64,000 nt of DNA from Pseudomonadota bacterium (GTDB taxonomy: Bacteria > Chloroflexota > UBA6077 > JAJPGT01): contig JAJPGT010000055.1 in NCBI GenBank assembly GCA_021325655.1, positions 1-64,000 of the forward strand, in the 5' to 3' direction. Below, piece by piece: positions 1 through 64,000 of this stretch (positions are counted from its first letter, which is position 1; every line of letters begins with the position of its first letter). The position numbers and the translations under genes are program-made. The notes beneath the pieces were generated by a model. It searched no databases. It had not been told where the DNA came from and saw only the letters and a program-made list of their open reading frames with translations.

Positions 1-300
1 ATGGGGCAGTGGTACCACGTGGTAGCGACCTTCGACGGCCAGACCCAGACGCTGGGGGCCTACCTGAACGGCGAGCCACTGCCCGGGGTGCTGACCATCG
101 ACGGGACACTGCACAGCGCCGACTCGGCGCTGCAGATCGGGCAGTCGACGCGCAAGGGAGCGTTCTTCAATGGGCTGCTGGATGAGGTGGCAGTCTACGA
201 CGTGGCGCTGACGGCCGAGCAGGTCAAGGCGCACTATGCGGTGGGGCAGGGGCGGCCCTACACGCTGTTCACCGATGCTGGCAGCGACACCTGCCACTGA
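1..300 (+). CDS. LamG / concanavalin A-like domain protein, C-terminal end (5' truncated)
   Basis: The 99 visible residues form the end of a LamG-type jelly-roll domain. WYHVVATFDG near the beginning, an NGE loop, LQIGQST, and GLLDEVAVYDVALTAEQV near the end are the usual core strands of this carbohydrate- or protein-binding fold. The first base of the window happens to be an ATG, but it lies inside the domain, so the gene almost certainly begins upstream. Such domains normally sit in large secreted proteins. The protein ends about 20 residues after the domain, with no anchor. Ligand unknown. Confidence 0.75.
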   Translation: MGQWYHVVATFDGQTQTLGAYLNGEPLPGVLTIDGTLHSADSALQIGQSTRKGAFFNGLLDEVAVYDVALTAEQVKAHYAVGQGRPYTLFTDAGSDTCH

Positions 301-717
301 GGCACAGGGCCAGAGCATATCTGCGCTGCTGCTTCTGGAGCCACACAATGGTCAAGGCCATTGCTCTGAACCCTGGCAGCGCTGGGCCCGCTGTGGGAGG
401 ACATGACCAGACTCCTGTCTTACGCGCCGCGGTTGAGCAGCCGCCGCTTGCCTGGCGACCGGAGACGGCACTCGGGCTGTCCGCCGCCCGGCTGCGGCGG
501 TTGGCCGGCGACGCGGCATCATCGAGCAGATGCCCGCCATCTCGGCCGGATGACCAGGTCCTGTAGCTCTTGTCGCCCTCAGCCGGCCCGGCCGCAGACG
601 GGGCGTGACCACCTCTGTCAGCCGCCGGGTCAGCATCGCGCCAGCGACTTTCGAAACGATCTGCTCCTGCTGGGCTCCTGCCGTCGGGTCCGCTCCTCCA
701 GTCGATTCAGAACCCCT
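301..717. other. Intergenic, nothing recognised
   Basis: This 417-base stretch lies between the convergent LamG and beta-helix genes. I see no convincing gene, RNA or strong terminator. Open frames here on both strands lack protein-like composition. Confidence 0.5.
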
Positions 718-2526
718 CTACCTCACGGAATTACCGTTAGAGTACTCATAGGCCCCTATGTCCACGGCAGCGCCCTGCGGCACCGGCGTGTCCGCGTAGT
801 CCGTCGTGTAGCCCGCCTGGACGGATTCCATCGTCCCAGCATTGATCGCCGGACTGCCAGCTTGCAGGCGGAAGTCCTGGGCGGCGGCGTTGACGAACAG
901 GGGGTTGGCCCCGACCTTGGAAGTCGAACTGAGCACCAGGTTGTGTGTCCAGGGCGTGCAGCCGGCCCCGCAGTAGTAGAGGTTGTAGCCCTCGTCCACC
1001 GGCCCGTCGATGTCCACCGAGCTTGCCCAGAGGATGTTGTTCTTCATGGTCAGGATGTCCGCGTCGCAGCCGGCGTAGCAGTCAACCGCGTTCCCCCCCG
1101 GGGTGTAGATTGTGTTGTTGTAGAGCTTCGTCCGGTAGATCGGGCCGTTGCCCCAGCTCTTGCCCCGGGTGGTCACGAAGTTGCGGCCGATGATCAGGTT
1201 GTAGGCGAAGGTGTTATCCGACGCCTGCCGGCCGTCGGCGTTGTCGATTTCCGAGACCTGGTCCGAGCCCCAGAACGCGTTGTGGTGAATCGAGTTGAAG
1301 GTCCCGCCGCCGATCTCCACGTCCGAGCCGTCGGTGCCGAAGTCGTAGGAACAGGCGATGTTGTCATGGATCGAGTTGTACGCGACCTCGTTGTGGTCTC
1401 CGTCCAGCGCGACCCCTTGCGCCCCGTAGTCGTCCTCACCGCCCACGGTCAAGGTGCCCATCAGGTTGTTGTTGTGGATGTCGTTATGCAGGATGTGGTT
1501 GTCGTGCGCACCGCCCTCAATCTTGACCCCGTCGGTCAGCTCGGTGATCTCCGCATTCTGGATAGTCACGTACGCGGCGGTGACATCGAGCTTGAAACCG
1601 CGCCGTACCCCAACCCCCTGGCCCGGGCAGCCGTTAGGGTCCGACGCGGGCACGACCGACGGCGGATCGGCCCGGGTATGCAGAGAGTCGAAGGTCAGGT
1701 AGCTGCCGGTCACCAGCACCACAGCGCTGCTGCCGTCGCTCGTGTTCTCCAGGATGGGCAAGGGGTCGGTCGCGCTGCCATAAGCGCCGACGAGCACAGG
1801 TGCGGAAGCGGTACCCGTCCAGGTCGCTTTGAGCGGCCCGGTGCAGCGGGTGCCGCGCTTGAACAGCAGGCTGCTACCCGGTTTCAGCGGCGCGGTGTTC
1901 GCCTTGGCGACGCTCTTCCACGCCTGAGTAGGGGCAGTACCACTGTTACTGTCGCTACCCGAGGTGCAGTCCACATAGTAGCTGCTGCCCGTAGCGCCGG
2001 ATGTGGGGGTGCTGGTCGGGGTCGGGGTGCTGGTAGCCGCGGGCGTGGGCGTCGCCGTCGCGCTGGGCGTCGGGGTTCGGGTCGGCGTGGGCGTCGCCGT
2101 GTTCGTTGGTCCCGGTGTCGGCGTGGCGGTGGTTCCAGCGGTGGGGGTTGGCTGGCTCGCTACGACCTGCAGGATCGTAGTTGCGCTCACTGCCCCGGCA
2201 CTGGCAGTGATCACATGGTTTCCGCCCGTCACCCCCGCTGGAATCATCAGGGCGATCTGGAACGAGCCGTTCGGTCGTGTCACCACGGTCGCAGGGCTGG
2301 ACGATGGGACATCCCACGTCACGGTGACAAGTGTGTGCCGCGGGAAATTTGCACCCGAGATGGTGACCGAGGTACCGATCGCTGCTGTTGTCGGGTTGAC
2401 GGTCAATGTCGGGGCCCCGGCCGCGGTAACAGGAAACCCAGTTCCGATGAGCGCCGTGCTGGCCAAGGCTCCCAGCGCCACAGCGGCCAGCTGGCTGCGC
2501 TTCAAACCACAGAGTAGCAGAGACAC
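718..2526 (-). CDS. Secreted right-handed beta-helix protein with TIG-like domain
   Basis: Predicted 602-residue exported protein. I chose the GTG at 2526 because GGGAG lies 9 bases upstream; an ATG at 2565 is the alternative. Residues 6-35 are a signal peptide (LAAVALGALASTALIG core). Next comes an IPT/TIG-like immunoglobulin fold (about 37-125), then a threonine-proline linker of TPTP repeats (about 130-185). The long C-terminal part begins SYYVDCTSGSDSNSGT and has repeated HNDIHNN / YNSIHDN strand signatures of a pectate-lyase-like parallel beta-helix. Such proteins bind or cleave polysaccharide outside the cell. No catalytic set was identified, so enzyme activity is only possible. A structured leader precedes the gene. 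Confidence 0.75.
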   Translation of the reverse strand: MSLLLCGLKRSQLAAVALGALASTALIGTGFPVTAAGAPTLTVNPTTAAIGTSVTISGANFPRHTLVTVTWDVPSSSPATVVTRPNGSFQIALMIPAGVTGGNHVITASAGAVSATTILQVVASQPTPTAGTTATPTPGPTNTATPTPTRTPTPSATATPTPAATSTPTPTSTPTSGATGSSYYVDCTSGSDSNSGTAPTQAWKSVAKANTAPLKPGSSLLFKRGTRCTGPLKATWTGTASAPVLVGAYGSATDPLPILENTSDGSSAVVLVTGSYLTFDSLHTRADPPSVVPASDPNGCPGQGVGVRRGFKLDVTAAYVTIQNAEITELTDGVKIEGGAHDNHILHNDIHNNNLMGTLTVGGEDDYGAQGVALDGDHNEVAYNSIHDNIACSYDFGTDGSDVEIGGGTFNSIHHNAFWGSDQVSEIDNADGRQASDNTFAYNLIIGRNFVTTRGKSWGNGPIYRTKLYNNTIYTPGGNAVDCYAGCDADILTMKNNILWASSVDIDGPVDEGYNLYYCGAGCTPWTHNLVLSSTSKVGANPLFVNAAAQDFRLQAGSPAINAGTMESVQAGYTTDYADTPVPQGAAVDIGAYEYSNGNSVR

Positions 2527-2540
2527 TACATCCGACTCCC

Positions 2541-2660
2541 TACAGACGTGATGAGGCTTCGGCATCTCGGCTGTCTTGCCCCTCGCGGGCGCGGACCCGC
2601 GGGTTTGCCGTTTCGGTTTGCGACAGGGTTGCCCGTTCGGGTGTGATCGTAGTTTTGAAA
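2541..2660 (-). promoter_or_regulatory. Structured 5' leader, possibly c-di-GMP-I-like
   Basis: Upstream of the beta-helix gene the RNA contains CGCAAACCGAAACGG, then CAAACC, GGGTC, and finally GACAGCCGAGATGCCGA just before the start region. Order and wording recall the conserved pieces of class I cyclic-di-GMP riboswitches (GCAAACC, GAAA loop, GGGTC, AGCCGGGTTGCC), which often control exported adhesins. The fit is partial and the closing helix is imperfect. Suggestive only. Confidence 0.3.
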
Positions 2661-3127
2661 AGTCCCGAGCCCAAAGAGAACGGCGCCGAGGGCTGGGACG
2701 GAGGGTTTTGCCCGTTTGGCTTGGCTCTGCGGGACTATCGTCCCCTGGCCTTGAGGGCCGTTCGGCCCTCAATTGCGTGATGTTGCCCCCGGGGCGAAGA
2801 TGTACAACGCGAAACAGGGGCGAGCGGTTACGGGGGCCGATGTGCTGCCGAGCGCATCCGCGCGTGAAACGGCCGCGAGATGGGGCATGAACTCCCACGC
2901 CCTCGGGGGCCGTCGAGGGTGCGAGCTCAGGAGAGATGGCTCAGCCGCTGCTCGGCCGCAGCCGAATGGAGAGCGATGGCCACCGAAGCACGGCTGTGGT
3001 GGCAAGGAACCGTGAATGGCTCCCTGGCCAGGATTCCTGACCCGTTCTGAACTTTGACATTCCAGCCGCTGTCCCGATCGGAACGTCAAGGCCCGCCGAT
3101 CTGTGGCTCGATCGGCGATAATGCCGC
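2661..3127. other. Divergent intergenic region with a strong hairpin
   Basis: No gene seen. A perfect 9-bp stem with a 4-base loop lies at 2751-2772 (TTGAGGGCC / GGCCCTCAA). On the - strand it would lie in the long leader of the beta-helix gene. A GATAAT-like box lies at 3117-3122, just before the + strand gene at 3128. Confidence 0.4.
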
Positions 3128-3592
3128 ATGTCTCCACGCGTCTCCCATCGGCCACGCCTGCTCGGCCGAGCAGTGATTGGCGGACTCGTGCTCGTCCTCC
3201 TCGTGAGCAGCCTGGTCTTCGGGCTGGGATGTGGCAGCCCACTCGACCTCAACGACTCCGGCCCCTTTCGCTCCGGCGCGGCCGCGGATGGCCTCCTCTC
3301 GGCAACAGGGCTCGCCTTTGAGGCGCACGCGGCGGTGGGTTGGATTCTCAGCGAGGGTGGCTGCGACGGGACGGCTATCGGCCTGCAGTGGGTGAAAGCG
3401 GCCTGGCATGCACAGACCCCCGAACAGGAGACGCTGGCCGCTGATGGGCTGGAACGCGCCGCCCGTCTAGCTGGCGGGAGCGAACGCCTGCAGGCGGATC
3501 TCTGCCCGCTTGTGGGCACGAACCTGAACCCGAGCCAGGTGCGTGCCCTGCGCGCTGCAGGGCTAACCTGCGAGGCTGCAGCCTACCGGTAG
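3128..3592 (+). CDS. Small hypothetical protein with N-terminal membrane anchor
   Basis: 154 residues. Residues 12-35 form one hydrophobic segment (AVIGGLVLVLLVSSLVFGL) followed by a cysteine (GCGS), so the protein is a membrane-anchored or exported protein; the lipobox is not canonical. The rest is soluble, with four further cysteines (CDG, DLCP, LTCE). I do not recognise the family. The ATG at 3128 is very near a GATAAT-like box, so the transcript may have almost no leader. The gene stands alone. Confidence 0.5.
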   Translation: MSPRVSHRPRLLGRAVIGGLVLVLLVSSLVFGLGCGSPLDLNDSGPFRSGAAADGLLSATGLAFEAHAAVGWILSEGGCDGTAIGLQWVKAAWHAQTPEQETLAADGLERAARLAGGSERLQADLCPLVGTNLNPSQVRALRAAGLTCEAAAYR

Positions 3593-3784
3593 CGGTGGGC
3601 AGGATCCCCCGCTCGCCTGGGTTGGTGATGCTCGCTGCCTCCTTCTTCGGACCTCGGCTCCTCCCTACCGAGTGCGCTCTAACCGTCTCTCGGGGCTAGG
3701 AAAGTGGTCGAGGAGTGGATACACTGCGGGAATCACAGCAGCAGGTTGGCAGCGCCACGGGCCGCCAGCCGCGAGGAGGATCGA

Positions 3785-4498
3785 ATGCCCAGTGCATCGG
3801 CCTGGACCTACGACGAGGCGAGCGAGGCCCTCGCTCAGGAGCTGCGGGCGCTGCACGCGCTGCTCGCCAGCCTCTCCGCTGAGGCCTGGCTGCGCCCAAC
3901 CCGCTGCCGCTGGAACCCGAGCCGCCCCTGGGACGTGCGGGCGCTGGTGTCCCACATCAACATCTCGATCGGGATGCTGCCAGGATTCGCCGCCGAGTTG
4001 GCGGACGTGGCGCCGGAGAAGGACCGCGTCTCCTTCTTCATCAACGAGCCGCGGCTGGTGGCACCGATCGTCGACGAGTACGCCTGGAAGGGGATCGAGG
4101 GGCAGACTCCCGAGGGCCTGCTGCGGGCCTACGAAGAGGTGGTCGCGGCGACTCTCGCCGCGGCCCGCGCGACGCCGCCCGAGGCTGCCGCGGTCACCTT
4201 CTTCGGACCGATGACGATGGCGGAGTTCCTGCCTACCCGCGTCCTGGAAGCGGTGGTGCACGGCCACGACGCCTCCGAGGCGGTGGGTCGCCCGCCTCAT
4301 ATGACGCCCACGGCGAAGATGATGACGGTGGGGCTCCTGGAGGAGCTGCTGGCGCGGCGGGCGCAGTTGCTGTTCCCCGCGGCGCTCCGCGCCGAAGGCG
4401 CACGGCGGCCCTCGGACCTGTCCGACGATATTGCCTTCATCGAGGTTGCCACGGGTCGCCGCCCCTACCCCGACGCGCGCTTCCCGATCCTGCAGTAA
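3785..4498 (+). CDS. DinB / mycothiol-dependent maleylpyruvate isomerase-like protein
   Basis: 237 residues. The start is set by GAGGAGG, 5 bases before the ATG. The N-terminal part (ASEALAQELRALHALLASLSAEAWLRPTRC, then WDVRALVSHI) matches the four-helix DinB/MDMPI fold. This fold carries metal-dependent thiol-transferase or isomerase activity, and its first metal ligand is the histidine of the VSHI segment. EVVHGHDA-like VVHGHDASEA near residue 158 supplies the second histidine motif typical of TIGR03083-type proteins. Substrate unknown. The next gene, a phosphodiesterase, follows after 178 bases. Confidence 0.65.
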   Translation: MPSASAWTYDEASEALAQELRALHALLASLSAEAWLRPTRCRWNPSRPWDVRALVSHINISIGMLPGFAAELADVAPEKDRVSFFINEPRLVAPIVDEYAWKGIEGQTPEGLLRAYEEVVAATLAAARATPPEAAAVTFFGPMTMAEFLPTRVLEAVVHGHDASEAVGRPPHMTPTAKMMTVGLLEELLARRAQLLFPAALRAEGARRPSDLSDDIAFIEVATGRRPYPDARFPILQ

Positions 4499-4676
4499 GC
4501 CCCCGCGAGGAGGCGCTGTGTCCGGCCTCGGCCTGCGCTCCAGGGGATGCCGAGCGCAGGCGGACGCCGTGTGCCACGCGCTTCCGGCGATCGTGCTCGG
4601 CCTGGCCAGCTTGGCGCTGAGTGTGCTGGCCACCAAGCACCGCTACCCCTGGTACCATGAGCGCGGGGGACAACGG

Positions 4677-5387
4677 ATGAGCGGGCCAGTCACGGTGTGC
4701 CATCGGGGGGCCAGCGCGCTGGCTCCAGAGAACTCGCTGCCGGCGTTCCAGCTCGCTATGGAGTACGGTGTGGACATGGTCGAGCTGGACGTACACCTCA
4801 GCGGCGATGGCCAGCTCGTGGTGACGCACGACGCGGAGGTGCGGACGCGGTCCGGCCGCGTGGTCGACGTCGGGACGCTGCCCGCGGAGGAGCTGGGGCG
4901 GCTAGACGTGAGCGACGCGGGCGGGGTGCCGCGGCTGGTAGACGTGTTCGAGCTGGTGCGCGGCCGCATGGGCGTCTATGTCGAGCTCAAAGGCGCTCGG
5001 ACTGGCGCGGCGCTCGGGGCGCTGCTGCGGACCGGCGCGGCGGCCGGGGTGGAGCTGATCTCCGGCTCGGCGGTGCTCGACCTCGTAGCCGAGCTGCGGG
5101 AGGCGGCACCGGAGGTTCCCCGCAGCATCCTGTTCACCCCGGGCTGGCGACTGGACGAGATGATCGCAGCGTGCCGCGAGCTCGGGGCATCGTACGCGCA
5201 CCCCTGCTTCCGCCCGATAGAGCCGGCCATGGTCGACGCCTTCCACGCGGCGAGGCTGCGGGTCATGACGCCGCACACCAACGATGCTGCCGAGGCGCGC
5301 CGCTTTGCTGCCATGGGGGTGGACGTCATCGCCAGCGACGACCCGCGAATATTGGCAGCGCTCAAAAGAGAAGGTAGGATCATCTAA
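4677..5387 (+). CDS. Glycerophosphodiester phosphodiesterase
   Basis: 236 residues, normal for compact GDPD enzymes, which hydrolyse glycerophosphodiesters to sn-glycerol 3-phosphate and an alcohol. CHRGASALAPENSLPAF carries the catalytic HRG and PEN motifs. VDMVELDVHLSGDGQLVVTHD gives the ELD metal site and second catalytic histidine. YVELKG is the next conserved strand, and ASDDP near the end replaces the usual TD(N/D)P. I chose the ATG at 4677 because the family fold begins there. An upstream GTG start would add a hydrophobic stretch (IVLGLASLALSVLA) and cannot be excluded. It leads the importer genes that follow. Confidence 0.85.
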   Translation: MSGPVTVCHRGASALAPENSLPAFQLAMEYGVDMVELDVHLSGDGQLVVTHDAEVRTRSGRVVDVGTLPAEELGRLDVSDAGGVPRLVDVFELVRGRMGVYVELKGARTGAALGALLRTGAAAGVELISGSAVLDLVAELREAAPEVPRSILFTPGWRLDEMIAACRELGASYAHPCFRPIEPAMVDAFHAARLRVMTPHTNDAAEARRFAAMGVDVIASDDPRILAALKREGRII

Positions 5388-5490
5388 AGCTCAGGTGTCG
5401 GACTGCTACGAGGGTGGGGTGCGCCGCATAGTGGCGAGGGCCGGCGCGGAGCCCTGGGCGACCTCCATGCGACCAGGAATGTTGGGGGGA

Positions 5491-6786
5491 ATGGGAGTGA
5501 GTCTGACGACTCGTCGAGCCTTCATCGTCTGCACCATCCGCGGCTCATTGGCGCTGGGAGCGACGGCGCTGCTGAGCGCGTGTGGCGCTGGCACCGGGAC
5601 GCCAGCGCCCACAACGCCGCCGGCCGCCGCCGGGGCCACGCCCGCCGCGGCGCCGACCACGACAGGCGCTCCCACCGCGGCCGCTCCGGCCGCTGCCGCC
5701 ACAACGGGGCCGGCGACCGTGGCGACGGGGGATATCAACCTGTACGTCGGCGGCGACGTGAATATCCGTGACCTCTGGTCGAAGGAGCTGCTGCCGGCTT
5801 ACAAGAAGGTCAAGCCAGACGTCTCGTTCAACATGATCTTCGACGAGCACGCGCTTGCCGAACAGGCCGTGTTCGACCGGCTCGCCGCAGCCAAGCAGGC
5901 GGGCAAGCCGTCCGGGGTGGATCTGTGGGAGGCGACGGGCCGGCTGCAGATCGGCGGCGAGGCGGGCCTGATCCAGAAGCTGAGCACCAAGGAGATCCCG
6001 AACCTGGACAAGGTGCCGAAGGACGCCTTCGACCGCTTCGGCGGCTACGGCGTGCCGTACCGGGCCAGCTCCGTGGTCCTGGCGTACAACAGCGCCGAGG
6101 TGAAGGAGCCGCCCAAGACGCTGGACGCTCTCCTCAACTGGATCAAGAGCAACGACGGCAAATTCACCTATAACCCCCCGGACAAGGGCGGCTCCGGCGG
6201 GAACTTCGTTACCCGGGTGCTGGAGATCGGCATTCCAGAGGATCAGCTCCGGTTCTTCCAGACGCAGTACGACGAGTCCAAAGAGGTCCTCTGGGAAAAA
6301 GGGTGGGCTATTCTTAAGGAGCTCCACCCGCACATCTACAACAACGGCTTCTACCCGCCGGGAAACATCCCGGTGCTGCAGACACTGGGCAAGGGCGCTA
6401 TCTCCATGGCCCCCGTCTGGTCGGACCAGAGCCTGAGCTATCTGGCCCAGAAGCTGCTCCCGCCCGAGGTGAAGCTGCTGCAGATCGACCCCCCGTTCGC
6501 CGGGAGCGCGGCGTACCTCGGCATCCCGACCGACAGCCAGCACAAGGAGACGCTCTACGAGTTCCTGAACTGGCTGCTGACGCCTGAGCCGCAGTTGATT
6601 ATCGTCAACCGCATCAACGGGTACCCGGGCCTGGATTGGAAGTACATGCCGGCGGAGGTGCAGCAGAAGTACGCCGACATCGCCAAGGCGTACAGCTTCT
6701 CGTTCAGCCCAAAGTTCGACACGGACCGTAACAAGCTCTGGTACGAGAAGGTGGTGGGCACGCCCCCGCCAACGCCAACCTCCTAG
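5491..6786 (+). CDS. ABC transporter substrate-binding lipoprotein (family 1 type)
   Basis: 431 residues. The N-terminus has a twin-arginine motif (TTRRAFIVC), a hydrophobic stretch and LLSAC, so it is probably a Tat-exported lipoprotein. A long Ala/Pro/Thr linker (to about residue 75) precedes a type II periplasmic-binding fold beginning INLYVGGDVNIRDLW. GVPYRASSVVLAYNS and TLDALLNWIK are typical of extracellular solute-binding family 1 proteins. Two permeases and an ATPase follow at once. The two flanking phosphodiesterases make a glycerophosphodiester or related polyol phosphate a plausible ligand; that is inference. Confidence 0.85.
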   Translation: MGVSLTTRRAFIVCTIRGSLALGATALLSACGAGTGTPAPTTPPAAAGATPAAAPTTTGAPTAAAPAAAATTGPATVATGDINLYVGGDVNIRDLWSKELLPAYKKVKPDVSFNMIFDEHALAEQAVFDRLAAAKQAGKPSGVDLWEATGRLQIGGEAGLIQKLSTKEIPNLDKVPKDAFDRFGGYGVPYRASSVVLAYNSAEVKEPPKTLDALLNWIKSNDGKFTYNPPDKGGSGGNFVTRVLEIGIPEDQLRFFQTQYDESKEVLWEKGWAILKELHPHIYNNGFYPPGNIPVLQTLGKGAISMAPVWSDQSLSYLAQKLLPPEVKLLQIDPPFAGSAAYLGIPTDSQHKETLYEFLNWLLTPEPQLIIVNRINGYPGLDWKYMPAEVQQKYADIAKAYSFSFSPKFDTDRNKLWYEKVVGTPPPTPTS

Positions 6787-6808
6787 GGCGGAGCGAGCGG
6801 AACCGGCC

Positions 6809-7696
6809 ATGGCACGGGTGCGGGAGGCGGCGCTCGGGCTGGCGCTGGTTGCGCCGCCGATCGCCATCCTCCTCCTGCTCATCATCCTGCCAGCGATTCA
6901 GGCGCTGACGTTCTCGCTGGGGCTGGTGCCCAGTGAGAACGTCACGTTCAGCTCGGGCCAGCACTTGGTTCGCAGCGACATTCCCACACTCGAGGTGTAC
7001 CGACAGCTCCTGGCCAGCCCGTTCGTCATCGACGACCTGCGGCTCACGTTGTCGGTCACGGTGCTGTCGGTGATCTTCGTCGCCATCGTCGGCTACATCC
7101 TGGCGTTGTACGTCCGCTTCGGCAATGGCTGGCTGCCGCGGATCGTCCGCTCGCTCTATCTCATCCCGATGTTCGTGCCAGTGGTGATCGCCTCGTACGC
7201 CGCGGTCACCTTCTATGTGGACCGCGGCTTTCTAGCGTCGCTCTTCTGGCATCTGGGCCTGGGCTACACCTCGCCCGCGTACAAGCCGGCCGGGATCGTC
7301 ATTACCCAGGTCTGGTACAACATCCCGTTCGCGGTGCTGATGCTCGGCTCGGGGCTGGACGGCATTGAGCAGGAGCTGATCGACTCCGCGCACGATGTTG
7401 GTGCCGGTTTCTTCTCGGTGCTCTGGCGGATTATCCTGCCGCTGAACCTGGTGCCGCTGCTGATCGTCCTGACGTTCACGTTCATCGGCGTCATCGGCAG
7501 CTTCACCATCCCCTTCCTGATCGGCCCGAACGCACCCCAGATGATCGGGGTTGCGATCCAGGCCTACTTCTCCAACTACAACCAGCCCCAGCCGGCGGTG
7601 GCGATGGCGGTGATCGTCTTCGCGATCGCCGCCCTGGCGGGAGTGCTGTACGTCTGGGCCACCTCGCGCAGCAACAGGCACGCGGTGACGCTATGA
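6809..7696 (+). CDS. ABC transporter permease, first subunit
   Basis: 295 residues with about six membrane helices; the first is LALVAPPIAILLLLIILP. The EAA-type cytoplasmic loop is degenerate (LIDSAHDVGAGFFSVLWRIILPLNL), still with the conserved G-x9-LP spacing that docks the ATPase. It belongs to the binding-protein-dependent permeases of the PotB/UgpA kind. It ends in a 4-base ATGA overlap with the next permease, so the two are translationally coupled. Confidence 0.85.
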   Translation: MARVREAALGLALVAPPIAILLLLIILPAIQALTFSLGLVPSENVTFSSGQHLVRSDIPTLEVYRQLLASPFVIDDLRLTLSVTVLSVIFVAIVGYILALYVRFGNGWLPRIVRSLYLIPMFVPVVIASYAAVTFYVDRGFLASLFWHLGLGYTSPAYKPAGIVITQVWYNIPFAVLMLGSGLDGIEQELIDSAHDVGAGFFSVLWRIILPLNLVPLLIVLTFTFIGVIGSFTIPFLIGPNAPQMIGVAIQAYFSNYNQPQPAVAMAVIVFAIAALAGVLYVWATSRSNRHAVTL

Positions 7697-8595
7697 CCGC
7701 CAATCGGATGCCCACACCCGTCGCGGAGCGCGAGCAGGAGCTTGCCGGCTGGACCCCGGCCGGGATCCGCCTGACCTGGTTCTGGGACGTGCCGGAGTTT
7801 CGGCGCGCGCTGGGCCTGCTGCTGGTACTGGCCCTCAGCGCCTACCTGCTGCTGCCGCTGCTAACCCTGCTGCTGTGGGCGTTCGCGGACGAGTGGCGCT
7901 ATCCTAGCGTCATCCCGCAGCACTTCTCGCTCAAGTGGTGGGACTGGGTCTTCACCAATGGCGACGTCGGCTCGGCGGCGCGCTACAGCTTCGAGACGGC
8001 GCCGGTGGTGACGCTGATCTCGGCGGCGATCTGCCTGCCGGCGGCGTACAGTTTCTCGCGTTTTCGCTTCCCCGGCCGGCGGGCACTGTTCATCAGCCTG
8101 CTGGCCGCTAACGCGTTTCCCAAGATCGGCCTGTACGTCGCCATCGCGACGCTGTTCTTCCGGCTGGATCTGATGGGCACCTTCTGGGGGGTGGTGCTCA
8201 TCCAGCTCGTGGGTACACTCGTGCTCATGGTCTGGATTCCGGCCGCGGGGTTCGACGCCGTGGCCCGCGAACTGGAGGAGGCGGCACGGGATGCCGGGGC
8301 CGGCCCACTGCGAGTGTTCTGGAGCATCACCCTGCCGCTCGCCATGCCGGCCATCATCGTCGCCTGCTTCCTCGCGTTCCTCGCTGCCTTCGATGAGGCG
8401 CAGGGAACGCTGATCGTCGGCTCGCCAACGATCGTGACCATGCCGGTGCTGATGTATACGCTGGTGGTCAACTACCCGGAGCCAGTGGGCGCGATCTTCT
8501 CCATCCTGCTGTCCGCCCCGTCGATCGTGCTGCTCCTGCTCGCGCGACGCTTCCTGCTCGCCGGGTACCTGGCCGCCGGATTCAAAGGGAGGTAG
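7693..8595 (+). CDS. ABC transporter permease, second subunit
   Basis: 300 residues, six predicted helices and a longer cytoplasmic N-terminus than usual (about 40 residues before LGLLLVLALSAYLLLPLLTL). The EAA loop is well kept (ELEEAARDAGAGPLRVFWSITLPLAMP). It pairs with the preceding permease as a heterodimer (PotC/UgpE type). Its start overlaps the previous stop by 4 bases. The ATPase begins 3 bases after its stop codon. Confidence 0.88.
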   Translation: MTANRMPTPVAEREQELAGWTPAGIRLTWFWDVPEFRRALGLLLVLALSAYLLLPLLTLLLWAFADEWRYPSVIPQHFSLKWWDWVFTNGDVGSAARYSFETAPVVTLISAAICLPAAYSFSRFRFPGRRALFISLLAANAFPKIGLYVAIATLFFRLDLMGTFWGVVLIQLVGTLVLMVWIPAAGFDAVARELEEAARDAGAGPLRVFWSITLPLAMPAIIVACFLAFLAAFDEAQGTLIVGSPTIVTMPVLMYTLVVNYPEPVGAIFSILLSAPSIVLLLLARRFLLAGYLAAGFKGR

Positions 8596-8598
8596 CGC

Positions 8599-9720
8599 GT
8601 GGCTCGGCTCGAGCTGGACCACCTGGTCAAACGCTACGGCAGCGGCGGCGAGCCAGCAGTGAAGGACGTCTCGCTCGATGTGGCTGACGGCGAGTTCGTC
8701 TGCCTGCTGGGGCCGTCCGGCTGCGGGAAGACGACCACCCTGCGCATCATCGGCGGCTTCCTGGCGCCGGACAGCGGCGACGTCCGCATCGACGGAGCCA
8801 GCGTCGTGAAGCAGCCGCCCGAGCGACGGCCGACCGCGATGGTGTTCCAGCGCTACGCCCTCTGGCCGCACATGACGGTCTGGCATAACCTGGCCTTCGG
8901 GCTCCAGGTCCGCCGCCGGCCGCGGGCGGAGATCGAGCGACGCGTCCAGCAAGCGCTTGAACTGGTCGGCCTGCCCGGGCTGGGCAAGCGCTACCCGGCG
9001 CAGCTTTCGGGCGGACAGCAGCAGCGCGTCGCCCTGGCGCGTGCGCTGGTGCTGGAGCCGCGCATTCTCCTGCTGGACGAGCCGCTCTCCAACCTGGACG
9101 CCCAGTTGCGTATCCACATGCGCAGCGAGCTAACGGCGATCCAGCGGCGGGTTGGCATCACCACCGTCTTTGTCACCCACGACCAGGAAGAGGCGATGAC
9201 GATCGCCGACCGCATCGCGGTGATGCACGCTGGTGCACTGGAGCAGATGGACGCGCCCGAGCAGCTCTACACCCGTCCGGCGACGCTGTTCGTGGCGACG
9301 TTCATCGGGACGATGAACGTACTGTCCGGCCGAGTGGAGTCCGACGGCTGGGTCGCCGCCGGCCCGTTCCGCCTGCCACGGCCCGCCGACGCCGCGCTCG
9401 CCCCCGGGCAGAGCGTGACCGTCGGGGTGCGGCCGGAAGACCTGATCCTGGAGGAGCGGGGCAGCGGCCGGCCCGCGGCGATCGGGCAGGTGCTCGACCT
9501 CGGGCATTACCGCCGGCTCATGCTCCGCCTGGACGGCGGGATCGCCCTGACGGCCTTTCTTCCGAAAGCCCAGCCGGTCCCTGCCGACGGCTGCACCGTG
9601 CGCTTCGGGCGGGCGCTGTTCTACGTGGGCGAGCGGCTGGCGGGCGTCCTCGAACCGCCGCCCGGAGCCTCGACCGCCGCTCAGCCGTCAACGGCGGGCA
9701 GCGTTCCGGCCTCGCCCTGA
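8599..9720 (+). CDS. ABC transporter ATP-binding protein with TOBE domain
   Basis: 373 residues. The GTG start has GGGAGG 5 bases upstream. Walker A is GPSGCGKTT (about residue 37), the Q-loop follows in VFQRYALWPHMTV, the signature is LSGGQQQR, Walker B is ILLLDEP, and the H-loop is VTHDQEEAMT. Residues after about 240 form the C-terminal TOBE/OB domain typical of CUT1/PotA/UgpC ATPases. The last 40 bases overlap, tail to tail, the oppositely transcribed phosphodiesterase gene. Confidence 0.93.
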   Translation: MARLELDHLVKRYGSGGEPAVKDVSLDVADGEFVCLLGPSGCGKTTTLRIIGGFLAPDSGDVRIDGASVVKQPPERRPTAMVFQRYALWPHMTVWHNLAFGLQVRRRPRAEIERRVQQALELVGLPGLGKRYPAQLSGGQQQRVALARALVLEPRILLLDEPLSNLDAQLRIHMRSELTAIQRRVGITTVFVTHDQEEAMTIADRIAVMHAGALEQMDAPEQLYTRPATLFVATFIGTMNVLSGRVESDGWVAAGPFRLPRPADAALAPGQSVTVGVRPEDLILEERGSGRPAAIGQVLDLGHYRRLMLRLDGGIALTAFLPKAQPVPADGCTVRFGRALFYVGERLAGVLEPPPGASTAAQPSTAGSVPASP

Positions 9721-10658
9721 ACCGCTACCAGGTCCAGCGCCGCCAGGGCCGGGGCGGTATTGGTGGTGACGACGTCGACCCCGGCCGCCACAGCGCGCGC
9801 CAGGCGCCGCCGCCAATGGGGTGTGCCGGCGTCCAGCGTCCAGACGTCCAGCACCATCCCCTCACGGTGGAACAGCTCGGCTGCGTCCGCCACGCCGTCG
9901 TCGAGCATGCGCTCGAACGCCTGCAGCCGCAGGTGGGCCTCGCGGGCGCCGGGAACCAGGCGCAGAATCCCGCCGAGCCGATCCGCCAGGTAGTCCGACA
10001 CCGGCCCGCGGCGCTCGCGGGCGAGGGGGTGGGCGTCGAGATAGCCATATGCGCCGCGAAGGCCGGGCAGCGCCTCGAGCGGATCGCCCTCGGGCTGCCA
10101 GTCGAGGTAGAAGGCCGGGTTGAAGCCGACAGGGGTCGTCGGGTCCACCCGCAGGACGCGGCGCAGGTTCCAGTCGGCGCAGCCGGCGAGGATGACCCGG
10201 TCGTGGACACCTTCGACCAGGCGGCACAGCTCCTCGACCCGCGCCCAGGGCCAGGGCTCGGTGTCCTTGAGGTCCAACTCCAGCAGCGTCGGAAACTCGA
10301 AGGCGGCGATCGTCGCGACCACCTCGCTGAGCAGCGGCGGGCTGTGCTCCGAGACCGCGCCATCTATCTGCAGCCGCAGCCGGCTCGCCTGGGCGCGGGT
10401 GGTGTCGCTCACGCGCCCGCTCCCGGTGGTACAGGCCTCGAGCTCGACGTCGTGGACCACCAGGAAGTCCGCGTCTCGCAGCATCGCGATGTCGATCTCG
10501 GCCCGCGCGACGCGCTGCCGGTAGCATTCCTCGATCGCCGCCAGCGAGTTCTCGGGATACTGGCCGCTCCAGAGGCAGCGGTGGACCTTCAGCTCGATGC
10601 GGCGGCCGCTGGGAGCGGCCAGAACCGAGGCGGGGTGTGGCTCCAGACGATAGGGCAT
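9681..10658 (-). CDS. Glycerophosphodiester phosphodiesterase-like protein
   Basis: 325 residues. It has the GDPD barrel signature: a first histidine in KVHRCLWSGQYPENSLAAI (HR plus PEN), EIDIAMLRDADFLVVHDVELE (ExD metal site and second histidine), LLELDLKD, and a terminal TTNTAPAL. HRG is replaced by HRC, and the protein is longer and more diverged than the copy at 4677, so a different substrate is possible. It converges on the importer ATPase and shares 40 bases with it. Together with the other GDPD it brackets the importer genes. Confidence 0.75.
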   Translation of the reverse strand: MPYRLEPHPASVLAAPSGRRIELKVHRCLWSGQYPENSLAAIEECYRQRVARAEIDIAMLRDADFLVVHDVELEACTTGSGRVSDTTRAQASRLRLQIDGAVSEHSPPLLSEVVATIAAFEFPTLLELDLKDTEPWPWARVEELCRLVEGVHDRVILAGCADWNLRRVLRVDPTTPVGFNPAFYLDWQPEGDPLEALPGLRGAYGYLDAHPLARERRGPVSDYLADRLGGILRLVPGAREAHLRLQAFERMLDDGVADAAELFHREGMVLDVWTLDAGTPHWRRRLARAVAAGVDVVTTNTAPALAALDLVAVQGEAGTLPAVDG

Positions 10659-10753
10659 GCTTCAGATGATAGCGGCCCCGTCCCGGGTGAGCCTGCCGGT
10701 CTGGTCTCGCGCAGGGGGACCGCTCGGCGCGGGCAGTTCGAGCGCCATGATGG

Positions 10754-10782
10754 TTGACAGGAGTCCAGAGGTGGCGTTATGC
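10754..10782 (+). promoter_or_regulatory. Sigma-70-type promoter for the peptide-binding gene
   Basis: TTGACA (10754-10759), a 17-base spacer and TTATGC (10777-10782) lie 58 bases before the ATG at 10840. The -35 box is a perfect match; the -10 is weak. Confidence 0.5.
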
Positions 10783-10839
10783 CAGTACTAGCGTCCGCCC
10801 CGTCGGACACGCAGTCTGATACGTGGAAGGTCGTGTTCC

Positions 10840-12531
10840 ATGGCTGAGCGGGATCTATCCGGAGCTGCCCGTGTGATCGATCGGCGCGCGTTCCTCAAGC
10901 TGACGCTCGGGGCCGGCGGCGTCATGCTGCTGGCCGCCTGCACCTCGACGCCCGCGGCCGCGCCCACCACCGCCCCGGCCGTGGCACCACAGGCCGCCGC
11001 CACCTCCGGTCCCGCGACCGGGGCGGCGCCGACCACTGCCGCGGCTCCCACCACCGCCCCGGCCACCCAAGTCGGCACCGCTACGATGCGGATCGCCATC
11101 GGGATCGATCCCGATACGCTTGATCCGGTCGGGCAGACGACCACCACCGTCCAGAACATTGTCGACTACATGGTCGAGTCGCTCGTCTTCCTCGGCCAGG
11201 ATGGCAAGCCCCAGCCGGGGCTCGCGGAGTCCTGGCAGGTGAGCCCGGACGGCAAGTCCTACACGTTCAAGCTGCGCCAGGGCGTGGCCTTCCACGATGG
11301 CGCGCCGTTCAACGCCGACGCGGTGAAGCAGAGCTTCGAGCGGGTGCTGAACAAGGATATGAAGGTGCCACTCCGGTCGCCGATGGAGCGGGTGGACCAG
11401 GTCACCGCGGTCGACGCCAGCACCGTCCGCTTCGATCTGAAGGCCCCCTTCCCGCCGTTCATCGCCGCCATGGCCGGCACCCAGTACGCCATCGTCTCGC
11501 CCAACGTCGCCAAGAGCTTCCCGACCAGCTACAACGAGCAGCCGGTTGGGACCGGCCCGTACCTGTTCAAAAGCCGCACCAAGGGCTCCGAGGTCGTCCT
11601 GGAACGCAACGAGAAGTACTGGGGGCGCAAGCCGTACTACCAGACCGTCCAGTTCCGCGTCGTACCAGAGGCGGCGACGCGCGAGAGCCTGCTGCTCGCC
11701 AACCAGGCGGAGATGATCATCCTGCCGCCGGTGTCGGATATTCCGAAATTGCAGCAGAACAGCCAGGTGAAGGTGCTGCTGGCGCCGAGCAACCGGACCA
11801 TCTTCGTCGCGATCGACGTGACCCGGCCCGGGCCGACCCAGGATGCCAAGTTCCGCCAGGCGCTCAACTACGCGGTGGACAAGGAGGGCATCATCAAGAG
11901 TGTGCTGTTCGGCGCCGCCGACCCGATGGACGCGCCGATGTCGTCGATGCTCTTCGGCTACTGCAAGGCCGGGGCGTATCCCTACGATCCGAACAAGGCC
12001 AAGCAGCTCCTCCAGGAAGGCGGCTACAGCAACGTGGCGCTCAAGATGGGCTATCCAACCGGTCGGTACGTGCAGGATGCGCAGGCGGCGCAGGCGATCG
12101 CCGGCAACCTGCGCGACGTTGGGATCAACGTCGACCCCCAGACATCGGACTGGCCGAGCTACCTGGCGCAGATCAACGTTCCGCCGGACAAGTCGACGTT
12201 CGATATCCACATGCTCGGCTGGGCGCCGGGGTTCCTCGACGCCTTCCAGGCGATGGTGCAGTTCAAGAAGAGCGCCTGGCCGCCGGCCGGGCTGGCGACG
12301 TCGCACTATAGCAACCCGCAGGTCGAAGACCTGCTCAGCAAGGCGGACCAGAACCAGAACGAGCAGGAGCGCGCCCAGCAGTACTGCGAGGCCTCGAAGC
12401 TCATCTGGAACGACGCGCCCTGGATCTTCCTCTGGGTGCAGAAGTTCCCCATCGTCCACTCGGTCAAGGTGAAGAACATCGGCTCGCTGGCGATCGAGAA
12501 GTTCTCGGCGATCTACGCCGAGCCGGCGTGA
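10840..12531 (+). CDS. ABC transporter substrate-binding protein, family 5 (oligopeptide/dipeptide type)
   Basis: 563 residues. A Tat motif (DRRAFLKLTLG) and lipobox LLAAC give a probable Tat-exported lipoprotein. An Ala/Thr/Pro linker reaches about residue 75. The family 5 fold follows: TLDPVGQTTTTVQNI, LAESWQVSPDGKSYTFKLRQGVAFHDG and QPVGTGPYLF are signature segments. Family members bind peptides, nickel, opines or glutathione; the ligand cannot be told here. Two permeases follow, but no ATPase gene does. Confidence 0.92.
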   Translation: MAERDLSGAARVIDRRAFLKLTLGAGGVMLLAACTSTPAAAPTTAPAVAPQAAATSGPATGAAPTTAAAPTTAPATQVGTATMRIAIGIDPDTLDPVGQTTTTVQNIVDYMVESLVFLGQDGKPQPGLAESWQVSPDGKSYTFKLRQGVAFHDGAPFNADAVKQSFERVLNKDMKVPLRSPMERVDQVTAVDASTVRFDLKAPFPPFIAAMAGTQYAIVSPNVAKSFPTSYNEQPVGTGPYLFKSRTKGSEVVLERNEKYWGRKPYYQTVQFRVVPEAATRESLLLANQAEMIILPPVSDIPKLQQNSQVKVLLAPSNRTIFVAIDVTRPGPTQDAKFRQALNYAVDKEGIIKSVLFGAADPMDAPMSSMLFGYCKAGAYPYDPNKAKQLLQEGGYSNVALKMGYPTGRYVQDAQAAQAIAGNLRDVGINVDPQTSDWPSYLAQINVPPDKSTFDIHMLGWAPGFLDAFQAMVQFKKSAWPPAGLATSHYSNPQVEDLLSKADQNQNEQERAQQYCEASKLIWNDAPWIFLWVQKFPIVHSVKVKNIGSLAIEKFSAIYAEPA

Positions 12532-12610
12532 GTGACGTCGAGCAGCGGCGGAGCGCGGGGGATCGCTCTCCGTGCTTCGCCGGGTTGTCCAGCGGGGCCG
12601 GAGGAGAGCG

Positions 12611-13531
12611 GTGCTGACCTACATCGTGCGGCGGCTGGTCGCGGCGATCCCGACGCTGCTCGGCGTCGCGGCGATCGTCTTCGCCATGCTCCGGCTGCTG
12701 CCTGGCGACCCCGCGCGGGTGATCGCCGGCCTGCTGGCGACCGACGAGGACGTCGAGCGGATCCGCCATCAGCTTGGGCTGGACCAGCCGCTGCCGATCC
12801 AGTTCCTCGACTTCTTCCTGCGGCTCCTCCGGCTCGACCTCGGTACCTCGGCCCGTACCAACCAGCCGGTTATGAACGAGATCCTGGCGCGGCTGCCGCA
12901 CACCATCGAGCTGGCGGTGATCGCGACCATCATCGCCACCATCGTCGGGGTCGCCGCCGGCGTGCTGGCCGCGTCGCACCACAACTCCCGGGTGGACTAC
13001 CTGATCTCCGCAGCCACACTCTTCGGGATCTCGATGCCGGTCTACTGGCTCGGGCTCATGCTCATCGTCGTCTTTGCCATCTCGCTCCACTGGTTCCCGG
13101 CCGCGGGCGCCGACGAGCCGCTCAGTGTCGTCCTGCCGTCGCTCACCCTGGCCGGCTTCGTCGTCGCGCTGATCGCGCGCATGACCCGCTCGAGCCTGCT
13201 GGAAGTGCTACGCCAGGACTACGTCCGCACCGCGCGCGCGAAAGGGCTCCAGGAGTGGCGGGTGACCTACGTCCACGCGCTGCGCAACGCCCTGCTGCCC
13301 GTCATCACGGTCATCGGCCTCCAGTTCGGCACCCTGCTAGGCGGCGCGGTACTCACTGAGACAGTGTTCGGCTGGCCGGGGATCGGGCAGCTCCTGGTCG
13401 ACTCGATCTTCGCCCGCGACTATCCGCTCGTCCAGGGGATCGTGCTCACCTTCGCGGCGCTGTTCATCCTGGTCAACCTGGCAGTTGACGTACTGTACGC
13501 CTATGTCGACCCCCGCATACGCTACCACTGA
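12611..13531 (+). CDS. Oligopeptide-type ABC permease, DppB-like
   Basis: 306 residues from the GTG at 12611, chosen for GGAGGAG 6 bases upstream. It begins LTYIVRRLVAAIPTLLGVAAIVF, the usual first helix, then the conserved LLPGDPAR segment of DppB proteins. The cytoplasmic EAA loop reads YVRTARAKGLQEWRVTYVHALRNALLP, a strong family match. WPGIGQLLVDSIFARDYPLVQG near the end is also diagnostic. It lies 79 bases after the binding-protein gene and overlaps the next permease by 29 bases. Confidence 0.93.
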   Translation: MLTYIVRRLVAAIPTLLGVAAIVFAMLRLLPGDPARVIAGLLATDEDVERIRHQLGLDQPLPIQFLDFFLRLLRLDLGTSARTNQPVMNEILARLPHTIELAVIATIIATIVGVAAGVLAASHHNSRVDYLISAATLFGISMPVYWLGLMLIVVFAISLHWFPAAGADEPLSVVLPSLTLAGFVVALIARMTRSSLLEVLRQDYVRTARAKGLQEWRVTYVHALRNALLPVITVIGLQFGTLLGGAVLTETVFGWPGIGQLLVDSIFARDYPLVQGIVLTFAALFILVNLAVDVLYAYVDPRIRYH

Positions 13532-14405
13532 GGCGGCGGTCCCCACGCCGCGGGCGGCCCCGGCCCGCGCCGGGTTGGAGACGTGGCGGCGCTTTCGCCG
13601 CCACCGCGCGGCGCTGCTGGGCCTGGCGGTGCTGGCCGGCTTTGCCCTGCTGGCGGCGGCCGCCCCGCTGGTCACCCCGTACGACCCGGTGGTCCAGCAG
13701 TTGCGCGACGCGCTACAGGGCCCCTCGCGCGCCCACCCCCTGGGGACCGACTTCCTCGGCCGTGACATCCTGGCGCGCCTCCTCTACGGCGCGCGCTACA
13801 CGCTGATCATCGGCTTCCTGGCGGTCGCCCTCGGCCTGGTGGTCGGTGTTCCGCTCGGCGCCATCTCCGGCTACTACGGCGGCTGGCTCGACCTCGTGGC
13901 CCAGCGCTTCGTGGACATCCTGCTATCGTTCCCCGGATTTCTGCTCGCGCTGTCGCTGGTGGCGACCCTCGGCCCGGGCCTGGAGAACGTAGTGATCTCC
14001 GTGGGCATCGGGTCGATGCCCTTCTTCGTCCGGCTGGTCCGCGCCTCCACGCTCAGCCTGCGCGAGCAGCCGTACATCGAAGCGGCCCGGGTGGTCGGGG
14101 TGGCGGACGTGGCGATCATCTTCCGCCATATCCTGCCCAACGCCACTGCCCCGGTCATCGTCCAGGCCACCGTCTGGCTGGGCCAGGCGATCCTGGTCGC
14201 GGCCGGGCTGGGCTTCCTCGGCCTGGGCGTGCAGCCGCCGACGCCGGAGTGGGGGGCGATGCTCGGCGAGGGGCGCAACTACATCTTCTCCAACCCGAAC
14301 CTGGCCACTTTCCCCGGCCTGGCCATCTTCGCCGCCGTGCTCGCCTTCAACCTGGTGGGCGACGGGCTCCGCGATGCCCTCGACCCGCGGCTGCGGACGC
14401 GCTAG
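13503..14405 (+). CDS. Oligopeptide-type ABC permease, DppC-like
   Basis: 300 residues from ATG 13503, inside the preceding gene. The N-terminus has the DppC/OppC pattern: WRRFRRHRAALLGLAVLAGF, then HPLGTDFLGRDILARLLYGAR. The EAA loop is YIEAARVVGVADVAIIFRHILPN. GLGFLGLGVQPPTPEWGAML is a hallmark of this subunit. It should form the channel with the DppB-like protein. No nucleotide-binding subunit follows; the next gene is a PHP-domain hydrolase. Confidence 0.93.
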   Translation: MSTPAYATTEAAVPTPRAAPARAGLETWRRFRRHRAALLGLAVLAGFALLAAAAPLVTPYDPVVQQLRDALQGPSRAHPLGTDFLGRDILARLLYGARYTLIIGFLAVALGLVVGVPLGAISGYYGGWLDLVAQRFVDILLSFPGFLLALSLVATLGPGLENVVISVGIGSMPFFVRLVRASTLSLREQPYIEAARVVGVADVAIIFRHILPNATAPVIVQATVWLGQAILVAAGLGFLGLGVQPPTPEWGAMLGEGRNYIFSNPNLATFPGLAIFAAVLAFNLVGDGLRDALDPRLRTR

Positions 14406-14503
14406 CCGGTGAGCACCGGCCAGCCTCCAGCCGCCCGCGCCAGCGGAGCCCATCCAGCGCGCCGACAGCCCGCGCCTTGGCCCGTCGATCAGGTGCAGCG
14501 GAG

Positions 14504-15502
14504 ATGACAGTGTCCGCAACACCCTACCAGGCCGCCGGGCTGCGGCGGCTGAAGGGAGAGATGCATCTCCACTCGCACCACAGCGACGGCCAGGACAGCG
14601 TCGCCGCGATGCTCCACGCCTGCCGCGCGGCGGGGTACGACTTCGTGGTGCTGACCGACCACAACACGGTCAGCGGCGGCCCGGAGCTGCTCGCAGCCCC
14701 GGGGGTGGCGACCCTGCTCGGCGCGGAGGCGACCACCTTCCGCGGCCACGCGGTCTGCACCGGGATCACCGCGCTGCCGGAGTGGCGCGACCTGGAGCGG
14801 CGCGGGATGGACGCGTTCGCCGACGACGTGCATGCCCAGGACGGCCTGCTGACCATTGCTCACCCGGCCCGGCTCGGGTCGCCCGTCTGCACCGGCTGCG
14901 CCTGGGAGTGGCCAGTACGGCCGGACGCGGTCGACCTGTGGGAGGTCTTCTCCGGCGGCAGCCCTTCCGAGGCGGAACTGGAGCTTGCACTCACGTTCTG
15001 GCAGCGCCTGCTGCTGGCCGGTGGCCGAGCGGGGCCAGTAGCGGCCGGCGACGTGCACTCGGCCGCGGCCGCCGCGGCGTCCCGCGCCGCGACCTACGTC
15101 TATACCCCGAGTCCTGCGCCAATGGCGATCCTGGCGGCGCTGCGGGAGCGGCGCCTGTTCGCCTCGCGTGGCCCGCTCATCGACTTCTGGCTGGAGGCAG
15201 AGGATGGCTGCAGAACGCTGGTGGGCGAGCGCGTCGCGGTGGATGCCCGCTGGCGACCCTGCTGCCGTCTGGAGCCGCCCGAGGCCTGGCGCGGGGCACG
15301 CCTGCGAGCGCTGCTGGCCGACCGGCCGCCGCGGGCGGACCGGGCGCTGGCGCCCACGGAGCTACCAGTGTTGGGAACCGCGCTCGACGTGCCCTGGGGC
15401 GAGCCGCTGCCCCGGTGGGATGGGGTGATCTGCGTCTACGCCGAGGTCCGCGCCGCCGATGGCACGCTTCAGGCAGTCACCGCGCCGATCTGGATCCGGT
15501 AG
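14504..15502 (+). CDS. PHP-domain metallohydrolase (CehA/McbA-like)
   Basis: 332 residues. GEMHLHSHHSDGQDS supplies the first PHP metal ligands (HxH, then H and D), FVVLTDHNT the second histidine region, LLGAEATT the glutamate, and IAHPARLGSP and AAGDVHSA the remaining ligands. This is the metal-dependent phosphoesterase barrel also found in CehA-type carbaryl hydrolases. The C-terminal third is a beta-rich extension. It lies 98 bases after the peptide permeases and probably acts on an imported compound. Its end overlaps an opposite gene by 34 bases. Confidence 0.8.
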   Translation: MTVSATPYQAAGLRRLKGEMHLHSHHSDGQDSVAAMLHACRAAGYDFVVLTDHNTVSGGPELLAAPGVATLLGAEATTFRGHAVCTGITALPEWRDLERRGMDAFADDVHAQDGLLTIAHPARLGSPVCTGCAWEWPVRPDAVDLWEVFSGGSPSEAELELALTFWQRLLLAGGRAGPVAAGDVHSAAAAAASRAATYVYTPSPAPMAILAALRERRLFASRGPLIDFWLEAEDGCRTLVGERVAVDARWRPCCRLEPPEAWRGARLRALLADRPPRADRALAPTELPVLGTALDVPWGEPLPRWDGVICVYAEVRAADGTLQAVTAPIWIR

Positions 15503-16002
15503 CGGCAGCTCGCGGTGTGCAGGCCGTGGACCGTCAGCGTCACGGTCCAGCGTCCGGCTGGCAGCGGCCCGGCCACGAAGCCCGGCGAGGCCGTCTCCGG
15601 CGCCAGCCAGAGCTCCTGCGCTGGATCGTGGCGGTGCGCCGCGCCGCGGTAGGCGCCCTGAGCATCGTCCAGCGAGAGCGTCAACAGGTTCGGTGTCCTG
15701 CCGTACGGCCCCGGAGTGGCGCTCGGCCCGAGGAGCCGCTGCTGCTGGGCTTCTGCCCAGGCCTGGGCCAGATGCGCCTGCGTGCTGCCCAGGCGCGCCG
15801 CGAGCGCCTGGGCGCGCGCCTCCAGCGCCGCGCGGATGAGCGCCGCGGAGTGCTGCTCGGTCGGTCTCTTCGGCCGGTAGTCGAAGCGCAGCCGCAGCGC
15901 GCGACACCCGCCGGGGACATCGAAGCCGAAGGTGCGATGGGTGCGCGCATCGACCGGTCCGAGCGAGCCGCTGAAGTCAGCCAGCCGACGCTCCAACGCC
16001 AT
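15469..16002 (-). CDS. Beta-sandwich protein, possible partner domain of the PHP hydrolase
   Basis: 177 residues if begun at the ATG at 16002; an in-frame start 13 codons upstream is possible. The composition is protein-like: TFGFDVPGGCRALRLRFDYRP at the front, LLTLSLDDAQGAYRG in the middle, and TPG-like SPGFVAGPLPAGRWTVTLTVHGL near the end. The last segments resemble the beta-sandwich found at the N-terminus of CehA/McbA-type PHP proteins. Here it is a separate gene, converging on and overlapping the PHP gene by 34 bases. Homology is from memory and weak. Confidence 0.5.
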   Translation of the reverse strand: MALERRLADFSGSLGPVDARTHRTFGFDVPGGCRALRLRFDYRPKRPTEQHSAALIRAALEARAQALAARLGSTQAHLAQAWAEAQQQRLLGPSATPGPYGRTPNLLTLSLDDAQGAYRGAAHRHDPAQELWLAPETASPGFVAGPLPAGRWTVTLTVHGLHTASCRYRIQIGAVTA

Positions 16003-16080
16003 CGCCCGCACCCCGCCACCCGCGCTCCTCGCCCTGGCCACGTCGGTAAGGCCCGCGGCTTCGTGCCGCTCTCGCCGCCA

Positions 16081-16788
16081 TCAGAGCAGGAGCCAACCGC
16101 CGTCTACCCGCAGGTCGACCCCATTCAGCGACGGGTTTTCTAGCAGGAACACTACCGCGTCTACCACGTCGCGCATCGCCACCAGCCGCCGCGTCGGCGT
16201 CCGCGCTCGCACCGCTTCCAGCACCTCGGGGGGCTTAGCGGCCCAGTACGGGCTATCGCCGACGATGCCCGGATGGATGGCGTTGACCCGCACCGGCGCT
16301 AGCTCGTGCACCAGCGTCCGGGTGAGGCCCGAGATGCCGCCGTTGACTGTGCTGACCGTGGTGGAGCCGGGATACGGCCGGTCCTTGGCGAGCCCGCCGA
16401 ACAGCACGATGGAGGCATCCGCGATGAGGCGCGACGCCAGCACGTGCACCACCTCGGTGTACCCGACGAGCTTGAGCGTGGTCAGCCGAATCGCCCCGGC
16501 GATGCTGTAGTCGCGGACGCGATTCTCATCTCGCTCGATCGCGGCGATCACGAGATGCTGCACCGGGCCCACCTCGGCCAGACGTGCGGCGATCTCTTCC
16601 GGCCGGGCCAGGTCCAGGCCAATCCCGCGCGTCTGGCCGCCGATCTCACTCGCCACCGTCTGGGCCCGGGCGGCATCACGCCCGGAGAGCACCACCTCGC
16701 GACCCCGGCTCGCGTAGTGCCGCGCCACCTCCTTCCCCAGTCCGGATGTCCCGCCGATGACGACGACGCTCCCTGTCTGTGGCATCAT
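16081..16788 (-). CDS. Short-chain dehydrogenase/reductase family protein lacking the YxxxK motif
   Basis: 235 residues. The nucleotide-binding GGTSGLGK motif (about 12-19) and a Rossmann pattern identify an SDR. The expected catalytic Tyr-x-x-x-Lys is missing: the aligned stretch reads VSTVNGGISGLTRTL, with Val for Tyr and Asn for Lys. It may therefore bind NAD(P) without the classical chemistry, or use other residues. It is the last gene of a three-gene operon, overlapping the bicupin gene by 4 bases. Confidence 0.85.
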   Translation of the reverse strand: MMPQTGSVVVIGGTSGLGKEVARHYASRGREVVLSGRDAARAQTVASEIGGQTRGIGLDLARPEEIAARLAEVGPVQHLVIAAIERDENRVRDYSIAGAIRLTTLKLVGYTEVVHVLASRLIADASIVLFGGLAKDRPYPGSTTVSTVNGGISGLTRTLVHELAPVRVNAIHPGIVGDSPYWAAKPPEVLEAVRARTPTRRLVAMRDVVDAVVFLLENPSLNGVDLRVDGGWLLL

Positions 16789-17684
16789 TCCTCTCTGGAG
16801 AGCTTGTCTCGCAGGTAGTTCCAGTCGCGCGCGAAGCGATAAGAGTGGCGCGCTGGGGGCTGCGGCGCCTGTGTCTCCAGCCAGCGCACGAGTGCCTGCG
16901 TCGGATTGGAGAACTCGTGGACGCAGCCCACCCCGGCCCAGGCCACGTCGCCGCAGGCGAGGTGGTACCGCTCGCCGTCGAAGACGGCATCGACCTCCCC
17001 GTCTAGAATCAGGTACGTCTCCTCGAACGGGTGGTCGTGCGGGCCGGCCAGGCCCCGCGGCTCGTACTGCACCATGAACATGGTCGAGAGCTGGGCCCCC
17101 AGGTCGCTATCGACCATCATCTTCACGGTAATCCCGCTGTACACCAGCAGCGCGGTGCGCATGCTGGCCGAGACCGCGAGCCGGTCCTGGGTCTGCTTGT
17201 CCACGTCCATGTTGGCCGGCTCGATGTGCCCGAAGCGGCGGGTGCGCGGGTCACGGACGTCGACCGGAATGGGGGCGGCGGAGGGAAGCGGCGGGACGAA
17301 CAGCGTATCGCCACCGAACCGCTGCCGGGGCTGCGGAGCGAGCATGTCGGCCCAGCTCGCGGCCACCGCTCCCGCATTCTCCCACTGGTGGGGGACGCCG
17401 ACCGGCAGCAGCCCGTAATCGCCCGGCCGGAGCAGAAACGCTCCCTCGCTCGTCCTTAAGATCACCTCCCCCTCGAGCACGAAGACACTCTCCTCGAAGG
17501 AGTGCACGTGCGCCGCCACCCGGCCGCCCGGATCGAGCCGCGCGATCCCAAAGCCGGTGTGCACCGCGCCGGTCGACTCCCCGACCACGGGCCAGCGGCA
17601 GAACCCTTCGCTCCGGCCGGCCAGCTCCTCAGGGACGGCGAAAGCGGCTTCGGCCGCTCGTCGGACCAGATGTCGTGCGCTCAT
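16785..17684 (-). CDS. Bicupin protein, ureidoglycine aminohydrolase-like
   Basis: 299 residues with two cupin barrels. The first carries HVHSFEESVFVLEGEV (about 79-94), the second HDHPFEETYLILDGEV and a later CVHEFSN histidine, so both retain metal-ligand histidines and glutamates. Architecture and length match (S)-ureidoglycine aminohydrolase (AllE)-type bicupins, which release ammonia in ureide breakdown. The operon partners here are not a standard allantoin set, so the substrate is open. It overlaps both neighbours by 4 bases. Confidence 0.75.
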   Translation of the reverse strand: MSARHLVRRAAEAAFAVPEELAGRSEGFCRWPVVGESTGAVHTGFGIARLDPGGRVAAHVHSFEESVFVLEGEVILRTSEGAFLLRPGDYGLLPVGVPHQWENAGAVAASWADMLAPQPRQRFGGDTLFVPPLPSAAPIPVDVRDPRTRRFGHIEPANMDVDKQTQDRLAVSASMRTALLVYSGITVKMMVDSDLGAQLSTMFMVQYEPRGLAGPHDHPFEETYLILDGEVDAVFDGERYHLACGDVAWAGVGCVHEFSNPTQALVRWLETQAPQPPARHSYRFARDWNYLRDKLSREE

Positions 17685-19042
17685 GGCGTCCGCTGCCGGC
17701 GCTTCGCCTCCCGCGCCTGCAGCAGGTAGTCACGCGAGGCCTCGACGCGCCGCCGCGCGGACTCCCAGTCGGCCAGGAGCTTGCCGTCGCGCTTGTGGAC
17801 CTTCCCGCCAATGATGACCGTGTCCACGTTGGAGGTATCAGCACACAGCACCACGGTCGCCACCGGATCGATCACCGGGGCGGTCGCGACACCCGTGCCG
17901 TCGATCACCACCACGTCGGCCTGCTTGCCGGGTGTCAGCGACCCGGTGCGCTGCTCCAACCCAGCCACGTGGGCGCCGTTGATCGTGGCGATGCGGAGCA
18001 TGTCGCGCGCGGTCAGGATCGTGTCCGGAACCGGGGTGTTCGACTCCCAGGCGGCGGCGTTCACCCGGTACCGCTCGCCGGCGAAGGAGCAGCGCATCTG
18101 GGTAAACATGTCGCCGGGCACCGTGGTCACCACGTCGATGCTCAGGCTGGGCCGCAGTCCGAACTCGATCGCCTTGGCCACCGGGGGCCAGCCGTGGCCC
18201 ATCTGCATCTCCACCTGCGGCGCGATCGAGACGGTGCCACCGCTGTCGGCCACCAGCCGCCACTCCTCGTCGCTGAAGTAGCAGCAATGGATGTAGGTTG
18301 TGTCGGAGCCGAGCAGTCCGAGGTTGTCGAGCAGCTTGACCATGTTCCAGCGGCCAGCGAGGCGGCCCATCCCGACATGGACAGTGATCGGGATCCCCAG
18401 CTCCCGGGCCATCCGCCACTCCTCCCGCACCACGTCATCGACGCAGAATCCCGGCCCGCGGGTGGCGAGCGCCAGGGTGAGCAACTGGTCCTCGGAGGAG
18501 AAGTAGGTCTTCTTGACCCGCTCGACGTCCTGGCGCGGGATGGCGATCTTGCTCTCGAACCAGTAGTCCGAGAGGGAGAGATTGGCGCTGCCGTAGGCGT
18601 ACACCGCCCGAATGCCGGCCTCCTGCAGCCCGCGAATGGCGGCGTCCGGATGCTCGGGGGTGTTGTTGATATGGGACCAGTCAACCAGCGTGGTGATCCC
18701 GGCGTTGATGCACTCGAGCGCACCGGCCAGGTTGCTGGCGTAAACGTCGTCGGGCCGATAGAGCGGGGCGAAGGTGTCGAGCACCTCCACGAAGTAGTCG
18801 TCCAGCGTGGCGTCCGGGGCGCACCCCCGGATCGCCGCCTCCCAGGTGTGGCGGTGCGTATCGACGAAGCCGGGAATCACGACGTCCCCGCTCACGTCGA
18901 TCACCTCCGCGTCCGTCTCGATCTTCGGCGCGACCTGGGCGATCCGGTCGCCTTCGATCAGGACGTCGCCCCCCGGGACGTCCCCGAGCTCGGGATCCAT
19001 CGTGATCACATAGCCACCACGCAGCACGATCCGATCAGCCAT
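17681..19042 (-). CDS. Amidohydrolase of the cytosine deaminase / TRZ-ATZ group
   Basis: 453 residues. VIPGFVDTHRHTWEA gives the HxH metal site, VHVGMG and a later histidine-containing strand (IHCCYFSDEE) the next ligands, and LSIDVVT the conserved aspartate region. These proteins are zinc or iron hydrolases acting on ring nitrogen compounds such as pyrimidines, triazines or methylthioadenosine. It is the first gene of the amidohydrolase-bicupin-SDR operon, driven by a strong promoter at 19157-19185. Catabolism of a nitrogen heterocycle or ureide is plausible but inferred. Confidence 0.85.
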   Translation of the reverse strand: MADRIVLRGGYVITMDPELGDVPGGDVLIEGDRIAQVAPKIETDAEVIDVSGDVVIPGFVDTHRHTWEAAIRGCAPDATLDDYFVEVLDTFAPLYRPDDVYASNLAGALECINAGITTLVDWSHINNTPEHPDAAIRGLQEAGIRAVYAYGSANLSLSDYWFESKIAIPRQDVERVKKTYFSSEDQLLTLALATRGPGFCVDDVVREEWRMARELGIPITVHVGMGRLAGRWNMVKLLDNLGLLGSDTTYIHCCYFSDEEWRLVADSGGTVSIAPQVEMQMGHGWPPVAKAIEFGLRPSLSIDVVTTVPGDMFTQMRCSFAGERYRVNAAAWESNTPVPDTILTARDMLRIATINGAHVAGLEQRTGSLTPGKQADVVVIDGTGVATAPVIDPVATVVLCADTSNVDTVIIGGKVHKRDGKLLADWESARRRVEASRDYLLQAREAKRRQRTP

Positions 19043-19156
19043 GGACGTGATCCTCCGTTTCCGCTCCGGTTCGTCCTACCTGGACCCGCTCTCAGCCGCT
19101 GGCACGCTGCACTCGGCACCGTCTAGGTGCCCTATCGCTGCGCCTCCAGCGGGGCC

Positions 19157-19185
19157 AGTCTAAGCCAGGCAAGGGAGGATGTCAA
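19157..19185 (-). promoter_or_regulatory. Sigma-70-type promoter for the amidohydrolase operon
   Basis: Reading on the - strand: TTGACA (19185-19180), 17 bases, TAGACT (19162-19157), about 115 bases before the amidohydrolase start. It is one of the best consensus promoters in the window. Confidence 0.65.
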
Positions 19186-19321
19186 TCGGCACTGAACCCA
19201 AACTTCAGCCAGAATGATCACTCCGAGCCTGATAGCCGCGGGTAGCGCACCCGGAAGCGCCATCTGGCCACTCCTGCCAGCCCGAGCGGACCACCCATCT
19301 GCATCCACCGTTCAGCTCTGC

Positions 19322-19350
19322 TTGACACTCGTGGCGGGCAGTGCTAGGGT
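19322..19350 (+). promoter_or_regulatory. Sigma-70-type promoter for the M24 gene
   Basis: TTGACA (19322-19327), a 17-base spacer and TAGGGT (19345-19350). It lies 92 bases before the GTG start at 19442. With the - strand promoter it makes a divergent control region. Confidence 0.55.
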
Positions 19351-19441
19351 GGTGCTGCGGCGGTGGCTGCGGGTGAGCGCGGGGCGCTGCCCCACAGCAG
19401 TGCCGGGTTGCTGCCGTGAAGCACGCAGGGAGGAGAGAGCC

Positions 19442-20767
19442 GTGATCGCGTCCCCCGGCGCCACGATGGGCGTGGACTTCGAGCAGCGTGTGGATTATGA
19501 CCGTCTCCGCCGGGAGCGTCTGGCTCGGGCGCGTGCTGCGCTGGAGCGATCGGACCTGGCTGCCCTGCTACTGTTCGACATGAACAACATCCGCTACGTC
19601 ACCAGCACCCACATCGGCGAATGGGCGCGTGACAAGATGGCGCGCTACGTCTTCCTGCCGCGCAACGGCGACCCGATCCTGTGGGACTTCGGCTCGGCGG
19701 CAAAGAACCATCGCCTGTACGCGCCGTGGCTCCCGGAGTCGAGCTGGCGGGCCGGCGTGGCGAGCCTGCGCGGGGCGCTTCCGCCGGATACCGGTACCAC
19801 CGAGGGGCTGGCGCGGAAGATCGCCGGCGAGCTGCGCGACCGAGGGCTGGGGTCGGGGCCGCTCGGACTGGATATCACCGACGTCCCCACCATCGTGGCG
19901 CTCCAGGCGGAAGGGATCGAGGTGCGGGACGGCCAGCAGGTGATGCTGGACGCGCGTGAGATCAAGACCGAGGACGAGATTGCGCTGCTGCGGCACGCCT
20001 CGGGGATGGTCGATGCGGCATACGACGAGCTATACCGCGCGCTGCGCCCCGGGGTCCGCGAGAACGAGCTGGTAGCGCTGGCGAATCGGGTTCTGTACGA
20101 GCTGGGCTCGGACGAGGTAGAGGCGGTGAACGCCGTCTCCGGCGAGCGCTGCAGCCCGCACCCGCACGTGTTCGCGGACCGGCTCATCCGTCCCGGCGAC
20201 CAGGCGTACTTCGACATCATCCACGCCTTCAACGGCTATCGCACCTGCTACTACCGCACGTTCGTGGTGGGCAGCGCAACCCAGGCTCAGCTCGACGCCT
20301 ACAAGCAATGCCGGGAGTGGATCGACGCGGCGATCGACGCGGTCCGGCCAGGTGTGACGACCCGCGACATTGCGCTGCTCTGGCCGCGGGCGCAGGATTT
20401 CGGGTTCGACAACGAAGAGGAGTGCTTCGGGCTACAGTTCGGCCACGGCGTGGGGCTGGCGCTGTGGGAGCGGCCGATCATCAGCCGCCTCAACTCGCTT
20501 GACCATCCGGTCGAGATCAAAGAAGGGATGGTCTTCGCCCTGGAGACCTACTGCCCGGCCCGCGATGGCTACTCGGCCGCGCGGATCGAGGAAGAGGTGG
20601 TGGTCACCAAGACCGGGCACGAGGTGCTCTTCAAGTTCCCGGCCGAGGAGCTGCTGGTAGCCGGCACCCGCTATTACCGTGGGGTCGATCTGCTTGGGGA
20701 GCGGCCGCGCGCCGAGGCCGCGGCGGGGGGCGTCGACGGGCAGGCGGTCGCCGGGACGTCGACCTAG
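19442..20767 (+). CDS. M24 (creatinase/aminopeptidase P fold) metallopeptidase family protein
   Basis: 441 residues. GTG 19442 is chosen for GGGAGGAG 5 bases upstream; an ATG at 19466 is the alternative. The N-terminal half is a creatinase-type domain (LLLFDMNNIRYVT). The C-terminal pita-bread fold has FDIIHAFNGYRTCYYRTF, FGHGVGLALWE, LETYCPA and RIEEEVVV. Of the five usual metal ligands, Asp, His, Glu and Glu are present. The second Asp of the GY-x-S-D pattern appears to be Cys, so metal binding may differ. It may be a hydrolase or lyase for a small substrate related to the divergent operon. Confidence 0.8.
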   Translation: MIASPGATMGVDFEQRVDYDRLRRERLARARAALERSDLAALLLFDMNNIRYVTSTHIGEWARDKMARYVFLPRNGDPILWDFGSAAKNHRLYAPWLPESSWRAGVASLRGALPPDTGTTEGLARKIAGELRDRGLGSGPLGLDITDVPTIVALQAEGIEVRDGQQVMLDAREIKTEDEIALLRHASGMVDAAYDELYRALRPGVRENELVALANRVLYELGSDEVEAVNAVSGERCSPHPHVFADRLIRPGDQAYFDIIHAFNGYRTCYYRTFVVGSATQAQLDAYKQCREWIDAAIDAVRPGVTTRDIALLWPRAQDFGFDNEEECFGLQFGHGVGLALWERPIISRLNSLDHPVEIKEGMVFALETYCPARDGYSAARIEEEVVVTKTGHEVLFKFPAEELLVAGTRYYRGVDLLGERPRAEAAAGGVDGQAVAGTST

Positions 20768-20991
20768 CGTCTGGTGTTCCCAGACACCCGACGCTCGGCG
20801 TCGCCTGCCTGGTATCTGGCGCGCGTCCAGGGCGGGGAGCGCCCGCCCCAGTCTGCCGGCGTAGCGCGACGTATGCCGCACCGCGGCCGGCGCCCGCCTG
20901 TGCGGTCGAAGACGCTGGACGCGGCGGCGGGCGCTTCTCTACAGTGGCGCAGGATTGGCTGAGCACGAGACCGGGGAGGGGCGTCGAGCCG

Positions 20992-21666
20992 ATGGCTGAG
21001 CAGGGTCCGGCAGAGAGCTCGGTGGAAGCGAGAGGAGCCGATGGCGTGGCGAAAGCGCCGCTGGGGTCCAAGCCGCAGCACGACATCGGGCGGCGGCTCC
21101 GGCAGCGCCGCGAGGCGCGGGGGCTGAGCCTGCGGGCGCTCGCGGAGCGGGTGGGGGTTACCGCCAGCCTGCTCAGCCAGATTGAGACCGGCCAGGTGAA
21201 CCCCTCGGTCGACACACTGTTTGCCCTCGCCGAGGGGCTCCAGATGAGCGTGGCGGAGTTTTTTTCGAGCGACGCCTCGGCCGGGCCACGGGGGCACGCT
21301 GCCTCCGCCGCGCCCCAATCCCGGTCGCTCCCCGTGGTCCACCGGCCGGCTCGGTCGCGGATCGAGCTGGAGCACGGCGTGGTCTGGGAGAGCCTGCTGC
21401 CCGTGGAGGAGCCGGGGCTGGAGTGGATGGTGATCCACTATCCGCCCGGAGCGATGTCATCGGCGAAGCTGCAGCGGCATGGTGGACGGGATTACGGACT
21501 GGTCGTCAGCGGCCAGCTCACCATCAGGCTCGGCTTCAGCGAGTACGTCCTCGGCCCGGGAGACTCGATCGCCTACGACGCGAGCACACCCCACCAGTTG
21601 CGCAACGACGGCCACACGCCAGTCGAAGCTGTCTGGCTGGTGCTGGACCGCCACGCCGTGGTCTAG
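20992..21666 (+). CDS. XRE-family regulator with C-terminal cupin domain
   Basis: 224 residues. The helix-turn-helix spans about residues 35-90: GRRLRQRREARGLSLRALAE, VGVTASLLSQIETGQVNPSV. The cupin sensor (about 140-224) includes LVVSGQLTIRLGFSEYVLGPGDSIAY and a late histidine (TPHQL). Such regulators usually bind a ligand of the metabolic genes beside them and control them. Likely targets are the M24 gene and the divergent amidohydrolase operon (inference). An upstream GTG at 20944 would add 16 residues. Confidence 0.85.
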   Translation: MAEQGPAESSVEARGADGVAKAPLGSKPQHDIGRRLRQRREARGLSLRALAERVGVTASLLSQIETGQVNPSVDTLFALAEGLQMSVAEFFSSDASAGPRGHAASAAPQSRSLPVVHRPARSRIELEHGVVWESLLPVEEPGLEWMVIHYPPGAMSSAKLQRHGGRDYGLVVSGQLTIRLGFSEYVLGPGDSIAYDASTPHQLRNDGHTPVEAVWLVLDRHAVV

Positions 21667-22165
21667 GGCGGGCTCCGCGCTCCCCCGCTGCCCCATCCCC
21701 GCTCTTCTGGTGAGGAGCTGGGGCGCCTGGCCGCGCCAGCTCTCGGGCCAGGGGCGAGCCAGAGCGCCCACCGCCCGGTCTGAGGCGGCGCCCGCCTGGC
21801 CAGGCCGGAAGTGTAGCGCATCGTGCTGGTGGATATCCTCGCTCTCGGGCCGAACACAGAGCCCTCGCGGCCAGCAGGGCGCTCGGGGAGCGTTTGCACC
21901 CGCGTGCGGAGAGCCCCGGTGGTGGATGGGCCGGTCCCGCCCCGGCTGCCTGGTTCGTTAGGCCAGTCTTATCGACGGCTGGCACTGTGGAAGCATCTAC
22001 CCACAGCCTCGCCGGTGGACGCCAGGCCGTCGCTTCGATGCGTGTCATCTCGCCACGCCGCCACCCACCAGGTGAATTGTACGAGCAGCGAAGCGGCCGG
22101 GAGCAGGCTCCAGAGCCGAATGCTGGACTGGATCGAGGCGTCGTCCAGCCGCGGCATCGCAGGTA
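21667..22165. other. Gene-poor DNA after the XRE-cupin gene
   Basis: No intact gene seen in this 499-base stretch. Its right part is probably decayed sequence downstream of the MaoC remnant. Confidence 0.4.
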
Positions 22166-22388
22166 CTGCAGGGTGGAGCAGGCGGACATGAAGCCATCCA
22201 GCAGCGCTCCATGGGCGGCAACGATGCGGCCGTAGGGCGTCGCCCGCATGTACTCGGCGTTGACGTGGTTGGGGCCGAGGTCTCCAGTAATCCCCGCGAA
22301 CAGGTAGATATCGCTCTCCCCCCATCTTCGCGAAGCGCACCCGTGTCCCGACCGGCGGCAACCCTGATGCCGCATCCGGCTCGTCCAT
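22166..22388 (-). pseudogene. MaoC-like hotdog dehydratase remnant, frameshifted and truncated
   Basis: On the - strand one frame begins MDEPDAASGLPPVGTRVRF and runs to a GGGGGG tract (about 22317-22322). The next frame then continues ESDIYLFAGITGDLGPNHVN and AEYMRATPYGRIVAAHGALL, ending near FMSACST. These are the classic MaoC motifs (FAGITGD with the catalytic Asp, N-x-x-H with the catalytic His). The join needs one base inserted or lost in the G tract. The second half of the fold is missing, so this is a dead gene. Confidence 0.7.
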
Positions 22389-22546
22389 GCAGCCTCCATC
22401 CACTGGACTGGCCGGAGGAGTGTGACCCTTGTGGGCTCCAGAGTGCCACCGCCATGCCCGTGGCCGCTGTAGCGTGTCCACCACTCCCGCCACTCGGCGC
22501 CCAACCTGCCAACCAGCGACTGGGAGAGGGGACGTGACCTGGCAGA

Positions 22547-22951
22547 TCAGCGGCCGAGCATCTGGACAGCCCTGGCGCGGAATTCGCGGACCGGGATCGT
22601 TGCCTCCTCGCTGTCCGCCGCGGTGATGGCCTGCGCCAGCGTCTGTCCGCTCACGCAGATCGGGTGAGCGTAGACGAAGATCTCCTCCTGCTGGAGCCGC
22701 GCCGCCAGCTCCTGCACAAGGCGAGACAGGAACGCCTCCCCCCGGCCGGTCGGCAGCGCTACCAGGACACAGAACACCGGTTCCCGCCGGATCATCCCGT
22801 TCCCATCGATCCAGCGCCCATCCGCGGCCGGGAGCACCGTGCAGCCGCCGGCGAAGCCGGCCAGCTCATCCCACAGTTCACCCCACAGCTCGGGTGCGAA
22901 AGCCCGCCCGTCATTCCCGTTCAGCGGGACGTAGAGGTTGTAGAGCATCAT
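22547..22951 (-). CDS. Conserved-looking hypothetical protein
   Basis: 134 residues if begun at the double ATG at 22951; in-frame starts further upstream exist (to 23017). The sequence reads like a small alpha/beta protein: MMLYNLYVPLNGNDGRAF, then ELWDELAGFAGGCTVLPA, DGRWIDGNGMIRREPVFCV, and EEIFVYAHPICVSG. I recall short bacterial hypotheticals with the same FGG-T-x-P and GxW spacing but know no function. There is no signal peptide. It is divergent from the GGDEF-EAL gene. Confidence 0.55.
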   Translation of the reverse strand: MMLYNLYVPLNGNDGRAFAPELWGELWDELAGFAGGCTVLPAADGRWIDGNGMIRREPVFCVLVALPTGRGEAFLSRLVQELAARLQQEEIFVYAHPICVSGQTLAQAITAADSEEATIPVREFRARAVQMLGR

Positions 22952-23348
22952 CTGGCCGAGCGGCCCGAACACACCTCGACCTCCATACCGACGACTGATC
23001 ACTACCCTGAGTCGCAAGCCTGCAAGCCCTCGGGCGTCGGATTGCGGGGGCGCCGCGGTGCGGCGTTATACGCCACCGTAGTACTCAGTAACAATGGTGT
23101 TAAGGTACCGGTTACTGACCGTAAAACAGACTCCAAGCCTGGCCGGGACCCGCGACCTCGCGCAATGACCCGTTCGGCTATAGAGGCGCCGCCCGCTCGA
23201 GCTGACTATTCCAGAGTACGCGGGTCCAGTGAGCTCCTGTGGTGTCGCACCACGAGCCATCATCGCGCCGCCCTCCGGAGGAACGTGGGCCCGGACCTTC
23301 CTGCTCCGCGATTGTCGCCGCCGAGGGCTGAAAGAACGAGAACACGAG

Positions 23349-26129
23349 ATGACAACGCACGCACTTGCCCGTACGACGCTCTGCGCGGCTCGCCGTTCGA
23401 CGAGTGACTGGGGGACATGGTTGATGGTGAGCGCGGGCGCCTACACCACGGCGGTTTCGCTCTGGTTTATCTTCCACTGGGGCGGGACGGAGCATCGGGC
23501 GCTCGTATCGGACGTCAGCTGGCTGCTGGTGAACGCCCTACCGACGCTGCTGGCCTGGCGCACCTCGATGCACCCGGCGCTTGACCGGAGGACTAGGGCA
23601 GCCTGGTGCCTGGTCGGGTTCGCGCACCTTGCCGCTTGGATAGGATCGGCCATCTGGTTCTACAACGAGATCATCCTCGCGGTTCAGCCGTTCCCATCGT
23701 GGTCGGATGCCGGGTACGTGGCGTTCTACCCGCTGATGCTCACCGCGCTCTTGCTGTTCCCGACGGCGCGGCGCGGCCGGGCGGAATGGCTCAAGCTCGG
23801 CCTGGATGTTGCGACCGTGCTCGTCGGAGCCGGCACGGCCATCTGGTACTTCCTGCTCCGCCCAACCCTGCTCGCAGAGCAGGGTGATACCCTGGCCAGC
23901 GCGCTCGCCCTCGCGTATCCCACGCTGGCCCTGGTGCTCCTCCTCGGGAGCATGACCCTCTCGGCGAACGAGGCCCTGGAGCGGAGCCGCGGGGCGCTGC
24001 GAATCCTTGCCGCGTCGATCGGCGTCTATGTCTGCTTCAACGTGTTGTATGGCTACCTGTCACTGCAAGGTGTGTACGAGAGCGGTAATGCCCCGGACAT
24101 ACTCTACCTTGTGGCCAATGTCGGGATTGCGCTCAGCGCCCACTACCAGTATCGGCGCGCGGCCGCGGGCGCGACGCCCCCAGCGGTTCACAGCGAAACC
24201 GCCGTCCAGTCGTTCAGCCTCCTGCCTTATGCAGCCGTGGCAGTCGAGTACGCGCTGCTGGTCGCCGTCTCCCGCGACCAGGCTGGCGAATCGCTCCACG
24301 AGCTTGTGATTGGGGCGGTGGTCCTGACCTCGCTCGTGGTCGCGCGGCAGGTCATCGCGCTGCGCGAGAACGCCCGCCTGCACGCGGAGCGGGCGATCCG
24401 GCGGAGCGAGGCGCGTTTCCGCTCCATGGTTCAGAGATCCTCGGACATCGTCACCATCGTGGAGGCGGACAGCACTATCAGCTACCAGAGCCCGTCCATC
24501 GAGCGACTCTTCGGGTACCGCTCCGACGAGTTCATCGGGCGACGGCTGCTCGACTTCGTCCACCCCGACGACGCCCGTCGAGCGCTCGCATTTCTGGTCC
24601 AGGCGACCACCCGGCCCGAAGACACGACGGTCGTGGAGTGGCGCCTCCGCCACCGCGATGGCTCCTGGCGGCACGTGGAAACGGTTAGTACGAATCTCCT
24701 GGCCGACCCGACCGTGCGCGGAGTGGTGCTCAACAGCCGGGACGTGACCGAACGGAAGGCGCTGGAACACCAGCTCGCGCACCAAGCATTCCACGACGGG
24801 CTGACCGGGCTGCCAAACCGCGCGTTGTTCCACAATCGCGTCGCCCACGCACTGGCGAAGGGTGAGCGCACTGGCGAGCGGGTCGCGGTGCTGTTCCTCG
24901 ACCTCGATAACTTCAAGGCGATCAACGACAGCTTCGGGCATGCCGTGGGCGATCGAGTTCTGCTCGCCGCTGCCGATCGCCTGCGGATCTGTGTCCGCCC
25001 GGGCGACACCGTCGCCCGTTTCGGTGGTGACGAGTTCGCGATCCTCATCGATGATCTGTCCGCCGACGCGGACACCTCCGCGCTGGCCGCTCGTATTCTC
25101 GAGGCGCTGCGGAAGCCCCTCGAGCTGGAAGGGCGCGAGGTTCGCCTCGAGGCGAGCATTGGGATCGCGGTCGCCGAGCTGGGCGAGTCGCGACCCGAGG
25201 AGATGCTCCGCAACGCAGACGTGGCGATGTACGCCGCGAAGGGGCGGGGCAAGGGCCGTTGCGAGATGTACGAGCCGCGGATGCACACCGCGGTCGTGGA
25301 ACGCCTCGAGGCGATCGCTGACCTCCGCCAGGCGATCGAGCGCGACCAGTTCGTCCTGCTCTACCAGCCGATCGTCTCACTTGCGTCTGGACAGATAACG
25401 GCACTGGAGGCGCTCGTCCGCTGGCACCACCCGCAGCGCGGGATGGTCCTCCCCGCCGACTTCATCCCGCTCGCCGAGGAGACCGGGCTGATCCTCCCCC
25501 TCGGGCGCCGAGTGCTCAAAGAAGCATGCCGCCGGGTACATGCCTGGCAGCAGCATTGGCCCGATGCGCCGCTCAGCGTCAGCGTCAACCTCTCGGCCCG
25601 CCAGTTCCAGCAGGCTCAACTGATCGACGAGGTCGCCGCCGCGCTGGCCGAGTCCGGGCTCGCTCCAGGATCGCTCATCCTGGAGATCACCGAGAGCATG
25701 ATGATGGAGGACCTGGAAGCGGTCATCGCTCGGTTGCGGGAGCTGAAGGCGCTCGGAGTGTGGATTGCGGTTGACGACTTCGGGACGGGCTACTCCTCGC
25801 TCAGCTATTTGCAACGCTTCCCGCTCGACATCCTGAAGGTTGATCGCTCCTTCGTCAGCGCAACCTCGACGGATAACGGCCAGTCGGTAGTGCTCGAGAC
25901 GATCGTCGCGCTGGGGAAAATGCTGGGTCTCCAGACGGTCGCTGAGGGCATCGAGCTGCCGGAGCAATTGGAGCGGCTCCAGGCGCTGGCCTGCGACCAG
26001 GGACAGGGCTATTACTTCGCCCGGCCGCTGGGTCCGGAAGCTGTGGAGGCGCTCCTGCAACGTGACCGCGAAGGCGACGGACGGGGCGCCGGCCGGCAGG
26101 GCGCGCGGAGCGCGGTCTCTGTGGCGTAG
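23349..26129 (+). CDS. Membrane PAS-GGDEF-EAL cyclic-di-GMP turnover protein
   Basis: 926 residues from the ATG at 23349; no strong ribosome site is seen. Residues 1-345 hold about nine hydrophobic helices forming a membrane sensor. A PAS domain lies at about 352-465. The GGDEF domain (about 480-640) has an intact RFGGDEFAIL site and an RPGD inhibitory site five residues before it. The EAL domain (about 660-905) keeps EALVRW, SVNLSARQ, LEITES, DDFGTGYSSL and LKVDRSF. Both synthase and phosphodiesterase look competent, so the protein may switch between making and degrading c-di-GMP. Confidence 0.92.
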   Translation: MTTHALARTTLCAARRSTSDWGTWLMVSAGAYTTAVSLWFIFHWGGTEHRALVSDVSWLLVNALPTLLAWRTSMHPALDRRTRAAWCLVGFAHLAAWIGSAIWFYNEIILAVQPFPSWSDAGYVAFYPLMLTALLLFPTARRGRAEWLKLGLDVATVLVGAGTAIWYFLLRPTLLAEQGDTLASALALAYPTLALVLLLGSMTLSANEALERSRGALRILAASIGVYVCFNVLYGYLSLQGVYESGNAPDILYLVANVGIALSAHYQYRRAAAGATPPAVHSETAVQSFSLLPYAAVAVEYALLVAVSRDQAGESLHELVIGAVVLTSLVVARQVIALRENARLHAERAIRRSEARFRSMVQRSSDIVTIVEADSTISYQSPSIERLFGYRSDEFIGRRLLDFVHPDDARRALAFLVQATTRPEDTTVVEWRLRHRDGSWRHVETVSTNLLADPTVRGVVLNSRDVTERKALEHQLAHQAFHDGLTGLPNRALFHNRVAHALAKGERTGERVAVLFLDLDNFKAINDSFGHAVGDRVLLAAADRLRICVRPGDTVARFGGDEFAILIDDLSADADTSALAARILEALRKPLELEGREVRLEASIGIAVAELGESRPEEMLRNADVAMYAAKGRGKGRCEMYEPRMHTAVVERLEAIADLRQAIERDQFVLLYQPIVSLASGQITALEALVRWHHPQRGMVLPADFIPLAEETGLILPLGRRVLKEACRRVHAWQQHWPDAPLSVSVNLSARQFQQAQLIDEVAAALAESGLAPGSLILEITESMMMEDLEAVIARLRELKALGVWIAVDDFGTGYSSLSYLQRFPLDILKVDRSFVSATSTDNGQSVVLETIVALGKMLGLQTVAEGIELPEQLERLQALACDQGQGYYFARPLGPEAVEALLQRDREGDGRGAGRQGARSAVSVA

Positions 26130-26205
26130 CGCAAGGTGGCTGGCCATCGTTCCAGCCCCGGTGCCGGCGCCGCTGCCACCGGGGCCCTTGCAGTTCGGGG
26201 CGCCA

Positions 26206-27114
26206 TCAGCTCCGCTCCAGATCCCAGATCAGCGTGAAGGGTAGCCCCACGAGGGCCGCGCTCGCCGCCCCGGGAACCTGTGCCGCGATGCCGATCAGTG
26301 CCAGGTCGTCCTCTACCAGCGGAGGTTCCTGGCAGGCGCGCACGCGCAGGCCCGCGCCTGCGAAAGCACGCAGGTATGTGCTGACGGGGTGGACATAATT
26401 GCGCACAACCCCGAAGCTGCCATCAGTGCCCTGGAAGAACGCTTGGCCGCCCAGCGCCACAAGCGTCGGGTGGATGTCTGAGAGGATCACCCGACCGCCG
26501 GGCCGAACGACCCGAGCCAGCTCTGCAATCGCCGGGGAAATGTTGCGGCAATGTGTAAGGGCCAGGGTGCACACGGCGAGATCCATGCTGGCCGTCTCCG
26601 CCGGCAGGGCGTTGAGGTCGCCAACAAGGAACGTGGCGCCCGGCACCTTGCGCCGCGCTTCGGCCAGCATCTCCGGACAGGCGTCGACGCCGATGACCTG
26701 GTGCCCGAGCTGGGCAAGGTACTGGGCGTGGCGGCCGGTCCCGCACGCGGCGTCGAGGGCTCGGCCAGGAGGACATTCCGCCAGCAGGGCCCGAACGTGG
26801 GGCTCCTCATTGTGGATCAGCGGGTTCGTCGGCTGATCATACGTCGCGGCCCACGCCGCGTAGCCGCGGCGCACATCGAGCTCCGGCATCTCCACCCGGC
26901 CCGAGGATGGCGCCTCGCTAATCCGGTAGCAGATGCCGGCGATCTCCCCGATTCGGAGATCGGCCTCGTGTGGGTCGCCGATGGCCCAGCCACGAAGCAG
27001 CGCGAGCCCCTCGAGCCCGAGGAGGTATTGCGCCAGCCGGACGCGTGGAGCAGATGCGGGCCGGGATTGGCCCGGAGACGAGATACCTGGTCGCTGGAGC
27101 TGCACTTGATTCAT
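26206..27114 (-). CDS. Class I SAM-dependent methyltransferase
   Basis: 302 residues if begun at the ATG at 27114; an ATG at 26889 with GGGTGGAG upstream would give only the 227-residue catalytic part. I prefer the longer form because RLAQYLLGLEGLALLRGWAI upstream looks like genuine protein often seen in this family. Motif I is LDAACGTGRHAQYLAQLG, followed by VIGVDACPEML, VGDLNALP, DLAVCTLALTHC and LARVVRPGGRVILSD. Substrate unknown. It converges on the GGDEF-EAL gene. Confidence 0.8.
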   Translation of the reverse strand: MNQVQLQRPGISSPGQSRPASAPRVRLAQYLLGLEGLALLRGWAIGDPHEADLRIGEIAGICYRISEAPSSGRVEMPELDVRRGYAAWAATYDQPTNPLIHNEEPHVRALLAECPPGRALDAACGTGRHAQYLAQLGHQVIGVDACPEMLAEARRKVPGATFLVGDLNALPAETASMDLAVCTLALTHCRNISPAIAELARVVRPGGRVILSDIHPTLVALGGQAFFQGTDGSFGVVRNYVHPVSTYLRAFAGAGLRVRACQEPPLVEDDLALIGIAAQVPGAASAALVGLPFTLIWDLERS

Positions 27115-28192
27115 GGGCGGGACGGTACGGCACGCTGTCAGCGCGGGACAAGGGCTGTAAGGGGCCTTCGACGGGCTCGCGGTAACACCGGTACCTTCGG
27201 GCATGCAGTATGGCGCCGTTCGGACCTGAGGCGCGTGCTGGGGGACTCCCGGGTGCTGTAGCCGATGGCGGCGCCGCGGCGGCAGGCGGTTTGGCAGTCC
27301 ACGTTCGGATTGAGCGAGCAGCAATAGCCCCCGCAGCCGCTCTAGAAGTACAAGCCGTTCCAAGCGGCGCTCGGAAACTGGAGCACGAACCGCGTACGTT
27401 TGGGAGATAATACTTGGAATCATGGCGTTCTTTCGAGCGCGCGACGACGGCGTGCCCTCCTGCACGCGGCCCGGCACCACGCGGGGGATCAGCCGGCTCA
27501 GCACCACGCTGAAGCGCAACGTTGAAGCGCAACGGACGCCACACGAATCGTGTCCGGCCCTGTGGCTTGGTGAGCACCGAAGGGGGCACGCAGGACGGCG
27601 TGCCGTCGACCGACCCGGGCACTCCTCCCCTTCACGCGGCTGGAAGATGCGCTGCAGAGGGCCGAGAGACGTTCTGGACGAGGCTCCTGCTCGGCTTCGT
27701 CATCGCAGTCTGCCTTTGCTCCTGTCTCGCTACTCCTTCTCCAGAACCTTTCCTGCACGTCTCTAGTCGCGTCGTAACCGGGTAGACTGTGCCAAAAGAG
27801 GCTCCAACGAAACCGGGCGGGGCGGAGCTGCGGTGGCGAAGGCCGCCCGGAAGGGGCTGGAGGCGGGAGGAATTCCCCCCTCCCTTGTTCGAGGACTGCC
27901 GGAGCTGGGGGGGCAACGCAGCCAGGATAGCTGTCCCAACCGCGGTGGTCGCCCTGTTCCTGCTCGGGTGCAAGTGCGCCGCGGTTCTGGGGCGGAACTT
28001 CGCCCTACAGCCCATACCTCGCTCCCCCTTAGCTCCGTCCCTCGTCCTGATCCGACCTCTAGTCTGCGTGCCGAACAGGGTGGAGGCGGCGGCGCCGCGC
28101 GATGACGGCTGAAGAGTAGGCGGCTGAGGGGCTCCAGCCTGAGGCGAGGCGGAGCCTCTCAGCTCCACACCCAGAGCACCGGCCACAGGGGT
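27115..28192. other. Long gene-poor region before the fluoride island
   Basis: About 1.1 kb with no gene I can support. A GATAAT-like box lies near 27407, a short direct repeat (GAAGCGCAACG) at about 27511-27532, and a GGGAGG / CCTCCC hairpin near 27869-27888. Open frames have poor, Arg/Pro-rich composition. Confidence 0.4.
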
Positions 28193-28334
28193 CTGGCCTA
28201 CCTATGTCGTCGTGGTACACTTCGGTCCAGAGCGATGAAGCTCACTCGGGCAGGCACCGCCCGCCGAAGTGCCGCGCAAGCTGGCTGATAGCTTCTACCG
28301 CTGACCCCGGTCGCCGGCGGAGAAGCTTTTTGTT
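28193..28334 (+). promoter_or_regulatory. Fluoride riboswitch 1 with promoter and intrinsic terminator
   Basis: A -10 box TACACT (28216-28221) precedes the aptamer, about 28228-28298. It has the crcB-motif layout: GAGCGATGAAGCTCACTC (P1 and loop), an inserted CGGGC/GCCCG hairpin, and GGCTGATAGCTTCTACC. Loop bases GAAGCT pair perfectly with the 3' AGCTTC (pseudoknot). The same AGCTTCT (28290-28296) can instead pair with AGAAGCT (28321-28327), immediately followed by a T run: a terminator. Ligand binding would therefore prevent termination and switch on the gene at 28370. Confidence 0.85.
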
Positions 28335-28369
28335 TCCCCGCCGGTGCCGGAGCGCGGAGGGACGATCCG

Positions 28370-29098
28370 GTGCGCGAGAACCAGTTCACTCGCCACCTGC
28401 CTTTCCACGCCCTGCTCGAAGCGCTGGAGCAGCCGGGCTGTCCGCTGTGCTGGCTCGCGGCTAGGGCCGTTGAGCGGGCGCTGGAAGGGCTCTCGTACGA
28501 GAACATCAACGACCCTGAGGTCCAGCGGGAGTTCCGAAGCGCCCTGGGCCTCTGCGCCCGGCATGGCTGGCAGTGGGTGGACCGGCTGCACAGCGGGCAG
28601 GGCGCGGCCATCCTGTATGGCGCCACCGCCACGACGGCCCTGACGCGTCTGCGGGCCGGGCGCAACGGGAGCGAGCCGCCGGGCGGGCTGCTCGCGCTCG
28701 TGCTCGGCGCCCGGCCCGAGACGCCTCCCGAGGTTGCCGCCCTCACCCCGGAAGGTCCCTGCCCGATGTGCCGAGTGCGCGACGAGACAGCCCGCCGTGC
28801 AGCCGAGGTGCTGCGCGGCGGGCTCAAGGACGCCGAATTCAAGGCCGCTTACGACCGGTCAGACGGCGTCTGCATCCCCCATCTTCGTTGGATGCTCGCC
28901 GATGCCCGCTCGGCCGACCAGCACGCGAGACAGGCGTTGGTCGAGCGGGCCATGGCGCGGCTGGAGCAGCTACGGGGCGAGCTGGCAGAGTACGTGCGCA
29001 AGCACGACTACCGTTTCCAGCATGAGCCGTACGGGAGCGAGCGGGAAGCACCCCTGCGGGCGCTCGCGTTCTTCGCCGGGGAGCGCGGGGTGTGGTGA
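28370..29098 (+). CDS. Fluoride-riboswitch-controlled CxxC/CxxH protein (DUF6062-like), two modules
   Basis: 242 residues; GTG start with GGAGGG 9 bases upstream. Two modules, each a CPxC pair followed some 35-40 residues later by CxxH: C24/C27 with C62/H65, and C131/C134 with C168/H171. Each could bind one metal ion such as zinc. The first module (CPLCWLAARAVERALEGLSY, ENINDPE, LGLCARHG) matches my memory of DUF6062-type proteins of unknown function. There is no membrane segment. It is translationally coupled (GTGA) to the next gene, with four more such modules. Control by riboswitch 1 ties both to fluoride response. Confidence 0.7.
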   Translation: MRENQFTRHLPFHALLEALEQPGCPLCWLAARAVERALEGLSYENINDPEVQREFRSALGLCARHGWQWVDRLHSGQGAAILYGATATTALTRLRAGRNGSEPPGGLLALVLGARPETPPEVAALTPEGPCPMCRVRDETARRAAEVLRGGLKDAEFKAAYDRSDGVCIPHLRWMLADARSADQHARQALVERAMARLEQLRGELAEYVRKHDYRFQHEPYGSEREAPLRALAFFAGERGVW

Positions 29099-30378
29099 CG
29101 CTCGGGCGGCACCGGGTCGAGGCGCTGGCAGGCACGCTCCTGGGCCGTGCTCTGGAGCAGCCCGGCTGCCCGATCTGCTGGCAGCAAGCGGAAGTCGCCG
29201 ACTGGCGTCTCTGGTACCTGCTGCGCGAGGGGCCGGACACGCTGGGCACCAGCGAGGCGGGGCTGAGCGCGCTGGGTCTCTGTCGCCAGCACCTCTGGGC
29301 GATCCACGACGAGGAGTACCGCGACCTCGGCAGCAGGGTGCAGACGGCCATGCTCTGCGAGCTGGCGCTTTCGGCCCTGGATCGCCGTTGGAGTGCGGCT
29401 GGCGGGGATACCCCCGCCCGGCTCGGCTGTCCACCTGCCCCCTGCCCGCTCTGCCAGGCAACGGCGCAGGATGAGCGGCGCGCCTGCGCGTCCCTGTTCT
29501 ACTCTCTCCGCTTCCCCGATGTCCGCGCGCACTACGCCGCCGGTTCTGGCCTGTGCCTCCGCCACCTCGCAGTAGCGCTGCCGGGCGCGGAGGCGGGAGT
29601 CGCCCGCCTGCTCCTGGAGAGCGCTGCGCGTCGCCTCCGCGAGGTCAGCGATGACCCGATGCAGCTCTGCGCGGTGTTGCACGGCCGTGATCCCGGTCAA
29701 CCGACGGAGCGGGCGGCGACCCGTCCCCGGTTGACGCCGCCGCTGGCCCCGGGAATTGGCTGCCCTGCCTGCGCCGCGCGCGCTCGCGCCGAGTCCACGA
29801 GCGCCCGGCGGCTGCTCGAGCGTGTAGCCAGCGGCGCGAAACGCGAACCGACCATGAACGCCTGGCTGTGCGGGCAGCACGCCTGGGCGCTGCTGGCCCG
29901 GGCGCCGAGCCGCGCGGCAACGGTGTTCGCTCTGGAGGCGCGTGCTGTTATGGCAGAGCTGGGGCGGCTGCTGGCTGAGATGCCTCGGCCGGAACGACAG
30001 GCACAGTCGCTGCTGGGGCGGCTGTTTCGCGCGAGGCGCCCGCATCGACCGGCCCTGCCGCGGCCGGACTGCAACATCTGCGCAGCCGGGAGTGCGGGGC
30101 TTGCTCAGGGAGGAGCCGACAGCGGGCGATACTGCCTGCCCCATGCGCGCCCGATCGTGCTGAGCGGAGACGAGACCGCCGTGGCCACAGCGTGGCCAAC
30201 CCTGCACGCACGCCTCATGGCGCTGTCCGCCGGGATCGACGCGTATATCCGCAAGCAGCAGTGGGAGCGCCGTGGCGATGCGTGGGGCGAGGCAGGGCTC
30301 GCCGTCCCCTGTGCGGTTGCCTTCCTCGTCGGCGAGCATCCGGAGCCGCTCTGTCTGGACGCCCCCGGGGGTCCCTGA
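29095..30378 (+). CDS. Fluoride-riboswitch-controlled CxxC/CxxH repeat protein, four modules
   Basis: 427 residues starting at the GTG that overlaps the previous stop. Four CxxC...CxxH modules: C25/C28 with C63/H66, C117/C120 with C154/H157, C223/C226 with C259/H262, and C326/C329 with C347/H350. The last is shorter. Opening GTLLGRALEQPGCPICW and closing GLCRQH mirror the upstream protein, so the two genes probably arose by duplication. The role is unknown; multiple thiol/His clusters suggest metal binding or a structural scaffold. Confidence 0.65.
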   Translation: MTLGRHRVEALAGTLLGRALEQPGCPICWQQAEVADWRLWYLLREGPDTLGTSEAGLSALGLCRQHLWAIHDEEYRDLGSRVQTAMLCELALSALDRRWSAAGGDTPARLGCPPAPCPLCQATAQDERRACASLFYSLRFPDVRAHYAAGSGLCLRHLAVALPGAEAGVARLLLESAARRLREVSDDPMQLCAVLHGRDPGQPTERAATRPRLTPPLAPGIGCPACAARARAESTSARRLLERVASGAKREPTMNAWLCGQHAWALLARAPSRAATVFALEARAVMAELGRLLAEMPRPERQAQSLLGRLFRARRPHRPALPRPDCNICAAGSAGLAQGGADSGRYCLPHARPIVLSGDETAVATAWPTLHARLMALSAGIDAYIRKQQWERRGDAWGEAGLAVPCAVAFLVGEHPEPLCLDAPGGP

Positions 30379-30572
30379 TGCTGAGGACCGAGCGTCTGGA
30401 GCCATTGCTCGGCGCCACAGTTGCCACGATGTGGCACCCAGCAGACGGCCTGCGCGCTCGCATTCTTCGCCGGCCGCCAGATATCTTCGTTCTGCCGCTG
30501 TCATTCGCCTCGCGCTCTGCTTGGAGCGGCGGTCAAGCGAGGGCCGAGTGGCAGGCCACGGGAGGAGGCGCG

Positions 30573-31046
30573 ATGGTTCGACTTGACATCCCGGGATGGG
30601 GCCCAGTCACCCTGCAGCACGCGGTCCTCGACGTCAACGGGACGCTGGCGCTCGACGGCCGGCTCATCGATGGTGTGGCCGAGCGGATACGGGCGCTGCG
30701 CGAACGGCTCCAGGTCCACCTCCTCACCGCGGACACGCACGGCCGCCAGGGGGAGATCGACGCGCTCCTGGGGCTGGCGGCCCGGCGGATGGAGCGGGGG
30801 CAGCCCGAGGACGAGCAGAAGGAGGCCTACGTCCGGGGGCTGGGCGCTGACTCCGTGGTGGCCATCGGAAATGGTGTCAACGACCGGCTCATGCTCCGCG
30901 CCGCAGCGATCGGGATTGTGATCCTCGGGCCGGAGGGCGCGGCCCGGGCGGCGCTGGACGGCGCGGATGTGGTGGTCACCACCCCGCTCGCGGCGCTTGA
31001 CCTGCTGCTCAACGAACGGCGGCTCCTGGCCACGCTCCGGCGCTAG
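30573..31046 (+). CDS. Small HAD protein of the soluble P-type-ATPase group
   Basis: 157 residues; the ATG has GGGAGGAGG upstream. HAVLDVNGTLALDG is motif I, with Asn in place of the usual second Asp (DxNGT), which I recall as typical of the soluble P-type ATPase-like group. LLTADTHG is motif II, and AIGNGVNDRLML is motif IV. It resembles an isolated phosphorylation domain. Some act as phosphatases. It follows the CxxC/CxxH genes after 194 bases on the same strand and may share riboswitch 1 control. Confidence 0.75.
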   Translation: MVRLDIPGWGPVTLQHAVLDVNGTLALDGRLIDGVAERIRALRERLQVHLLTADTHGRQGEIDALLGLAARRMERGQPEDEQKEAYVRGLGADSVVAIGNGVNDRLMLRAAAIGIVILGPEGAARAALDGADVVVTTPLAALDLLLNERRLLATLRR

Positions 31047-31323
31047 CGTCTCCGATCACCTCGAACCAGCACCGTGAAGACGCATTTGTGCGCCACGCGA
31101 TCGGCAGGTCCAGCGTGTCCGGCCAAGCCGCGAGCACGTATCTGGCCTGGCTGGCACGGGTCGATTGGCCGTTCCCGCGGCTCGGGCGGGACGAGCATCT
31201 CCTCGACTCGCCCGGTGATCCAGCTCCAGAGGCGTGATGCGTCCTTGCGGCCTTGGGGCACGGCCGCCCACGCCAGTGCCTAGCTCACTCGGTCGTTCCT
31301 CCAGCGGCGTCCGCGCCAAAGGC

Positions 31324-31854
31324 CTAGCCCGCCTCCAGCAGCGCCCGGACGACATCCGCGCGCCCGATCACGCCGAGCAGGCGCCCGTCCTCCAGGACGA
31401 GGATCGGGTGGCGGCCCTGGTTCGCCAGCGTCGCCGCGCCGTCGGCGACCGGGGTGTCCGGCGCGACGGAGACGAGACCGCACATCAGGCAGGGTCCACG
31501 GGCGCGCAGCCGCGCCGCCAGCCGCGCTGGCCAGAACAGCCCGCCGATGTCGAGCGCGGCCCGGGCGCGCTCCATCAGGTCCGCGTAGAGAATGGTCGGC
31601 GCGTGCAGCCAGCCGTGGCGGAACGCGGCGTCCACCGCCAGGAAGCCGTAGCTGTGGCGCTGGCACATCCCCCAGGCGCGCCGCAGCGCCCGGCGCGTCT
31701 CTGGGATCATGATGCTGCCCTGGATGAACGACCAGAGGAAGTGCACCTCGCCGTCCGAGAGGCGAATCGGCAGGGCGGGGGACAGCGGCCGCGGGGAAGG
31801 GGGTGAGCAGGGTGAGACAGTGGAGTTCGGCTGGATCGCGGAGCGGTTAAACAC
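31324..31854 (-). CDS. CxxH/CxxC module fused to a half CBS domain, under fluoride riboswitch 2
   Basis: 176 residues from GTG 31854; GGAGG lies 6 bases upstream inside the riboswitch expression platform. Residues 35-125 read [20 protein letters not shown], then WGMCQRH (C64, H67), a [17 protein letters not shown] helix, and GPCLMCG (C122, C125), related to the CxxC/CxxH proteins at 28-30 kb. Directly after CLMCG comes [17 protein letters not shown] and [20 protein letters not shown], a single CBS unit. The order of cysteine motifs is reversed, so it looks like a chimera of two fluoride-linked families. Confidence 0.65.
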
Positions 31855-31860
31855 AACGGG

Positions 31861-31986
31861 CCTCCACTGCGTCGTATGCAGTAGAAGCCATCAGCGGCCC
31901 CGCCGGGCCGCGGGTCGCGGGCGTGCGCCCACCGGCGAGCTTCATCGCCTCATCGGTAGTCTAGCGTGGACATCGCCGCGCGGCAA
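31861..31986 (-). promoter_or_regulatory. Fluoride riboswitch 2 with promoter, translational type
   Basis: Reading on the - strand: TTGCCG (31986-31981), 17 bases, TAGACT (31963-31958), then the aptamer, 31950-31880. P1 and loop are GGCGATGAAGCTCGCC, an inserted GGGCG/CGCCC hairpin follows, then GCGGCC paired with GGCCGC, and CTGATGGCTTCTACTG. Loop AAGC pairs with GCTT. CTACTGC then can pair with GCAGTGG, which abuts GGAGG, the ribosome site of the GTG at 31854. The switch therefore probably works on translation. Confidence 0.88.
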
Positions 31987-32035
31987 CGCGTACACCCTCT
32001 GCCGAGGCGCAGGCGGCAGGGAGCGAGGGAGCACG

Positions 32036-32431
32036 GTGGCGCAAGCGATGGAGCAGTGGAAGCAGCGGGGGCGGCAGCTCAAGCGCGAGGCGTACGTCGT
32101 GTACCTGGCTTTCCGAGATCCCCGGACCCCGTGGTACGCGAAGCTGCTCGCGGTGGCCATCCTCGCCTATGTGTTCAGCCCGATTGACCTGATCCCGGAC
32201 TTTGTCCCGCTGCTCGGCTCCCTGGACGATCTCGTCCTCGTCCCGCTCGGGGTCGCGCTGCTGCTCCGTCTGATCCCACCGGCGGTCCTCGCCGACTGCC
32301 GCCTGCGGGCAGAGGCGCTGGCCGAGCGGGGCAGGCCAATGCGCCTGGTGGGCGCGGCCGTGATCGTCGGCCTCTGGCTGGCCGCTGTGGTGGCCGTGGC
32401 GGTCATTGCCGCGCGCCTCAGCGGGGGGTAA
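32036..32431 (+). CDS. YkvA-like DUF1232 membrane protein
   Basis: 131 residues from the GTG at 32036 (an ATG 4 codons later is possible). The diagnostic DUF1232 core is [20 protein letters not shown], flanked by a helix beginning [15 protein letters not shown] second hydrophobic segment ([20 protein letters not shown]) ends the protein. Function unknown in the family. It sits between fluoride riboswitches 2 and 3 but has no aptamer of its own. Confidence 0.8.
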
Positions 32432-32465
32432 ATCGACCTTCCCCCTGGCTGGCAGTATCCCCGGC

Positions 32466-32578
32466 TATACTGAACATCTGGCGATGGGGTTCGCCTGGGC
32501 CGACGGCCCGTACTGCCGTGCGTGCGGCTGATGACTCCTGGCAGTTGCCACCCTGGCGACGTCGGGGGTTTTTTGTTT
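32466..32578 (+). promoter_or_regulatory. Fluoride riboswitch 3 with -10 box and terminator
   Basis: TATACT (32466-32471) is followed by the aptamer, 32480-32541: GGCGATGGGGTTCGCC, an inserted GGGCCGACGGCCC hairpin, a GCCG/CGGC stem, then GGCTGATGACTCCTGG. Loop GGGGT pairs with ACTCC. The same GACTCC can pair with GGGGGTT at 32565-32571, which runs into TTTTTT, giving a terminator. Fluoride binding should allow read-through into the MFS gene at 32615. Confidence 0.92.
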
Positions 32579-32614
32579 CCTACGTATTAGGGCCACAGAT
32601 GAGGGAGGGGCTCA

Positions 32615-33820
32615 ATGGGACGATCACCGGGTCTGGTCACCGATCGCCGTGTGGCGACACGGTCCGCGGCGCTCAAGTTCGTCCTCCTCATCGGCGTTGT
32701 CAGCTTCTTCGCCGACATGGCCTATGAGGGAGCTAGGAGCATCACCGGGCCCTACCTGGCGGTGCTGGGGGCAAGCGCGACGGCTGTCGGCGTCGTTGCC
32801 GGGTTTGGGGAGCTGGTCGGGTACGGGCTGCGACTGGTCTCCGGGCGCCTGAGTGACCGAACCGGCAAGTACTGGCCGATCACACTGTTCGGCTACGTCG
32901 TGCAGATGTCCTCCGTCCCACTCCTGGCGCTCGCCGGACACTGGGAGGTGGCGGCGCTGCTCATCATCGCCGAGCGTACCGGCAAGGCGATCCGCAACCC
33001 GCCGCGAGATGTGATGCTCTCACATGCCACGAAGGAGATGGGGCGCGGCTGGGGCTTCGGCCTGCACGAGGCGCTCGACCAGTTCGGGGCGCTGGTCGGC
33101 CCGCTGGCAGTGGCGGCCGTCCTCTCGGTTCGCGGGCAGTATCAGGCGGCGTTCGCGCTGCTGGCTATCCCCGCCCTTCTCACGCTCGCCCTGCTCGTCG
33201 TGGCGTGGCTCCTGTACCCCAGCCCACAGGACCTGGAGTCGAACCGACGAGGCCTGGAGACGGCCGGACTGCCCGGCGCCTTCTGGGTGTACCTGGCAGG
33301 CGCGGCGCTGGTCGCCGCCGGGTTCGCCGACTTCTCGCTGGTTGCCTACCACTTCGAGCGGGCATCCACGGTGCCGGCTTCCTGGATCCCGCTCTTCTAC
33401 GCGGTCGCCATGGCCGTGAGCGGGGGCGGATCGCTCGTGTTCGGGCGCCTGTTCGATCGCTTCGGGATCAGAGTCCTGGTCCCGCTCACCGTGGTATCTG
33501 CCCTGTTCGCCCCGCTGGTGTTTCTTGGTGGAGCCTCCGTGGCACTGGCCGGCGTCGCGCTCTGGGGTCTGGGGATGGGAGTGCACGAATCCATCATGGC
33601 GGCGGCGGTCGCGATGCTCGCGCCGGCGCCGCGGCGCGGATCGGCGTACGGGCTGTTCAACACCGGCTACGGCGTCGCCTGGTTCCTGGGAAGCGCCGTG
33701 ATCGGGCTCCTGTACGACATCTCGCTCCCGGCGCTGATCCTGTTCGCTGTCCTCGCCGAGCTCGCCGCCATCCCGCTGTTCCTGGTCGTCGCTCGGCAGA
33801 CTTCCGCGGTCGAGGAGTAA
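32615..33820 (+). CDS. MFS transporter under fluoride riboswitch control
   Basis: 401 residues, about 12 membrane helices; the ATG has GGGAGGGG upstream. The loop between helices 2 and 3 is SGRLSDRTGKYWPI, a degenerate MFS signature. SERTGKAIRNPPRDVM-like AERTGKAIRNPPRDVMLSHA and GRGWGFGLHEALDQFGALVG are strongly conserved in one MFS subgroup. It may export fluoride or a metabolite that accumulates under fluoride stress; substrate not known. Its direct position behind riboswitch 3 shows fluoride-dependent expression. Confidence 0.85.
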   Translation: MGRSPGLVTDRRVATRSAALKFVLLIGVVSFFADMAYEGARSITGPYLAVLGASATAVGVVAGFGELVGYGLRLVSGRLSDRTGKYWPITLFGYVVQMSSVPLLALAGHWEVAALLIIAERTGKAIRNPPRDVMLSHATKEMGRGWGFGLHEALDQFGALVGPLAVAAVLSVRGQYQAAFALLAIPALLTLALLVVAWLLYPSPQDLESNRRGLETAGLPGAFWVYLAGAALVAAGFADFSLVAYHFERASTVPASWIPLFYAVAMAVSGGGSLVFGRLFDRFGIRVLVPLTVVSALFAPLVFLGGASVALAGVALWGLGMGVHESIMAAAVAMLAPAPRRGSAYGLFNTGYGVAWFLGSAVIGLLYDISLPALILFAVLAELAAIPLFLVVARQTSAVEE

Positions 33821-33838
33821 GGCGCGGCAGCGCCGCTC

Positions 33839-33972
33839 TTGTCCGGGGTGGCGCCTTCTGGTATCGTTCGGAGCAGGCGATGGACCCCGCCGGGACCTGA
33901 CGGTCCGAACCGCCCGTGAGGGCTGATGGCTCCTGGGATGCGATCTTCGTGATCGCGGCCAGGAGCTATTTT
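33839..33972 (+). promoter_or_regulatory. Fluoride riboswitch 4 with promoter and terminator-like hairpin
   Basis: TTGTCC (33839-33844), 17 bases, TATCGT (33862-33867), then the aptamer, about 33877-33935: GGCGATGGACCCCGCC, an inserted GGACC/GGTCC hairpin, GAACCGCCC with GGGC, and TGATGGCTCCTGGG. GCTCCTGG (33928-33935) can also pair with CCAGGAGC (33959-33966) around a GCGATC-TTCGT-GATCGC inner stem, followed by TATTTTG. This is a likely terminator in front of the antiporter-crcB operon. Confidence 0.88.
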
Positions 33973-34002
33973 GCGCCCTGGCCCGGTGAGGGAGGGTGTC
34001 GC

Positions 34003-35220
34003 GTGCTGGAGCAGCTCATCGCGCAGAACGTCTGGTTCGTCGCCGCCGCCTGGATGGGGCTGGCGCTCCTCGCGAGCCTCGTCTCCATCCGCCTCGGTGT
34101 GTCGGTGGCCTTGATCAAGATCGGCATGGGGGTGATCGGCGGGAACTTGCTCGGCTTTCAGACGACGCCGTGGATCGACTTCCTGGCGACGTTCGGCTCA
34201 GGCCTGCTGACGTTTCTGGCCGGGGCCGAAATCGAGCCAGAGGCGTTGCGGCGCCACCTCAAGCCGACGCTGGTCATCGGAACCATCGCCTTCTTGCTGC
34301 CCTTCTTAGGCGCCTGGCAGTTCACCCAGCACATCGCCGGCTGGGAGCTGCACGCCGCCTGGATCGCCGGCATCGCCCTGTCGACCACCTCGGTGGCGGT
34401 CGTGTACGCAGTGATGGTAGAGACGGGGCTGAACACCACCGAGATCGGGAAGCTGATCCTGGCGGCGTGCTTCGTCAACGACTTCGGGACGGTGCTGGCG
34501 CTGGGTGTCCTGTTCGCCAACTTCAACGGCTACCTGGCCCTGTTCGTCGCTGTCCTGGCGGTGAGCCTGTACTTCATGCCCCGCTGGACGCGCTTCGTCA
34601 TCAAGAATGTGGGCAACCGTGTGAGCGAACCGGAGATCAAGTTTATCTTCTTCATGCTCTTCCTGCTCGGCGGCTTCGCCACGACCGCCAAGAGCGAGGC
34701 GGTCCTGCCAGCGTACCTGGTGGGGCTCGTCATCGCCGGCGTGTTCGCCCGTGACAAACTCCTGGTCAACCGAATGCGGAGCATCGCCTTCGCGCTGCTG
34801 ACCCCGTTTTACTTCCTCAAGGCCGGCCTCTACGTCAGCCTGCCGGCGGTGGTCAGTGGGTTCGTACTCATCGTGGCGCTGCTCCTGGTGAAGATGCTCG
34901 CCAAGGCGATCGGGGTCTGGCCGACCGCCCGGGTGTTCCGCTTCCCGCTGCGCGAGGCGAACTACACCACGCTGCTGATGAGCACCGGGCTGACGTTCGG
35001 GACGATCTCGGCCCTGTTCGGGCTCACGAACAAGATCATCGACCAGACGCAGTACACCATCCTGGTGACCGTGGTGATCCTGAGCGCGGTCGTCCCAACG
35101 CTGATCGCCCAGTCGTTCTTCCGCCCCGAGGTGGCCGAGCGCGGAGTGGAGGAGACCGAGGCGGCGCTGGAGCCGGTCCCCACCGGGCACGGGACGAGCC
35201 GGGCGGTGGCGACAGAGTGA
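34003..35220 (+). CDS. Cation/proton antiporter (CPA2-like) under fluoride riboswitch control
   Basis: 405 residues; GTG 34003 is preceded by GGGAGGG 6 bases away. It has about 12 hydrophobic helices, with GSGLLTFLAGAEIEPEALRR, ALSTTSVAVVYAVMVE and an ND motif (ACFVNDFGTVLAL) typical of Na+/H+ and K+/H+ exchangers. It is first in the operon of riboswitch 4 and overlaps crcB by 4 bases. Antiporters are known fluoride-riboswitch partners; here it probably restores ion or pH balance when HF enters the cell. Confidence 0.87.
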   Translation: MLEQLIAQNVWFVAAAWMGLALLASLVSIRLGVSVALIKIGMGVIGGNLLGFQTTPWIDFLATFGSGLLTFLAGAEIEPEALRRHLKPTLVIGTIAFLLPFLGAWQFTQHIAGWELHAAWIAGIALSTTSVAVVYAVMVETGLNTTEIGKLILAACFVNDFGTVLALGVLFANFNGYLALFVAVLAVSLYFMPRWTRFVIKNVGNRVSEPEIKFIFFMLFLLGGFATTAKSEAVLPAYLVGLVIAGVFARDKLLVNRMRSIAFALLTPFYFLKAGLYVSLPAVVSGFVLIVALLLVKMLAKAIGVWPTARVFRFPLREANYTTLLMSTGLTFGTISALFGLTNKIIDQTQYTILVTVVILSAVVPTLIAQSFFRPEVAERGVEETEAALEPVPTGHGTSRAVATE

Positions 35221-35612
35221 GGTGGGTGCAGAATGCGCTGCCATACCTGGCGGTCGCGGCCGGGGCGATGGTGGGGGCGAACCTGCGCTATGCTCTCAGC
35301 ACCTGGATGGTGGCTCGATTCGGGGCAGGCTTCCCCTACGGGACCTTCTTCATCAACGTGTCCGGGGCGTTCGTCATCGGGGTGTTCCTCGCGCTGCTCA
35401 CCGAGCGCGTCACGCTGCACCCGCTCTGGCGGCCATTCTTCGCCACCGGTCTCCTCGGCGGCTACACCACCTTCAGCAGCTACACCTGGGAGGCGCTGGC
35501 GCTCGCCCGCGGCGGCGACTGGCTCAGCGCCGTGGCGTACGTTGGCGGGAGCAACGCGCTGGGCCTTGCAGGAGTCTGGCTCGGGGCGATGCTGGTTTCA
35601 CTGCTGCGCTAA
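35217..35612 (+). CDS. crcB: Fluoride exporter CrcB (Fluc)
   Basis: 131 residues, standard for Fluc channels, which work as dual-topology dimers and let F- leave the cell. The signature segments are present: GANLRYALSTWM, YGTFFINVSGAFVIG (with the channel Asn) and TGLLGGYTTFSSYTWEAL (the TTFSS polar track). The GTG start overlaps the antiporter stop. It lies downstream of riboswitch 4, which fixes the function of the whole region. Confidence 0.96.
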   Translation: MRWVQNALPYLAVAAGAMVGANLRYALSTWMVARFGAGFPYGTFFINVSGAFVIGVFLALLTERVTLHPLWRPFFATGLLGGYTTFSSYTWEALALARGGDWLSAVAYVGGSNALGLAGVWLGAMLVSLLR

Positions 35613-35627
35613 CCCGAGGAGACGCTG

Positions 35628-36902
35628 ATGGAGATCGCGGGCATCGGCAAGCGGGTGCGCATCTACCTGGGGGAGCATGACAAGTCCGCAGGCGCGCACG
35701 GGCCGCTCTGGGAAACGATCCTGGACCTGTTGCGGACCGAGGGGGCGGCCGGGGCGACGATGTTCCGCGGCCTGGCCGGCTTCGGGGCGCACAGCCAGCT
35801 CCACATCGCCCGGCTGGCCGACATCCTCTCAGACCTCCCCATAGTCGTGGAATGGATCGACGGGCCGGATCGGGTCGAGCGCCTGCTCCCCCGCGTCTGC
35901 GCACTGGTGACAACCGGCATGATCACTGTGGAAGACGTGGAGATCGTCAAGTACACCCATCGCCAGCCCCGCCCGTTGCCGCCCGATACTGTTGGAGACG
36001 TCATGTCGCGCGACGTGGTGGCGGTGCGCCCCGAGACGCCGGTGAGCGAGGCGGTCCGGATGCTGCTGAACCGCGACTACCGGGCCCTGCCGGTTGTGGA
36101 CGATCAGGGCCGGCTGGTGGGGATTGTGACCAACCGCGACCTGGTAGAGCGCGGCGGTCTCAGCGCGCGGGTTGAATTGCTCGCAGCGCTCGGCAGCCCG
36201 GCGCTCGAGCGTGAGCTGGCGAGCTCGGGTGCCCGGGAGAAGAACGTCGCCGAGGTGATGACCCGCGAGGTGGTCAGCGCCCGCCCGAGCGACCGGCTCG
36301 ACCAGGCAGCGCGCCTGATGGTCGAGCGGCGGGTGAAGCGCCTGCCGGTGACCGACGACCAGGGGCGCCTGGTCGGGATCCTGAGCCGGGTCGATGTGCT
36401 GCGAACGATGGGAGAGGATTACCTGGCCCCGCCCGGCGGCCCACCCGCGGCGCCCGACGTCGCCCGGACGGTTGGGGAGCTGATGCGCCGGGACGTGCCG
36501 GCGGTCCTGGCCGACGCTCCGCTCGGAGAGGTGCTCGACGCAGTGACGTCCACCCGGCTCAACCGGGCGATCGTAGTCGACACTGCCCGCCGCGTGCTGG
36601 GCGTGGTTAGCGACGCCGACCTGCTCGCTCGGCTCGATCCAGGGGCAGAAACCGGGCTGCTGGCCGCGCTGATGCGGCGTGGCAAGCTCTCGCGCGAAAC
36701 CCCGGGGCGTGCCCGGGATGTGGTGCGGGCGCCGGCCCTGACGGTTCCTGCCGATACGCCGATCGCTGAGGCGGTGCGCATGATGCTGGAGGAGCGACGC
36801 AAGGTCCTGCCGATCACCGACGCGGAGGGCCGCCTGCTCGGGGCGGTGGATCGGGCTAACCTGCTGGCGCACCTGCGCTGGGCGTCGGCTGAGGGCGCAT
36901 AG
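35628..36902 (+). CDS. DUF190 protein with four CBS domains
   Basis: 424 residues; GAGGAG 6 bases before the ATG. Residues 1-110 are DUF190 (KRVRIYLGEHDKSAGAHGPL, GATMFRGLAGFG), a PII-like fold. Four CBS repeats follow, beginning near 123 (DVMSRDVVAVRPETPV), 205 (EVMTREVVSARPSDRL), 283 (ELMRRDVPAVLADAPL) and 360 (DVVRAPALTVPADTPI), making two Bateman modules that usually bind adenine nucleotides. DUF190 genes are common next to crcB. The protein could sense energy state and gate a transporter. It lies 15 bases after crcB. Confidence 0.9.
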   Translation: MEIAGIGKRVRIYLGEHDKSAGAHGPLWETILDLLRTEGAAGATMFRGLAGFGAHSQLHIARLADILSDLPIVVEWIDGPDRVERLLPRVCALVTTGMITVEDVEIVKYTHRQPRPLPPDTVGDVMSRDVVAVRPETPVSEAVRMLLNRDYRALPVVDDQGRLVGIVTNRDLVERGGLSARVELLAALGSPALERELASSGAREKNVAEVMTREVVSARPSDRLDQAARLMVERRVKRLPVTDDQGRLVGILSRVDVLRTMGEDYLAPPGGPPAAPDVARTVGELMRRDVPAVLADAPLGEVLDAVTSTRLNRAIVVDTARRVLGVVSDADLLARLDPGAETGLLAALMRRGKLSRETPGRARDVVRAPALTVPADTPIAEAVRMMLEERRKVLPITDAEGRLLGAVDRANLLAHLRWASAEGA

Positions 36903-36913
36903 GAGGTGCAGCC

Positions 36914-37356
36914 GTGTACCACACATTCTCGTCGCGCTGGACGGCTCCGCGGGCTCCAAGGCGGCGTTGTGGCGTGCGGTCCAGATCGCTCGCGAATCAG
37001 GCGCCAGGCTTCACGCCCTGGCCGTGGAGGATCACCTCCCGCGCTATGCCGCGACCGTGGGGGAGATGGAGGAGGCGCGGGCGGAGAAGGACGCCTTCTT
37101 CAAGGCGGTGATGGATGAGGCACGCAACTACGCCGCGGAGCACGAGGTGCCGCTAACCACCGAGGTCGTCGTCGGCCACGCGGCGCAGCAGATCGTCCAG
37201 CGGGCGCGGCAGCTCGGCGCGGACCTCGTGGTAATCGGGCAGTCGGGTCACTCCAGCGTCTGGGGCAACCTCCTGGGCACGACCGCCCATAAAGTCTCGC
37301 ACCACGCCCCCTGTGACGTCCTGATCGTCCGCCTGCCGGACGGGCGATCGGGCTAG
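36914..37356 (+). pseudogene. Universal stress protein UspA, frameshifted near the start
   Basis: A perfect AGGAGGTG stands 5 bases before the GTG at 36914. That frame soon becomes non-homologous. One base later the reading ILVALDGSAGSKAALWRAVQ appears, the normal first strand of a Usp, and continues intact through VVIGQSGHSSVWGNLLGTTA and CDVLIVRLP to the stop at 37356. The beginning therefore lacks one base (GTGTACCACACATT where an extra C is expected). Either a recent mutation or an assembly error. It is the last gene of the crcB operon. Confidence 0.75.
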
Positions 37357-37426
37357 CGCGGCGCGCCGGCGAGCTCGCGTTCGGTACGAGCAGGGTTGGA
37401 TTCCCCTGCGTATCGGCGCCAGGGGG

Positions 37427-37642
37427 TCAGGAGCTCTGGAGCGCCAGGCGAAACGCTTCGCCAAGCACGACTGACCCGACGACGAAGAACACGAAGGCGA
37501 CGACCGCCATCCAGAGCGACCGCAGGATCACCACGCGCTGGGGCAGCAGGTGCCGGCTCCACTCCTGGTAGGTGATGATGAAGGCGGCCACAGCCGCCAG
37601 GGGCGAGAAGACCAGCCCGATGAGCAGGAACAGACTCACCAT
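37427..37642 (-). CDS. Small two-helix membrane protein
   Basis: 71 residues with two hydrophobic segments: LFLLIGLVFSPLAAVAAFIIT and WMAVVAFVFFVVGSVVLGEA, joined by a short charged loop (YQEWSRHLLPQR). No family recognised. It is the last gene of the - strand operon that begins behind fluoride riboswitch 5, 18 bases after the pyrophosphatase-like gene. Confidence 0.6.
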   Translation of the reverse strand: MVSLFLLIGLVFSPLAAVAAFIITYQEWSRHLLPQRVVILRSLWMAVVAFVFFVVGSVVLGEAFRLALQSS

Positions 37643-37660
37643 TCGGGTCTGCTCCTGCCG

Positions 37661-39160
37661 TCAACGCTCGACGAGCGCAACCGGTCGCCGGCGCACGGCG
37701 ACCGGTTGCGCTCCAGCGGACTGCGCCGGTAGGAGCGGATAGGCAGCCAGTCGCCGGCGCACGGCGAGGAATAGGTCCAGGAAGGCCGGGGCGAGCGTGT
37801 ACGGGAATGGAAGCCGCAGTACCGGCTCCGGCGCGGCCGCCCATAGGCGCAGCTCGCTGGCGAACAGGCCTGCCCGGATCTCGATCGTGGCCAGCGCCCC
37901 GATCGGCCACTGACGTGCGGCGAGCCCATCGCGCTGCTCCTCGAGCAGGAGCAGCCGCTCCGGGGTGAGCGCCAGCGCCGCGGTCGCCGACCTCTCGGAT
38001 GGCATGGCCGGGGCGAGGGCCCAGCTAATGAGCGCTTCGCGCTTTGCGAGGGACTGCCGAACCCGCTCCCTCCAGGTTACCACCTCCAGGTCGCCAAAGA
38101 AGGTATCCCAGCCGGTTCTGTTCTCATCCAGCGGCTCGACGCAGCCGGTGCGCGCCGGCAGATGCTCGGCAGCTCGTGGGATGAAGCCGCGGGACAGGGC
38201 GACCAGTTCCTCCAGCGCGGGGCCGGCCGGCACGGGGACGCGCCACCTGGCCACGCCCTCCGCCGCCTGCACCTGCACCAGCAGCACCGTGCTGCCCTGC
38301 CCAGCCTCTTGCTGGGCGCCGGCAATCCGCTCTACGGCGGTGGCGCGGGCGACGAACCCCTTGTTCCAGACGACGGCATCCGGCGGGGCGGCATCTTCGA
38401 GCAGGATGAGCTGCTGGTCGGTCAGGAACAGCACCGCCTCGGGCTGTGGAGGAGTGCGCCGCAGCAGGCCGCGCGCCGGGCGGGCGGGCCGGTGGACCGA
38501 GGCCAGGAGGCGTTCGCTGGGCAGCACCACTTCCCGCGCGTAGAGCTGGAAGCGCAAGGGGAGGCGCGCGAGACCGTACTCGGCATCGGTGTGGTGCTCT
38601 GTCTCACTCAACGCCCAGCGACGCTGCGCCCCGGGCGTCACGATCCAGGCGGCCTCGTCGACGGCCTGGGCGGCGCGCTGCTCCGCGGCGGCTCGCCGGC
38701 CGCGTGCAATCGCCTCACGGACCAGCTCACCCGCCGCCGCGGCGCCCAGCCAGCCGGAAGGCGTACCACCCAGCACGCGCTCTACGCGACGAGCGAACTC
38801 GGCGTCGAGGTCCGCAGCGCTGAACGGGACGTCTTCCATCCCGACGAGCGGAACCCGGACCACCAGCCGGTCCCCGCTCCCCGAGCGCAGCAGCCCAACC
38901 ACCTGAGCCCGGACGATGGCGCCGGGCAGCGCCGAGACCTCGCCGACCACGATCACCCGCACCGGGGCGCCGTGCTCGTCGGCGCTGCCGGCCACCCGCC
39001 CGAGGTCACCCGGGAGGTCCTCCTCAGCCGGCGGGTGGACGCGGCTGAGACGCAGGGGGCCCCCTGGCAGGACCAGGTATTCCCCGGCTGGGCGGGCGTT
39101 GGCCTCCACAATGACATCCACTTCCATTGGCCGGGCCGCGGGCCTGCGCTCGCCGCTCAT
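37661..39160 (-). CDS. Protein with a degenerate inorganic-pyrophosphatase-like domain and two PH-like domains
   Basis: 499 residues; GAGGAAGAG lies before the ATG. Residues 12-110 follow the family I pyrophosphatase pattern strand for strand: EVDVIVEANARPAGEYLVL, RLSRVHPPAEEDLPGDLG, HGAPVRVIVVGEVSALPG and AQVVGLLRSGSGDRLVVRVP. The catalytic residues are largely replaced: NYG became DLG, DGDP became EHGAP, DVLV became RVIV, EDAK became GDRL. Two PH-like beta modules follow (about 215-335, with LFLTDQQLILLED, and 385-485, with LALTPERLLLLEE). It overlaps the upstream gene by 4 bases and lies in the operon of fluoride riboswitch 5. PPase is a known fluoride target. Confidence 0.55.
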   Translation of the reverse strand: MSGERRPAARPMEVDVIVEANARPAGEYLVLPGGPLRLSRVHPPAEEDLPGDLGRVAGSADEHGAPVRVIVVGEVSALPGAIVRAQVVGLLRSGSGDRLVVRVPLVGMEDVPFSAADLDAEFARRVERVLGGTPSGWLGAAAAGELVREAIARGRRAAAEQRAAQAVDEAAWIVTPGAQRRWALSETEHHTDAEYGLARLPLRFQLYAREVVLPSERLLASVHRPARPARGLLRRTPPQPEAVLFLTDQQLILLEDAAPPDAVVWNKGFVARATAVERIAGAQQEAGQGSTVLLVQVQAAEGVARWRVPVPAGPALEELVALSRGFIPRAAEHLPARTGCVEPLDENRTGWDTFFGDLEVVTWRERVRQSLAKREALISWALAPAMPSERSATAALALTPERLLLLEEQRDGLAARQWPIGALATIEIRAGLFASELRLWAAAPEPVLRLPFPYTLAPAFLDLFLAVRRRLAAYPLLPAQSAGAQPVAVRRRPVALVER

Positions 39161-39528
39161 GGCTCTTCCTCTTGGAGACGCAGCCGCATGCCCCGGTTGT
39201 CGATCCGCAACGCCTGCTGTTTGATCCGCAGGATGCGGTTGGATTGCGCGAGCGTGAACGCCGCGTAGCGCAGCGCCGCGACGCGCCCCTCGGACACCGG
39301 GTGCTGCCCAGCCGCCTGCTGGGCCGGTGCCCGTTCCTGGCGCAGGGCAGCGAGGCCGAACGCGACGAAGAGGAGCGGCCAGTTCTCGCCATCCTCCGTG
39401 TCCAGCCAGCCATGGTTGCGGGCGAGGGCCAGCGCCTCCTCGACCTCCGCCGCAGGAACAGTCAGCCGCGCGGTTCGCTCCGCTTCACCGGCGACGAGCC
39501 CGGCAAACGAGTGGCGCCCCCGGCTCAT
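39157..39528 (-). CDS. Hypothetical protein in the fluoride riboswitch 5 operon
   Basis: 123 residues, mainly helical: ERTARLTVPAAEVEEALALA, HGWLDTEDGENWPLLFVAFGL, SEGRVAALRYAAFTLAQSNR. No signal peptide or membrane segment and no known family. It overlaps its neighbours by 4 bases on both sides, so it is probably made in fixed ratio with them, perhaps as a complex with the PPase-like protein (inference). Confidence 0.6.
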   Translation of the reverse strand: MSRGRHSFAGLVAGEAERTARLTVPAAEVEEALALARNHGWLDTEDGENWPLLFVAFGLAALRQERAPAQQAAGQHPVSEGRVAALRYAAFTLAQSNRILRIKQQALRIDNRGMRLRLQEEEP

Positions 39529-39887
39529 CGCCGGCCCCCGGGCGGCCCGAACAGCCGCTTGATCGCCGCCTCCTGGTCGTACAGCTCGGCGCCGGGCAAG
39601 GGGCGAAGGCGAGTGCGCAGCCGGGCGTTCTCGGACTCCAGCCGCTCGACAGAGGCCTCGAGCTCGGTGTTCTCCCGCAGTCGGTGCAGCACCCGCCAGG
39701 TGTTGAGCGCCTCAGCCGCCTCGAGCTCCAACGCGTCGGTCGCACCGCTCTCGTGGCGACCGGAGAGCAGCTCGAGTCCACGACGGAAGGCTGCGGCGAG
39801 GGCCGCTTCCAGGGGAAGACCGGTGGCCGCCTGAAGGTCGGCGGCCATGCGCTCAGTCAGACAAACCGCGAGGCTTCGCTCGTCCAT
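39525..39887 (-). CDS. Coiled-coil hypothetical protein, first gene of the fluoride riboswitch 5 operon
   Basis: 120 residues from the ATG at 39887. The N-terminal half is helical (MAADLQAATGLPLEAALAAA). Residues about 55-95 form a coiled coil (LRENTELEASVERLESENAR). The C-terminus ends LYDQEAAIKRLFGPPGG. No family recognised. It is the first gene behind riboswitch 5 and overlaps the next gene by 4 bases. A scaffold or oligomerisation role is possible. Confidence 0.6.
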   Translation of the reverse strand: MDERSLAVCLTERMAADLQAATGLPLEAALAAAFRRGLELLSGRHESGATDALELEAAEALNTWRVLHRLRENTELEASVERLESENARLRTRLRPLPGAELYDQEAAIKRLFGPPGGRR

Positions 39888-39931
39888 GCCAGCCCACCTG
39901 CGAGACGTTCGTCGGCGGGGCAGACTGGACA

Positions 39932-40037
39932 GCCTCTCCCGCGCCGTGCAGGGCGGTAGAGGCCATCAGCCGGATAGGAAGCCGGCGGTTTGCCTGAATT
40001 GGCCGGGCGAGCCTCATCGCCCGTCGCTCGTAGTATA
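39932..40037 (-). promoter_or_regulatory. Fluoride riboswitch 5 with -10 box, alternative hairpin
   Basis: On the - strand TATACT (40037-40032) precedes the aptamer, 40022-39953: GGGCGATGAGGCTCGCCC, AAACCGCCGG with CCGGC, and TGATGGCCTCTACCGCCC. P1 and 3' segment closely match the Thermotoga petrophila aptamer as I remember it. Loop GAGGC pairs with GCCTC. GCCTCTACCGC can instead pair with GCGGGAGAGGC (39942-39932; 10 of 11 pairs), an anti-aptamer hairpin without a T run. It controls the four-gene operon starting at 39887. Confidence 0.92.
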
Positions 40038-40087
40038 TCCCAGATTTCGTGGCCACCGTGGTTCTGGCGACATGGCAGCGGCCGTAG

Positions 40088-40204
40088 TACACTCAGGATC
40101 GGGGCGTGGCGCTGCCCCGGGACGTCGCCCGACGTCCGAACCGCGGCCTTGGCCGCTGATAGCTCCTACCGTACACGTGTGTGCGTCTGGTAGGAGCTGC
40201 TATG
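40088..40204 (+). promoter_or_regulatory. Fluoride riboswitch 6, diverged aptamer
   Basis: TACACT (40088-40093) precedes a crcB-like element at 40100-40170: GGGGCGTGGCGCTGCCCC, an inserted GGACGTC/GACGTCC hairpin, GAACCGCGGCC with GCCGC, and TGATAGCTCCTACC. The GATG normally found in P1 is lost, so binding may be impaired. AGCTCCTACC (40161-40170) pairs perfectly over 10 bp with GGTAGGAGCT (40189-40198), hiding an AGGAG 6 bases before ATG 40202. The frame after that ATG (74 codons) does not look like a real protein. Divergent from riboswitch 5. Confidence 0.7.
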
Positions 40205-40436
40205 CCGAACTCGCCTCCAACAAGCCGGCTGGGTCCCGGCTTCCGAATCCCCCGACGACAGCAACACCCTTGGAGTCCTGGCCGCGCGCGGCGGGAGTAT
40301 CTGGGCCAGGGTCCACTGCTCAGACCTTTCGCGCAGCGTCGGCACGACGCAGGTGCCAGGCGAGCTGAGCGAGGAGCCAGGGAGCTTCGCTGGCGCACTG
40401 GCGTGGCCATGCCCCTCCTTGAGTGAGAGCTCGACC

Positions 40437-41027
40437 ATGGTGGCCGAACGGAGCTTCGCGCCCTACGCACCCAGGAAAGCCGTCCTCCAGGTTCTCCATC
40501 GGTGTCGTGCCCGGGGATTGCCCTCCCCGCTCACGCCAGCGGCCCTGCAGCAGATCGGGGTCGCCTCGACGATGACCTGGCGCACCGTGCAGGCGTTGCG
40601 CTTCTTGGGCCTGATTGACGGGGAGGGCAACCTCCTGGAGCCGTTGGAGCAGCTCCAGCAGACCGCTGCGGAGGAGTACCGCAGCCGGCTTCGCGAGATC
40701 ATCCGCGCTGCGTACCTGCCGGTGTTCACCGTCGTGGACCCGGCTCGGGATAGCCTGGCGCAAGTCTCGGCCGCCTTCCGCCACTACGAGCCGGGCGGCC
40801 AGCGGGCTAAGATGGTGATGCTGTTCTTAGGGCTCTGTAAGGAAGCCGGTATGGCGCAGCCTGCTCGGACACGCGCGGGCCGGCAGTCGCGCCAGGATCA
40901 GCAGCCCCTGGGGCCGGCGCTGGGCGTCGCCCGTAAGGAACCGACGGGCGGCAGGAGTCCCACCGGCGCGATGGCATGCCATCGCGCCGGAAATGCGTGC
41001 CGCCCAGCGCCATCGACTACCAGGTGA
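40437..41027 (+). CDS. DUF5343-like protein, N-terminal part (probably frameshifted)
   Basis: 196 residues as the frame stands. Residues 5-130 look like a winged-helix-type DUF5343 domain: PRKAVLQVLHRCRARGLPSP, WRTVQALRFLGLIDGEGNLL, EYRSRLREIIRAAYLPVFTV, and FLGLCKEAGM. The last 50 residues are basic and low in structure. The expected C-terminal segment is found in another frame beginning at about 40976, so the gene is probably broken by one indel near 40980-41010. It is the next gene after riboswitch 6. Confidence 0.6.
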   Translation: MVAERSFAPYAPRKAVLQVLHRCRARGLPSPLTPAALQQIGVASTMTWRTVQALRFLGLIDGEGNLLEPLEQLQQTAAEEYRSRLREIIRAAYLPVFTVVDPARDSLAQVSAAFRHYEPGGQRAKMVMLFLGLCKEAGMAQPARTRAGRQSRQDQQPLGPALGVARKEPTGGRSPTGAMACHRAGNACRPAPSTTR

Positions 41028-41284
41028 TCAGCGCCATTATCCAGCAGCTCCCGCGCGATGCGCGCTGGACCATGGCTCGACGCGAACGGTGGCTGAAGGC
41101 GATGACAGCCGCGATCGATCTGCTGATCGAGGTCGAGCCCCCAGTCGACGCGCCCCCTTCCGAACTTCCTGACGGTGATCCATTCTGCTCGGGAGGCCGA
41201 GAGCTCCAGGCCAAAGAGGAGAAACGGCAAGAGCGGTTTCGGCGTCAGGAGGAGAGGATCGACTCCGCGGCCTCGACCGGCTAG
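40976..41284 (+). pseudogene. C-terminal part of the DUF5343-like gene, out of frame
   Basis: The reading SAIDYQVISAIIQQLPRDAR, WTMARRERWLKAMTAAIDLL has the LP-x-x-x-x-W-T...R-x-x-W-L pattern often found after DUF5343 domains. It overlaps the preceding frame by 52 bases. I infer one original gene from 40437 to 41284. Confidence 0.5.
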
Positions 41285-41919
41285 TCGTGCGGTCCCGGGC
41301 TTCCCCGGTCTCCCGATGGCGAAAGAGCAAACACGGCGTCCTGGGTTCTTGGATGAGAATCTTCGACCGGGTCGTGAGCGTCCGGTCTCCCCTGTTCGTC
41401 GCTCTGAAGCCGGGCGCCGGACGGGAGCAGCAGACGTCCACCGGGCCGGCGGGCTCCGGCGTATCACCCGGCAGTTGGTGAAGCGGGCTTTGCTGGGGGG
41501 GCCGGCTGGCTCCGAGCGCCTGGGCACTGGCCGAGGAGTCGACCACGACGGTCGAGACCCCGGGCCAGGAGGTGATTCGCCCGCTCTCCGATCTGATCAA
41601 GCCGACCGGTGGGTTGGCGATTCTCCGGGGAACCTGGCCCCTGAGGGCTGTGTCGTGAAGGTTACGGGGCACGAGCGTCCGAGCCACCGTGGCCCAGCAC
41701 GGGGCTTCACTGGGAGAGGGGCGTTAGGACATATCTGCCCCGAGCAGAGGGTGCCCCGGGTGGCGAGAGTACCCGCAGGGCCCGGCGCCGAGACAGGGGC
41801 CGGGCTGCTCCAGCCCGGCAGGCTGTGGGGGATCTGGCAGTCCGTCGCCCGGTAGGGCGCTCAGGCATACACACAGTCGCGGGATGGACGGGCGCCGCCT
41901 CCGCGCGGGTGTGTGGCCC
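41285..41919. other. Gene-poor DNA between the DUF5343 region and dnaN
   Basis: 635 bases with no supported gene. One - strand frame (about 41570-41690) contains PPVGLIRSESGRITSWPG then VVVDSSA, faintly like the start of a PIN toxin, but it does not continue. Confidence 0.4.
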
Positions 41920-43080
41920 TTACGTGACATGCATCGGCATGATGACGTGCAGGTACTTGTCGCCGGGGCCGCCGACGGGGCGCAGGACGCCAGGGCCGGT
42001 TGGGCCGGTGATGTCCAGCCGCACTTCGGCCGTGTCCAGCGAGTCCAGCGCGTCGCGCAGGTAGTGGGCGTTGAACGCCACCCGCTGTTCCTCGCCCTCC
42101 ACGCTGGCGTCCAGCACACTCTGGTTATCCCCCATCTCCGCACTGGAGCTGGTGACCGTCACCTGCCCGGGCACCAGACTCTGCTCATCCGCACCGTTCC
42201 CGCTCGGCTTCACCTCCAGCCGAACGTACGGCGTGCTGTCGGGGATGAACAGGCGTGCCACCCGGGTCGCGCGAAGAAGATCCGCCCCGCTGACGACTAC
42301 TCTGGTCGGGGCATCCCGGGGAATGATCCGCTGATAATCGGGGAACTGCCCCTCGATGAGCCGAGAGATGAGCTCGGTGTCGCCGCAGCGGAACAGGACC
42401 TGGTTGCGCTTGGCGGTGGCGGCGATCTCCACCAGGCTGTCGCCGTCGGAGGGCAGGACGCGGGCGAGCTCGGACAGGGCGCGGTGCGGGATAACCAGCA
42501 TGAGCTCGCTGCCCTGGTCGGACTCCAGGTCGACGGTGCGGACGGCCAGGCGGAAGCCGTCCGCGGCGGCGAGCGTGAGCTGGCTGCCGTGCAGGCGGAG
42601 CAGCACGCCAGTGAGCACAGGCCGACTGTCGTCGTCGGAGGCGGCGAAGACCACCTGCCCGATCGCCTCCTTCAGCACCGGGGCGGGCACGCTGCTTGTG
42701 TCTCCCCCGCTCACTGTGGGAATCGCCGGGAAATCGTCCGCGTTGAGCCCAGCGATGTTCGCCTCGTAGCGTCCGCAGCGCAGATGGACTCGCTGCGCCT
42801 TGGAATTCAGCTCCAGGTCGATTTGGCTGCCTCGATCCAGTAGCCCCACGTACTCCGCCAGGAGCCGGGCGGGGAGCGTGAACTTCCCCTCCTGCATCAC
42901 CCGGGCCGGCACCTGGGTGCGAATCGCCATATCCAGGTTGGTCGCGGTGAGCCGGAGCTGGCCCGGCTCGGCGACGAGCAGGATGTTGCTAATGATCGGA
43001 AGCGTGCTCCGCGTCGGCACCACCCGCCCCACCAGGGCCAGCCCGGCTGCCAGATGCTCCTGCAGGCACGAGACCTTCAT
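41920..43080 (-). CDS. dnaN: DNA polymerase III subunit beta (sliding clamp)
   Basis: 386 residues, normal length. It encircles DNA as a dimeric ring and tethers polymerase III. All three clamp domains are visible: MKVSCLQEHLAAGLALVGRV with TLPIISNILL at the start, RPVLTGVLLRL and AAADGFRLAV in the middle, and the closing HVIMPMHVT, the clamp's conserved C-terminal MPM. It is not next to dnaA or recF here and stands alone, divergent from the phosphoesterase gene. Chloroflexota often carry scattered or second dnaN copies (inference), so it may not mark an origin. Confidence 0.95.
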   Translation of the reverse strand: MKVSCLQEHLAAGLALVGRVVPTRSTLPIISNILLVAEPGQLRLTATNLDMAIRTQVPARVMQEGKFTLPARLLAEYVGLLDRGSQIDLELNSKAQRVHLRCGRYEANIAGLNADDFPAIPTVSGGDTSSVPAPVLKEAIGQVVFAASDDDSRPVLTGVLLRLHGSQLTLAAADGFRLAVRTVDLESDQGSELMLVIPHRALSELARVLPSDGDSLVEIAATAKRNQVLFRCGDTELISRLIEGQFPDYQRIIPRDAPTRVVVSGADLLRATRVARLFIPDSTPYVRLEVKPSGNGADEQSLVPGQVTVTSSSAEMGDNQSVLDASVEGEEQRVAFNAHYLRDALDSLDTAEVRLDITGPTGPGVLRPVGGPGDKYLHVIMPMHVT

Positions 43081-43204
43081 TGAGACTTCGCTCTCCTCCG
43101 CTTGGTTGGCGGCCTCACCGCCCGCGCTCGCATTCTACGCGCGCCCAGCACCCGCAACAATGCGCTGGCCAGGCCGGAGACGCGAACGTGACTCGTTCTT
43201 GATA

Positions 43205-43233
43205 TCCGCAGCAGGCAGACACCCTGCTGCGGA
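43205..43233. repeat. Perfect inverted repeat, 11-bp arms
   Basis: TCCGCAGCAGG (43205-43215) and CCTGCTGCGGA (43223-43233) with a 7-base loop, in the divergent gap between dnaN and the phosphoesterase. It could be an operator or leader hairpin. No T run on either side. Confidence 0.5.
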
Positions 43234-43322
43234 CTTGCCGAAATTGCTCCTGGCCGGCATCCTGCTACCGGCGTGCTGACGCCCACTCGTGCCTGGGGAT
43301 ATCCCTGACAAGGAGAGCTGCT

Positions 43323-44732
43323 ATGCGGCCTGGACGCCTCTGGTTCGCGGCTGTGTCTCTCGCCACGCTGCTCGTGCTGGCCGGCTCGACGCCGGCCGCC
43401 GGCGCGGCGCGGCCGTTCGACGCAATTAACCATATCATCGTTATCTACCAGGAGAACTGGAGCTTCGACTCGCTCTACGGCCACTTCCCCGGGGCTAACG
43501 GCCTCGCCAACGCGGGGATGGCGGTGCGGCAGGTGGACAAGAACGGCCAGCCGTACCAGACGCTGCCACAGCCGATCGATACCACCCAGAAGCCCCCGGC
43601 CCCCGACCCGCGCTTCCCGGCCAATCTGCCGGTGCTGCCGTTCGACGCCGCGCAGTACGTCCCGCCTGACCAGAAGACCGGGGATCTGGTGCACCGCTTC
43701 TACCAGCACCAGTATCAGATCGACGGAGGCAAGATGGACAAGTTCGTCGCCTGGAGCGACGCGGCCGGCCTGGCGATGAGCTACTACGACGCGACGAACC
43801 TGCCCGAGGGGCAGCTTGCTCAACAGTACACCCTGGCCGACAACTTCTTCCACGCCGCCTTTGGCGGCTCCTTCCTGAACCACCAGTGGCTCATCTGCGC
43901 CTGCACCCCGGTCTGGACGGATGCCCCGCCAGACATCGTCGCGCAACTGGACGCCAACGGGATGATGGTGAAGGATGGCCAAGTTACGCCGGACGGCTTC
44001 GTGGTGAATACATCGTTCACGGTGAACACGCCGCACCCGGCGACCATCACCGATCCGACCCGGCTGGTCCCCAACCAGACGCAGCCGACGATTGGGGATC
44101 GGCTGAGCGATAAGGGCATCTCCTGGGCCTGGTACTCCGGCGGCTGGAACGATGCGGTGGCCGGCCACCCGGATCCGCTGTTCCAGTTCCACCACCAGCC
44201 GTTCGCCTACTTCGCGAACTACGCCGATGGAACGCCGGGGCGCGCGGCGCACCTGAAGGACGAGCAGGACTTCCTGGCTGCGCTTCAGAACGGCACCTTG
44301 CCAGCGGTCTCCTTCGTGAAGCCGCTCGGTCCAGACAACGAGCACCCGGGCTATGCCACGCTGCTCGCCGGGCAGCAGCACGTGGCCGACCTGGTGCGCG
44401 CAATCCAGGCGAGCCGCTACTGGCCGGACACGGCGATCATCATTACCTATGACGAGTTCGGCGGCCGCTGGGACCACGTCGCCCCGCCGGTCGTGGATCG
44501 CTGGGGTCCGGCGGAGCGTGTGCCGGCCATTATCGTGTCGCCCTTCGCCCGGCGCGGGTTCGTGGACCACACGTTGTACGACACCACCTCGATTCTGAAG
44601 ACGATCGAGCTGCGCTGGAACCTGCCGCCGCTAGGCAGCCGCGACGCCGCGGCGCACGACCTGTTTGCCGCCTTCGACTTCAGCCAGGCGGCCGCGCCCG
44701 GAGTGCAGTTGCCGGCCCCGCAAGTGCCGTAG
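43323..44732 (+). CDS. Secreted phosphoesterase (acid phosphatase / phospholipase C family)
   Basis: 469 residues; AAGGAG 7 bases before the ATG. Signal peptide at residues 1-27 (FAAVSLATLLVLAGSTPAAGA). The phosphoesterase family (PF04185) core begins INHIIVIYQENWSFDSLYGH, with the nucleophile region around ENWSFD. Later come NEHPGYATLLAGQQHVADLV and DEFGGRWDHVAPP, the metal-binding motif. Members cleave phosphate from phospholipids or small organophosphates outside the cell. The glycerophosphodiesterases elsewhere in the window could act on its products (inference). Confidence 0.88.
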   Translation: MRPGRLWFAAVSLATLLVLAGSTPAAGAARPFDAINHIIVIYQENWSFDSLYGHFPGANGLANAGMAVRQVDKNGQPYQTLPQPIDTTQKPPAPDPRFPANLPVLPFDAAQYVPPDQKTGDLVHRFYQHQYQIDGGKMDKFVAWSDAAGLAMSYYDATNLPEGQLAQQYTLADNFFHAAFGGSFLNHQWLICACTPVWTDAPPDIVAQLDANGMMVKDGQVTPDGFVVNTSFTVNTPHPATITDPTRLVPNQTQPTIGDRLSDKGISWAWYSGGWNDAVAGHPDPLFQFHHQPFAYFANYADGTPGRAAHLKDEQDFLAALQNGTLPAVSFVKPLGPDNEHPGYATLLAGQQHVADLVRAIQASRYWPDTAIIITYDEFGGRWDHVAPPVVDRWGPAERVPAIIVSPFARRGFVDHTLYDTTSILKTIELRWNLPPLGSRDAAAHDLFAAFDFSQAAAPGVQLPAPQVP

Positions 44733-44747
44733 CCCACACGCCCATAC

Positions 44748-44777
44748 CCCGCCGGCCGGCGCGCGCCGGCCGGCGGG
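44748..44777. terminator. 30-bp perfect GC palindrome after the phosphoesterase gene
   Basis: Fifteen bases (CCCGCCGGCCGGCGC) followed directly by their reverse complement, 15 bases after the phosphoesterase stop. It would form a very stable hairpin. There is no T run, so it may act as a transcript end protector rather than a full intrinsic terminator. Confidence 0.55.
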
Positions 44778-44870
44778 CTGCGATAGCGCTGTGATGAGCC
44801 CGCCTCAGGAGCGGGCCGGAGCCCTGTGGTATACTTCCGACGGGACCTTGGGACTGGGAGGAACCGCGTC

Positions 44871-45218
44871 CTGGACTCGCAGGCGCTGGCGCGGCGGATC
44901 GTCGAGATCGCCGAGGACAAGCAGGCGAGTGACATCGTCTTGCTCGATCTGCGCTCCATTTCTATCCTGGCGGACTACTTTGTGATCTGTAGCGCCGGGA
45001 GCGACCGGCAGATCAAGGCAGTCACGGAGTCGGTCACCGAGGTGCTGCGCAAGGAGGCCGGTGCCCGGGTATTGCACGTCGAGGGAACCGCGGATTCCGG
45101 CTGGGTGCTGATGGATTACGGTGCCGTGATTGTCCATGTCTTCGCCCCGGCCGAACGCCAGTTCTATCGCCTGGAGGAGCTGTGGTCGCAGGCAGTCCCG
45201 GTGGTCCACATCCAGTGA
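44871..45218 (+). CDS. rsfS: Ribosome silencing factor RsfS, apparent CTG start
   Basis: About 115 residues. RsfS binds ribosomal protein uL14 and blocks subunit joining in starvation. Family marks: IVEIAEDKQASDIVLLDLRS, ADYFVICSAGSDRQIKAV, HVEGTADSGWVLMDYGAVIV, and FYRLEELW. The family normally begins at DSQALARR. There is no ATG, GTG or TTG there; GGGAGGA lies 8 bases before a CTG at 44871. A GTG at 44826 is in frame but precedes a TGGTATACT extended -10 box (44827-44835), so it is probably not transcribed. It is coupled to the next small gene. Confidence 0.85.
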   Translation: MDSQALARRIVEIAEDKQASDIVLLDLRSISILADYFVICSAGSDRQIKAVTESVTEVLRKEAGARVLHVEGTADSGWVLMDYGAVIVHVFAPAERQFYRLEELWSQAVPVVHIQ

Positions 45219-45424
45219 CCAGCACCGCGGTCCGCGCCGTGCGGGGCCTCACCCCGGAGTACATCTTCGGGATCGGCATTAGTCTCGGTATGATCCTCGG
45301 GTTCGTGCTGGGCGCGGTCGCCGCTTGGCGCTTTGGCGACGAGGCCTGGGACGGCGTCCACGGACTGCTCGAGCGCATCAGCGGCCACGACGAGGGCGTC
45401 AACTTCGAGCTCCTCCTTCAGTAG
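45215..45424 (+). CDS. Small single-helix membrane protein
   Basis: 69 residues from the GTG that overlaps the rsfS stop (GTGA). One membrane helix, YIFGIGISLGMILGFVLGAV, then a short amphipathic tail (DGVHGLLERISGHDEGV). No family recognised. Coupling to rsfS and clean composition support a real gene. Confidence 0.6.
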   Translation: MTSTAVRAVRGLTPEYIFGIGISLGMILGFVLGAVAAWRFGDEAWDGVHGLLERISGHDEGVNFELLLQ

Positions 45425-45567
45425 CTGCGCCGTTCTCTCAGCCTGTCCGCGACGCTGGCACGTTCGGAGCCCCACTCGTTCCGCGCGCCTCTGCCAGCCG
45501 TTGCTGCGCACTGTGGCCTCAATCCGGGTATGCTCTTGGGGCACTCCCTGAGGGACGTGACGTACCC

Positions 45568-48000
45568 GTGCAGCCTGACACCGCGCCCGTTCTAGGTCCG
45601 ACGAGACCGAAAGCCGGTCGGCGTTCGTTCCTGCTGCGGTTCGTCGGTCCGCTGCTCACCCTCGCCATTGCGGTGCTCCTCGAGGCACTCTCTCGCACCG
45701 CCCTGTCGATTCCCAACCCGGTCTTCGTGCTGATCCTGGTGGTCGTCGCCGCCGCCTTTAGCGGTGGCATCCGCTCGGCGCTGGCCAGCGCCATGGTCGC
45801 CTGGCTGTACAGCGCCTACTACTTCTCCATCCCCGGCCACCCCTTCGTCTTTGCAACTGACAACCTGCGCCGTGTGGTAGTACTGGCGATCGCCTTTCCG
45901 GGCACGGCGCTGATGGTAGGCATCCTGAAGGAGCGCACCCGGCTGCTCGGCCGCGAGCGGGCCGCACGCGCCGCGGCCGAGGCGGCGCAGCAGCGCATCG
46001 CCAGTGTGCTGGAAAGCATCACCGATGCTTTCTTCGCGCTCGACCGCCAGTGGCGCTTCACCTACGTCAATCAGCAGGCTGAGCGGCTGCTGCAGCGGCC
46101 GCGGGGGGAGCTGCTGGGCAAGAGCGTCTGGGACGTGTTCCCGGGCCCGCTCGGGATGACCTTCGCCTCCCAGTACCAGCGAGCAGTAGAGACCCAGCAG
46201 ACGGTGCAGTTCGAGACGTTCTCTCCGCCGCTCGATGCCTGGTTCGAGATTCGCGTCTACCCCGCGCCCGACGGGCTGTCGGTGTATTTCCAGGACATTA
46301 CCGCGCGGAAGCGGGCCGAGCGCCAGTTGGCGGCGCAGTATGCAGTGACGCGGGTGCTGGCAGAGGCCGCGACGCTGGAGGAGGCGGCGCCCCAGATGCT
46401 CCGCGCCGTCTGCGAAAGCCTGGGCTGGGAGTGGGGCGCGCTCTGGCAGGTGGACGAGCGGGGCGAGGCACTGCGCTGTCTGGAAACCTGGTCGACCACG
46501 AGCACCGCGACCGCCGCGTTCCAGGCGCTGAGTCGGCAGACGCGCTTGCCGCGCGGTGTCGGCCTCCCCGGCCGCGTCTGGGCGCAGGCGGCGCCGGCCT
46601 GGATCCCGGACGTGAGCCAGGATGACAACTTCCCTCGCCGGCCGGCTGCGATCCAGGCCGGCCTGCACGCTGCACTCGCCTTCCCGGTTGTCTCTGGTGG
46701 GGAGGTGCTCGGCATCATCGAGTTTCTCAGCCGCGAGATCCGCCAGCCCGACGAGCCGTTGCTCGGGATGCTCGCTGCTGTCGGTGGGCAGATCGGCCAG
46801 TTCATCGAGCGGCACCGGGCCGCAGCAGCGCTCTGCGAGAGCGAGGCGCGCCTGCGCGCGATCTGGGAGGTGGTCGCCGACGCTATGGCGCTGTCCGACC
46901 CGGAGGGCATCGTCCTCGCTGCGAACCAGGCCTACTTCCAGCTCTTCGGCTACTCGTCCGAGCAGGTTATCGGCCACAGCTTCGCGCTCATCTTCCCCCT
47001 GGAGGAACGGGAGTCGGCGGTGCAGCAGTACCGCGCGGTGTTCAGCAGCCAGGACGCGCCCCAGGCGTTCGAAGCCTGGGTGCAGCGCGCGGACGGAGCG
47101 CGCCGGCGGGTGGAGGCCCGCGTCACCTTCATCAGCCAGCAGGGGGTGCGGACCGCGATGATCTCCTCCATCCGCGACATCACTGAGCGGACGCGGGCCG
47201 AAGAGGAGCGCGCCGAGCTGCTGCGGCGCGCGCAGGCGGCGCGAGAAGAGGCGGAGGCGGCGGTGGCGGCGCGCGACGCGTTCCTGGCGGCAGTGTCCCA
47301 CGATCTCCGTAATCCGCTCACAACGATCAAGGGCTACGCCGACATGCTGTTGCGGCAGGTAACCCGGGAATCCACGGTCGAGGTCGACGCGCTGGCCAAT
47401 GGCCTCACCCGCATCAGCGAAACGACCCGGCGGATGACGGCGCTGATCGAGGAGCTGCTCGACGCCACCCGGCTGCGCGCTGGCCAGCCGCTGGAGCTCC
47501 GGCTGCAGACGACCGACCTGGTGGCGTTGGTGCGCCGCGCCGCCACGGAAGCGCAGCAGACGACGGCGAATCACGAGCTCCGCGTGACAGCGGACGAGAT
47601 GGCGCTGATCGGCCTCTGGGATCCGCTCCGGCTGGAGCGGGTGGTGGCGAACCTGCTGTCCAACGCGATCAAGTACAGCCCGGCCGGCGGCCCGATCGAG
47701 CTCACGCTCGCCCGCCAGCCCGATGGCCGCGGCGATTGGGCGGTGCTGCGCGTCCGCGATCAGGGTATCGGCATCCCAGCGGACGAGCTGCCGCGGCTGT
47801 TCGAGCCGTTTTACCGGGGCCGCAACGTGATCGGGCTGATCGCCGGGACGGGGATCGGGCTGGCCGGCGCCCGGCAGATCGTGGAGCAGCTCGGCGGCCA
47901 GATCACCGTGGAGAGCCGCGAAGGAGTGGGCAGCACCTTCACCGTGCGGCTCCCGCTCGAAAGCCATCCGGCGTCGCCCAGCCCTCAGCCGCCCGCCTGA
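45568..48000 (+). CDS. Sensor histidine kinase with DUF4118, PAS, GAF and PAS domains
   Basis: About 810 residues from GTG 45568; the start is uncertain. Four membrane helices at 20-120 look like DUF4118 (KdpD-type). Next come PAS (about 140-260), GAF (about 262-410), PAS (about 420-545), then HisKA with FLAAVSHDLRNPLTTIKGY (the phospho-accepting His near 578) and HATPase with NLLSNAIKYS, DQGIGIP and GTGIGLAGARQI. All kinase boxes are intact. No response regulator is nearby, so the partner is elsewhere. The last 16 bases overlap the opposite panE-like gene. Confidence 0.9.
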   Translation: MQPDTAPVLGPTRPKAGRRSFLLRFVGPLLTLAIAVLLEALSRTALSIPNPVFVLILVVVAAAFSGGIRSALASAMVAWLYSAYYFSIPGHPFVFATDNLRRVVVLAIAFPGTALMVGILKERTRLLGRERAARAAAEAAQQRIASVLESITDAFFALDRQWRFTYVNQQAERLLQRPRGELLGKSVWDVFPGPLGMTFASQYQRAVETQQTVQFETFSPPLDAWFEIRVYPAPDGLSVYFQDITARKRAERQLAAQYAVTRVLAEAATLEEAAPQMLRAVCESLGWEWGALWQVDERGEALRCLETWSTTSTATAAFQALSRQTRLPRGVGLPGRVWAQAAPAWIPDVSQDDNFPRRPAAIQAGLHAALAFPVVSGGEVLGIIEFLSREIRQPDEPLLGMLAAVGGQIGQFIERHRAAAALCESEARLRAIWEVVADAMALSDPEGIVLAANQAYFQLFGYSSEQVIGHSFALIFPLEERESAVQQYRAVFSSQDAPQAFEAWVQRADGARRRVEARVTFISQQGVRTAMISSIRDITERTRAEEERAELLRRAQAAREEAEAAVAARDAFLAAVSHDLRNPLTTIKGYADMLLRQVTRESTVEVDALANGLTRISETTRRMTALIEELLDATRLRAGQPLELRLQTTDLVALVRRAATEAQQTTANHELRVTADEMALIGLWDPLRLERVVANLLSNAIKYSPAGGPIELTLARQPDGRGDWAVLRVRDQGIGIPADELPRLFEPFYRGRNVIGLIAGTGIGLAGARQIVEQLGGQITVESREGVGSTFTVRLPLESHPASPSPQPPA

Positions 48001-48923
48001 GCCCGCGCCTTCACCCGGTCGTCGTACACCTTCAGCGTGGCGTAAATCGTCTGGTTGACCGGAGTGGGCACGCCATAGCGGCGCCCGAGCCGCACGGTTG
48101 CGCCGTTGAGCGCGTCGATCTCGATCCGCCGGCCCTGGGCGCGGTCTCGCTGCATGGAAGTCGTCATGTCTGGCCGCAGCACCGCGCCCGTGTTGGCCTT
48201 CTCCACGTAGTCGTCGCCCAGGTCGTAGCCGTCGGCGCGGGCGACAGCGACTGCCTCGCGCTCGGCCTGCACCAGCACCTCGAACAGCTCAGGGCGGCTG
48301 GCGAGCTCGCCCCAGGTGACGTCAGCCAGCGTCATCACCCCGGCCTGGCACGACAGGGCAGCGAACTTCTGCCACAGGGCCAGTCGCAGGTTGTCGACCG
48401 CGTGGACGTTCCAGCCGGCCTGGCGCAGCGTCTCGACCAGGCGCTCGAGCCGTGGGGTGGGCGGACCCTCCAGCTCGCCCACGTCGACCCGCGAGGCTGG
48501 GCTGCGCTGCTCGATCACCCCGGGCGCGGCGATGGTGCTTTCGATTCGAGCAATCCCGCCCAGCACGCACTCGCGCGGGAGCAGCGTCGCCAGGATGTCC
48601 TGGGTGTCCAGCCCGTTGAGCAGCGGCAGCACGAGCGTCTCTGGGCCGACCAGCGGCCGAATCGCCCGGCCAGCGGTCTCCGTGTCGTAGGACTTCACGC
48701 AGAACAGCACGAGGTCCACCGAGCCGACCGCCGCCGGGTCGTCGGTGGCCGGCGCCTGGACGTGGAAATCGCCCTTCTCCGCGCTCTTCACCGCCAGCCC
48801 CTGGCGCCGAATCGCCTCCAGGTGCGCCCCCCGGGCGATGAAGGTCACCTCGTGCCCCGCCCGGGCCAGCAGCCCGCCGAAGTAGCCGCCTACCCCGCCG
48901 GTGCCCATCACCGCGATCCGCAT
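47985..48923 (-). CDS. Ketopantoate reductase-like protein (2-dehydropantoate 2-reductase)
   Basis: 312 residues; the ATG follows GGGGAGG. N-terminal Rossmann motif MRIAVMGTGGVGGYFGGLLA, then VTFIARGAHLEAIRRQGLAV. LVLFCVKSYDT holds the family's conserved Lys of the VK-x-Y segment, and LNGLDTQDIL the Asn. WQKFAALSCQAG has the catalytic Lys. This enzyme makes pantoate with NADPH in coenzyme A synthesis; paralogues act on other 2-oxo acids, so the exact substrate is open. It converges on the histidine kinase gene. Confidence 0.88.
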   Translation of the reverse strand: MRIAVMGTGGVGGYFGGLLARAGHEVTFIARGAHLEAIRRQGLAVKSAEKGDFHVQAPATDDPAAVGSVDLVLFCVKSYDTETAGRAIRPLVGPETLVLPLLNGLDTQDILATLLPRECVLGGIARIESTIAAPGVIEQRSPASRVDVGELEGPPTPRLERLVETLRQAGWNVHAVDNLRLALWQKFAALSCQAGVMTLADVTWGELASRPELFEVLVQAEREAVAVARADGYDLGDDYVEKANTGAVLRPDMTTSMQRDRAQGRRIEIDALNGATVRLGRRYGVPTPVNQTIYATLKVYDDRVKARAQAGG

Positions 48924-49135
48924 CCCTGCCTCCCCAACGTCGCAGCGTCGATCTTCCAGAGTGTAGGGGACCGGCCGGGCAGCACGCGGCGTTGGCCGTT
49001 GCCAGGATCGCCCGCTCGGCTCGCCCCGCACCCGGTCGGGCACGCTGGCCAGCGGGCGACATGACCGCGCAGGTAATCGACAGCCTGGCCTCACCGCCCG
49101 ATCATGGTCCTGTGCTCCAACGGGCGGCACCTGGA

Positions 49136-49179
49136 GGAGGAAGGCACGGGGCGGCCTCACGACCTGCGTGCCTTCCTCC
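49136..49179 (+). promoter_or_regulatory. Long hairpin in the leader of the small membrane protein gene
   Basis: GGAGGAAGGCACG (49136-49148) and CGTGCCTTCCTCC (49167-49179) form a perfect 13-bp stem with an 18-base loop, ending 19 bases before the ATG at 49199. It could be a regulatory RNA element. The class is not recognised. Confidence 0.5.
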
Positions 49180-49198
49180 GGGTTACAGAGGTGATGGA

Positions 49199-49573
49199 AT
49201 GACGGAGCTCCTGGCGCTTCCCTGGCGCGCCTACCCTGCCGCAGCCCTCGCGCTGTGCGGGGCCGCGCTGGCAGCATCCGGCATCGGGATGCTGCTCAGG
49301 GCCGTATTCGCAGGTCGCCGCACAGCGCGGAACGGGTACGAGTGGGCGCTGGTGTACCTGTACGTGTTTCGCCGGGTGATGGTCGGGCTGGCGCTCATCG
49401 GCGCGGGCGTGGGCTGGGCCTGGCAGGTGCCCTGGCTGGTTGCCGCCTCCCTGTGTATCGGCGCCGGGGAGCTGCTCGAGTCGAGCTACGACATCTGGGT
49501 CCTGCGCTGGGGGCAGCGCCGCGGCCTGCTACTCCATTCCGCGCGGACCGCGCGAACGGAGGCGCAGCCCTGA
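49199..49573 (+). CDS. Small multi-helix membrane protein
   Basis: 124 residues with an AGAGGTG site 6 bases upstream. Hydrophobic segments: AYPAAALALCGAALAASGIGML, RRVMVGLALIGAGVGWAWQV, and WLVAASLCIGAGELLESSYD, so three to four helices. The end is basic and cytoplasmic. No family recognised. A long hairpin stands in its leader. Confidence 0.65.
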   Translation: MTELLALPWRAYPAAALALCGAALAASGIGMLLRAVFAGRRTARNGYEWALVYLYVFRRVMVGLALIGAGVGWAWQVPWLVAASLCIGAGELLESSYDIWVLRWGQRRGLLLHSARTARTEAQP

Positions 49574-49591
49574 TGAGCCCGGGCTTCGGCG

Positions 49592-50635
49592 CTAGCGCGT
49601 GTTGGTGACCTTCCCCAGGCCGCGCGGGGCGCTCGGGTCGAGCTGGTTGGCGCGCGCCAGGTGAAAGGCGAAGAGCTGCCCGGCGATGGCGTAGCCGAGC
49701 GGGCTGAGCGCCTCGTGGCGGCCGCTGGGAATCGCCACGGCGGTGTGGGCGATCTGTGCCAGCTCGGGGCTGTCGCACAGCGCGATGACCGTGCCGCCCT
49801 TGTCGCGGGTGGCAAGCGCAACGCCGTGCAGGTTCGGCAGCGTGCGGTCGTTGGGGGCGACCAGCAGGATCGGATAGCCCTCTTCCACGATGACGATCGG
49901 GCCGTGCAGGAAGTCCGGGACAGCGTAGGGCTCTGCCGAGACGTAGGCCATCTCCTTGAGCTTGAGCGCCAGCTCGTAGGCGGTGGCGTAGTTATAGCCG
50001 CGGCCCAGCACCAGGCAGCGTTCCATGGCGCTGTGCGCCGCCGCTGCCGCGGCCAGGTCGTCCTCGCGCGCCAGGACCCGTTCCAGGTCGACTGGCAGCA
50101 GCCGCAGTGCTCGGATCAGCTCCGGCTGCTCGCCGAGCGCTCCCGCCAGCAGCGCCCCCATGGTCAGCTCCGCCAGGTACGTCTTGGTCGCCGGGATGCT
50201 CTGCTCTTGGCCAGCGTGCAGGAACAGCACCCAGTCGGCGCTCCGCGCCAGCGGGGAATCCGGGTCGTTGGTGATCGCCACGGTGCTTGCGCCCTGCCGC
50301 CGTCCCTCCTGGATCACCGCCCGGATGTCCTCAGACTGCCCGGATTGCGAGATCCCGATCACCAGCGCGCGCCGCAGTCGCGGCGTGCCGTGGTACAGCG
50401 TGTACACCGACGGCGCCGCGAGCGAGACCGGCAGGCCGGCGAGCGTCTCCAGCAGGTAGCGCAGGTACACGGCGGCGTGGTCGGAGGTGCCGCGCGCCGC
50501 GATCACGACCAGCTCCAGGTCGCGCTCGTGCACCTCGCGCGCCAACGCCCGCGCCGCTGCCTCCTCGCGCTCCAGCAGCCGCGCCACCACCTGGGGCTGT
50601 TCAGCGATCTCGGCATGGAGGGTCTGCTCGCTCAC
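49592..50635 (-). CDS. SIS-domain aminosugar isomerase/deaminase (GlmS-isomerase-like, NagB-II type)
   Basis: 347 residues from GTG 50635. Two SIS domains resemble the isomerase half of GlmS without the glutaminase. VVIAARGTSDHAAVYLRYLL, GISQSGQSEDIRAVIQ and SIPATKTYLAELTMGALLAG are the sugar-phosphate sites; ALKLKEMAYVSAEPY, FLHGPIV, and closing KVTNTR complete the fold. With nagA directly upstream (4-base overlap) it probably deaminates or isomerises glucosamine 6-phosphate, as SIS-type NagB-II does. Confidence 0.85.
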   Translation of the reverse strand: MSEQTLHAEIAEQPQVVARLLEREEAAARALAREVHERDLELVVIAARGTSDHAAVYLRYLLETLAGLPVSLAAPSVYTLYHGTPRLRRALVIGISQSGQSEDIRAVIQEGRRQGASTVAITNDPDSPLARSADWVLFLHAGQEQSIPATKTYLAELTMGALLAGALGEQPELIRALRLLPVDLERVLAREDDLAAAAAAHSAMERCLVLGRGYNYATAYELALKLKEMAYVSAEPYAVPDFLHGPIVIVEEGYPILLVAPNDRTLPNLHGVALATRDKGGTVIALCDSPELAQIAHTAVAIPSGRHEALSPLGYAIAGQLFAFHLARANQLDPSAPRGLGKVTNTR

Positions 50636-51783
50636 CTGGCTGCCCCTTCCATCGAATACACGATGCTCCCCTCCTGCACCGTCCATCGTACCCGCAGGTC
50701 CGGCCCGAGCACCACCAGGTCGCCGACCAGACCGGGCGCCAGGCGGCCGCGCTCGGCCTCCAGCCCGAGCAGGCGAGCCGGGGTGCTGGTCACCATCGCC
50801 ACCGCCAGCGGCAAGGGACAGCCTCCGAGCTGCACCATCGCCCGCAGCGCCTGGTCCAGCGTCAGCACGCTGCCGGCCAGGGTGCCATCCACCAGCCGCG
50901 CCTCGCGGCGGGTGCTCAAGACCTGCCGCTCGCCCAGCGTGTAGCTGCCAGGCGGCATGCCCATCGCGGCGATGGCGTCGGTCACCAGCACCACCCGCCG
51001 CGCGCCCCGCAGCCGCGCGACCAGCCGTAGTACCGCAGGGTGGACGTGGATGCCGTCCGGGATGATCCCGACGACCGCCTGGTGATCGTCGAGCAGCGCC
51101 CCGGCCAGGCCGGGCTCCCGGTGGTGCAGCGGCGGCATCGCGTTGAACAGGTGCGTTCCGGCCCGCGCCCCGTTCAGGAGCGCGACTCGCCCCTCATCCC
51201 AGCTCGCGCCGGAATGGCCGAGCGACACCACCACTCGCTGCTGGCTGAGCCGTTGTATGACCTCCAGGGCCCCGGGCAGCTCGGGCGCGAGCGTCAGCAT
51301 CCGCACCGGCCCCAGCCCCAGGAGTGTCTCGACCTCGGCCCAGCGCGGCGCTCGCAGGTGCTCGACCGGATGCGCGCCGTGGTAGCGCGGGGCGAGCCAC
51401 GGCCCCTCCAGGTGCACTCCGAGCGGCCTGGCGCCCCCGGCCGGCCGCTGCGTCAGGTTCGCCAGCACTGCCGGATACTGCTCCCAGGGGAGTGTCACCA
51501 CGGTGGGGAGGAAGGCGGTCACGCCGTGGCGCAGCAGGCCCCGCCCGGCCGTCTCGAGGTCGGCGGCCGGGTCCGCGAAGTCCTGCCCGAAGGCGCCGTT
51601 GATCTGGATGTCGATCAGCCCGGGGATGATCCAGCCGCTCTCGGCGTCGAGCGCCCTGGACGGAGCGGGACCATCCCAGGGCTCGACCGCGGCGATCCGC
51701 CCCTGGCGGACCACTACCCGCGAGCGGGGCCATTCCTGCTCGTCGCTGATGACTCGGCCGACGAGTTCGAGATCTCGGGGCAC
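50632..51783 (-). CDS. nagA: N-acetylglucosamine-6-phosphate deacetylase
   Basis: 383 residues from GTG 51783 (GGGAGG upstream); an ATG at 51837 would add 18 residues. IIPGLIDIQINGAFGQDF, the canonical HxH replaced by QIN as in many NagA proteins, GVHLEGPWLAPRYHGAH with the metal Glu, VSLGHSGA and GTHLFNAMPP with the histidines, and LVTDAIAAMG with the catalytic Asp. It removes acetate from GlcNAc-6-P in the cytoplasm. It forms an operon with the SIS gene for amino sugar use or cell-wall recycling. Confidence 0.93.
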   Translation of the reverse strand: MPRDLELVGRVISDEQEWPRSRVVVRQGRIAAVEPWDGPAPSRALDAESGWIIPGLIDIQINGAFGQDFADPAADLETAGRGLLRHGVTAFLPTVVTLPWEQYPAVLANLTQRPAGGARPLGVHLEGPWLAPRYHGAHPVEHLRAPRWAEVETLLGLGPVRMLTLAPELPGALEVIQRLSQQRVVVSLGHSGASWDEGRVALLNGARAGTHLFNAMPPLHHREPGLAGALLDDHQAVVGIIPDGIHVHPAVLRLVARLRGARRVVLVTDAIAAMGMPPGSYTLGERQVLSTRREARLVDGTLAGSVLTLDQALRAMVQLGGCPLPLAVAMVTSTPARLLGLEAERGRLAPGLVGDLVVLGPDLRVRWTVQEGSIVYSMEGAAR

Positions 51784-51879
51784 ACTGCCTCCCTGAAAGC
51801 TGTTCACGCGCAGGCTGCCCACGGAGCAGGGTAGCACGCCGCACGCGGCGTGCGCGGGGGATTTCAGGAGCCGCTGCTC

Positions 51880-54234
51880 CTACTGGCGCGGCTGCTCTGA
51901 CTGGCCGGTGCCGACTGGCCGGTTCGGGTCAATCGGCGGCGCCTGCCCCGGCTGCCCCTGGGGCTGCGCGCCGCTGGGCGCGGCCTGGGCCGGCTTGCCG
52001 CGCGTGCCCACCAGAGTGATGTTGCGGCCCGGCTGGTAGCTGGACTTGAGGTTCAGCACTCGCGGCTGGTCGCCATCTCCGGTCACGGTGCGAACCAGCA
52101 GCGAGTCGAAGCCTTCGCGGGCGGTCTGGACGACCAGGCTCTTGCCCCAGGGCATGGTCGGGTCTTCCTCGGTGATCGGCGTCTCGTCCGGCTTGACCAC
52201 GTTGGTGATGACCGGCCCCTCCACCTTCACCTGCCAGCGCGGCTTGTGGCCGTACAGCGCGAAGTGCAGGGTATCGCCCTCGGTCCAGCTCTGGATCAGC
52301 AGCGCATCCGGGGTGGTGTTGCGGAACTGGAAGTCGAGGTTCGAGTCCGCATCCACCGTCGCATCCAGGCCCACCACGCCACGCGAGGTGTAAGCCGGAA
52401 TCCAGTACAGGTGCCAGTGCCGTTCTTCGATCTGGTAGCCGGACCAGAAGACCGGCTGGAACAGCGTCGTGGCCACCTGGCAGATCCCGCCGGCGACAGA
52501 TGGGATCGTCTTGACGCCGCCGTTGCCCGCCTCCAGCCCGAAGCCCCACTGGAACCCGGCGTCCAGGGTGGTCGGACCCACCTCCCGATTGAACGAGAAG
52601 AGCCCACCCGGCGGGACGACGACCCCGTTGAGCCGCTCCGCCGCCAGCGCGATGTTGTGCCGTTTCTCCGGGATCGCCCCGGCGAAGGAGGTCTCGCCGC
52701 TGTCGATCTGCTCGCTGATGCCCAGCTTCGGCCCGTCGTCGGTGGCGACCGCGGGCGGCACGCTCTTCAGCGGGAGCTGAACGGTGCGCTCGGTGGAGAT
52801 CAGGTGCTGCTGCACCTGGGCCAGCGCGGCGTCGAGGTCCAGCTCCTGGCCCGGAGCGCTCTCGCGGATCGGGGTCAGGCGACCATCATCCCACTTGAAG
52901 CGGGCGTTCACCGGGTCGCGGTGGACCTGCTCGGCGATCCCCTTCAGCCAGGCGGACAGCCCATCGCTGTCGACCGTCACCGCCATCGTCTCGCCCGGTC
53001 CGCCGTTGAAGCGTAGCAGCGCGGCGATCTCGTCGCGCCCGAGCGCCCAGCGCTGCTGGCCGGCCTCGACCGCCAGCGGCCCGGAGAGCATCCGCTTGGC
53101 GGTCTCGTAGGCCTCGCGCCGCTGCGCGTCGGTGGTGGTCGGCGGCGTCTCATGGATCACCAGGTCGGCGCTGCCCTGGCCGGCGACCAGCGCCGACCAG
53201 GCGGCGCGAACACTGGCGTCGACGTCCACGCTGCGCCCGATGCGCGCTGGGGTCAGCTCCAGTGTCAGGTCCGGCTTCAGCTCCAGCCGAGCGTTCTGGA
53301 CCTCTTGATCCAGCTCGCCAGCGGCCTGGCGGACCAGCGCCCGCAGCGGGCTCTCGTTCACCAGCAGCCGCGCTGGCTGCCCCGGGGTGTGGTCCAGCGT
53401 GAGCATCGGGGCGAGCTCGGCCCGGCTCAGCGACCAGCGCTTGTCCCCTCCGCGCAGGACGAACGGCTGCGCCAGGATCCGCTCCGCCTGGGCGCGCGCC
53501 CCGGCCAGCTCCTCGTCCGAGGTCTGCGGCGGCGTCTCCTGCACCACCAGTTCGACCTCATCCCGCTGCGCGTCCAGCAGCATGTCCCGGACCCGCTGCG
53601 CGCTGGCGTCGCGGTCCAGCCGGCGGCCGATCTGGGCCGAGGTGGCCGCCACGCTCCCATCGGGGTGAATCGCCAGCGTCGCGTCAATCGGCGGCTGGTC
53701 GATCTGCCCGGCCAGCCGTTCGAGCTGGATGTTGATCGTCGCCTGGTCCAGCGTGATCCTCGGCGCCAGCTCCACCGTCTCGCCGGTCAGCCCCCGCGTC
53801 GGGGCGACAATCCGGGCCAGGGGCGGATCGTCGTGTTCGAAGCGGACCGCCAGATCGGCCAGGCGCTCGGGCTCCACCCGCAGCCCCAGGTCCCGCGCCT
53901 CCAGCGCCCAGCGCCGGCCGCCATCCCGCAGGACGATCGTCCGACCTTCCAGCGCCTGGATCCGCGGCGCCAGCGCCGCGGTCGCCTGCTCCCGGGTGCT
54001 GCCGCCCAGCGGCACCCCGAGCAGCGTCACCCCGGGGTAGGCCCGGTCGGCGTAGGCGGCCTGGCTGGCCGCCACCGCGCCCGCCAGCACTGCGACCAGC
54101 CCCAGCAGCGCGAACAGCCACCAGGGCCGCCCCGCGGCAGCCGAGCCCGCCGCCCCGCCTGCGGGTAGCGCCAGCGGCTCCGGGGCCGCGCCTGGGGCCT
54201 CGCCCGTCCGGGCGGCATCGTCTGTCTGCCGCAT
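51880..54234 (-). CDS. VanW-family protein with peptidoglycan-binding repeats
   Basis: 784 residues. One membrane helix at about 37-60 (WWLFALLGLVAVLAGAVAAS) anchors an extracellular part. Residues 65-500 hold repeated PG_binding_4-type domains (TREQATAALAPRIQAL, RDASAQRVRDMLLDAQ, VDVDASVRAAWSAL). VanW follows: SFNREVGPTTLDAGFQWGFG, AGGICQVATTLFQPVFWSGY, ERHWHLYWIPAY, GLDATVDADSN. A C-terminal G5-like/proline tail ends the protein. VanW occurs in glycopeptide-resistance clusters but is mostly of unknown cell-wall function; this is not evidence of resistance. Confidence 0.88.
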   Translation of the reverse strand: MRQTDDAARTGEAPGAAPEPLALPAGGAAGSAAAGRPWWLFALLGLVAVLAGAVAASQAAYADRAYPGVTLLGVPLGGSTREQATAALAPRIQALEGRTIVLRDGGRRWALEARDLGLRVEPERLADLAVRFEHDDPPLARIVAPTRGLTGETVELAPRITLDQATINIQLERLAGQIDQPPIDATLAIHPDGSVAATSAQIGRRLDRDASAQRVRDMLLDAQRDEVELVVQETPPQTSDEELAGARAQAERILAQPFVLRGGDKRWSLSRAELAPMLTLDHTPGQPARLLVNESPLRALVRQAAGELDQEVQNARLELKPDLTLELTPARIGRSVDVDASVRAAWSALVAGQGSADLVIHETPPTTTDAQRREAYETAKRMLSGPLAVEAGQQRWALGRDEIAALLRFNGGPGETMAVTVDSDGLSAWLKGIAEQVHRDPVNARFKWDDGRLTPIRESAPGQELDLDAALAQVQQHLISTERTVQLPLKSVPPAVATDDGPKLGISEQIDSGETSFAGAIPEKRHNIALAAERLNGVVVPPGGLFSFNREVGPTTLDAGFQWGFGLEAGNGGVKTIPSVAGGICQVATTLFQPVFWSGYQIEERHWHLYWIPAYTSRGVVGLDATVDADSNLDFQFRNTTPDALLIQSWTEGDTLHFALYGHKPRWQVKVEGPVITNVVKPDETPITEEDPTMPWGKSLVVQTAREGFDSLLVRTVTGDGDQPRVLNLKSSYQPGRNITLVGTRGKPAQAAPSGAQPQGQPGQAPPIDPNRPVGTGQSEQPRQ

Positions 54235-54456
54235 ACCCCGCTCTCGCCTCTGGATCGCGCGCCCGAGGCCAGGGCCCGGGCGCGGAACTGACACGGCGCA
54301 GTCTACCGCGTGCACCTCTCAGCGTACCCGATCGGGGCGAATCGACGTCAACACCGCTCAGGCGCGCCGCTCGCGCAGGGCGGGAATACGGCTCGCCGTC
54401 CCCGCGTTGTCCTGAGAAAGCGGCACGTTTCACACAGGCGATGCGCGGGAGGGATG

Positions 54457-54708
54457 ATGGCGAGCGAGCCCCTGACGATGTACACGACCACCTGGTGCGG
54501 CGACTGCCGCCGGGCCAAGCGCTGGCTGGATGCCCACGGCGTTCCCTACCGGGAGATCGACATCGAGCGCGACGAGCAGGCGATGGCGCGCGTCCTCGCG
54601 CTCAACGGCGGCTACCGTTCGGTCCCTACCATCGTCTTCCCCGATGGCTCGATCCTGGTCGAGCCGACCGGCCGCGAGCTGGCGGAGAAGCTCCGCGCCC
54701 TCCAGTGA
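54457..54708 (+). CDS. Glutaredoxin / mycoredoxin-like protein
   Basis: 83 residues; GGAGG 4 bases before the second of two ATGs (54454, 54457). MYTTTWCGDCRRAKRWL has the CxxC redox site, SVPTIVFPDGSILVEP the cis-proline and glutathione/mycothiol site. Length and WCGDC fit the actinobacterial mycoredoxin group, which reduces mixed disulfides. The DinB/MDMPI-like protein at 3785 is another mycothiol-linked family, though this organism may use a different thiol. Confidence 0.85.
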   Translation: MASEPLTMYTTTWCGDCRRAKRWLDAHGVPYREIDIERDEQAMARVLALNGGYRSVPTIVFPDGSILVEPTGRELAEKLRALQ

Positions 54709-54719
54709 GGGCGCGGCCC

Positions 54720-54748
54720 GGGGAGGCCCGCCGCCTGCGGGCCTCCCC
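54720..54748 (+). terminator. Hairpin after the redoxin gene
   Basis: GGGAGGCCCGC (54721-54731) pairs with GCGGGCCTCCC (54737-54747), loop CGCCT, 12 bases after the stop. Very stable; no T run. Confidence 0.55.
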
Positions 54749-54891
54749 CTGATACGTGATCCGTGACGGCGCGTCCTGGACGACGGAGACGGTCCCGTCG
54801 GGACTGTGCAGGGCGCACCATCCGCGGGTCGGGCTCACTGCCCAGGCCGCGCCCGCCCGAGGCTGGGCACACTTCCTGCGCCAGCAGCGGC

Positions 54892-55557
54892 GTGCCCAAG
54901 CGCCCCTTCGATCCGGACGTCGCCTTCCCTCGCATCGCCGAAGCGGTGCGCCGCTATCCCAAGGCGGCGCTGTTCGAATTGGCCGACGCCGGCTTCAGCA
55001 CCCCCTTCGAGCAACTCGTCGCCTGCATCATCTCCATCCGCACCCGCGACGAGGCCACCCTTCCGATCGCCCGCCGGCTATTCGCCCGCGCCCGCACCCC
55101 GGCCCAGGTCGCGGCGCTCAGCCCGGAGGAGATCGAGGCGCTGATCCGCCCCAGCACCTTCTACGAGCCCAAGGCGCGCCAGATCCACGCCATCGCCCAG
55201 CGTCTGGTCGCCGAGCACCAAGGCCAGCTCCCGTGCGACTACGACCTGATGACCTCCTTCGCCGGGGTCGGCCCCAAGTGCGCCAACCTCACCCTCGGTA
55301 TCGCCTGCGGCCAGCCGCGCATCGCGGTGGACGTCCACGTCCACCGCGTCACCAACCGCTGGGGCTACGTCCACGCCGCCAGCCCCGAGCAGACGCTGGC
55401 GCAGCTCGAGCAGCAGCTCCCGCCGCCCTACTGGATCGAGATCAACCGCCTGCTCGTCCCCTTTGGCAAGCACATCTGCACCGGGACCCTGCCGCGCTGC
55501 TCCACCTGCCCGGTTCTGGACATGTGCCAGCAGGTAGGCGTCACCAGCCACCGCTAA
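54892..55557 (+). CDS. nth: Endonuclease III-like DNA glycosylase
   Basis: 221 residues from GTG 54892. Helix-hairpin-helix FAGVGPKCANLTLGIACG carries the catalytic Lys; IAVDVHVHRVTNRWG the catalytic Asp. The [4Fe-4S] loop is C-x6-C-x2-C-x5-C (CTGTLPRCSTCPVLDMC). It removes oxidised pyrimidines and nicks abasic sites in base excision repair. The N-terminal LVACIISIRTRDEATLPIAR is the usual QTSD-type helix with changes. The start is chosen for homology; upstream frame is low quality. Confidence 0.9.
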   Translation: MPKRPFDPDVAFPRIAEAVRRYPKAALFELADAGFSTPFEQLVACIISIRTRDEATLPIARRLFARARTPAQVAALSPEEIEALIRPSTFYEPKARQIHAIAQRLVAEHQGQLPCDYDLMTSFAGVGPKCANLTLGIACGQPRIAVDVHVHRVTNRWGYVHAASPEQTLAQLEQQLPPPYWIEINRLLVPFGKHICTGTLPRCSTCPVLDMCQQVGVTSHR

Positions 55558-55790
55558 GCAGCCTCCGCCGCTCGGGCCGTCGTCGTTTAGCGAGTTAAAC
55601 GTCCGCGCCGGCCGCCACTGAGGCATGCCGCACCCTGTTCTACAGCGAGGGACGAGGGGCGACTGGAGAAGCTCAGGCCCTACGGCATCCCGTCGGAGGC
55701 CTGGGTGGCGTGGGCCGTCGAGTGGCTCGTGGGCAAAGCGGCCCAGGCTGGTCAGTACCCGCGGCGCACGCGCTGGGCTGGGCGGTGCGG

Positions 55791-56294
55791 TCAGCCCCGC
55801 TCGATCCACTCTCGTAGTGCTCGGATGTGGGCGGCGAAGCACAGCGGCTGGGGGAGCCGGTCGGGTGGGAAGAAGTCGGCTGCAGCGGCGTCGTCCCCGG
55901 GCCGCAGGGTGCCGCCGACGACCTCGGCGTGGAACAGGATGATGATCCCGTTCTTGCGCGGGTCGTCGAAGTAGGAGTAGGCGCCGAAGATGCTCCGTGG
56001 CTCGACGACCAGCCCGGTCTCTTCGTAGGTTTCGCGCACCGCGGCCGCCTCGATGTCCTCGTCGTATTCCACGAAGCCGGAGGGGAAGTGCCAGTGGCCC
56101 GGGAAGGGCGGGCGCCTGCGCTGGACCAGCAGCACCGCGCCATGCTGGACGACCACGCAGCCCGCCGCCGGGACCGGGTTGCGGTAGAGAATCTGGCCGC
56201 AGCGGGAGCAGCGCTGCCGCGGCCGTTGGTGGTCGTGGAACTCCACTAGCGGCGCGCCGCAATAGTGGCAGTGCGTCCAGGGGTCAGGCTGCAT
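55791..56294 (-). CDS. Nudix hydrolase with N-terminal zinc ribbon
   Basis: 167 residues. CHYCGAP (9-12) and CSRCGQ (29-32) form a zinc ribbon. The Nudix box is GFVEYDEDIEAAAVRETYEE with TGL following. The layout matches NUDIX proteins of the NudC/ADP-ribose group acting on nucleotide-linked substrates such as NADH or ADP-sugars. RRRPPFPGHWHFPSGFVEYD precedes the box as usual. It lies 22 bases after the adenosine deaminase gene on the same strand, so the two may form an operon for nucleotide clearance. Confidence 0.9.
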   Translation of the reverse strand: MQPDPWTHCHYCGAPLVEFHDHQRPRQRCSRCGQILYRNPVPAAGCVVVQHGAVLLVQRRRPPFPGHWHFPSGFVEYDEDIEAAAVRETYEETGLVVEPRSIFGAYSYFDDPRKNGIIILFHAEVVGGTLRPGDDAAAADFFPPDRLPQPLCFAAHIRALREWIERG

Positions 56295-56316
56295 GGGACT
56301 CCCCGTGGCGCGCCAT

Positions 56317-57300
56317 CTACCGGAGGAAGGAGTAGGCCGCGGCCCACTGGTTGGCCTGCAGGATCTCCGCGACGGAAAGGATCCCGCTGGCGTGCAGCCA
56401 CTCCAGCTCCTCGCGCAGTGTCCGCTGCAGCATCTCCGGGCCGTCGGTGTTGATGCTGAAGCGGATCCCCTGGTCCACGAAGGTCCGCAAGGTCCAGGTG
56501 AGCTCGTCCACGTCCTTGATGACGCCGGTGTGCAGGTTCGAGGTGGGGCACACCTCCAGAAGGATCTCGCGCTCGCGGAGCAGCGCCAGCAGCGCGGGGT
56601 CGCGAGCGGCCTTGACGCCGTGGCCGATGCGGGTGGGGCGCAGGGTCTCGATGGCGCTGCGCATCGCCTCCAGGGTGCCGCTTTCGCCGGCGTGGACGGT
56701 GATCCCCAGGCCGCCGGCGCGGGCGCGCTGGAAGAGCGGGGCGTACTGGGAGAAGTCGAAGGTGGGCGCCTCGGGTCCGGCCAGGTCGATCCCGCAGATG
56801 CCCCGCTGCGCCCAGGCCAGGGCTTTGTCGACCATGATCTCGTTCAGCTCGTAGTCGAACGCTTTGTCCAGGCAGACGATCAGTCCGGCGCGGACGGGGT
56901 ACTCGAGCTGGGCCCGCTCCATGCCGCGGATGGCGGCGGCGATGATGTGGTCCAGGTCGCGCTCGCCGCCCCGGTTGCGCTTCATCGGGTTGAAGCGGAG
57001 CTCCAGCCGCTCGATGTTGTTGTGGCGATAGGCGCCCCCGATGATCTCGTAGACCGAGCGCTCCATCGCCTCAGGGCTGGACTGGATCAGCTCGGTCCAG
57101 TGGAACAGCGCCAGGTAGTCGTCGAAGGTCTTGACCCGGGTGCCGACCGTGATGAGGTCGACGAAGTCCCAGTAGTTCTTGGTGGGCAGCCGAATACCCT
57201 GGCTGTGGGCGATGGACCACATGACCGCTGGGTCGACCGCGCTGCCGACGTGCACGTGCAGCTCGGTGAGGCTGAGGTCCACCGGGATGCCGTCGAGAAT
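56317..57300 (-). CDS. Adenosine deaminase family protein, apparent ATT start
   Basis: 327 residues from ATT 57300, or 321 from GTG 57282. TELHVHVGSA is the HxH zinc site, VHAGESG the catalytic Glu and zinc His, RIGHGVKA the next His, SINTDGP the zinc Asp. Deaminates adenosine or a related nucleoside. The ATT start is suggested by AGGAGG 8 bases upstream, while the GTG has no ribosome site. TAGAAT (57336-57331) is a likely -10. Divergent from folP. Confidence 0.88.
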   Translation of the reverse strand: MLDGIPVDLSLTELHVHVGSAVDPAVMWSIAHSQGIRLPTKNYWDFVDLITVGTRVKTFDDYLALFHWTELIQSSPEAMERSVYEIIGGAYRHNNIERLELRFNPMKRNRGGERDLDHIIAAAIRGMERAQLEYPVRAGLIVCLDKAFDYELNEIMVDKALAWAQRGICGIDLAGPEAPTFDFSQYAPLFQRARAGGLGITVHAGESGTLEAMRSAIETLRPTRIGHGVKAARDPALLALLREREILLEVCPTSNLHTGVIKDVDELTWTLRTFVDQGIRFSINTDGPEMLQRTLREELEWLHASGILSVAEILQANQWAAAYSFLR

Positions 57301-57379
57301 GGCCCGTCCCTCCTGTCGCGTGGCTGGAACATTCTACCGGCGCGGTGGCCCGTGCCCGGGCGCGGCTACAATTGCTGCG

Positions 57380-57403
57380 ATGATGACTTTGCGGATGGTC
57401 TGA
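57380..57403 (+). other. Seven-codon leader reading frame overlapping the folP start
   Basis: ATG ATG ... TGA (MMTLRMV), whose TGA shares one base with the folP ATG. TACAAT (57367-57372) would place the transcript start at or next to this ATG, so it may be a leaderless mini-frame coupled to folP. No independent evidence for translation. Confidence 0.3.
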
Positions 57404-58263
57404 TGGCGGAGCCGGTGTTTCGCTGGGGCGAGCGCACCTACGTGATGGCGATCCTGAACGTCACCCCGGACTCATTCAGCGGGGATGGCGTGGGGGACGA
57501 CACCGCGCTGGCGCTGCGGCGGGCGGAGGAGGCGATCGCCGCCGGGGCGGACATCCTGGACGTGGGCGGGGAGTCGACCCGGCCGGGGGCAGAGCCGGTC
57601 TCTGAGGCGGAGGAGCTGCGGCGGGTGCTGCCGGTGATCCGCGCGCTGGCCCGTCGGACCGATGTCCCCATCTCCGTGGATACATATAAGGCTGGGGTGG
57701 CCGAGCGGGCATTGGACCTGGGGGCGCGGATCGTCAACGATGTCTGGGCGTTCCGGCGCGACCCGCGTCTGGCCGCGGTGGTGGCCCGAGCCGGCGCCTG
57801 GGTGGTGCTGATGCACAACCGTCTGGCGGTTCCGAAGATCGGCGAGCTAGGTGGCTATTACCCGCGGGCAACGTATGCCGACATGCTCCAAGACGTGGCG
57901 ACCGAGCTGGAGCGCAGCGTGGAGGCGGCGCTGGCGGCCGGGATCGCCCCCGAGCGGATCATCGTGGACCCCGGGCTTGGCTTCGGCAAGACGCCGGCCC
58001 AGTCGCGCGAGCTGGTGCGGCGGCTGCCCGAGCTGCGCGCCCGCCTGCCCTACCCGCTGCTGGTCGGCCCGTCGCGCAAGTCGTTCGTCGGGCTCGTCAC
58101 CGGCGCGCCTCCGGAGGCGCGCTTGCTGGAGACGCTGGCGGCGGTGGCGCTGTGCATTGCCGGTGGCGCGGACGTGGTGCGGATCCACGACGTCGCCCCG
58201 GCGGTGCGCGTCTGCCGCGTCGCCGATGCCATCGTCCGCGCCGACGTGACGACGCGGGCATGA
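57403..58263 (+). CDS. folP: Dihydropteroate synthase
   Basis: 286 residues. ILNVTPDSFSGDG is the pterin/pyrophosphate loop 1, DVGGESTRPGA loop 2, ISVDTYKAGVAERAL and IVNDVWAF the pterin pocket, VDPGLGFGKT and GPSRKSFVG the conserved loops 5 and 6, RIHDV the last. Joins pterin pyrophosphate to p-aminobenzoate in folate synthesis; sulfonamide target in general. It overlaps folC by 4 bases. Little room for a ribosome site; see the leader frame entry. Confidence 0.95.
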   Translation: MAEPVFRWGERTYVMAILNVTPDSFSGDGVGDDTALALRRAEEAIAAGADILDVGGESTRPGAEPVSEAEELRRVLPVIRALARRTDVPISVDTYKAGVAERALDLGARIVNDVWAFRRDPRLAAVVARAGAWVVLMHNRLAVPKIGELGGYYPRATYADMLQDVATELERSVEAALAAGIAPERIIVDPGLGFGKTPAQSRELVRRLPELRARLPYPLLVGPSRKSFVGLVTGAPPEARLLETLAAVALCIAGGADVVRIHDVAPAVRVCRVADAIVRADVTTRA

Positions 58264-59642
58264 CCACGGCGGACGAGCGCGCGTACCGGGCGGCGCTGGC
58301 GGCGCTGCTGGCGCTGCCGGACTACGAGCGCGGCACGGGGCGAGCCTCGGGCGGAGTGCCGTTCAACCTGGACCGCCCGCGGGCGCTGCTGCGGGCGCTG
58401 GACAATCCGCAGCTCGCCCGGCCCACCATCCTGATCGCCGGCTCCAAGGGCAAGGGCTCCACCGCGGCGCTGATCGAGTCGATCCTGCGTGCCCACGGGC
58501 TGCGGACGCTGCTGTACACCCAGCCGCATCTCAACGACTACCGCGAGCGCGTCCGCCTCGACGGCCGGCTGATCGACCCCGGGATGTTCGCCCGCTGCGC
58601 CGAGCGGGTCGCCGACGCCGCGCAGCGCCTTCAGCGGGAGCGCCCCGACCTGGGGCTGGCGACCACGTACGAGCAGACCACCGCGCTCGCCTTCCTCGCC
58701 GCGCGTGAGCAGCAGGTGGACTGGGCAGTGGTGGAGGTGGGGCTGGGTGGACGCCTGGACGCGACGAACCTGAGCGATCCGCTCGTCTCGGTGATCACCC
58801 CGATCGGGCTGGAGCATCGGGCGATCCTGGGCGACACCCTGGCCGCCATCGCCGGAGAGAAGGCGGCGATCCTGCGCCCCGCCCGCCCGGCCGTCGCCGC
58901 GTCGCAGACGGAGGAGGCGCTAGCGGTGATCCGAGCACGCGCCGCGGCGCTCGGCGCCCGGCTCGTGGTCGCCCCCGACGCCTCGTCAGCCGCGGTGCAG
59001 GCCGTTGCGTCCGTGCTTCATGTCGGCGCGTCCGAGATGCCCCGAGCGGCCTGGCATCTCTCGGTCCAGATGCCCTGGCGGCGCTACCAGGACCTGGCGC
59101 TGCCACTGCCGGGCGCCTTCCAGGTCGGCAACCTCTGCACCGCGCTGTACACCGTCGAAGCGCTGCCGGGGGCGGACGAGTGGCTCGACCCGGTCGCGGT
59201 GCGGCGCGGGGTCGCGGCGGTGCGCTGGCCCGGGCGGGTGGAGGTGGCGCGCACCCCCCCGCTCGTCGTGCTGGACGGCGCGCATACGGTTGAGTCCGCC
59301 CAGGAGCTGGCGCGGGCGCTGCGGCTCCACTTCCGCTGGCGCGCGCTGACCACCATCTTCGCCTGCCTGGAGGACAAGGACGCCGCCGGGATGCTGCAGG
59401 TGCTGGCTCCGCTGAGCGACCGCCTGGTGCTGACGACAACCCATCACCCTCGCGCCCGCCCGGCCCAGGAGCTGCGCCGCATCGCGGCCCAGCTCGGCCT
59501 CGAGGCCGAAACCGCGGCCTCGGTCGCCGCGGCCCTGGACCGCGCGCTGGCCTCGGCCGCGGGGGACGATGCCATCTGCGTCAGCGGGTCGCTCTCGGCC
59601 GTGGGGGAGGCACGCGCCTGCCTGGGCCTGCCCGTGGAGTAA
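58260..59642 (+). CDS. folC: Folylpolyglutamate synthase / dihydrofolate synthase
   Basis: 460 residues, starting at an ATG overlapping the folP stop. The P-loop reads GSKGKGSTA (usual GTNGKGS), then TTYEQTTALAFL, VEVGLGGRLDATN, and ITPIGLEHRAILGDTLAAIA with EKAAILR, where the usual DH is EH. LDGAHTVES and FACLEDKDA lie in the C-terminal domain. Adds glutamate to dihydropteroate and folates using ATP. Operon folP-folC. Confidence 0.93.
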   Translation: MTTADERAYRAALAALLALPDYERGTGRASGGVPFNLDRPRALLRALDNPQLARPTILIAGSKGKGSTAALIESILRAHGLRTLLYTQPHLNDYRERVRLDGRLIDPGMFARCAERVADAAQRLQRERPDLGLATTYEQTTALAFLAAREQQVDWAVVEVGLGGRLDATNLSDPLVSVITPIGLEHRAILGDTLAAIAGEKAAILRPARPAVAASQTEEALAVIRARAAALGARLVVAPDASSAAVQAVASVLHVGASEMPRAAWHLSVQMPWRRYQDLALPLPGAFQVGNLCTALYTVEALPGADEWLDPVAVRRGVAAVRWPGRVEVARTPPLVVLDGAHTVESAQELARALRLHFRWRALTTIFACLEDKDAAGMLQVLAPLSDRLVLTTTHHPRARPAQELRRIAAQLGLEAETAASVAAALDRALASAAGDDAICVSGSLSAVGEARACLGLPVE

Positions 59643-59660
59643 GTGGTAGGAGGAGCGAGC

Positions 59661-60716
59661 ATGGCACGCGGCGAGCGGCGCAGCATTGTCGAGGCGGCGC
59701 TGAACGGCGGCCGGACGCGTGCCGAGCAGCCGGTCGTGCCGTATCGCCCGGCGGAGGTCGCGACGGAGGCACGGGCCTGCGCCCACGCTGGCGCCAGCGT
59801 CGTCCACATTCATGCCCGCGCCATGGATGGCGGCTGGAGCGCGGAGGTATCCTGGTACGTCGAGGCACTGCGACGGATCCGCGACGCCGCCCCGGACCTG
59901 CTCGTCAGCATCACCTCCATCCGTCCCGCCGGCGTGCCGGTGTCGGCGCAGCTTGACCTGCTCGCCGCGCTCTCCGCCGCCCCGGCCACCCGTCCCGACC
60001 TGATGTCGGTCAACCTCGGCCATATCGCCACCTGGGAGCGCGCCCCGGGCGGTGGTCGGCGAACAGCCCACTACCCAAACGACTATGAAGACGTCGTGCG
60101 ACTTCTGGATGCCTGCCGCCAGCTCGGGATCACCCCGGAGTTCGGGCTGATGGACATTGGTTTCCTCAGCAACGCGGTGGCGCTCGATAGAGACGGTCTG
60201 CTGGGGGACTGGGGCTGGTTCCTGCTGGAGCTGGACAGCCCGGCCTTCGGTGACGGGGCCCAGGTCGCTCCGTCCACCACGGAGAATTATCCGTTTCTGG
60301 CACGCCTGCTTCGGCAGCGCTTCCCCAACGCCGTCTGGGCCGCCCACGGCAATGGGCTCGCCACCTACGAGATCGTCGCCGCCGCGATCGAGGAGGGCAC
60401 ACACGTCCGGGTCGGCTTCGAGGACTGCGTGTCGCTGCCCGATGGACGGCTCACACCCGGGAACGCGGCGCTGGTGGACTGGGCAGTAGGTCGCGTTCTT
60501 GCTGCGGGTCTGGAGCCAGCCACGCCAGCGCGGCGCGGGCGATCATCGCGGCGACGCGCCCAGGGCGATAGCGGCAGCGCTGGACCGCCCGCCCATCTCC
60601 CGACTGGAACAATCGAGCGCCCGGGGGGAGCCCCGGGCGCTCATAGATGCCGACCAGCAGGCAGGGTTAGCCGCCCTGGGCGCGGCGGACCGCCTCCTCC
60701 ACTGCGCGGCGGGTGA
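59661..60716 (+). CDS. BKACE family (DUF849) beta-keto acid cleavage enzyme, C-terminus frameshifted
   Basis: 351 residues as the frame stands; AGGAGGAG lies before the ATG. IVEAALNGGRTR, AGASVVHIHAR (zinc histidines), LVSITS, DLMSVNLGH, WAAHGNG and VRVGFEDC are the BKACE core; members condense a beta-keto acid with acetyl-CoA. Normal members end near residue 300. Here the last 55 residues are Arg/Pro/Gly-rich. One base shift near 60528 gives ARAIIAATRPGR and a stop at 60569-60571, the expected ending, so I infer a small deletion. It follows folC by 18 bases. Confidence 0.82.
   Translation: MARGERRSIVEAALNGGRTRAEQPVVPYRPAEVATEARACAHAGASVVHIHARAMDGGWSAEVSWYVEALRRIRDAAPDLLVSITSIRPAGVPVSAQLDLLAALSAAPATRPDLMSVNLGHIATWERAPGGGRRTAHYPNDYEDVVRLLDACRQLGITPEFGLMDIGFLSNAVALDRDGLLGDWGWFLLELDSPAFGDGAQVAPSTTENYPFLARLLRQRFPNAVWAAHGNGLATYEIVAAAIEEGTHVRVGFEDCVSLPDGRLTPGNAALVDWAVGRVLAAGLEPATPARRGRSSRRRAQGDSGSAGPPAHLPTGTIERPGGAPGAHRCRPAGRVSRPGRGGPPPPLRGG
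60615..60642. terminator. Bidirectional hairpin between the convergent BKACE and coxM genes
   Basis: GAGCGCCCGGGG and CCCCGGGCGCTC, 12 perfect pairs with a GGAG loop. It lies after the natural BKACE stop (60571) and before the coxM end (60667), so it can serve both strands. It falls inside the extended BKACE frame, further evidence that the extension is artificial. Confidence 0.65.
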
Positions 60717-61524
60717 ACACCTTCGCTAGGTGGGCGCGATATTCCGGCGAGGCGTGGATGTCGCCGTTCACGTCTACGCCGTCGGCGGCATGCTCGGCCG
60801 CGGCCTTGATGTTCTCCTCGGTCGCCGTCTTGCCCTGAAGCGCCTGCTCCACCGCGGTCGCCCGATACACCTTCGGGCCAACACCGGTGATGGCGATGCG
60901 GGCGCTCTCCACGGTATTGTCTGCACCAAGCGTGACTACCGCCGCGACACCGCAGATGGCGTAGCGCGAGGCCGGCTGGGGGAACTTCTTGTAGCTGACG
61001 CCCGTACGCCCCTTGAGCGCCGGGATGCGGACCTCGGTCAGGATCTCATCCTCGCGGAGCGCGGTCGTCAGCAGGTCCACGAAGAACTGGTCGATCGGAA
61101 TGGTCCGCTCGCCGTTCTTCCCCACGGCCTTGATCTCGGCGCCAAGCGCGAGCACCGCCGCTGGCAGGTCGCCGGCCGGATCGTTATGGGCCAGGCTGCC
61201 GCCGAGCGTGCCGCGGTTGCGCACCTGCAGGTCGCCCACAACCGCCGCGGTCTCGGACAGCAGGGGGATGTTGGCGCGCTCCACCTCGGCGTGGGTGGTC
61301 AGCGCCCCGATCACGGTCACGTCGCCTTCCTGCCGGATGTAGCTCAGCCCCTGGATCTTCCCGATATCCACGAGCATCGAGGGCTGCGCCAGGCGCAGCT
61401 TCATCATCGGCAGCAGGCTGTGCCCGCCCGCCAGGACCTTTGCCTCGCCCCCGGCGTTGGCCAGAGCCTGCACCGCCTCGTCGAGTGACGCCGGCGCCAC
61501 GTAGTCGAATGGAGCTGGAAACAT
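60667..61524 (-). CDS. coxM: Carbon monoxide dehydrogenase-type FAD subunit
   Basis: 285 residues, AGGGAGGTAGG upstream of the ATG. FPAPFDYVAPASLDEAVQAL begins the fold; LAGGHSLLPMMKLRL and GTLGGSLAHNDPAGDLPA are the FAD-binding motifs. It carries electrons from the molybdenum subunit and iron-sulfur subunit to the acceptor. Third gene of coxS-coxL-coxM, 8 bases after coxL. In form II operons the real substrate may not be CO. Confidence 0.92.
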   Translation of the reverse strand: MFPAPFDYVAPASLDEAVQALANAGGEAKVLAGGHSLLPMMKLRLAQPSMLVDIGKIQGLSYIRQEGDVTVIGALTTHAEVERANIPLLSETAAVVGDLQVRNRGTLGGSLAHNDPAGDLPAAVLALGAEIKAVGKNGERTIPIDQFFVDLLTTALREDEILTEVRIPALKGRTGVSYKKFPQPASRYAICGVAAVVTLGADNTVESARIAITGVGPKVYRATAVEQALQGKTATEENIKAAAEHAADGVDVNGDIHASPEYRAHLAKVFTRRAVEEAVRRAQGG

Positions 61525-61532
61525 CTCTGCGC

Positions 61533-63887
61533 CTACCTCCCTGTGCTGGCCGCTTGAATGGCCTGCCAGACCCGCTCGGGCGTCGCTGGCATGTCGATGT
61601 GCTTGATCCCGAACGATGACAGTGCGTCGACCACCGCGTTGATGACCGCCGGGGTGGACGCGATCGTCCCGGTCTCCCCCACGCCCTTCACCCCCATCGG
61701 GTTCGAGGGCGAGGGTGTCACCTGGTTGCCCAGCTCGAAGCGCGGGAACATGTCTGCGCGCGGGACCGCGTAGTCGGCCAGCGTACCGCTCAGGAGCTGG
61801 CCGTTGTCGTCATACACCCCGTGCTCGAACAGCGCCTGGCCGATCCCCTGGGCCAACCCACCGTGGATCTGCCCCTCGACGATCATCGGGTTGATGAGCG
61901 TGCCGACATCGTCGACCGCGACGTAGCGCTGCAGCTTCACCTCGCCCGTCTCTGTGTCCACCTCCACCACGCAGATGTGGCAGCCGAACGGGAAGGTGTT
62001 GTTGGTGGGGTCGTGGAAGTGGCTCTCCTCCAGGCCCGGGGTGACGCCTTCCGGCATCGACCAGGCCAGGTAGGAGCTGAGGGCGACCTCCTGGATCGTC
62101 TTGCCGCGGTCCGGCGCGCCCTTCACCGTAAACTTGCCGTCCTGGAACTCGATGTCGTCCGGCGACACCTCTAATAGATGCGCCGCGATCCTGGCCGCCT
62201 TGTCCCGCACCTTGCGGCAGGCGAACACGAGCGCCGTCCCGCCCACCGCCGTGCTACGGCTCCCGTACGTGCCCATCCCGAACGGAATCGCGGCGGTGTC
62301 GCCATGAACCACCTCGATGTCCTCCACCGGGATGCCAAGCTCGCTGTTCACGATCTGGGCGAAGGTCGTCTCCTCGCCTTGGCCGTGCGGACTGGAGCCG
62401 GTCAGCACCGTGACCTTGCCGGTAGGGTGGACACGAACGGTCGCGCTCTCCCAGAGCCCGCCCTGGAAGCCCATCGCCCCGGCCGCCTGGGATGGCGCTA
62501 GCCCGCAGACTTCCACATAGGTGGAGAGGCCGATCCCGAGGCGCTTTGTCCCGGTCTGCGCCTTCTGCTGCTGGCGGAGCTGGTCATACCCGACGAGCTG
62601 CAGCGCCTTGTTCAGCGTTCCCTCATAGTTGCCGCTGTCGTACAGCAGCCCTTCGGCAGTGGTATAGGGAAACTTGTCGGCCGGGATGAAGTTCTTGCGG
62701 CGGATCTCCGCCGGGTCCATGTTCAGCTCGCGGGCCACCAGGTCGACCATCCGCTCCAGCAGATAGGTCGCCTCGGGTCGGCCAGCGCCACGGTAGGCGT
62801 CGGTCGGGGTGGTGTTGGTGAACACGCCGATCACTTCGGCCGACATGTTCTTGATGTCATACGGGCCGGTGACCATCAGCGTGAACAGCCAGGTGGGGAC
62901 GCCGGGCGCCGCGGTCGACAGGTAGGCGCCCATGTTCGCGTAGGCCTTCACCTTGATCCCGGTGATGGTGCCGTCGCGCTTGGCGGCCATCTCCACGTCC
63001 TGAATGTGGTCGCGCCCGTGGGTGGTGGCCTGGAAGTTCTCGCTCCGGCTCTCCATCCACTTCACCGGGCGGCCCAGCTCGCGCGAGGCGAGAATGGCGA
63101 GTGCCTCACCCATGTAGTAGGGAATCTTGCTCCCGAAGCCACCGCCTACGTCGCGCGAGATGACCCGGATCTTCGTCTCGGGAATGCCTAACGTCAGGGA
63201 GATGAGCAGCCGCTCCACGTGCGGGTTCTGGCTGGTCACCCACAACGTCAGCTCTTCCGTACCCGGGTTCCACTGCGCCACCGCGCCGCGTGGCTCCATG
63301 GCAGAGGGGATCAGCCGCTGATTGACGAAGCGCTGCTTGACGACAACGTCGGCCTCCCGCGCCGCCGCTTCGTAGTCGCCGCCGTTCAGCTTGAAGGTGA
63401 AGGCGATATTGTTGGGCGCTTCGTCGTGGAGCTGGGGCGCGCCCGGCTCGATCGCCTTCTCCTGGTTCACCACCGCTGGCAGCGGCTCGTACTCCACCTC
63501 GATCGCCGCCGCCGCGTCGCGCGCCTGGGCGGCCGTTTCCGCCACCACCGCCGCCACGCCATCGCCCACGTAGCGCACCTTGTTCTTGGCCAGCGCGGGG
63601 TACGGCGGCAGCTTCAGGTCGGCATTGGGAATTAGCCAGGCGCAGGGCATGCCGGCCAGCTTGCCCTCCAGGTCCTGCGCGGTCAGGACGGCGAGCACCC
63701 CGGGCATCTGGCGAGCCCGGGAGGTGTCCAGCCGCTTGATCAGCGCGTGCCCGTGCGGGCTGCGCAGGATGTACATGTGGGTCATGCCCGGCAGAATGAC
63801 GTCATCGGTGTAGGCACCCTTCCCGGTAATGAGCCGTGGATCCTCGCGGCGCTTGATCGCGGCGCCGAACATCCGTGTTACGGCCAT
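61533..63887 (-). CDS. coxL: Molybdenum hydroxylase large subunit, CoxL form II
   Basis: 784 residues. The active-site loop is AYRGAGR, the form II (putative CODH) signature, not the AYxCSFR of form I. GGGFGSKIPYY, GSSPHGQGEETTFAQI and the catalytic Glu in GVGETGTIAST are all present. Molybdopterin cytosine dinucleotide cofactor. The S-L-M gene order also fits form II. It may oxidise CO slowly or another aldehyde/heterocycle. Confidence 0.93.
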   Translation of the reverse strand: MAVTRMFGAAIKRREDPRLITGKGAYTDDVILPGMTHMYILRSPHGHALIKRLDTSRARQMPGVLAVLTAQDLEGKLAGMPCAWLIPNADLKLPPYPALAKNKVRYVGDGVAAVVAETAAQARDAAAAIEVEYEPLPAVVNQEKAIEPGAPQLHDEAPNNIAFTFKLNGGDYEAAAREADVVVKQRFVNQRLIPSAMEPRGAVAQWNPGTEELTLWVTSQNPHVERLLISLTLGIPETKIRVISRDVGGGFGSKIPYYMGEALAILASRELGRPVKWMESRSENFQATTHGRDHIQDVEMAAKRDGTITGIKVKAYANMGAYLSTAAPGVPTWLFTLMVTGPYDIKNMSAEVIGVFTNTTPTDAYRGAGRPEATYLLERMVDLVARELNMDPAEIRRKNFIPADKFPYTTAEGLLYDSGNYEGTLNKALQLVGYDQLRQQQKAQTGTKRLGIGLSTYVEVCGLAPSQAAGAMGFQGGLWESATVRVHPTGKVTVLTGSSPHGQGEETTFAQIVNSELGIPVEDIEVVHGDTAAIPFGMGTYGSRSTAVGGTALVFACRKVRDKAARIAAHLLEVSPDDIEFQDGKFTVKGAPDRGKTIQEVALSSYLAWSMPEGVTPGLEESHFHDPTNNTFPFGCHICVVEVDTETGEVKLQRYVAVDDVGTLINPMIVEGQIHGGLAQGIGQALFEHGVYDDNGQLLSGTLADYAVPRADMFPRFELGNQVTPSPSNPMGVKGVGETGTIASTPAVINAVVDALSSFGIKHIDMPATPERVWQAIQAASTGR

Positions 63888-63910
63888 GGCCTACGTCCTT
63901 TCTGGGGTGG

Positions 63911-64000
63911 CTAGCGCGAGCCCGCGCCAGCCATCTGACCCGACTGCTGTGCCATCTTCTCCGCGGCGTACTGGATCGCCGCGACGATGTTCTGGTACCC
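63911..64000 (-). CDS. coxS: CoxS iron-sulfur subunit, C-terminal end (cut by window edge)
   Basis: The 29 visible residues read GYQNIVAAIQYAAEKMAQQS and end in GAGSR. GYQNIV is the conserved tail of [2Fe-2S] subunits of molybdenum hydroxylases. The stop lies 23 bases before the coxL ATG. The gene continues past base 64000. Confidence 0.85.
   Translation of the reverse strand, partial: GYQNIVAAIQYAAEKMAQQSGQMAGAGSR

What the first reader, a model, noticed from the sequence alone, without database searches (positions are those of the whole stretch)
28193..40204. Six fluoride riboswitches in 12 kb: a fluoride-response island
Six crcB-type aptamers (28.2, 31.9 minus, 32.5, 33.9, 40.0 minus, 40.1 kb) share a GCGATG-type P1 loop, a CTGATRRC 3' segment ending in CTCC or CTTC, and a loop-3' pseudoknot. 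They flank crcB, an antiporter, an MFS carrier and several unknown genes. Genomes usually carry one or a few fluoride riboswitches; six together imply a dedicated multi-operon fluoride system with unknown parts.
Basis: partly seen in the sequence, partly recalled or inferred. Interest (0 to 1): 0.95.

Follow-up and report, generated by a model that had tools for sequence, protein, structure and literature searches.

The report
Six-switch fluoride island with unknown genes
Six RNA elements of the fluoride-riboswitch family, all that were found in this bacterium's genome, lie within 12 kb in front of the fluoride exporter gene crcB and several uncharacterised genes, and are predicted to switch them on together when fluoride rises, which would point to unrecognised parts of bacterial fluoride defence.

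Summary
Rfam RF01734 passes four sites (34.7-40.9 bits) and leaves two below cut-off (30.1, 19.3). A model built only from 36 relatives' aptamers finds all six at E <= 4.7e-11; the next window hit is E 0.0046. The pseudoknot covaries. No other convincing site was found in the 5.2 Mb genome. In all six the 3' pseudoknot strand can pair instead into a downstream hairpin: terminator-like at four, over a Shine-Dalgarno-like sequence at one, unclear at one. Fluoride is therefore predicted to turn on six transcripts. Known parts: CrcB, CPA2 antiporter, HAD, Usp. New: two switches precede DUF6062 or DUF6062-like genes, and one heads an operon with a pyrophosphatase-fold protein keeping 2 of 14 catalytic residues. 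Both links recur: 17 of 54 DUF6062 stretches in 201 genomes of the phylum lie downstream of an aptamer (about 0.02 expected), and so do 4 of 5 pseudo-pyrophosphatase loci (the fifth is cut by a contig end). DUF6062 is named in no paper of the library searched. Similar islands occur in relatives. Fluoride binding and the new proteins' functions are untested.

The parts
28222..28304 (+). Fluoride aptamer A28 (weak by Rfam, strong by leave-out model)
   Evidence: RF01734 19.3 bits; R2 51.1 bits, E 1.3e-15; pseudoknot 6/6 pairs, one C-A mismatch in P1
28290..28327 (+). A28 platform: 13-bp terminator-like hairpin sharing the pseudoknot strand, followed by T run
   Evidence: truncated fold -18.7 kcal/mol; in the 60-nt fold a distal hairpin wins instead
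28370..29098 (+). DUF6062 protein, 242 aa
   Evidence: PF19538 E 9.2e-18, 65 bits over cut-off 27; AF2 pLDDT 91.6
29092..30378 (+). Second DUF6062-like protein, 428 aa, overlaps the first gene by 7 bases
   Evidence: PF19538 24 bits, below cut-off 27; profile comparison probability 99.0, E 3.6e-18
30573..31046 (+). HAD-type hydrolase resembling the P-domain of P-type ATPases; likely same operon (194-base gap)
   Evidence: PF00702 E 4.8e-8; TIGR01525 E 7.7e-11 but far below its cut-off
31875..31958 (-). Fluoride aptamer B31m
   Evidence: RF01734 34.7 bits; R2 50.0 bits
31859..31889 (-). B31m platform: 12-bp hairpin with T-rich tail
31324..31854 (-). DUF6062-like half fused to a CBS domain (exact start uncertain)
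   Evidence: PF00571 E 2.9e-7; residues 38-127 match the DUF6062 profile, probability 96.0, E 4.4e-9
32471..32547 (+). Fluoride aptamer C32
   Evidence: RF01734 38.8 bits; R2 55.5 bits
32533..32570 (+). C32 platform: terminator-like hairpin and T run
   Evidence: 60-nt fold -26.6 kcal/mol, z -3.6; inner part called by the terminator scan
32615..33820 (+). MFS transporter
   Evidence: PF07690 E 9.1e-34; 65-73% identical relatives behind aptamers in four other loci
33867..33942 (+). Fluoride aptamer D33
   Evidence: RF01734 38.0 bits; R2 47.3 bits
33928..33967 (+). D33 platform: hairpin followed by ATTTTG
   Evidence: 60-nt fold -29.8 kcal/mol, z -2.4; not called by the terminator scan
34003..35220 (+). 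CPA2 cation/proton antiporter
   Evidence: PF00999 E 2.4e-37; TIGR00932 102 bits, below its cut-off
35217..35612 (+). crcB (Fluc fluoride channel)
   Evidence: PF02537 94.4 bits, cut-off 32.9
35628..36902 (+). DUF190 plus four CBS domains
   Evidence: PF02641 E 1.3e-28, PF00571 four stretches
36967..37356 (+). Universal stress protein, open frame lacks a usual start
   Evidence: PF00582 E 4e-22
39950..40030 (-). Fluoride aptamer E40m
   Evidence: RF01734 40.9 bits; R2 58.7 bits
39931..39964 (-). E40m platform hairpin without T run, mode unclear
   Evidence: 60-nt fold -25.6 kcal/mol but z only -1.2
39525..39887 (-). 120-aa protein, first gene of the minus operon
   Evidence: only sub-cut-off matches in Pfam
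39157..39528 (-). 123-aa protein
   Evidence: no Pfam family above cut-off; relative beside the same gene in L069, 28%, E 7e-7
37661..39160 (-). Pseudo-pyrophosphatase, 499 aa: family I PPase fold (about 12-154) without most catalytic residues, then PH-like domains (inferred)
37427..37642 (-). 71-aa small protein (membrane protein by eye), recurrent in relatives' fluoride loci
   Evidence: tblastn matches in 6 of the 27 loci searched: L052, L053, L054, L062, L063, L070
40093..40175 (+). Fluoride aptamer F40 (below Rfam cut-off; CGTG in P1 loop)
   Evidence: RF01734 30.1 bits; R2 37.5 bits, E 4.7e-11
40161..40202 (+). F40 platform: hairpin that pairs the pseudoknot strand with GGTAGGAG, 5 bases before an ATG whose frame looks non-coding; no T run
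40437..41027 (+). DUF5343 protein, nearest recognisable gene after F40
   Evidence: PF17278 E 3e-13
40031..40092 (.). 62-bp spacer between the divergent aptamers with outward -10-like boxes
   Evidence: -10-like boxes 14-16 bases before P1; 11 divergent, 0 convergent, 0 tandem pairs within 250 bases among 121 aptamers

Best explanation
This is a 12-kb island of six fluoride-riboswitch-family aptamers, predicted to turn on six transcripts when fluoride enters the cell. Shown at sequence level: six aptamers with a covarying pseudoknot, five of them ending 20-67 bases before a gene (261 for the sixth), each sharing its 3' pseudoknot strand with a downstream hairpin. Inferred: Mg-fluoride locks the pseudoknot, so the shared strand cannot build the hairpin. 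At A28, B31m, C32 and D33 this would prevent transcription termination; at F40 it would free a ribosome-binding-like sequence, although the frame behind it looks non-coding; at E40m the mode is unclear. The products would then act together: CrcB exports fluoride (established family function), the CPA2 antiporter and perhaps the MFS carrier restore ion and pH balance, HAD and Usp handle stress. Less certain: DUF6062 proteins, with two invariant C-x2-C/C-x2-H sites, likely bind metal and cope with fluoride-disturbed metal balance; the pseudo-pyrophosphatase likely regulates or protects pyrophosphate or membrane functions without hydrolysing pyrophosphate.
For: Six sites by Rfam and by a leave-out model, the best six in the genome. 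Pair counting on 42 aptamers: 96.6% of 504 cells pair; 8 of 12 pairs change on both sides (1 of 500 shuffles as high); pseudoknot column pair 17-92 is A-U in 21 and G-C in 21, though the Rfam structure line leaves those columns unpaired. The pseudoknot strand pairs into a hairpin in 5 of 6 sites in the 60-nt fold and in A28 when the transcript is cut before a distal hairpin. First recognisable genes behind 47 aptamers in the 27 relatives' loci fetched (L049-L075): DUF6062 10, CrcB 6, CPA2 6, hydrogenase/NADH-dehydrogenase-like 5 (one Pfam-tested, four by eye), MFS 4, enolase 1, MutS 1; the classical members support fluoride as ligand. In 201 genomes 17 of 54 DUF6062 stretches lie within 3 kb downstream of an aptamer against about 0.024 expected. 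Pseudo-PPase: aptamer upstream on the same strand in the window, L098/G027, L069/G016 and L097.
Against: Two sites are below the Rfam cut-off. A28 has a P1 mismatch; F40 has an altered loop and one broken pseudoknot pair, D33 one broken pair. E40m's hairpin is barely more stable than shuffles (z -1.2) and has no T run. The terminator scan called only two of the six platforms and its total (5) is within shuffle range (3.3, sd 2.0); the sigma-70 consensus scan found none. F40's Shine-Dalgarno-like sequence leads into a frame with GC3 0.64; its nearest recognisable gene is 261 bases away, and DUF5343 was found behind none of the 47 other aptamers. 37 of 54 DUF6062 stretches have no aptamer within 3 kb, and genome-level co-occurrence is not significant (19/26/42/114, p 0.065), so DUF6062 is not fluoride-only. 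No binding or expression data exist.
Confidence: 0.8

Rival explanations
1. An ordinary fluoride regulon: the switches work, but DUF6062, the pseudo-pyrophosphatase and DUF5343 are passengers or general stress genes with no specific fluoride role.
For: Most DUF6062 stretches (37 of 54) are not near an aptamer and co-occurrence by genome is not significant. Pseudo-PPase was found in only 4 of 29 class genomes. The genome carries a further DUF6062 gene on C66 with no aptamer called near it.
Against: 17 of 54 against about 0.024 expected, in 12 genomes of 10 genera. Pseudo-PPase follows an aptamer in 4 of 5 loci, alone, with DUF6062, or with MoxR-like and DUF190-CBS-like genes.
Confidence: 0.3
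2. Only the four sites above the Rfam score are working switches; A28 and F40 are decayed copies.
For: 19.3 and 30.1 bits against a cut-off of 34; P1 mismatch in A28, altered loop and one broken pseudoknot pair in F40, non-coding-looking frame behind F40.
Against: The leave-out model scores them 51.1 and 37.5 bits. Both keep a strong mutually exclusive hairpin. A28 precedes DUF6062 as aptamers do in relatives.
Confidence: 0.2
3. Some of these aptamers sense another ligand (a variant class in the fluoride-riboswitch fold).
For: Loop variant in F40; no ligand data.
Against: Downstream genes in window and relatives are those known for fluoride: CrcB, antiporter, HAD, enolase, MutS (PMC11139923 passages; PMC2864571 passages).
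Confidence: 0.05

Closest known systems
Fluoride (crcB) riboswitch, RF01734
   Same: P1, P3, loop-3' pseudoknot, hairpin overlapping the 3' pseudoknot strand; upstream of a crcB operon, antiporter and other genes
   Different: Six in 12 kb of one genome; two score below the curated cut-off; a divergent pair 62 bases apart; one perhaps acts on translation (translational fluoride riboswitches are already described, PMC13273304 passages)
Enterobacter cloacae FRM fluoride operon on island GI3 (PMC5533749, passages)
   Same: Fluoride-riboswitch-controlled cluster with crcB, uspA and a pyrophosphatase-related gene
   Different: There one switch drives a six-gene operon with fluoride-target enzymes (Mn-dependent pyrophosphatase, enolase); here six switches, no enolase among the genes scanned, and the pyrophosphatase-like protein is a family I fold without most of its catalytic residues
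Family I inorganic pyrophosphatase (PF00719)
   Different: Keeps 2 of 14 catalytic positions (1-5 of 14 in eight relatives) while the genome's two ordinary pyrophosphatases keep 13 and 14; carries about 340 further residues
DUF6062 (PF19538)
   Same: Two C-x2-C/C-x2-H sites and a K-H-D-Y-R signature; one gene above cut-off
   Different: Uncharacterised; no paper of the library names it; a link to fluoride switches was not seen in the searches made

Membership tests
Fluoride riboswitch RF01734 | Covariance score at or above the curated 34 bits | tested here: inconclusive
   Met by 4 of 6 sites; 30.1 and 19.3 bits for the other two
Fluoride riboswitch RF01734 | Match to a model of related aptamers built without the window sequences | tested here: met
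   6 of 6 at E <= 4.7e-11; next E 0.0046
Fluoride riboswitch RF01734 | Loop-3' pseudoknot | tested here: met
   5 or 6 of 6 pairs in every window site; covariation over 42 sequences
Fluoride riboswitch RF01734 | Expression platform mutually exclusive with the pseudoknot | tested here: met
   5 of 6 in 60-nt folds, A28 only in truncated folds; E40m weak (z -1.2)
Fluoride riboswitch RF01734 | Binds fluoride and changes expression | not testable with these tools
   needs in-line probing or reporters
CrcB/Fluc | PF02537 above cut-off | tested here: met
   94.4 bits, cut-off 32.9
Family I inorganic pyrophosphatase (as enzyme) | PPase fold | tested here: met
Family I inorganic pyrophosphatase (as enzyme) | Catalytic and metal-binding residues | tested here: not met
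   2 of 14 kept (the list of 14 positions is recalled E. coli numbering)
DUF6062 (PF19538) | Pfam score at or above 27 bits | tested here: met
   28370-29098: 65 bits; the gene at 29092 reaches 24 bits only but matches the profile at probability 99.0
E. cloacae FRM-type fluoride operon | Active spare copies of fluoride-inhibited enzymes under the switch | tested here: not met
   No enolase or active pyrophosphatase among the island genes scanned

The most novel reading that the evidence does not exclude
Chloroflexota carry an undescribed arm of fluoride defence: DUF6062 is a new two-site metal protein family that counters fluoride's attack on metal cofactors, and a dead pyrophosphatase fused to PH-like domains acts as a fluoride-proof regulatory or decoy partner for pyrophosphate or membrane machinery, both put under massed, often divergent, fluoride riboswitches in one island.
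Probability: 0.2. Interest if true: 0.85.

Novelty: new variant of a known kind. Interest (0 to 1): 0.6.

Why it matters
Fluoride riboswitches have served as signposts to unknown fluoride-resistance proteins. This island and its relatives name two candidates that can be tested directly: DUF6062, the commonest first gene behind the relatives' aptamers examined here (10 of 47), and a pseudo-pyrophosphatase whose parent enzyme is a known fluoride target. Fluoride toxicity also limits work on making or breaking down fluorinated chemicals (PMC11139923, passages).

Tried and rejected
A seventh site (G000:C81:163491-163569, R1 26.4 bits) was checked: 23.6 bits with R2, E 1.9e-7 for 5.5 kb, but it lacks GATG and CTGAT; not counted. 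A frame of about 75 codons from the ATG after F40 (40202-40426) has GC3 0.64 against 0.82-0.95 for the other genes, and the slightly longer frame 40181-40426 has no Pfam match; not taken as a gene, so what F40 controls is open.

Other pyrophosphatase-fold proteins with gaps in the active site had no convincing aptamer nearby and are not part of the claim: G006:C166, G009:C156, G015, G014 (6 of 14 residues kept) and G018:C24 (10 of 14; its match covers only model positions 2-70). Near the genome's own two pyrophosphatases the best R2 hits were 17.3 bits (L116:10073 -, not upstream of the gene) and a partial 15.1-bit hit about 0.55 kb upstream in L117; both are taken as noise, not shown to be.

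A first 42-sequence alignment (A2) was wrong because eight rows were on the wrong strand; it was replaced by A3. The 47 relatives' aptamers are the 46 hits at 30.9 bits or more outside the window plus L072, an Rfam hit; two R1 hits of 22 bits (L051:9520, L066:7537) were left out. Three of 34 DUF6062 homologues (P0033, P0038, P0039) were left out of A6. The -10-like pattern was read off the window's own six sites, so those are not an independent test; 14 of 48 aptamers (5 of the window's 6, so 9 of 42 others) have it at the strict position against 0.6% background.

Papers: PMC11139923, PMC5533749, PMC2864571, PMC7266159 and PMC13273304 were seen as passages only; other papers as listings only. 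The founding 2012 fluoride riboswitch paper is not held. Searches behind 'not found in print': fluoride riboswitch or DUF6062, 40 of 115 listed; DUF6062 alone, 0 papers; regulon terms, 20 of 61 listed; fluoride riboswitch with Chloroflexi, 1 paper, on Megasphaera; crcB motif and tandem terms, 10 of 15 listed; pseudoenzyme terms, 8 of 93 listed, none of the 8 holding 'fluoride riboswitch'; gene cluster or island, 12 of 19 listed. Supplements and most subscription papers were not searched.


Full report
1. The observation. Rfam's fluoride model passes four of the six sites (40.9, 38.8, 38.0, 34.7 bits; cut-off 34) and leaves two below it (30.1 and 19.3 bits). Because the Rfam model is general, I built models from this lineage. 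R2 was made from 36 aptamers of other genomes (themselves found with Rfam) and none from the window. It finds all six window sites at 58.7, 55.5, 51.1, 50.0, 47.3 and 37.5 bits (E 3.8e-18 to 4.7e-11); the seventh of 24 listed hits has E 0.0046. In the whole genome the six are the best hits with Rfam and with R1 (R1 includes the six, so its scores for them are biased). Only 150 first-look candidates were scored in each of those two searches. All fluoride-family aptamers detected in this genome therefore lie in one 12-kb stretch; the chance of that for six random points is about 4e-13.

2. Structure. On 42 aptamers (six of the window, 36 of relatives) 96.6% of 504 cells of P1, P3 and the pseudoknot pair, against 34-53% when the partner is slid by 1-3 columns; 8 of 12 pairs show changes on both sides. 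The pseudoknot pair in columns 17-92 is A-U in 21 sequences and G-C in 21. Rfam's structure line leaves these columns unpaired, so this is added evidence, though the hits were collected by a model that also scores sequence there. In the window the pseudoknot has 6 of 6 pairs at four sites and 5 of 6 at D33 and F40; A28 has a C-A mismatch inside P1.

3. Expression platforms. The 3' pseudoknot strand pairs with downstream sequence in 5 of 6 sites in a 60-nt fold. For A28 a more distal hairpin wins in that window, but if the transcript ends in the T run the strand forms a 13-bp hairpin of -18.7 kcal/mol. A28, B31m, C32 and D33 have T-rich tails and look like terminators. F40 has none; its hairpin covers GGTAGGAG five bases before an ATG, but the frame from that ATG looks non-coding (GC3 0.64). 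E40m has neither and its fold is close to shuffles (z -1.2). Against this, a plain terminator scan called only B31m and C32 and its total was within shuffle range, and no consensus sigma-70 promoter was found. A -10-like TANNNT box lies 14-16 bases before P1 in all six, which would start transcription near the aptamer.

4. Genes. A28: DUF6062 (28370), DUF6062-like (29092), HAD (30573). B31m: a DUF6062-like half fused to CBS (31854-31324). C32: MFS (32615). D33: CPA2 antiporter (34003), crcB (35217), DUF190 plus four CBS domains (35628), Usp (36967). E40m: 120 aa, 123 aa, 499 aa, 71 aa (39887 down to 37427), with overlaps of 4 bases between the first three. F40: DUF5343 (40437) after a 261-base gap. 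Pfam; profile comparisons 97 and 98; distances.

6. DUF6062. In 31 aligned members (of 34 found) C24, C27, C62, H65, C131, C134, C168, H171, K211, D213 and R215 are among the invariant positions, giving two C-x2-C/C-x2-H sites. The model is confident (pLDDT 91.6) and all-helical, with no usable PDB match. Among 47 aptamers in 27 relatives' loci DUF6062 is the first recognisable gene behind 10; CrcB and CPA2 have 6 each, MFS 4. In 201 genomes of the phylum there are 121 aptamers in 61 genomes and 54 DUF6062 stretches in 45. Of the 54, 17 (12 genomes, 10 genera) lie within 3 kb downstream on the same strand; about 0.024 are expected by chance, taking 4 Mb per genome. Some of the 17 are two stretches of one gene or second genes. 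The other 37 do not lie near one, and genome-level co-occurrence is not significant (p 0.065), so DUF6062 is linked to fluoride switches but not confined to them.

7. How unusual. In those 201 genomes 34 of 61 aptamer-bearing ones have a single copy, 15 have two, and 7 have five or more. This genome (6) shares second rank with G009 behind G151 (7), and is the only one with six in 12.1 kb; G009 and G024 have five. G027, outside that sample, has 7 spread over four contigs. R2 was trained mostly on this class and only 22 candidates per genome were scored, so counts elsewhere are lower bounds. Close aptamer pairs in the sample are all divergent: 11 divergent, 0 convergent, 0 tandem within 250 bases, consistent with shared promoter regions between back-to-back switches, as at 39950/40093.

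8. Who it is. It is in 111 contigs with 7.81% contamination, but the island lies on one 76-kb contig.

9. Reading. The sequence evidence for six fluoride-family switches and the clustered operons is strong; that fluoride turns them on is inferred from the family and from the company they keep. What is new is the recurring link of DUF6062 and of a pyrophosphatase fold without its active site to fluoride switches. Their mechanisms are proposals only.

Noticed in passing
window 36900-37356: The universal stress protein frame has no usual start codon where its family begins; the gene looks frameshifted near its 5' end (real or assembly error).
   Followed up: partly
window 32036-32431: A DUF1232 gene sits inside the island between two switches without an aptamer of its own.
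   Followed up: no
window 40437-41027: DUF5343 gene after F40 weakly matches a PADLOC candidate defence model (PDC-M34A, E 7e-7).
   Followed up: no
L051 4537-5541 -, L060 7013-8122 +, L097 4718-5764 +: MoxR-type AAA ATPase genes follow fluoride aptamers in several relatives (Pfam AAA_3 in the first two; L097 by eye); another possible new regulon member.
   Followed up: partly
L051 9601-11715 -, L053 11195-13234 +, L054 8624-9367 +: Acetyl-CoA synthetase-like, dynamin-like and GAF-domain genes lie behind other relatives' fluoride aptamers.
   Followed up: no
window 37678-37708: A 12-bp perfect inverted repeat inside the 3' end of the pseudo-PPase gene.
   Followed up: no
window 41920-43080 -: A dnaN-like gene (sliding clamp, by eye) lies next to the island.
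   Followed up: no
G000:C66:84070-84717 -: Another DUF6062 gene elsewhere in the genome with no aptamer called near it.
   Followed up: no
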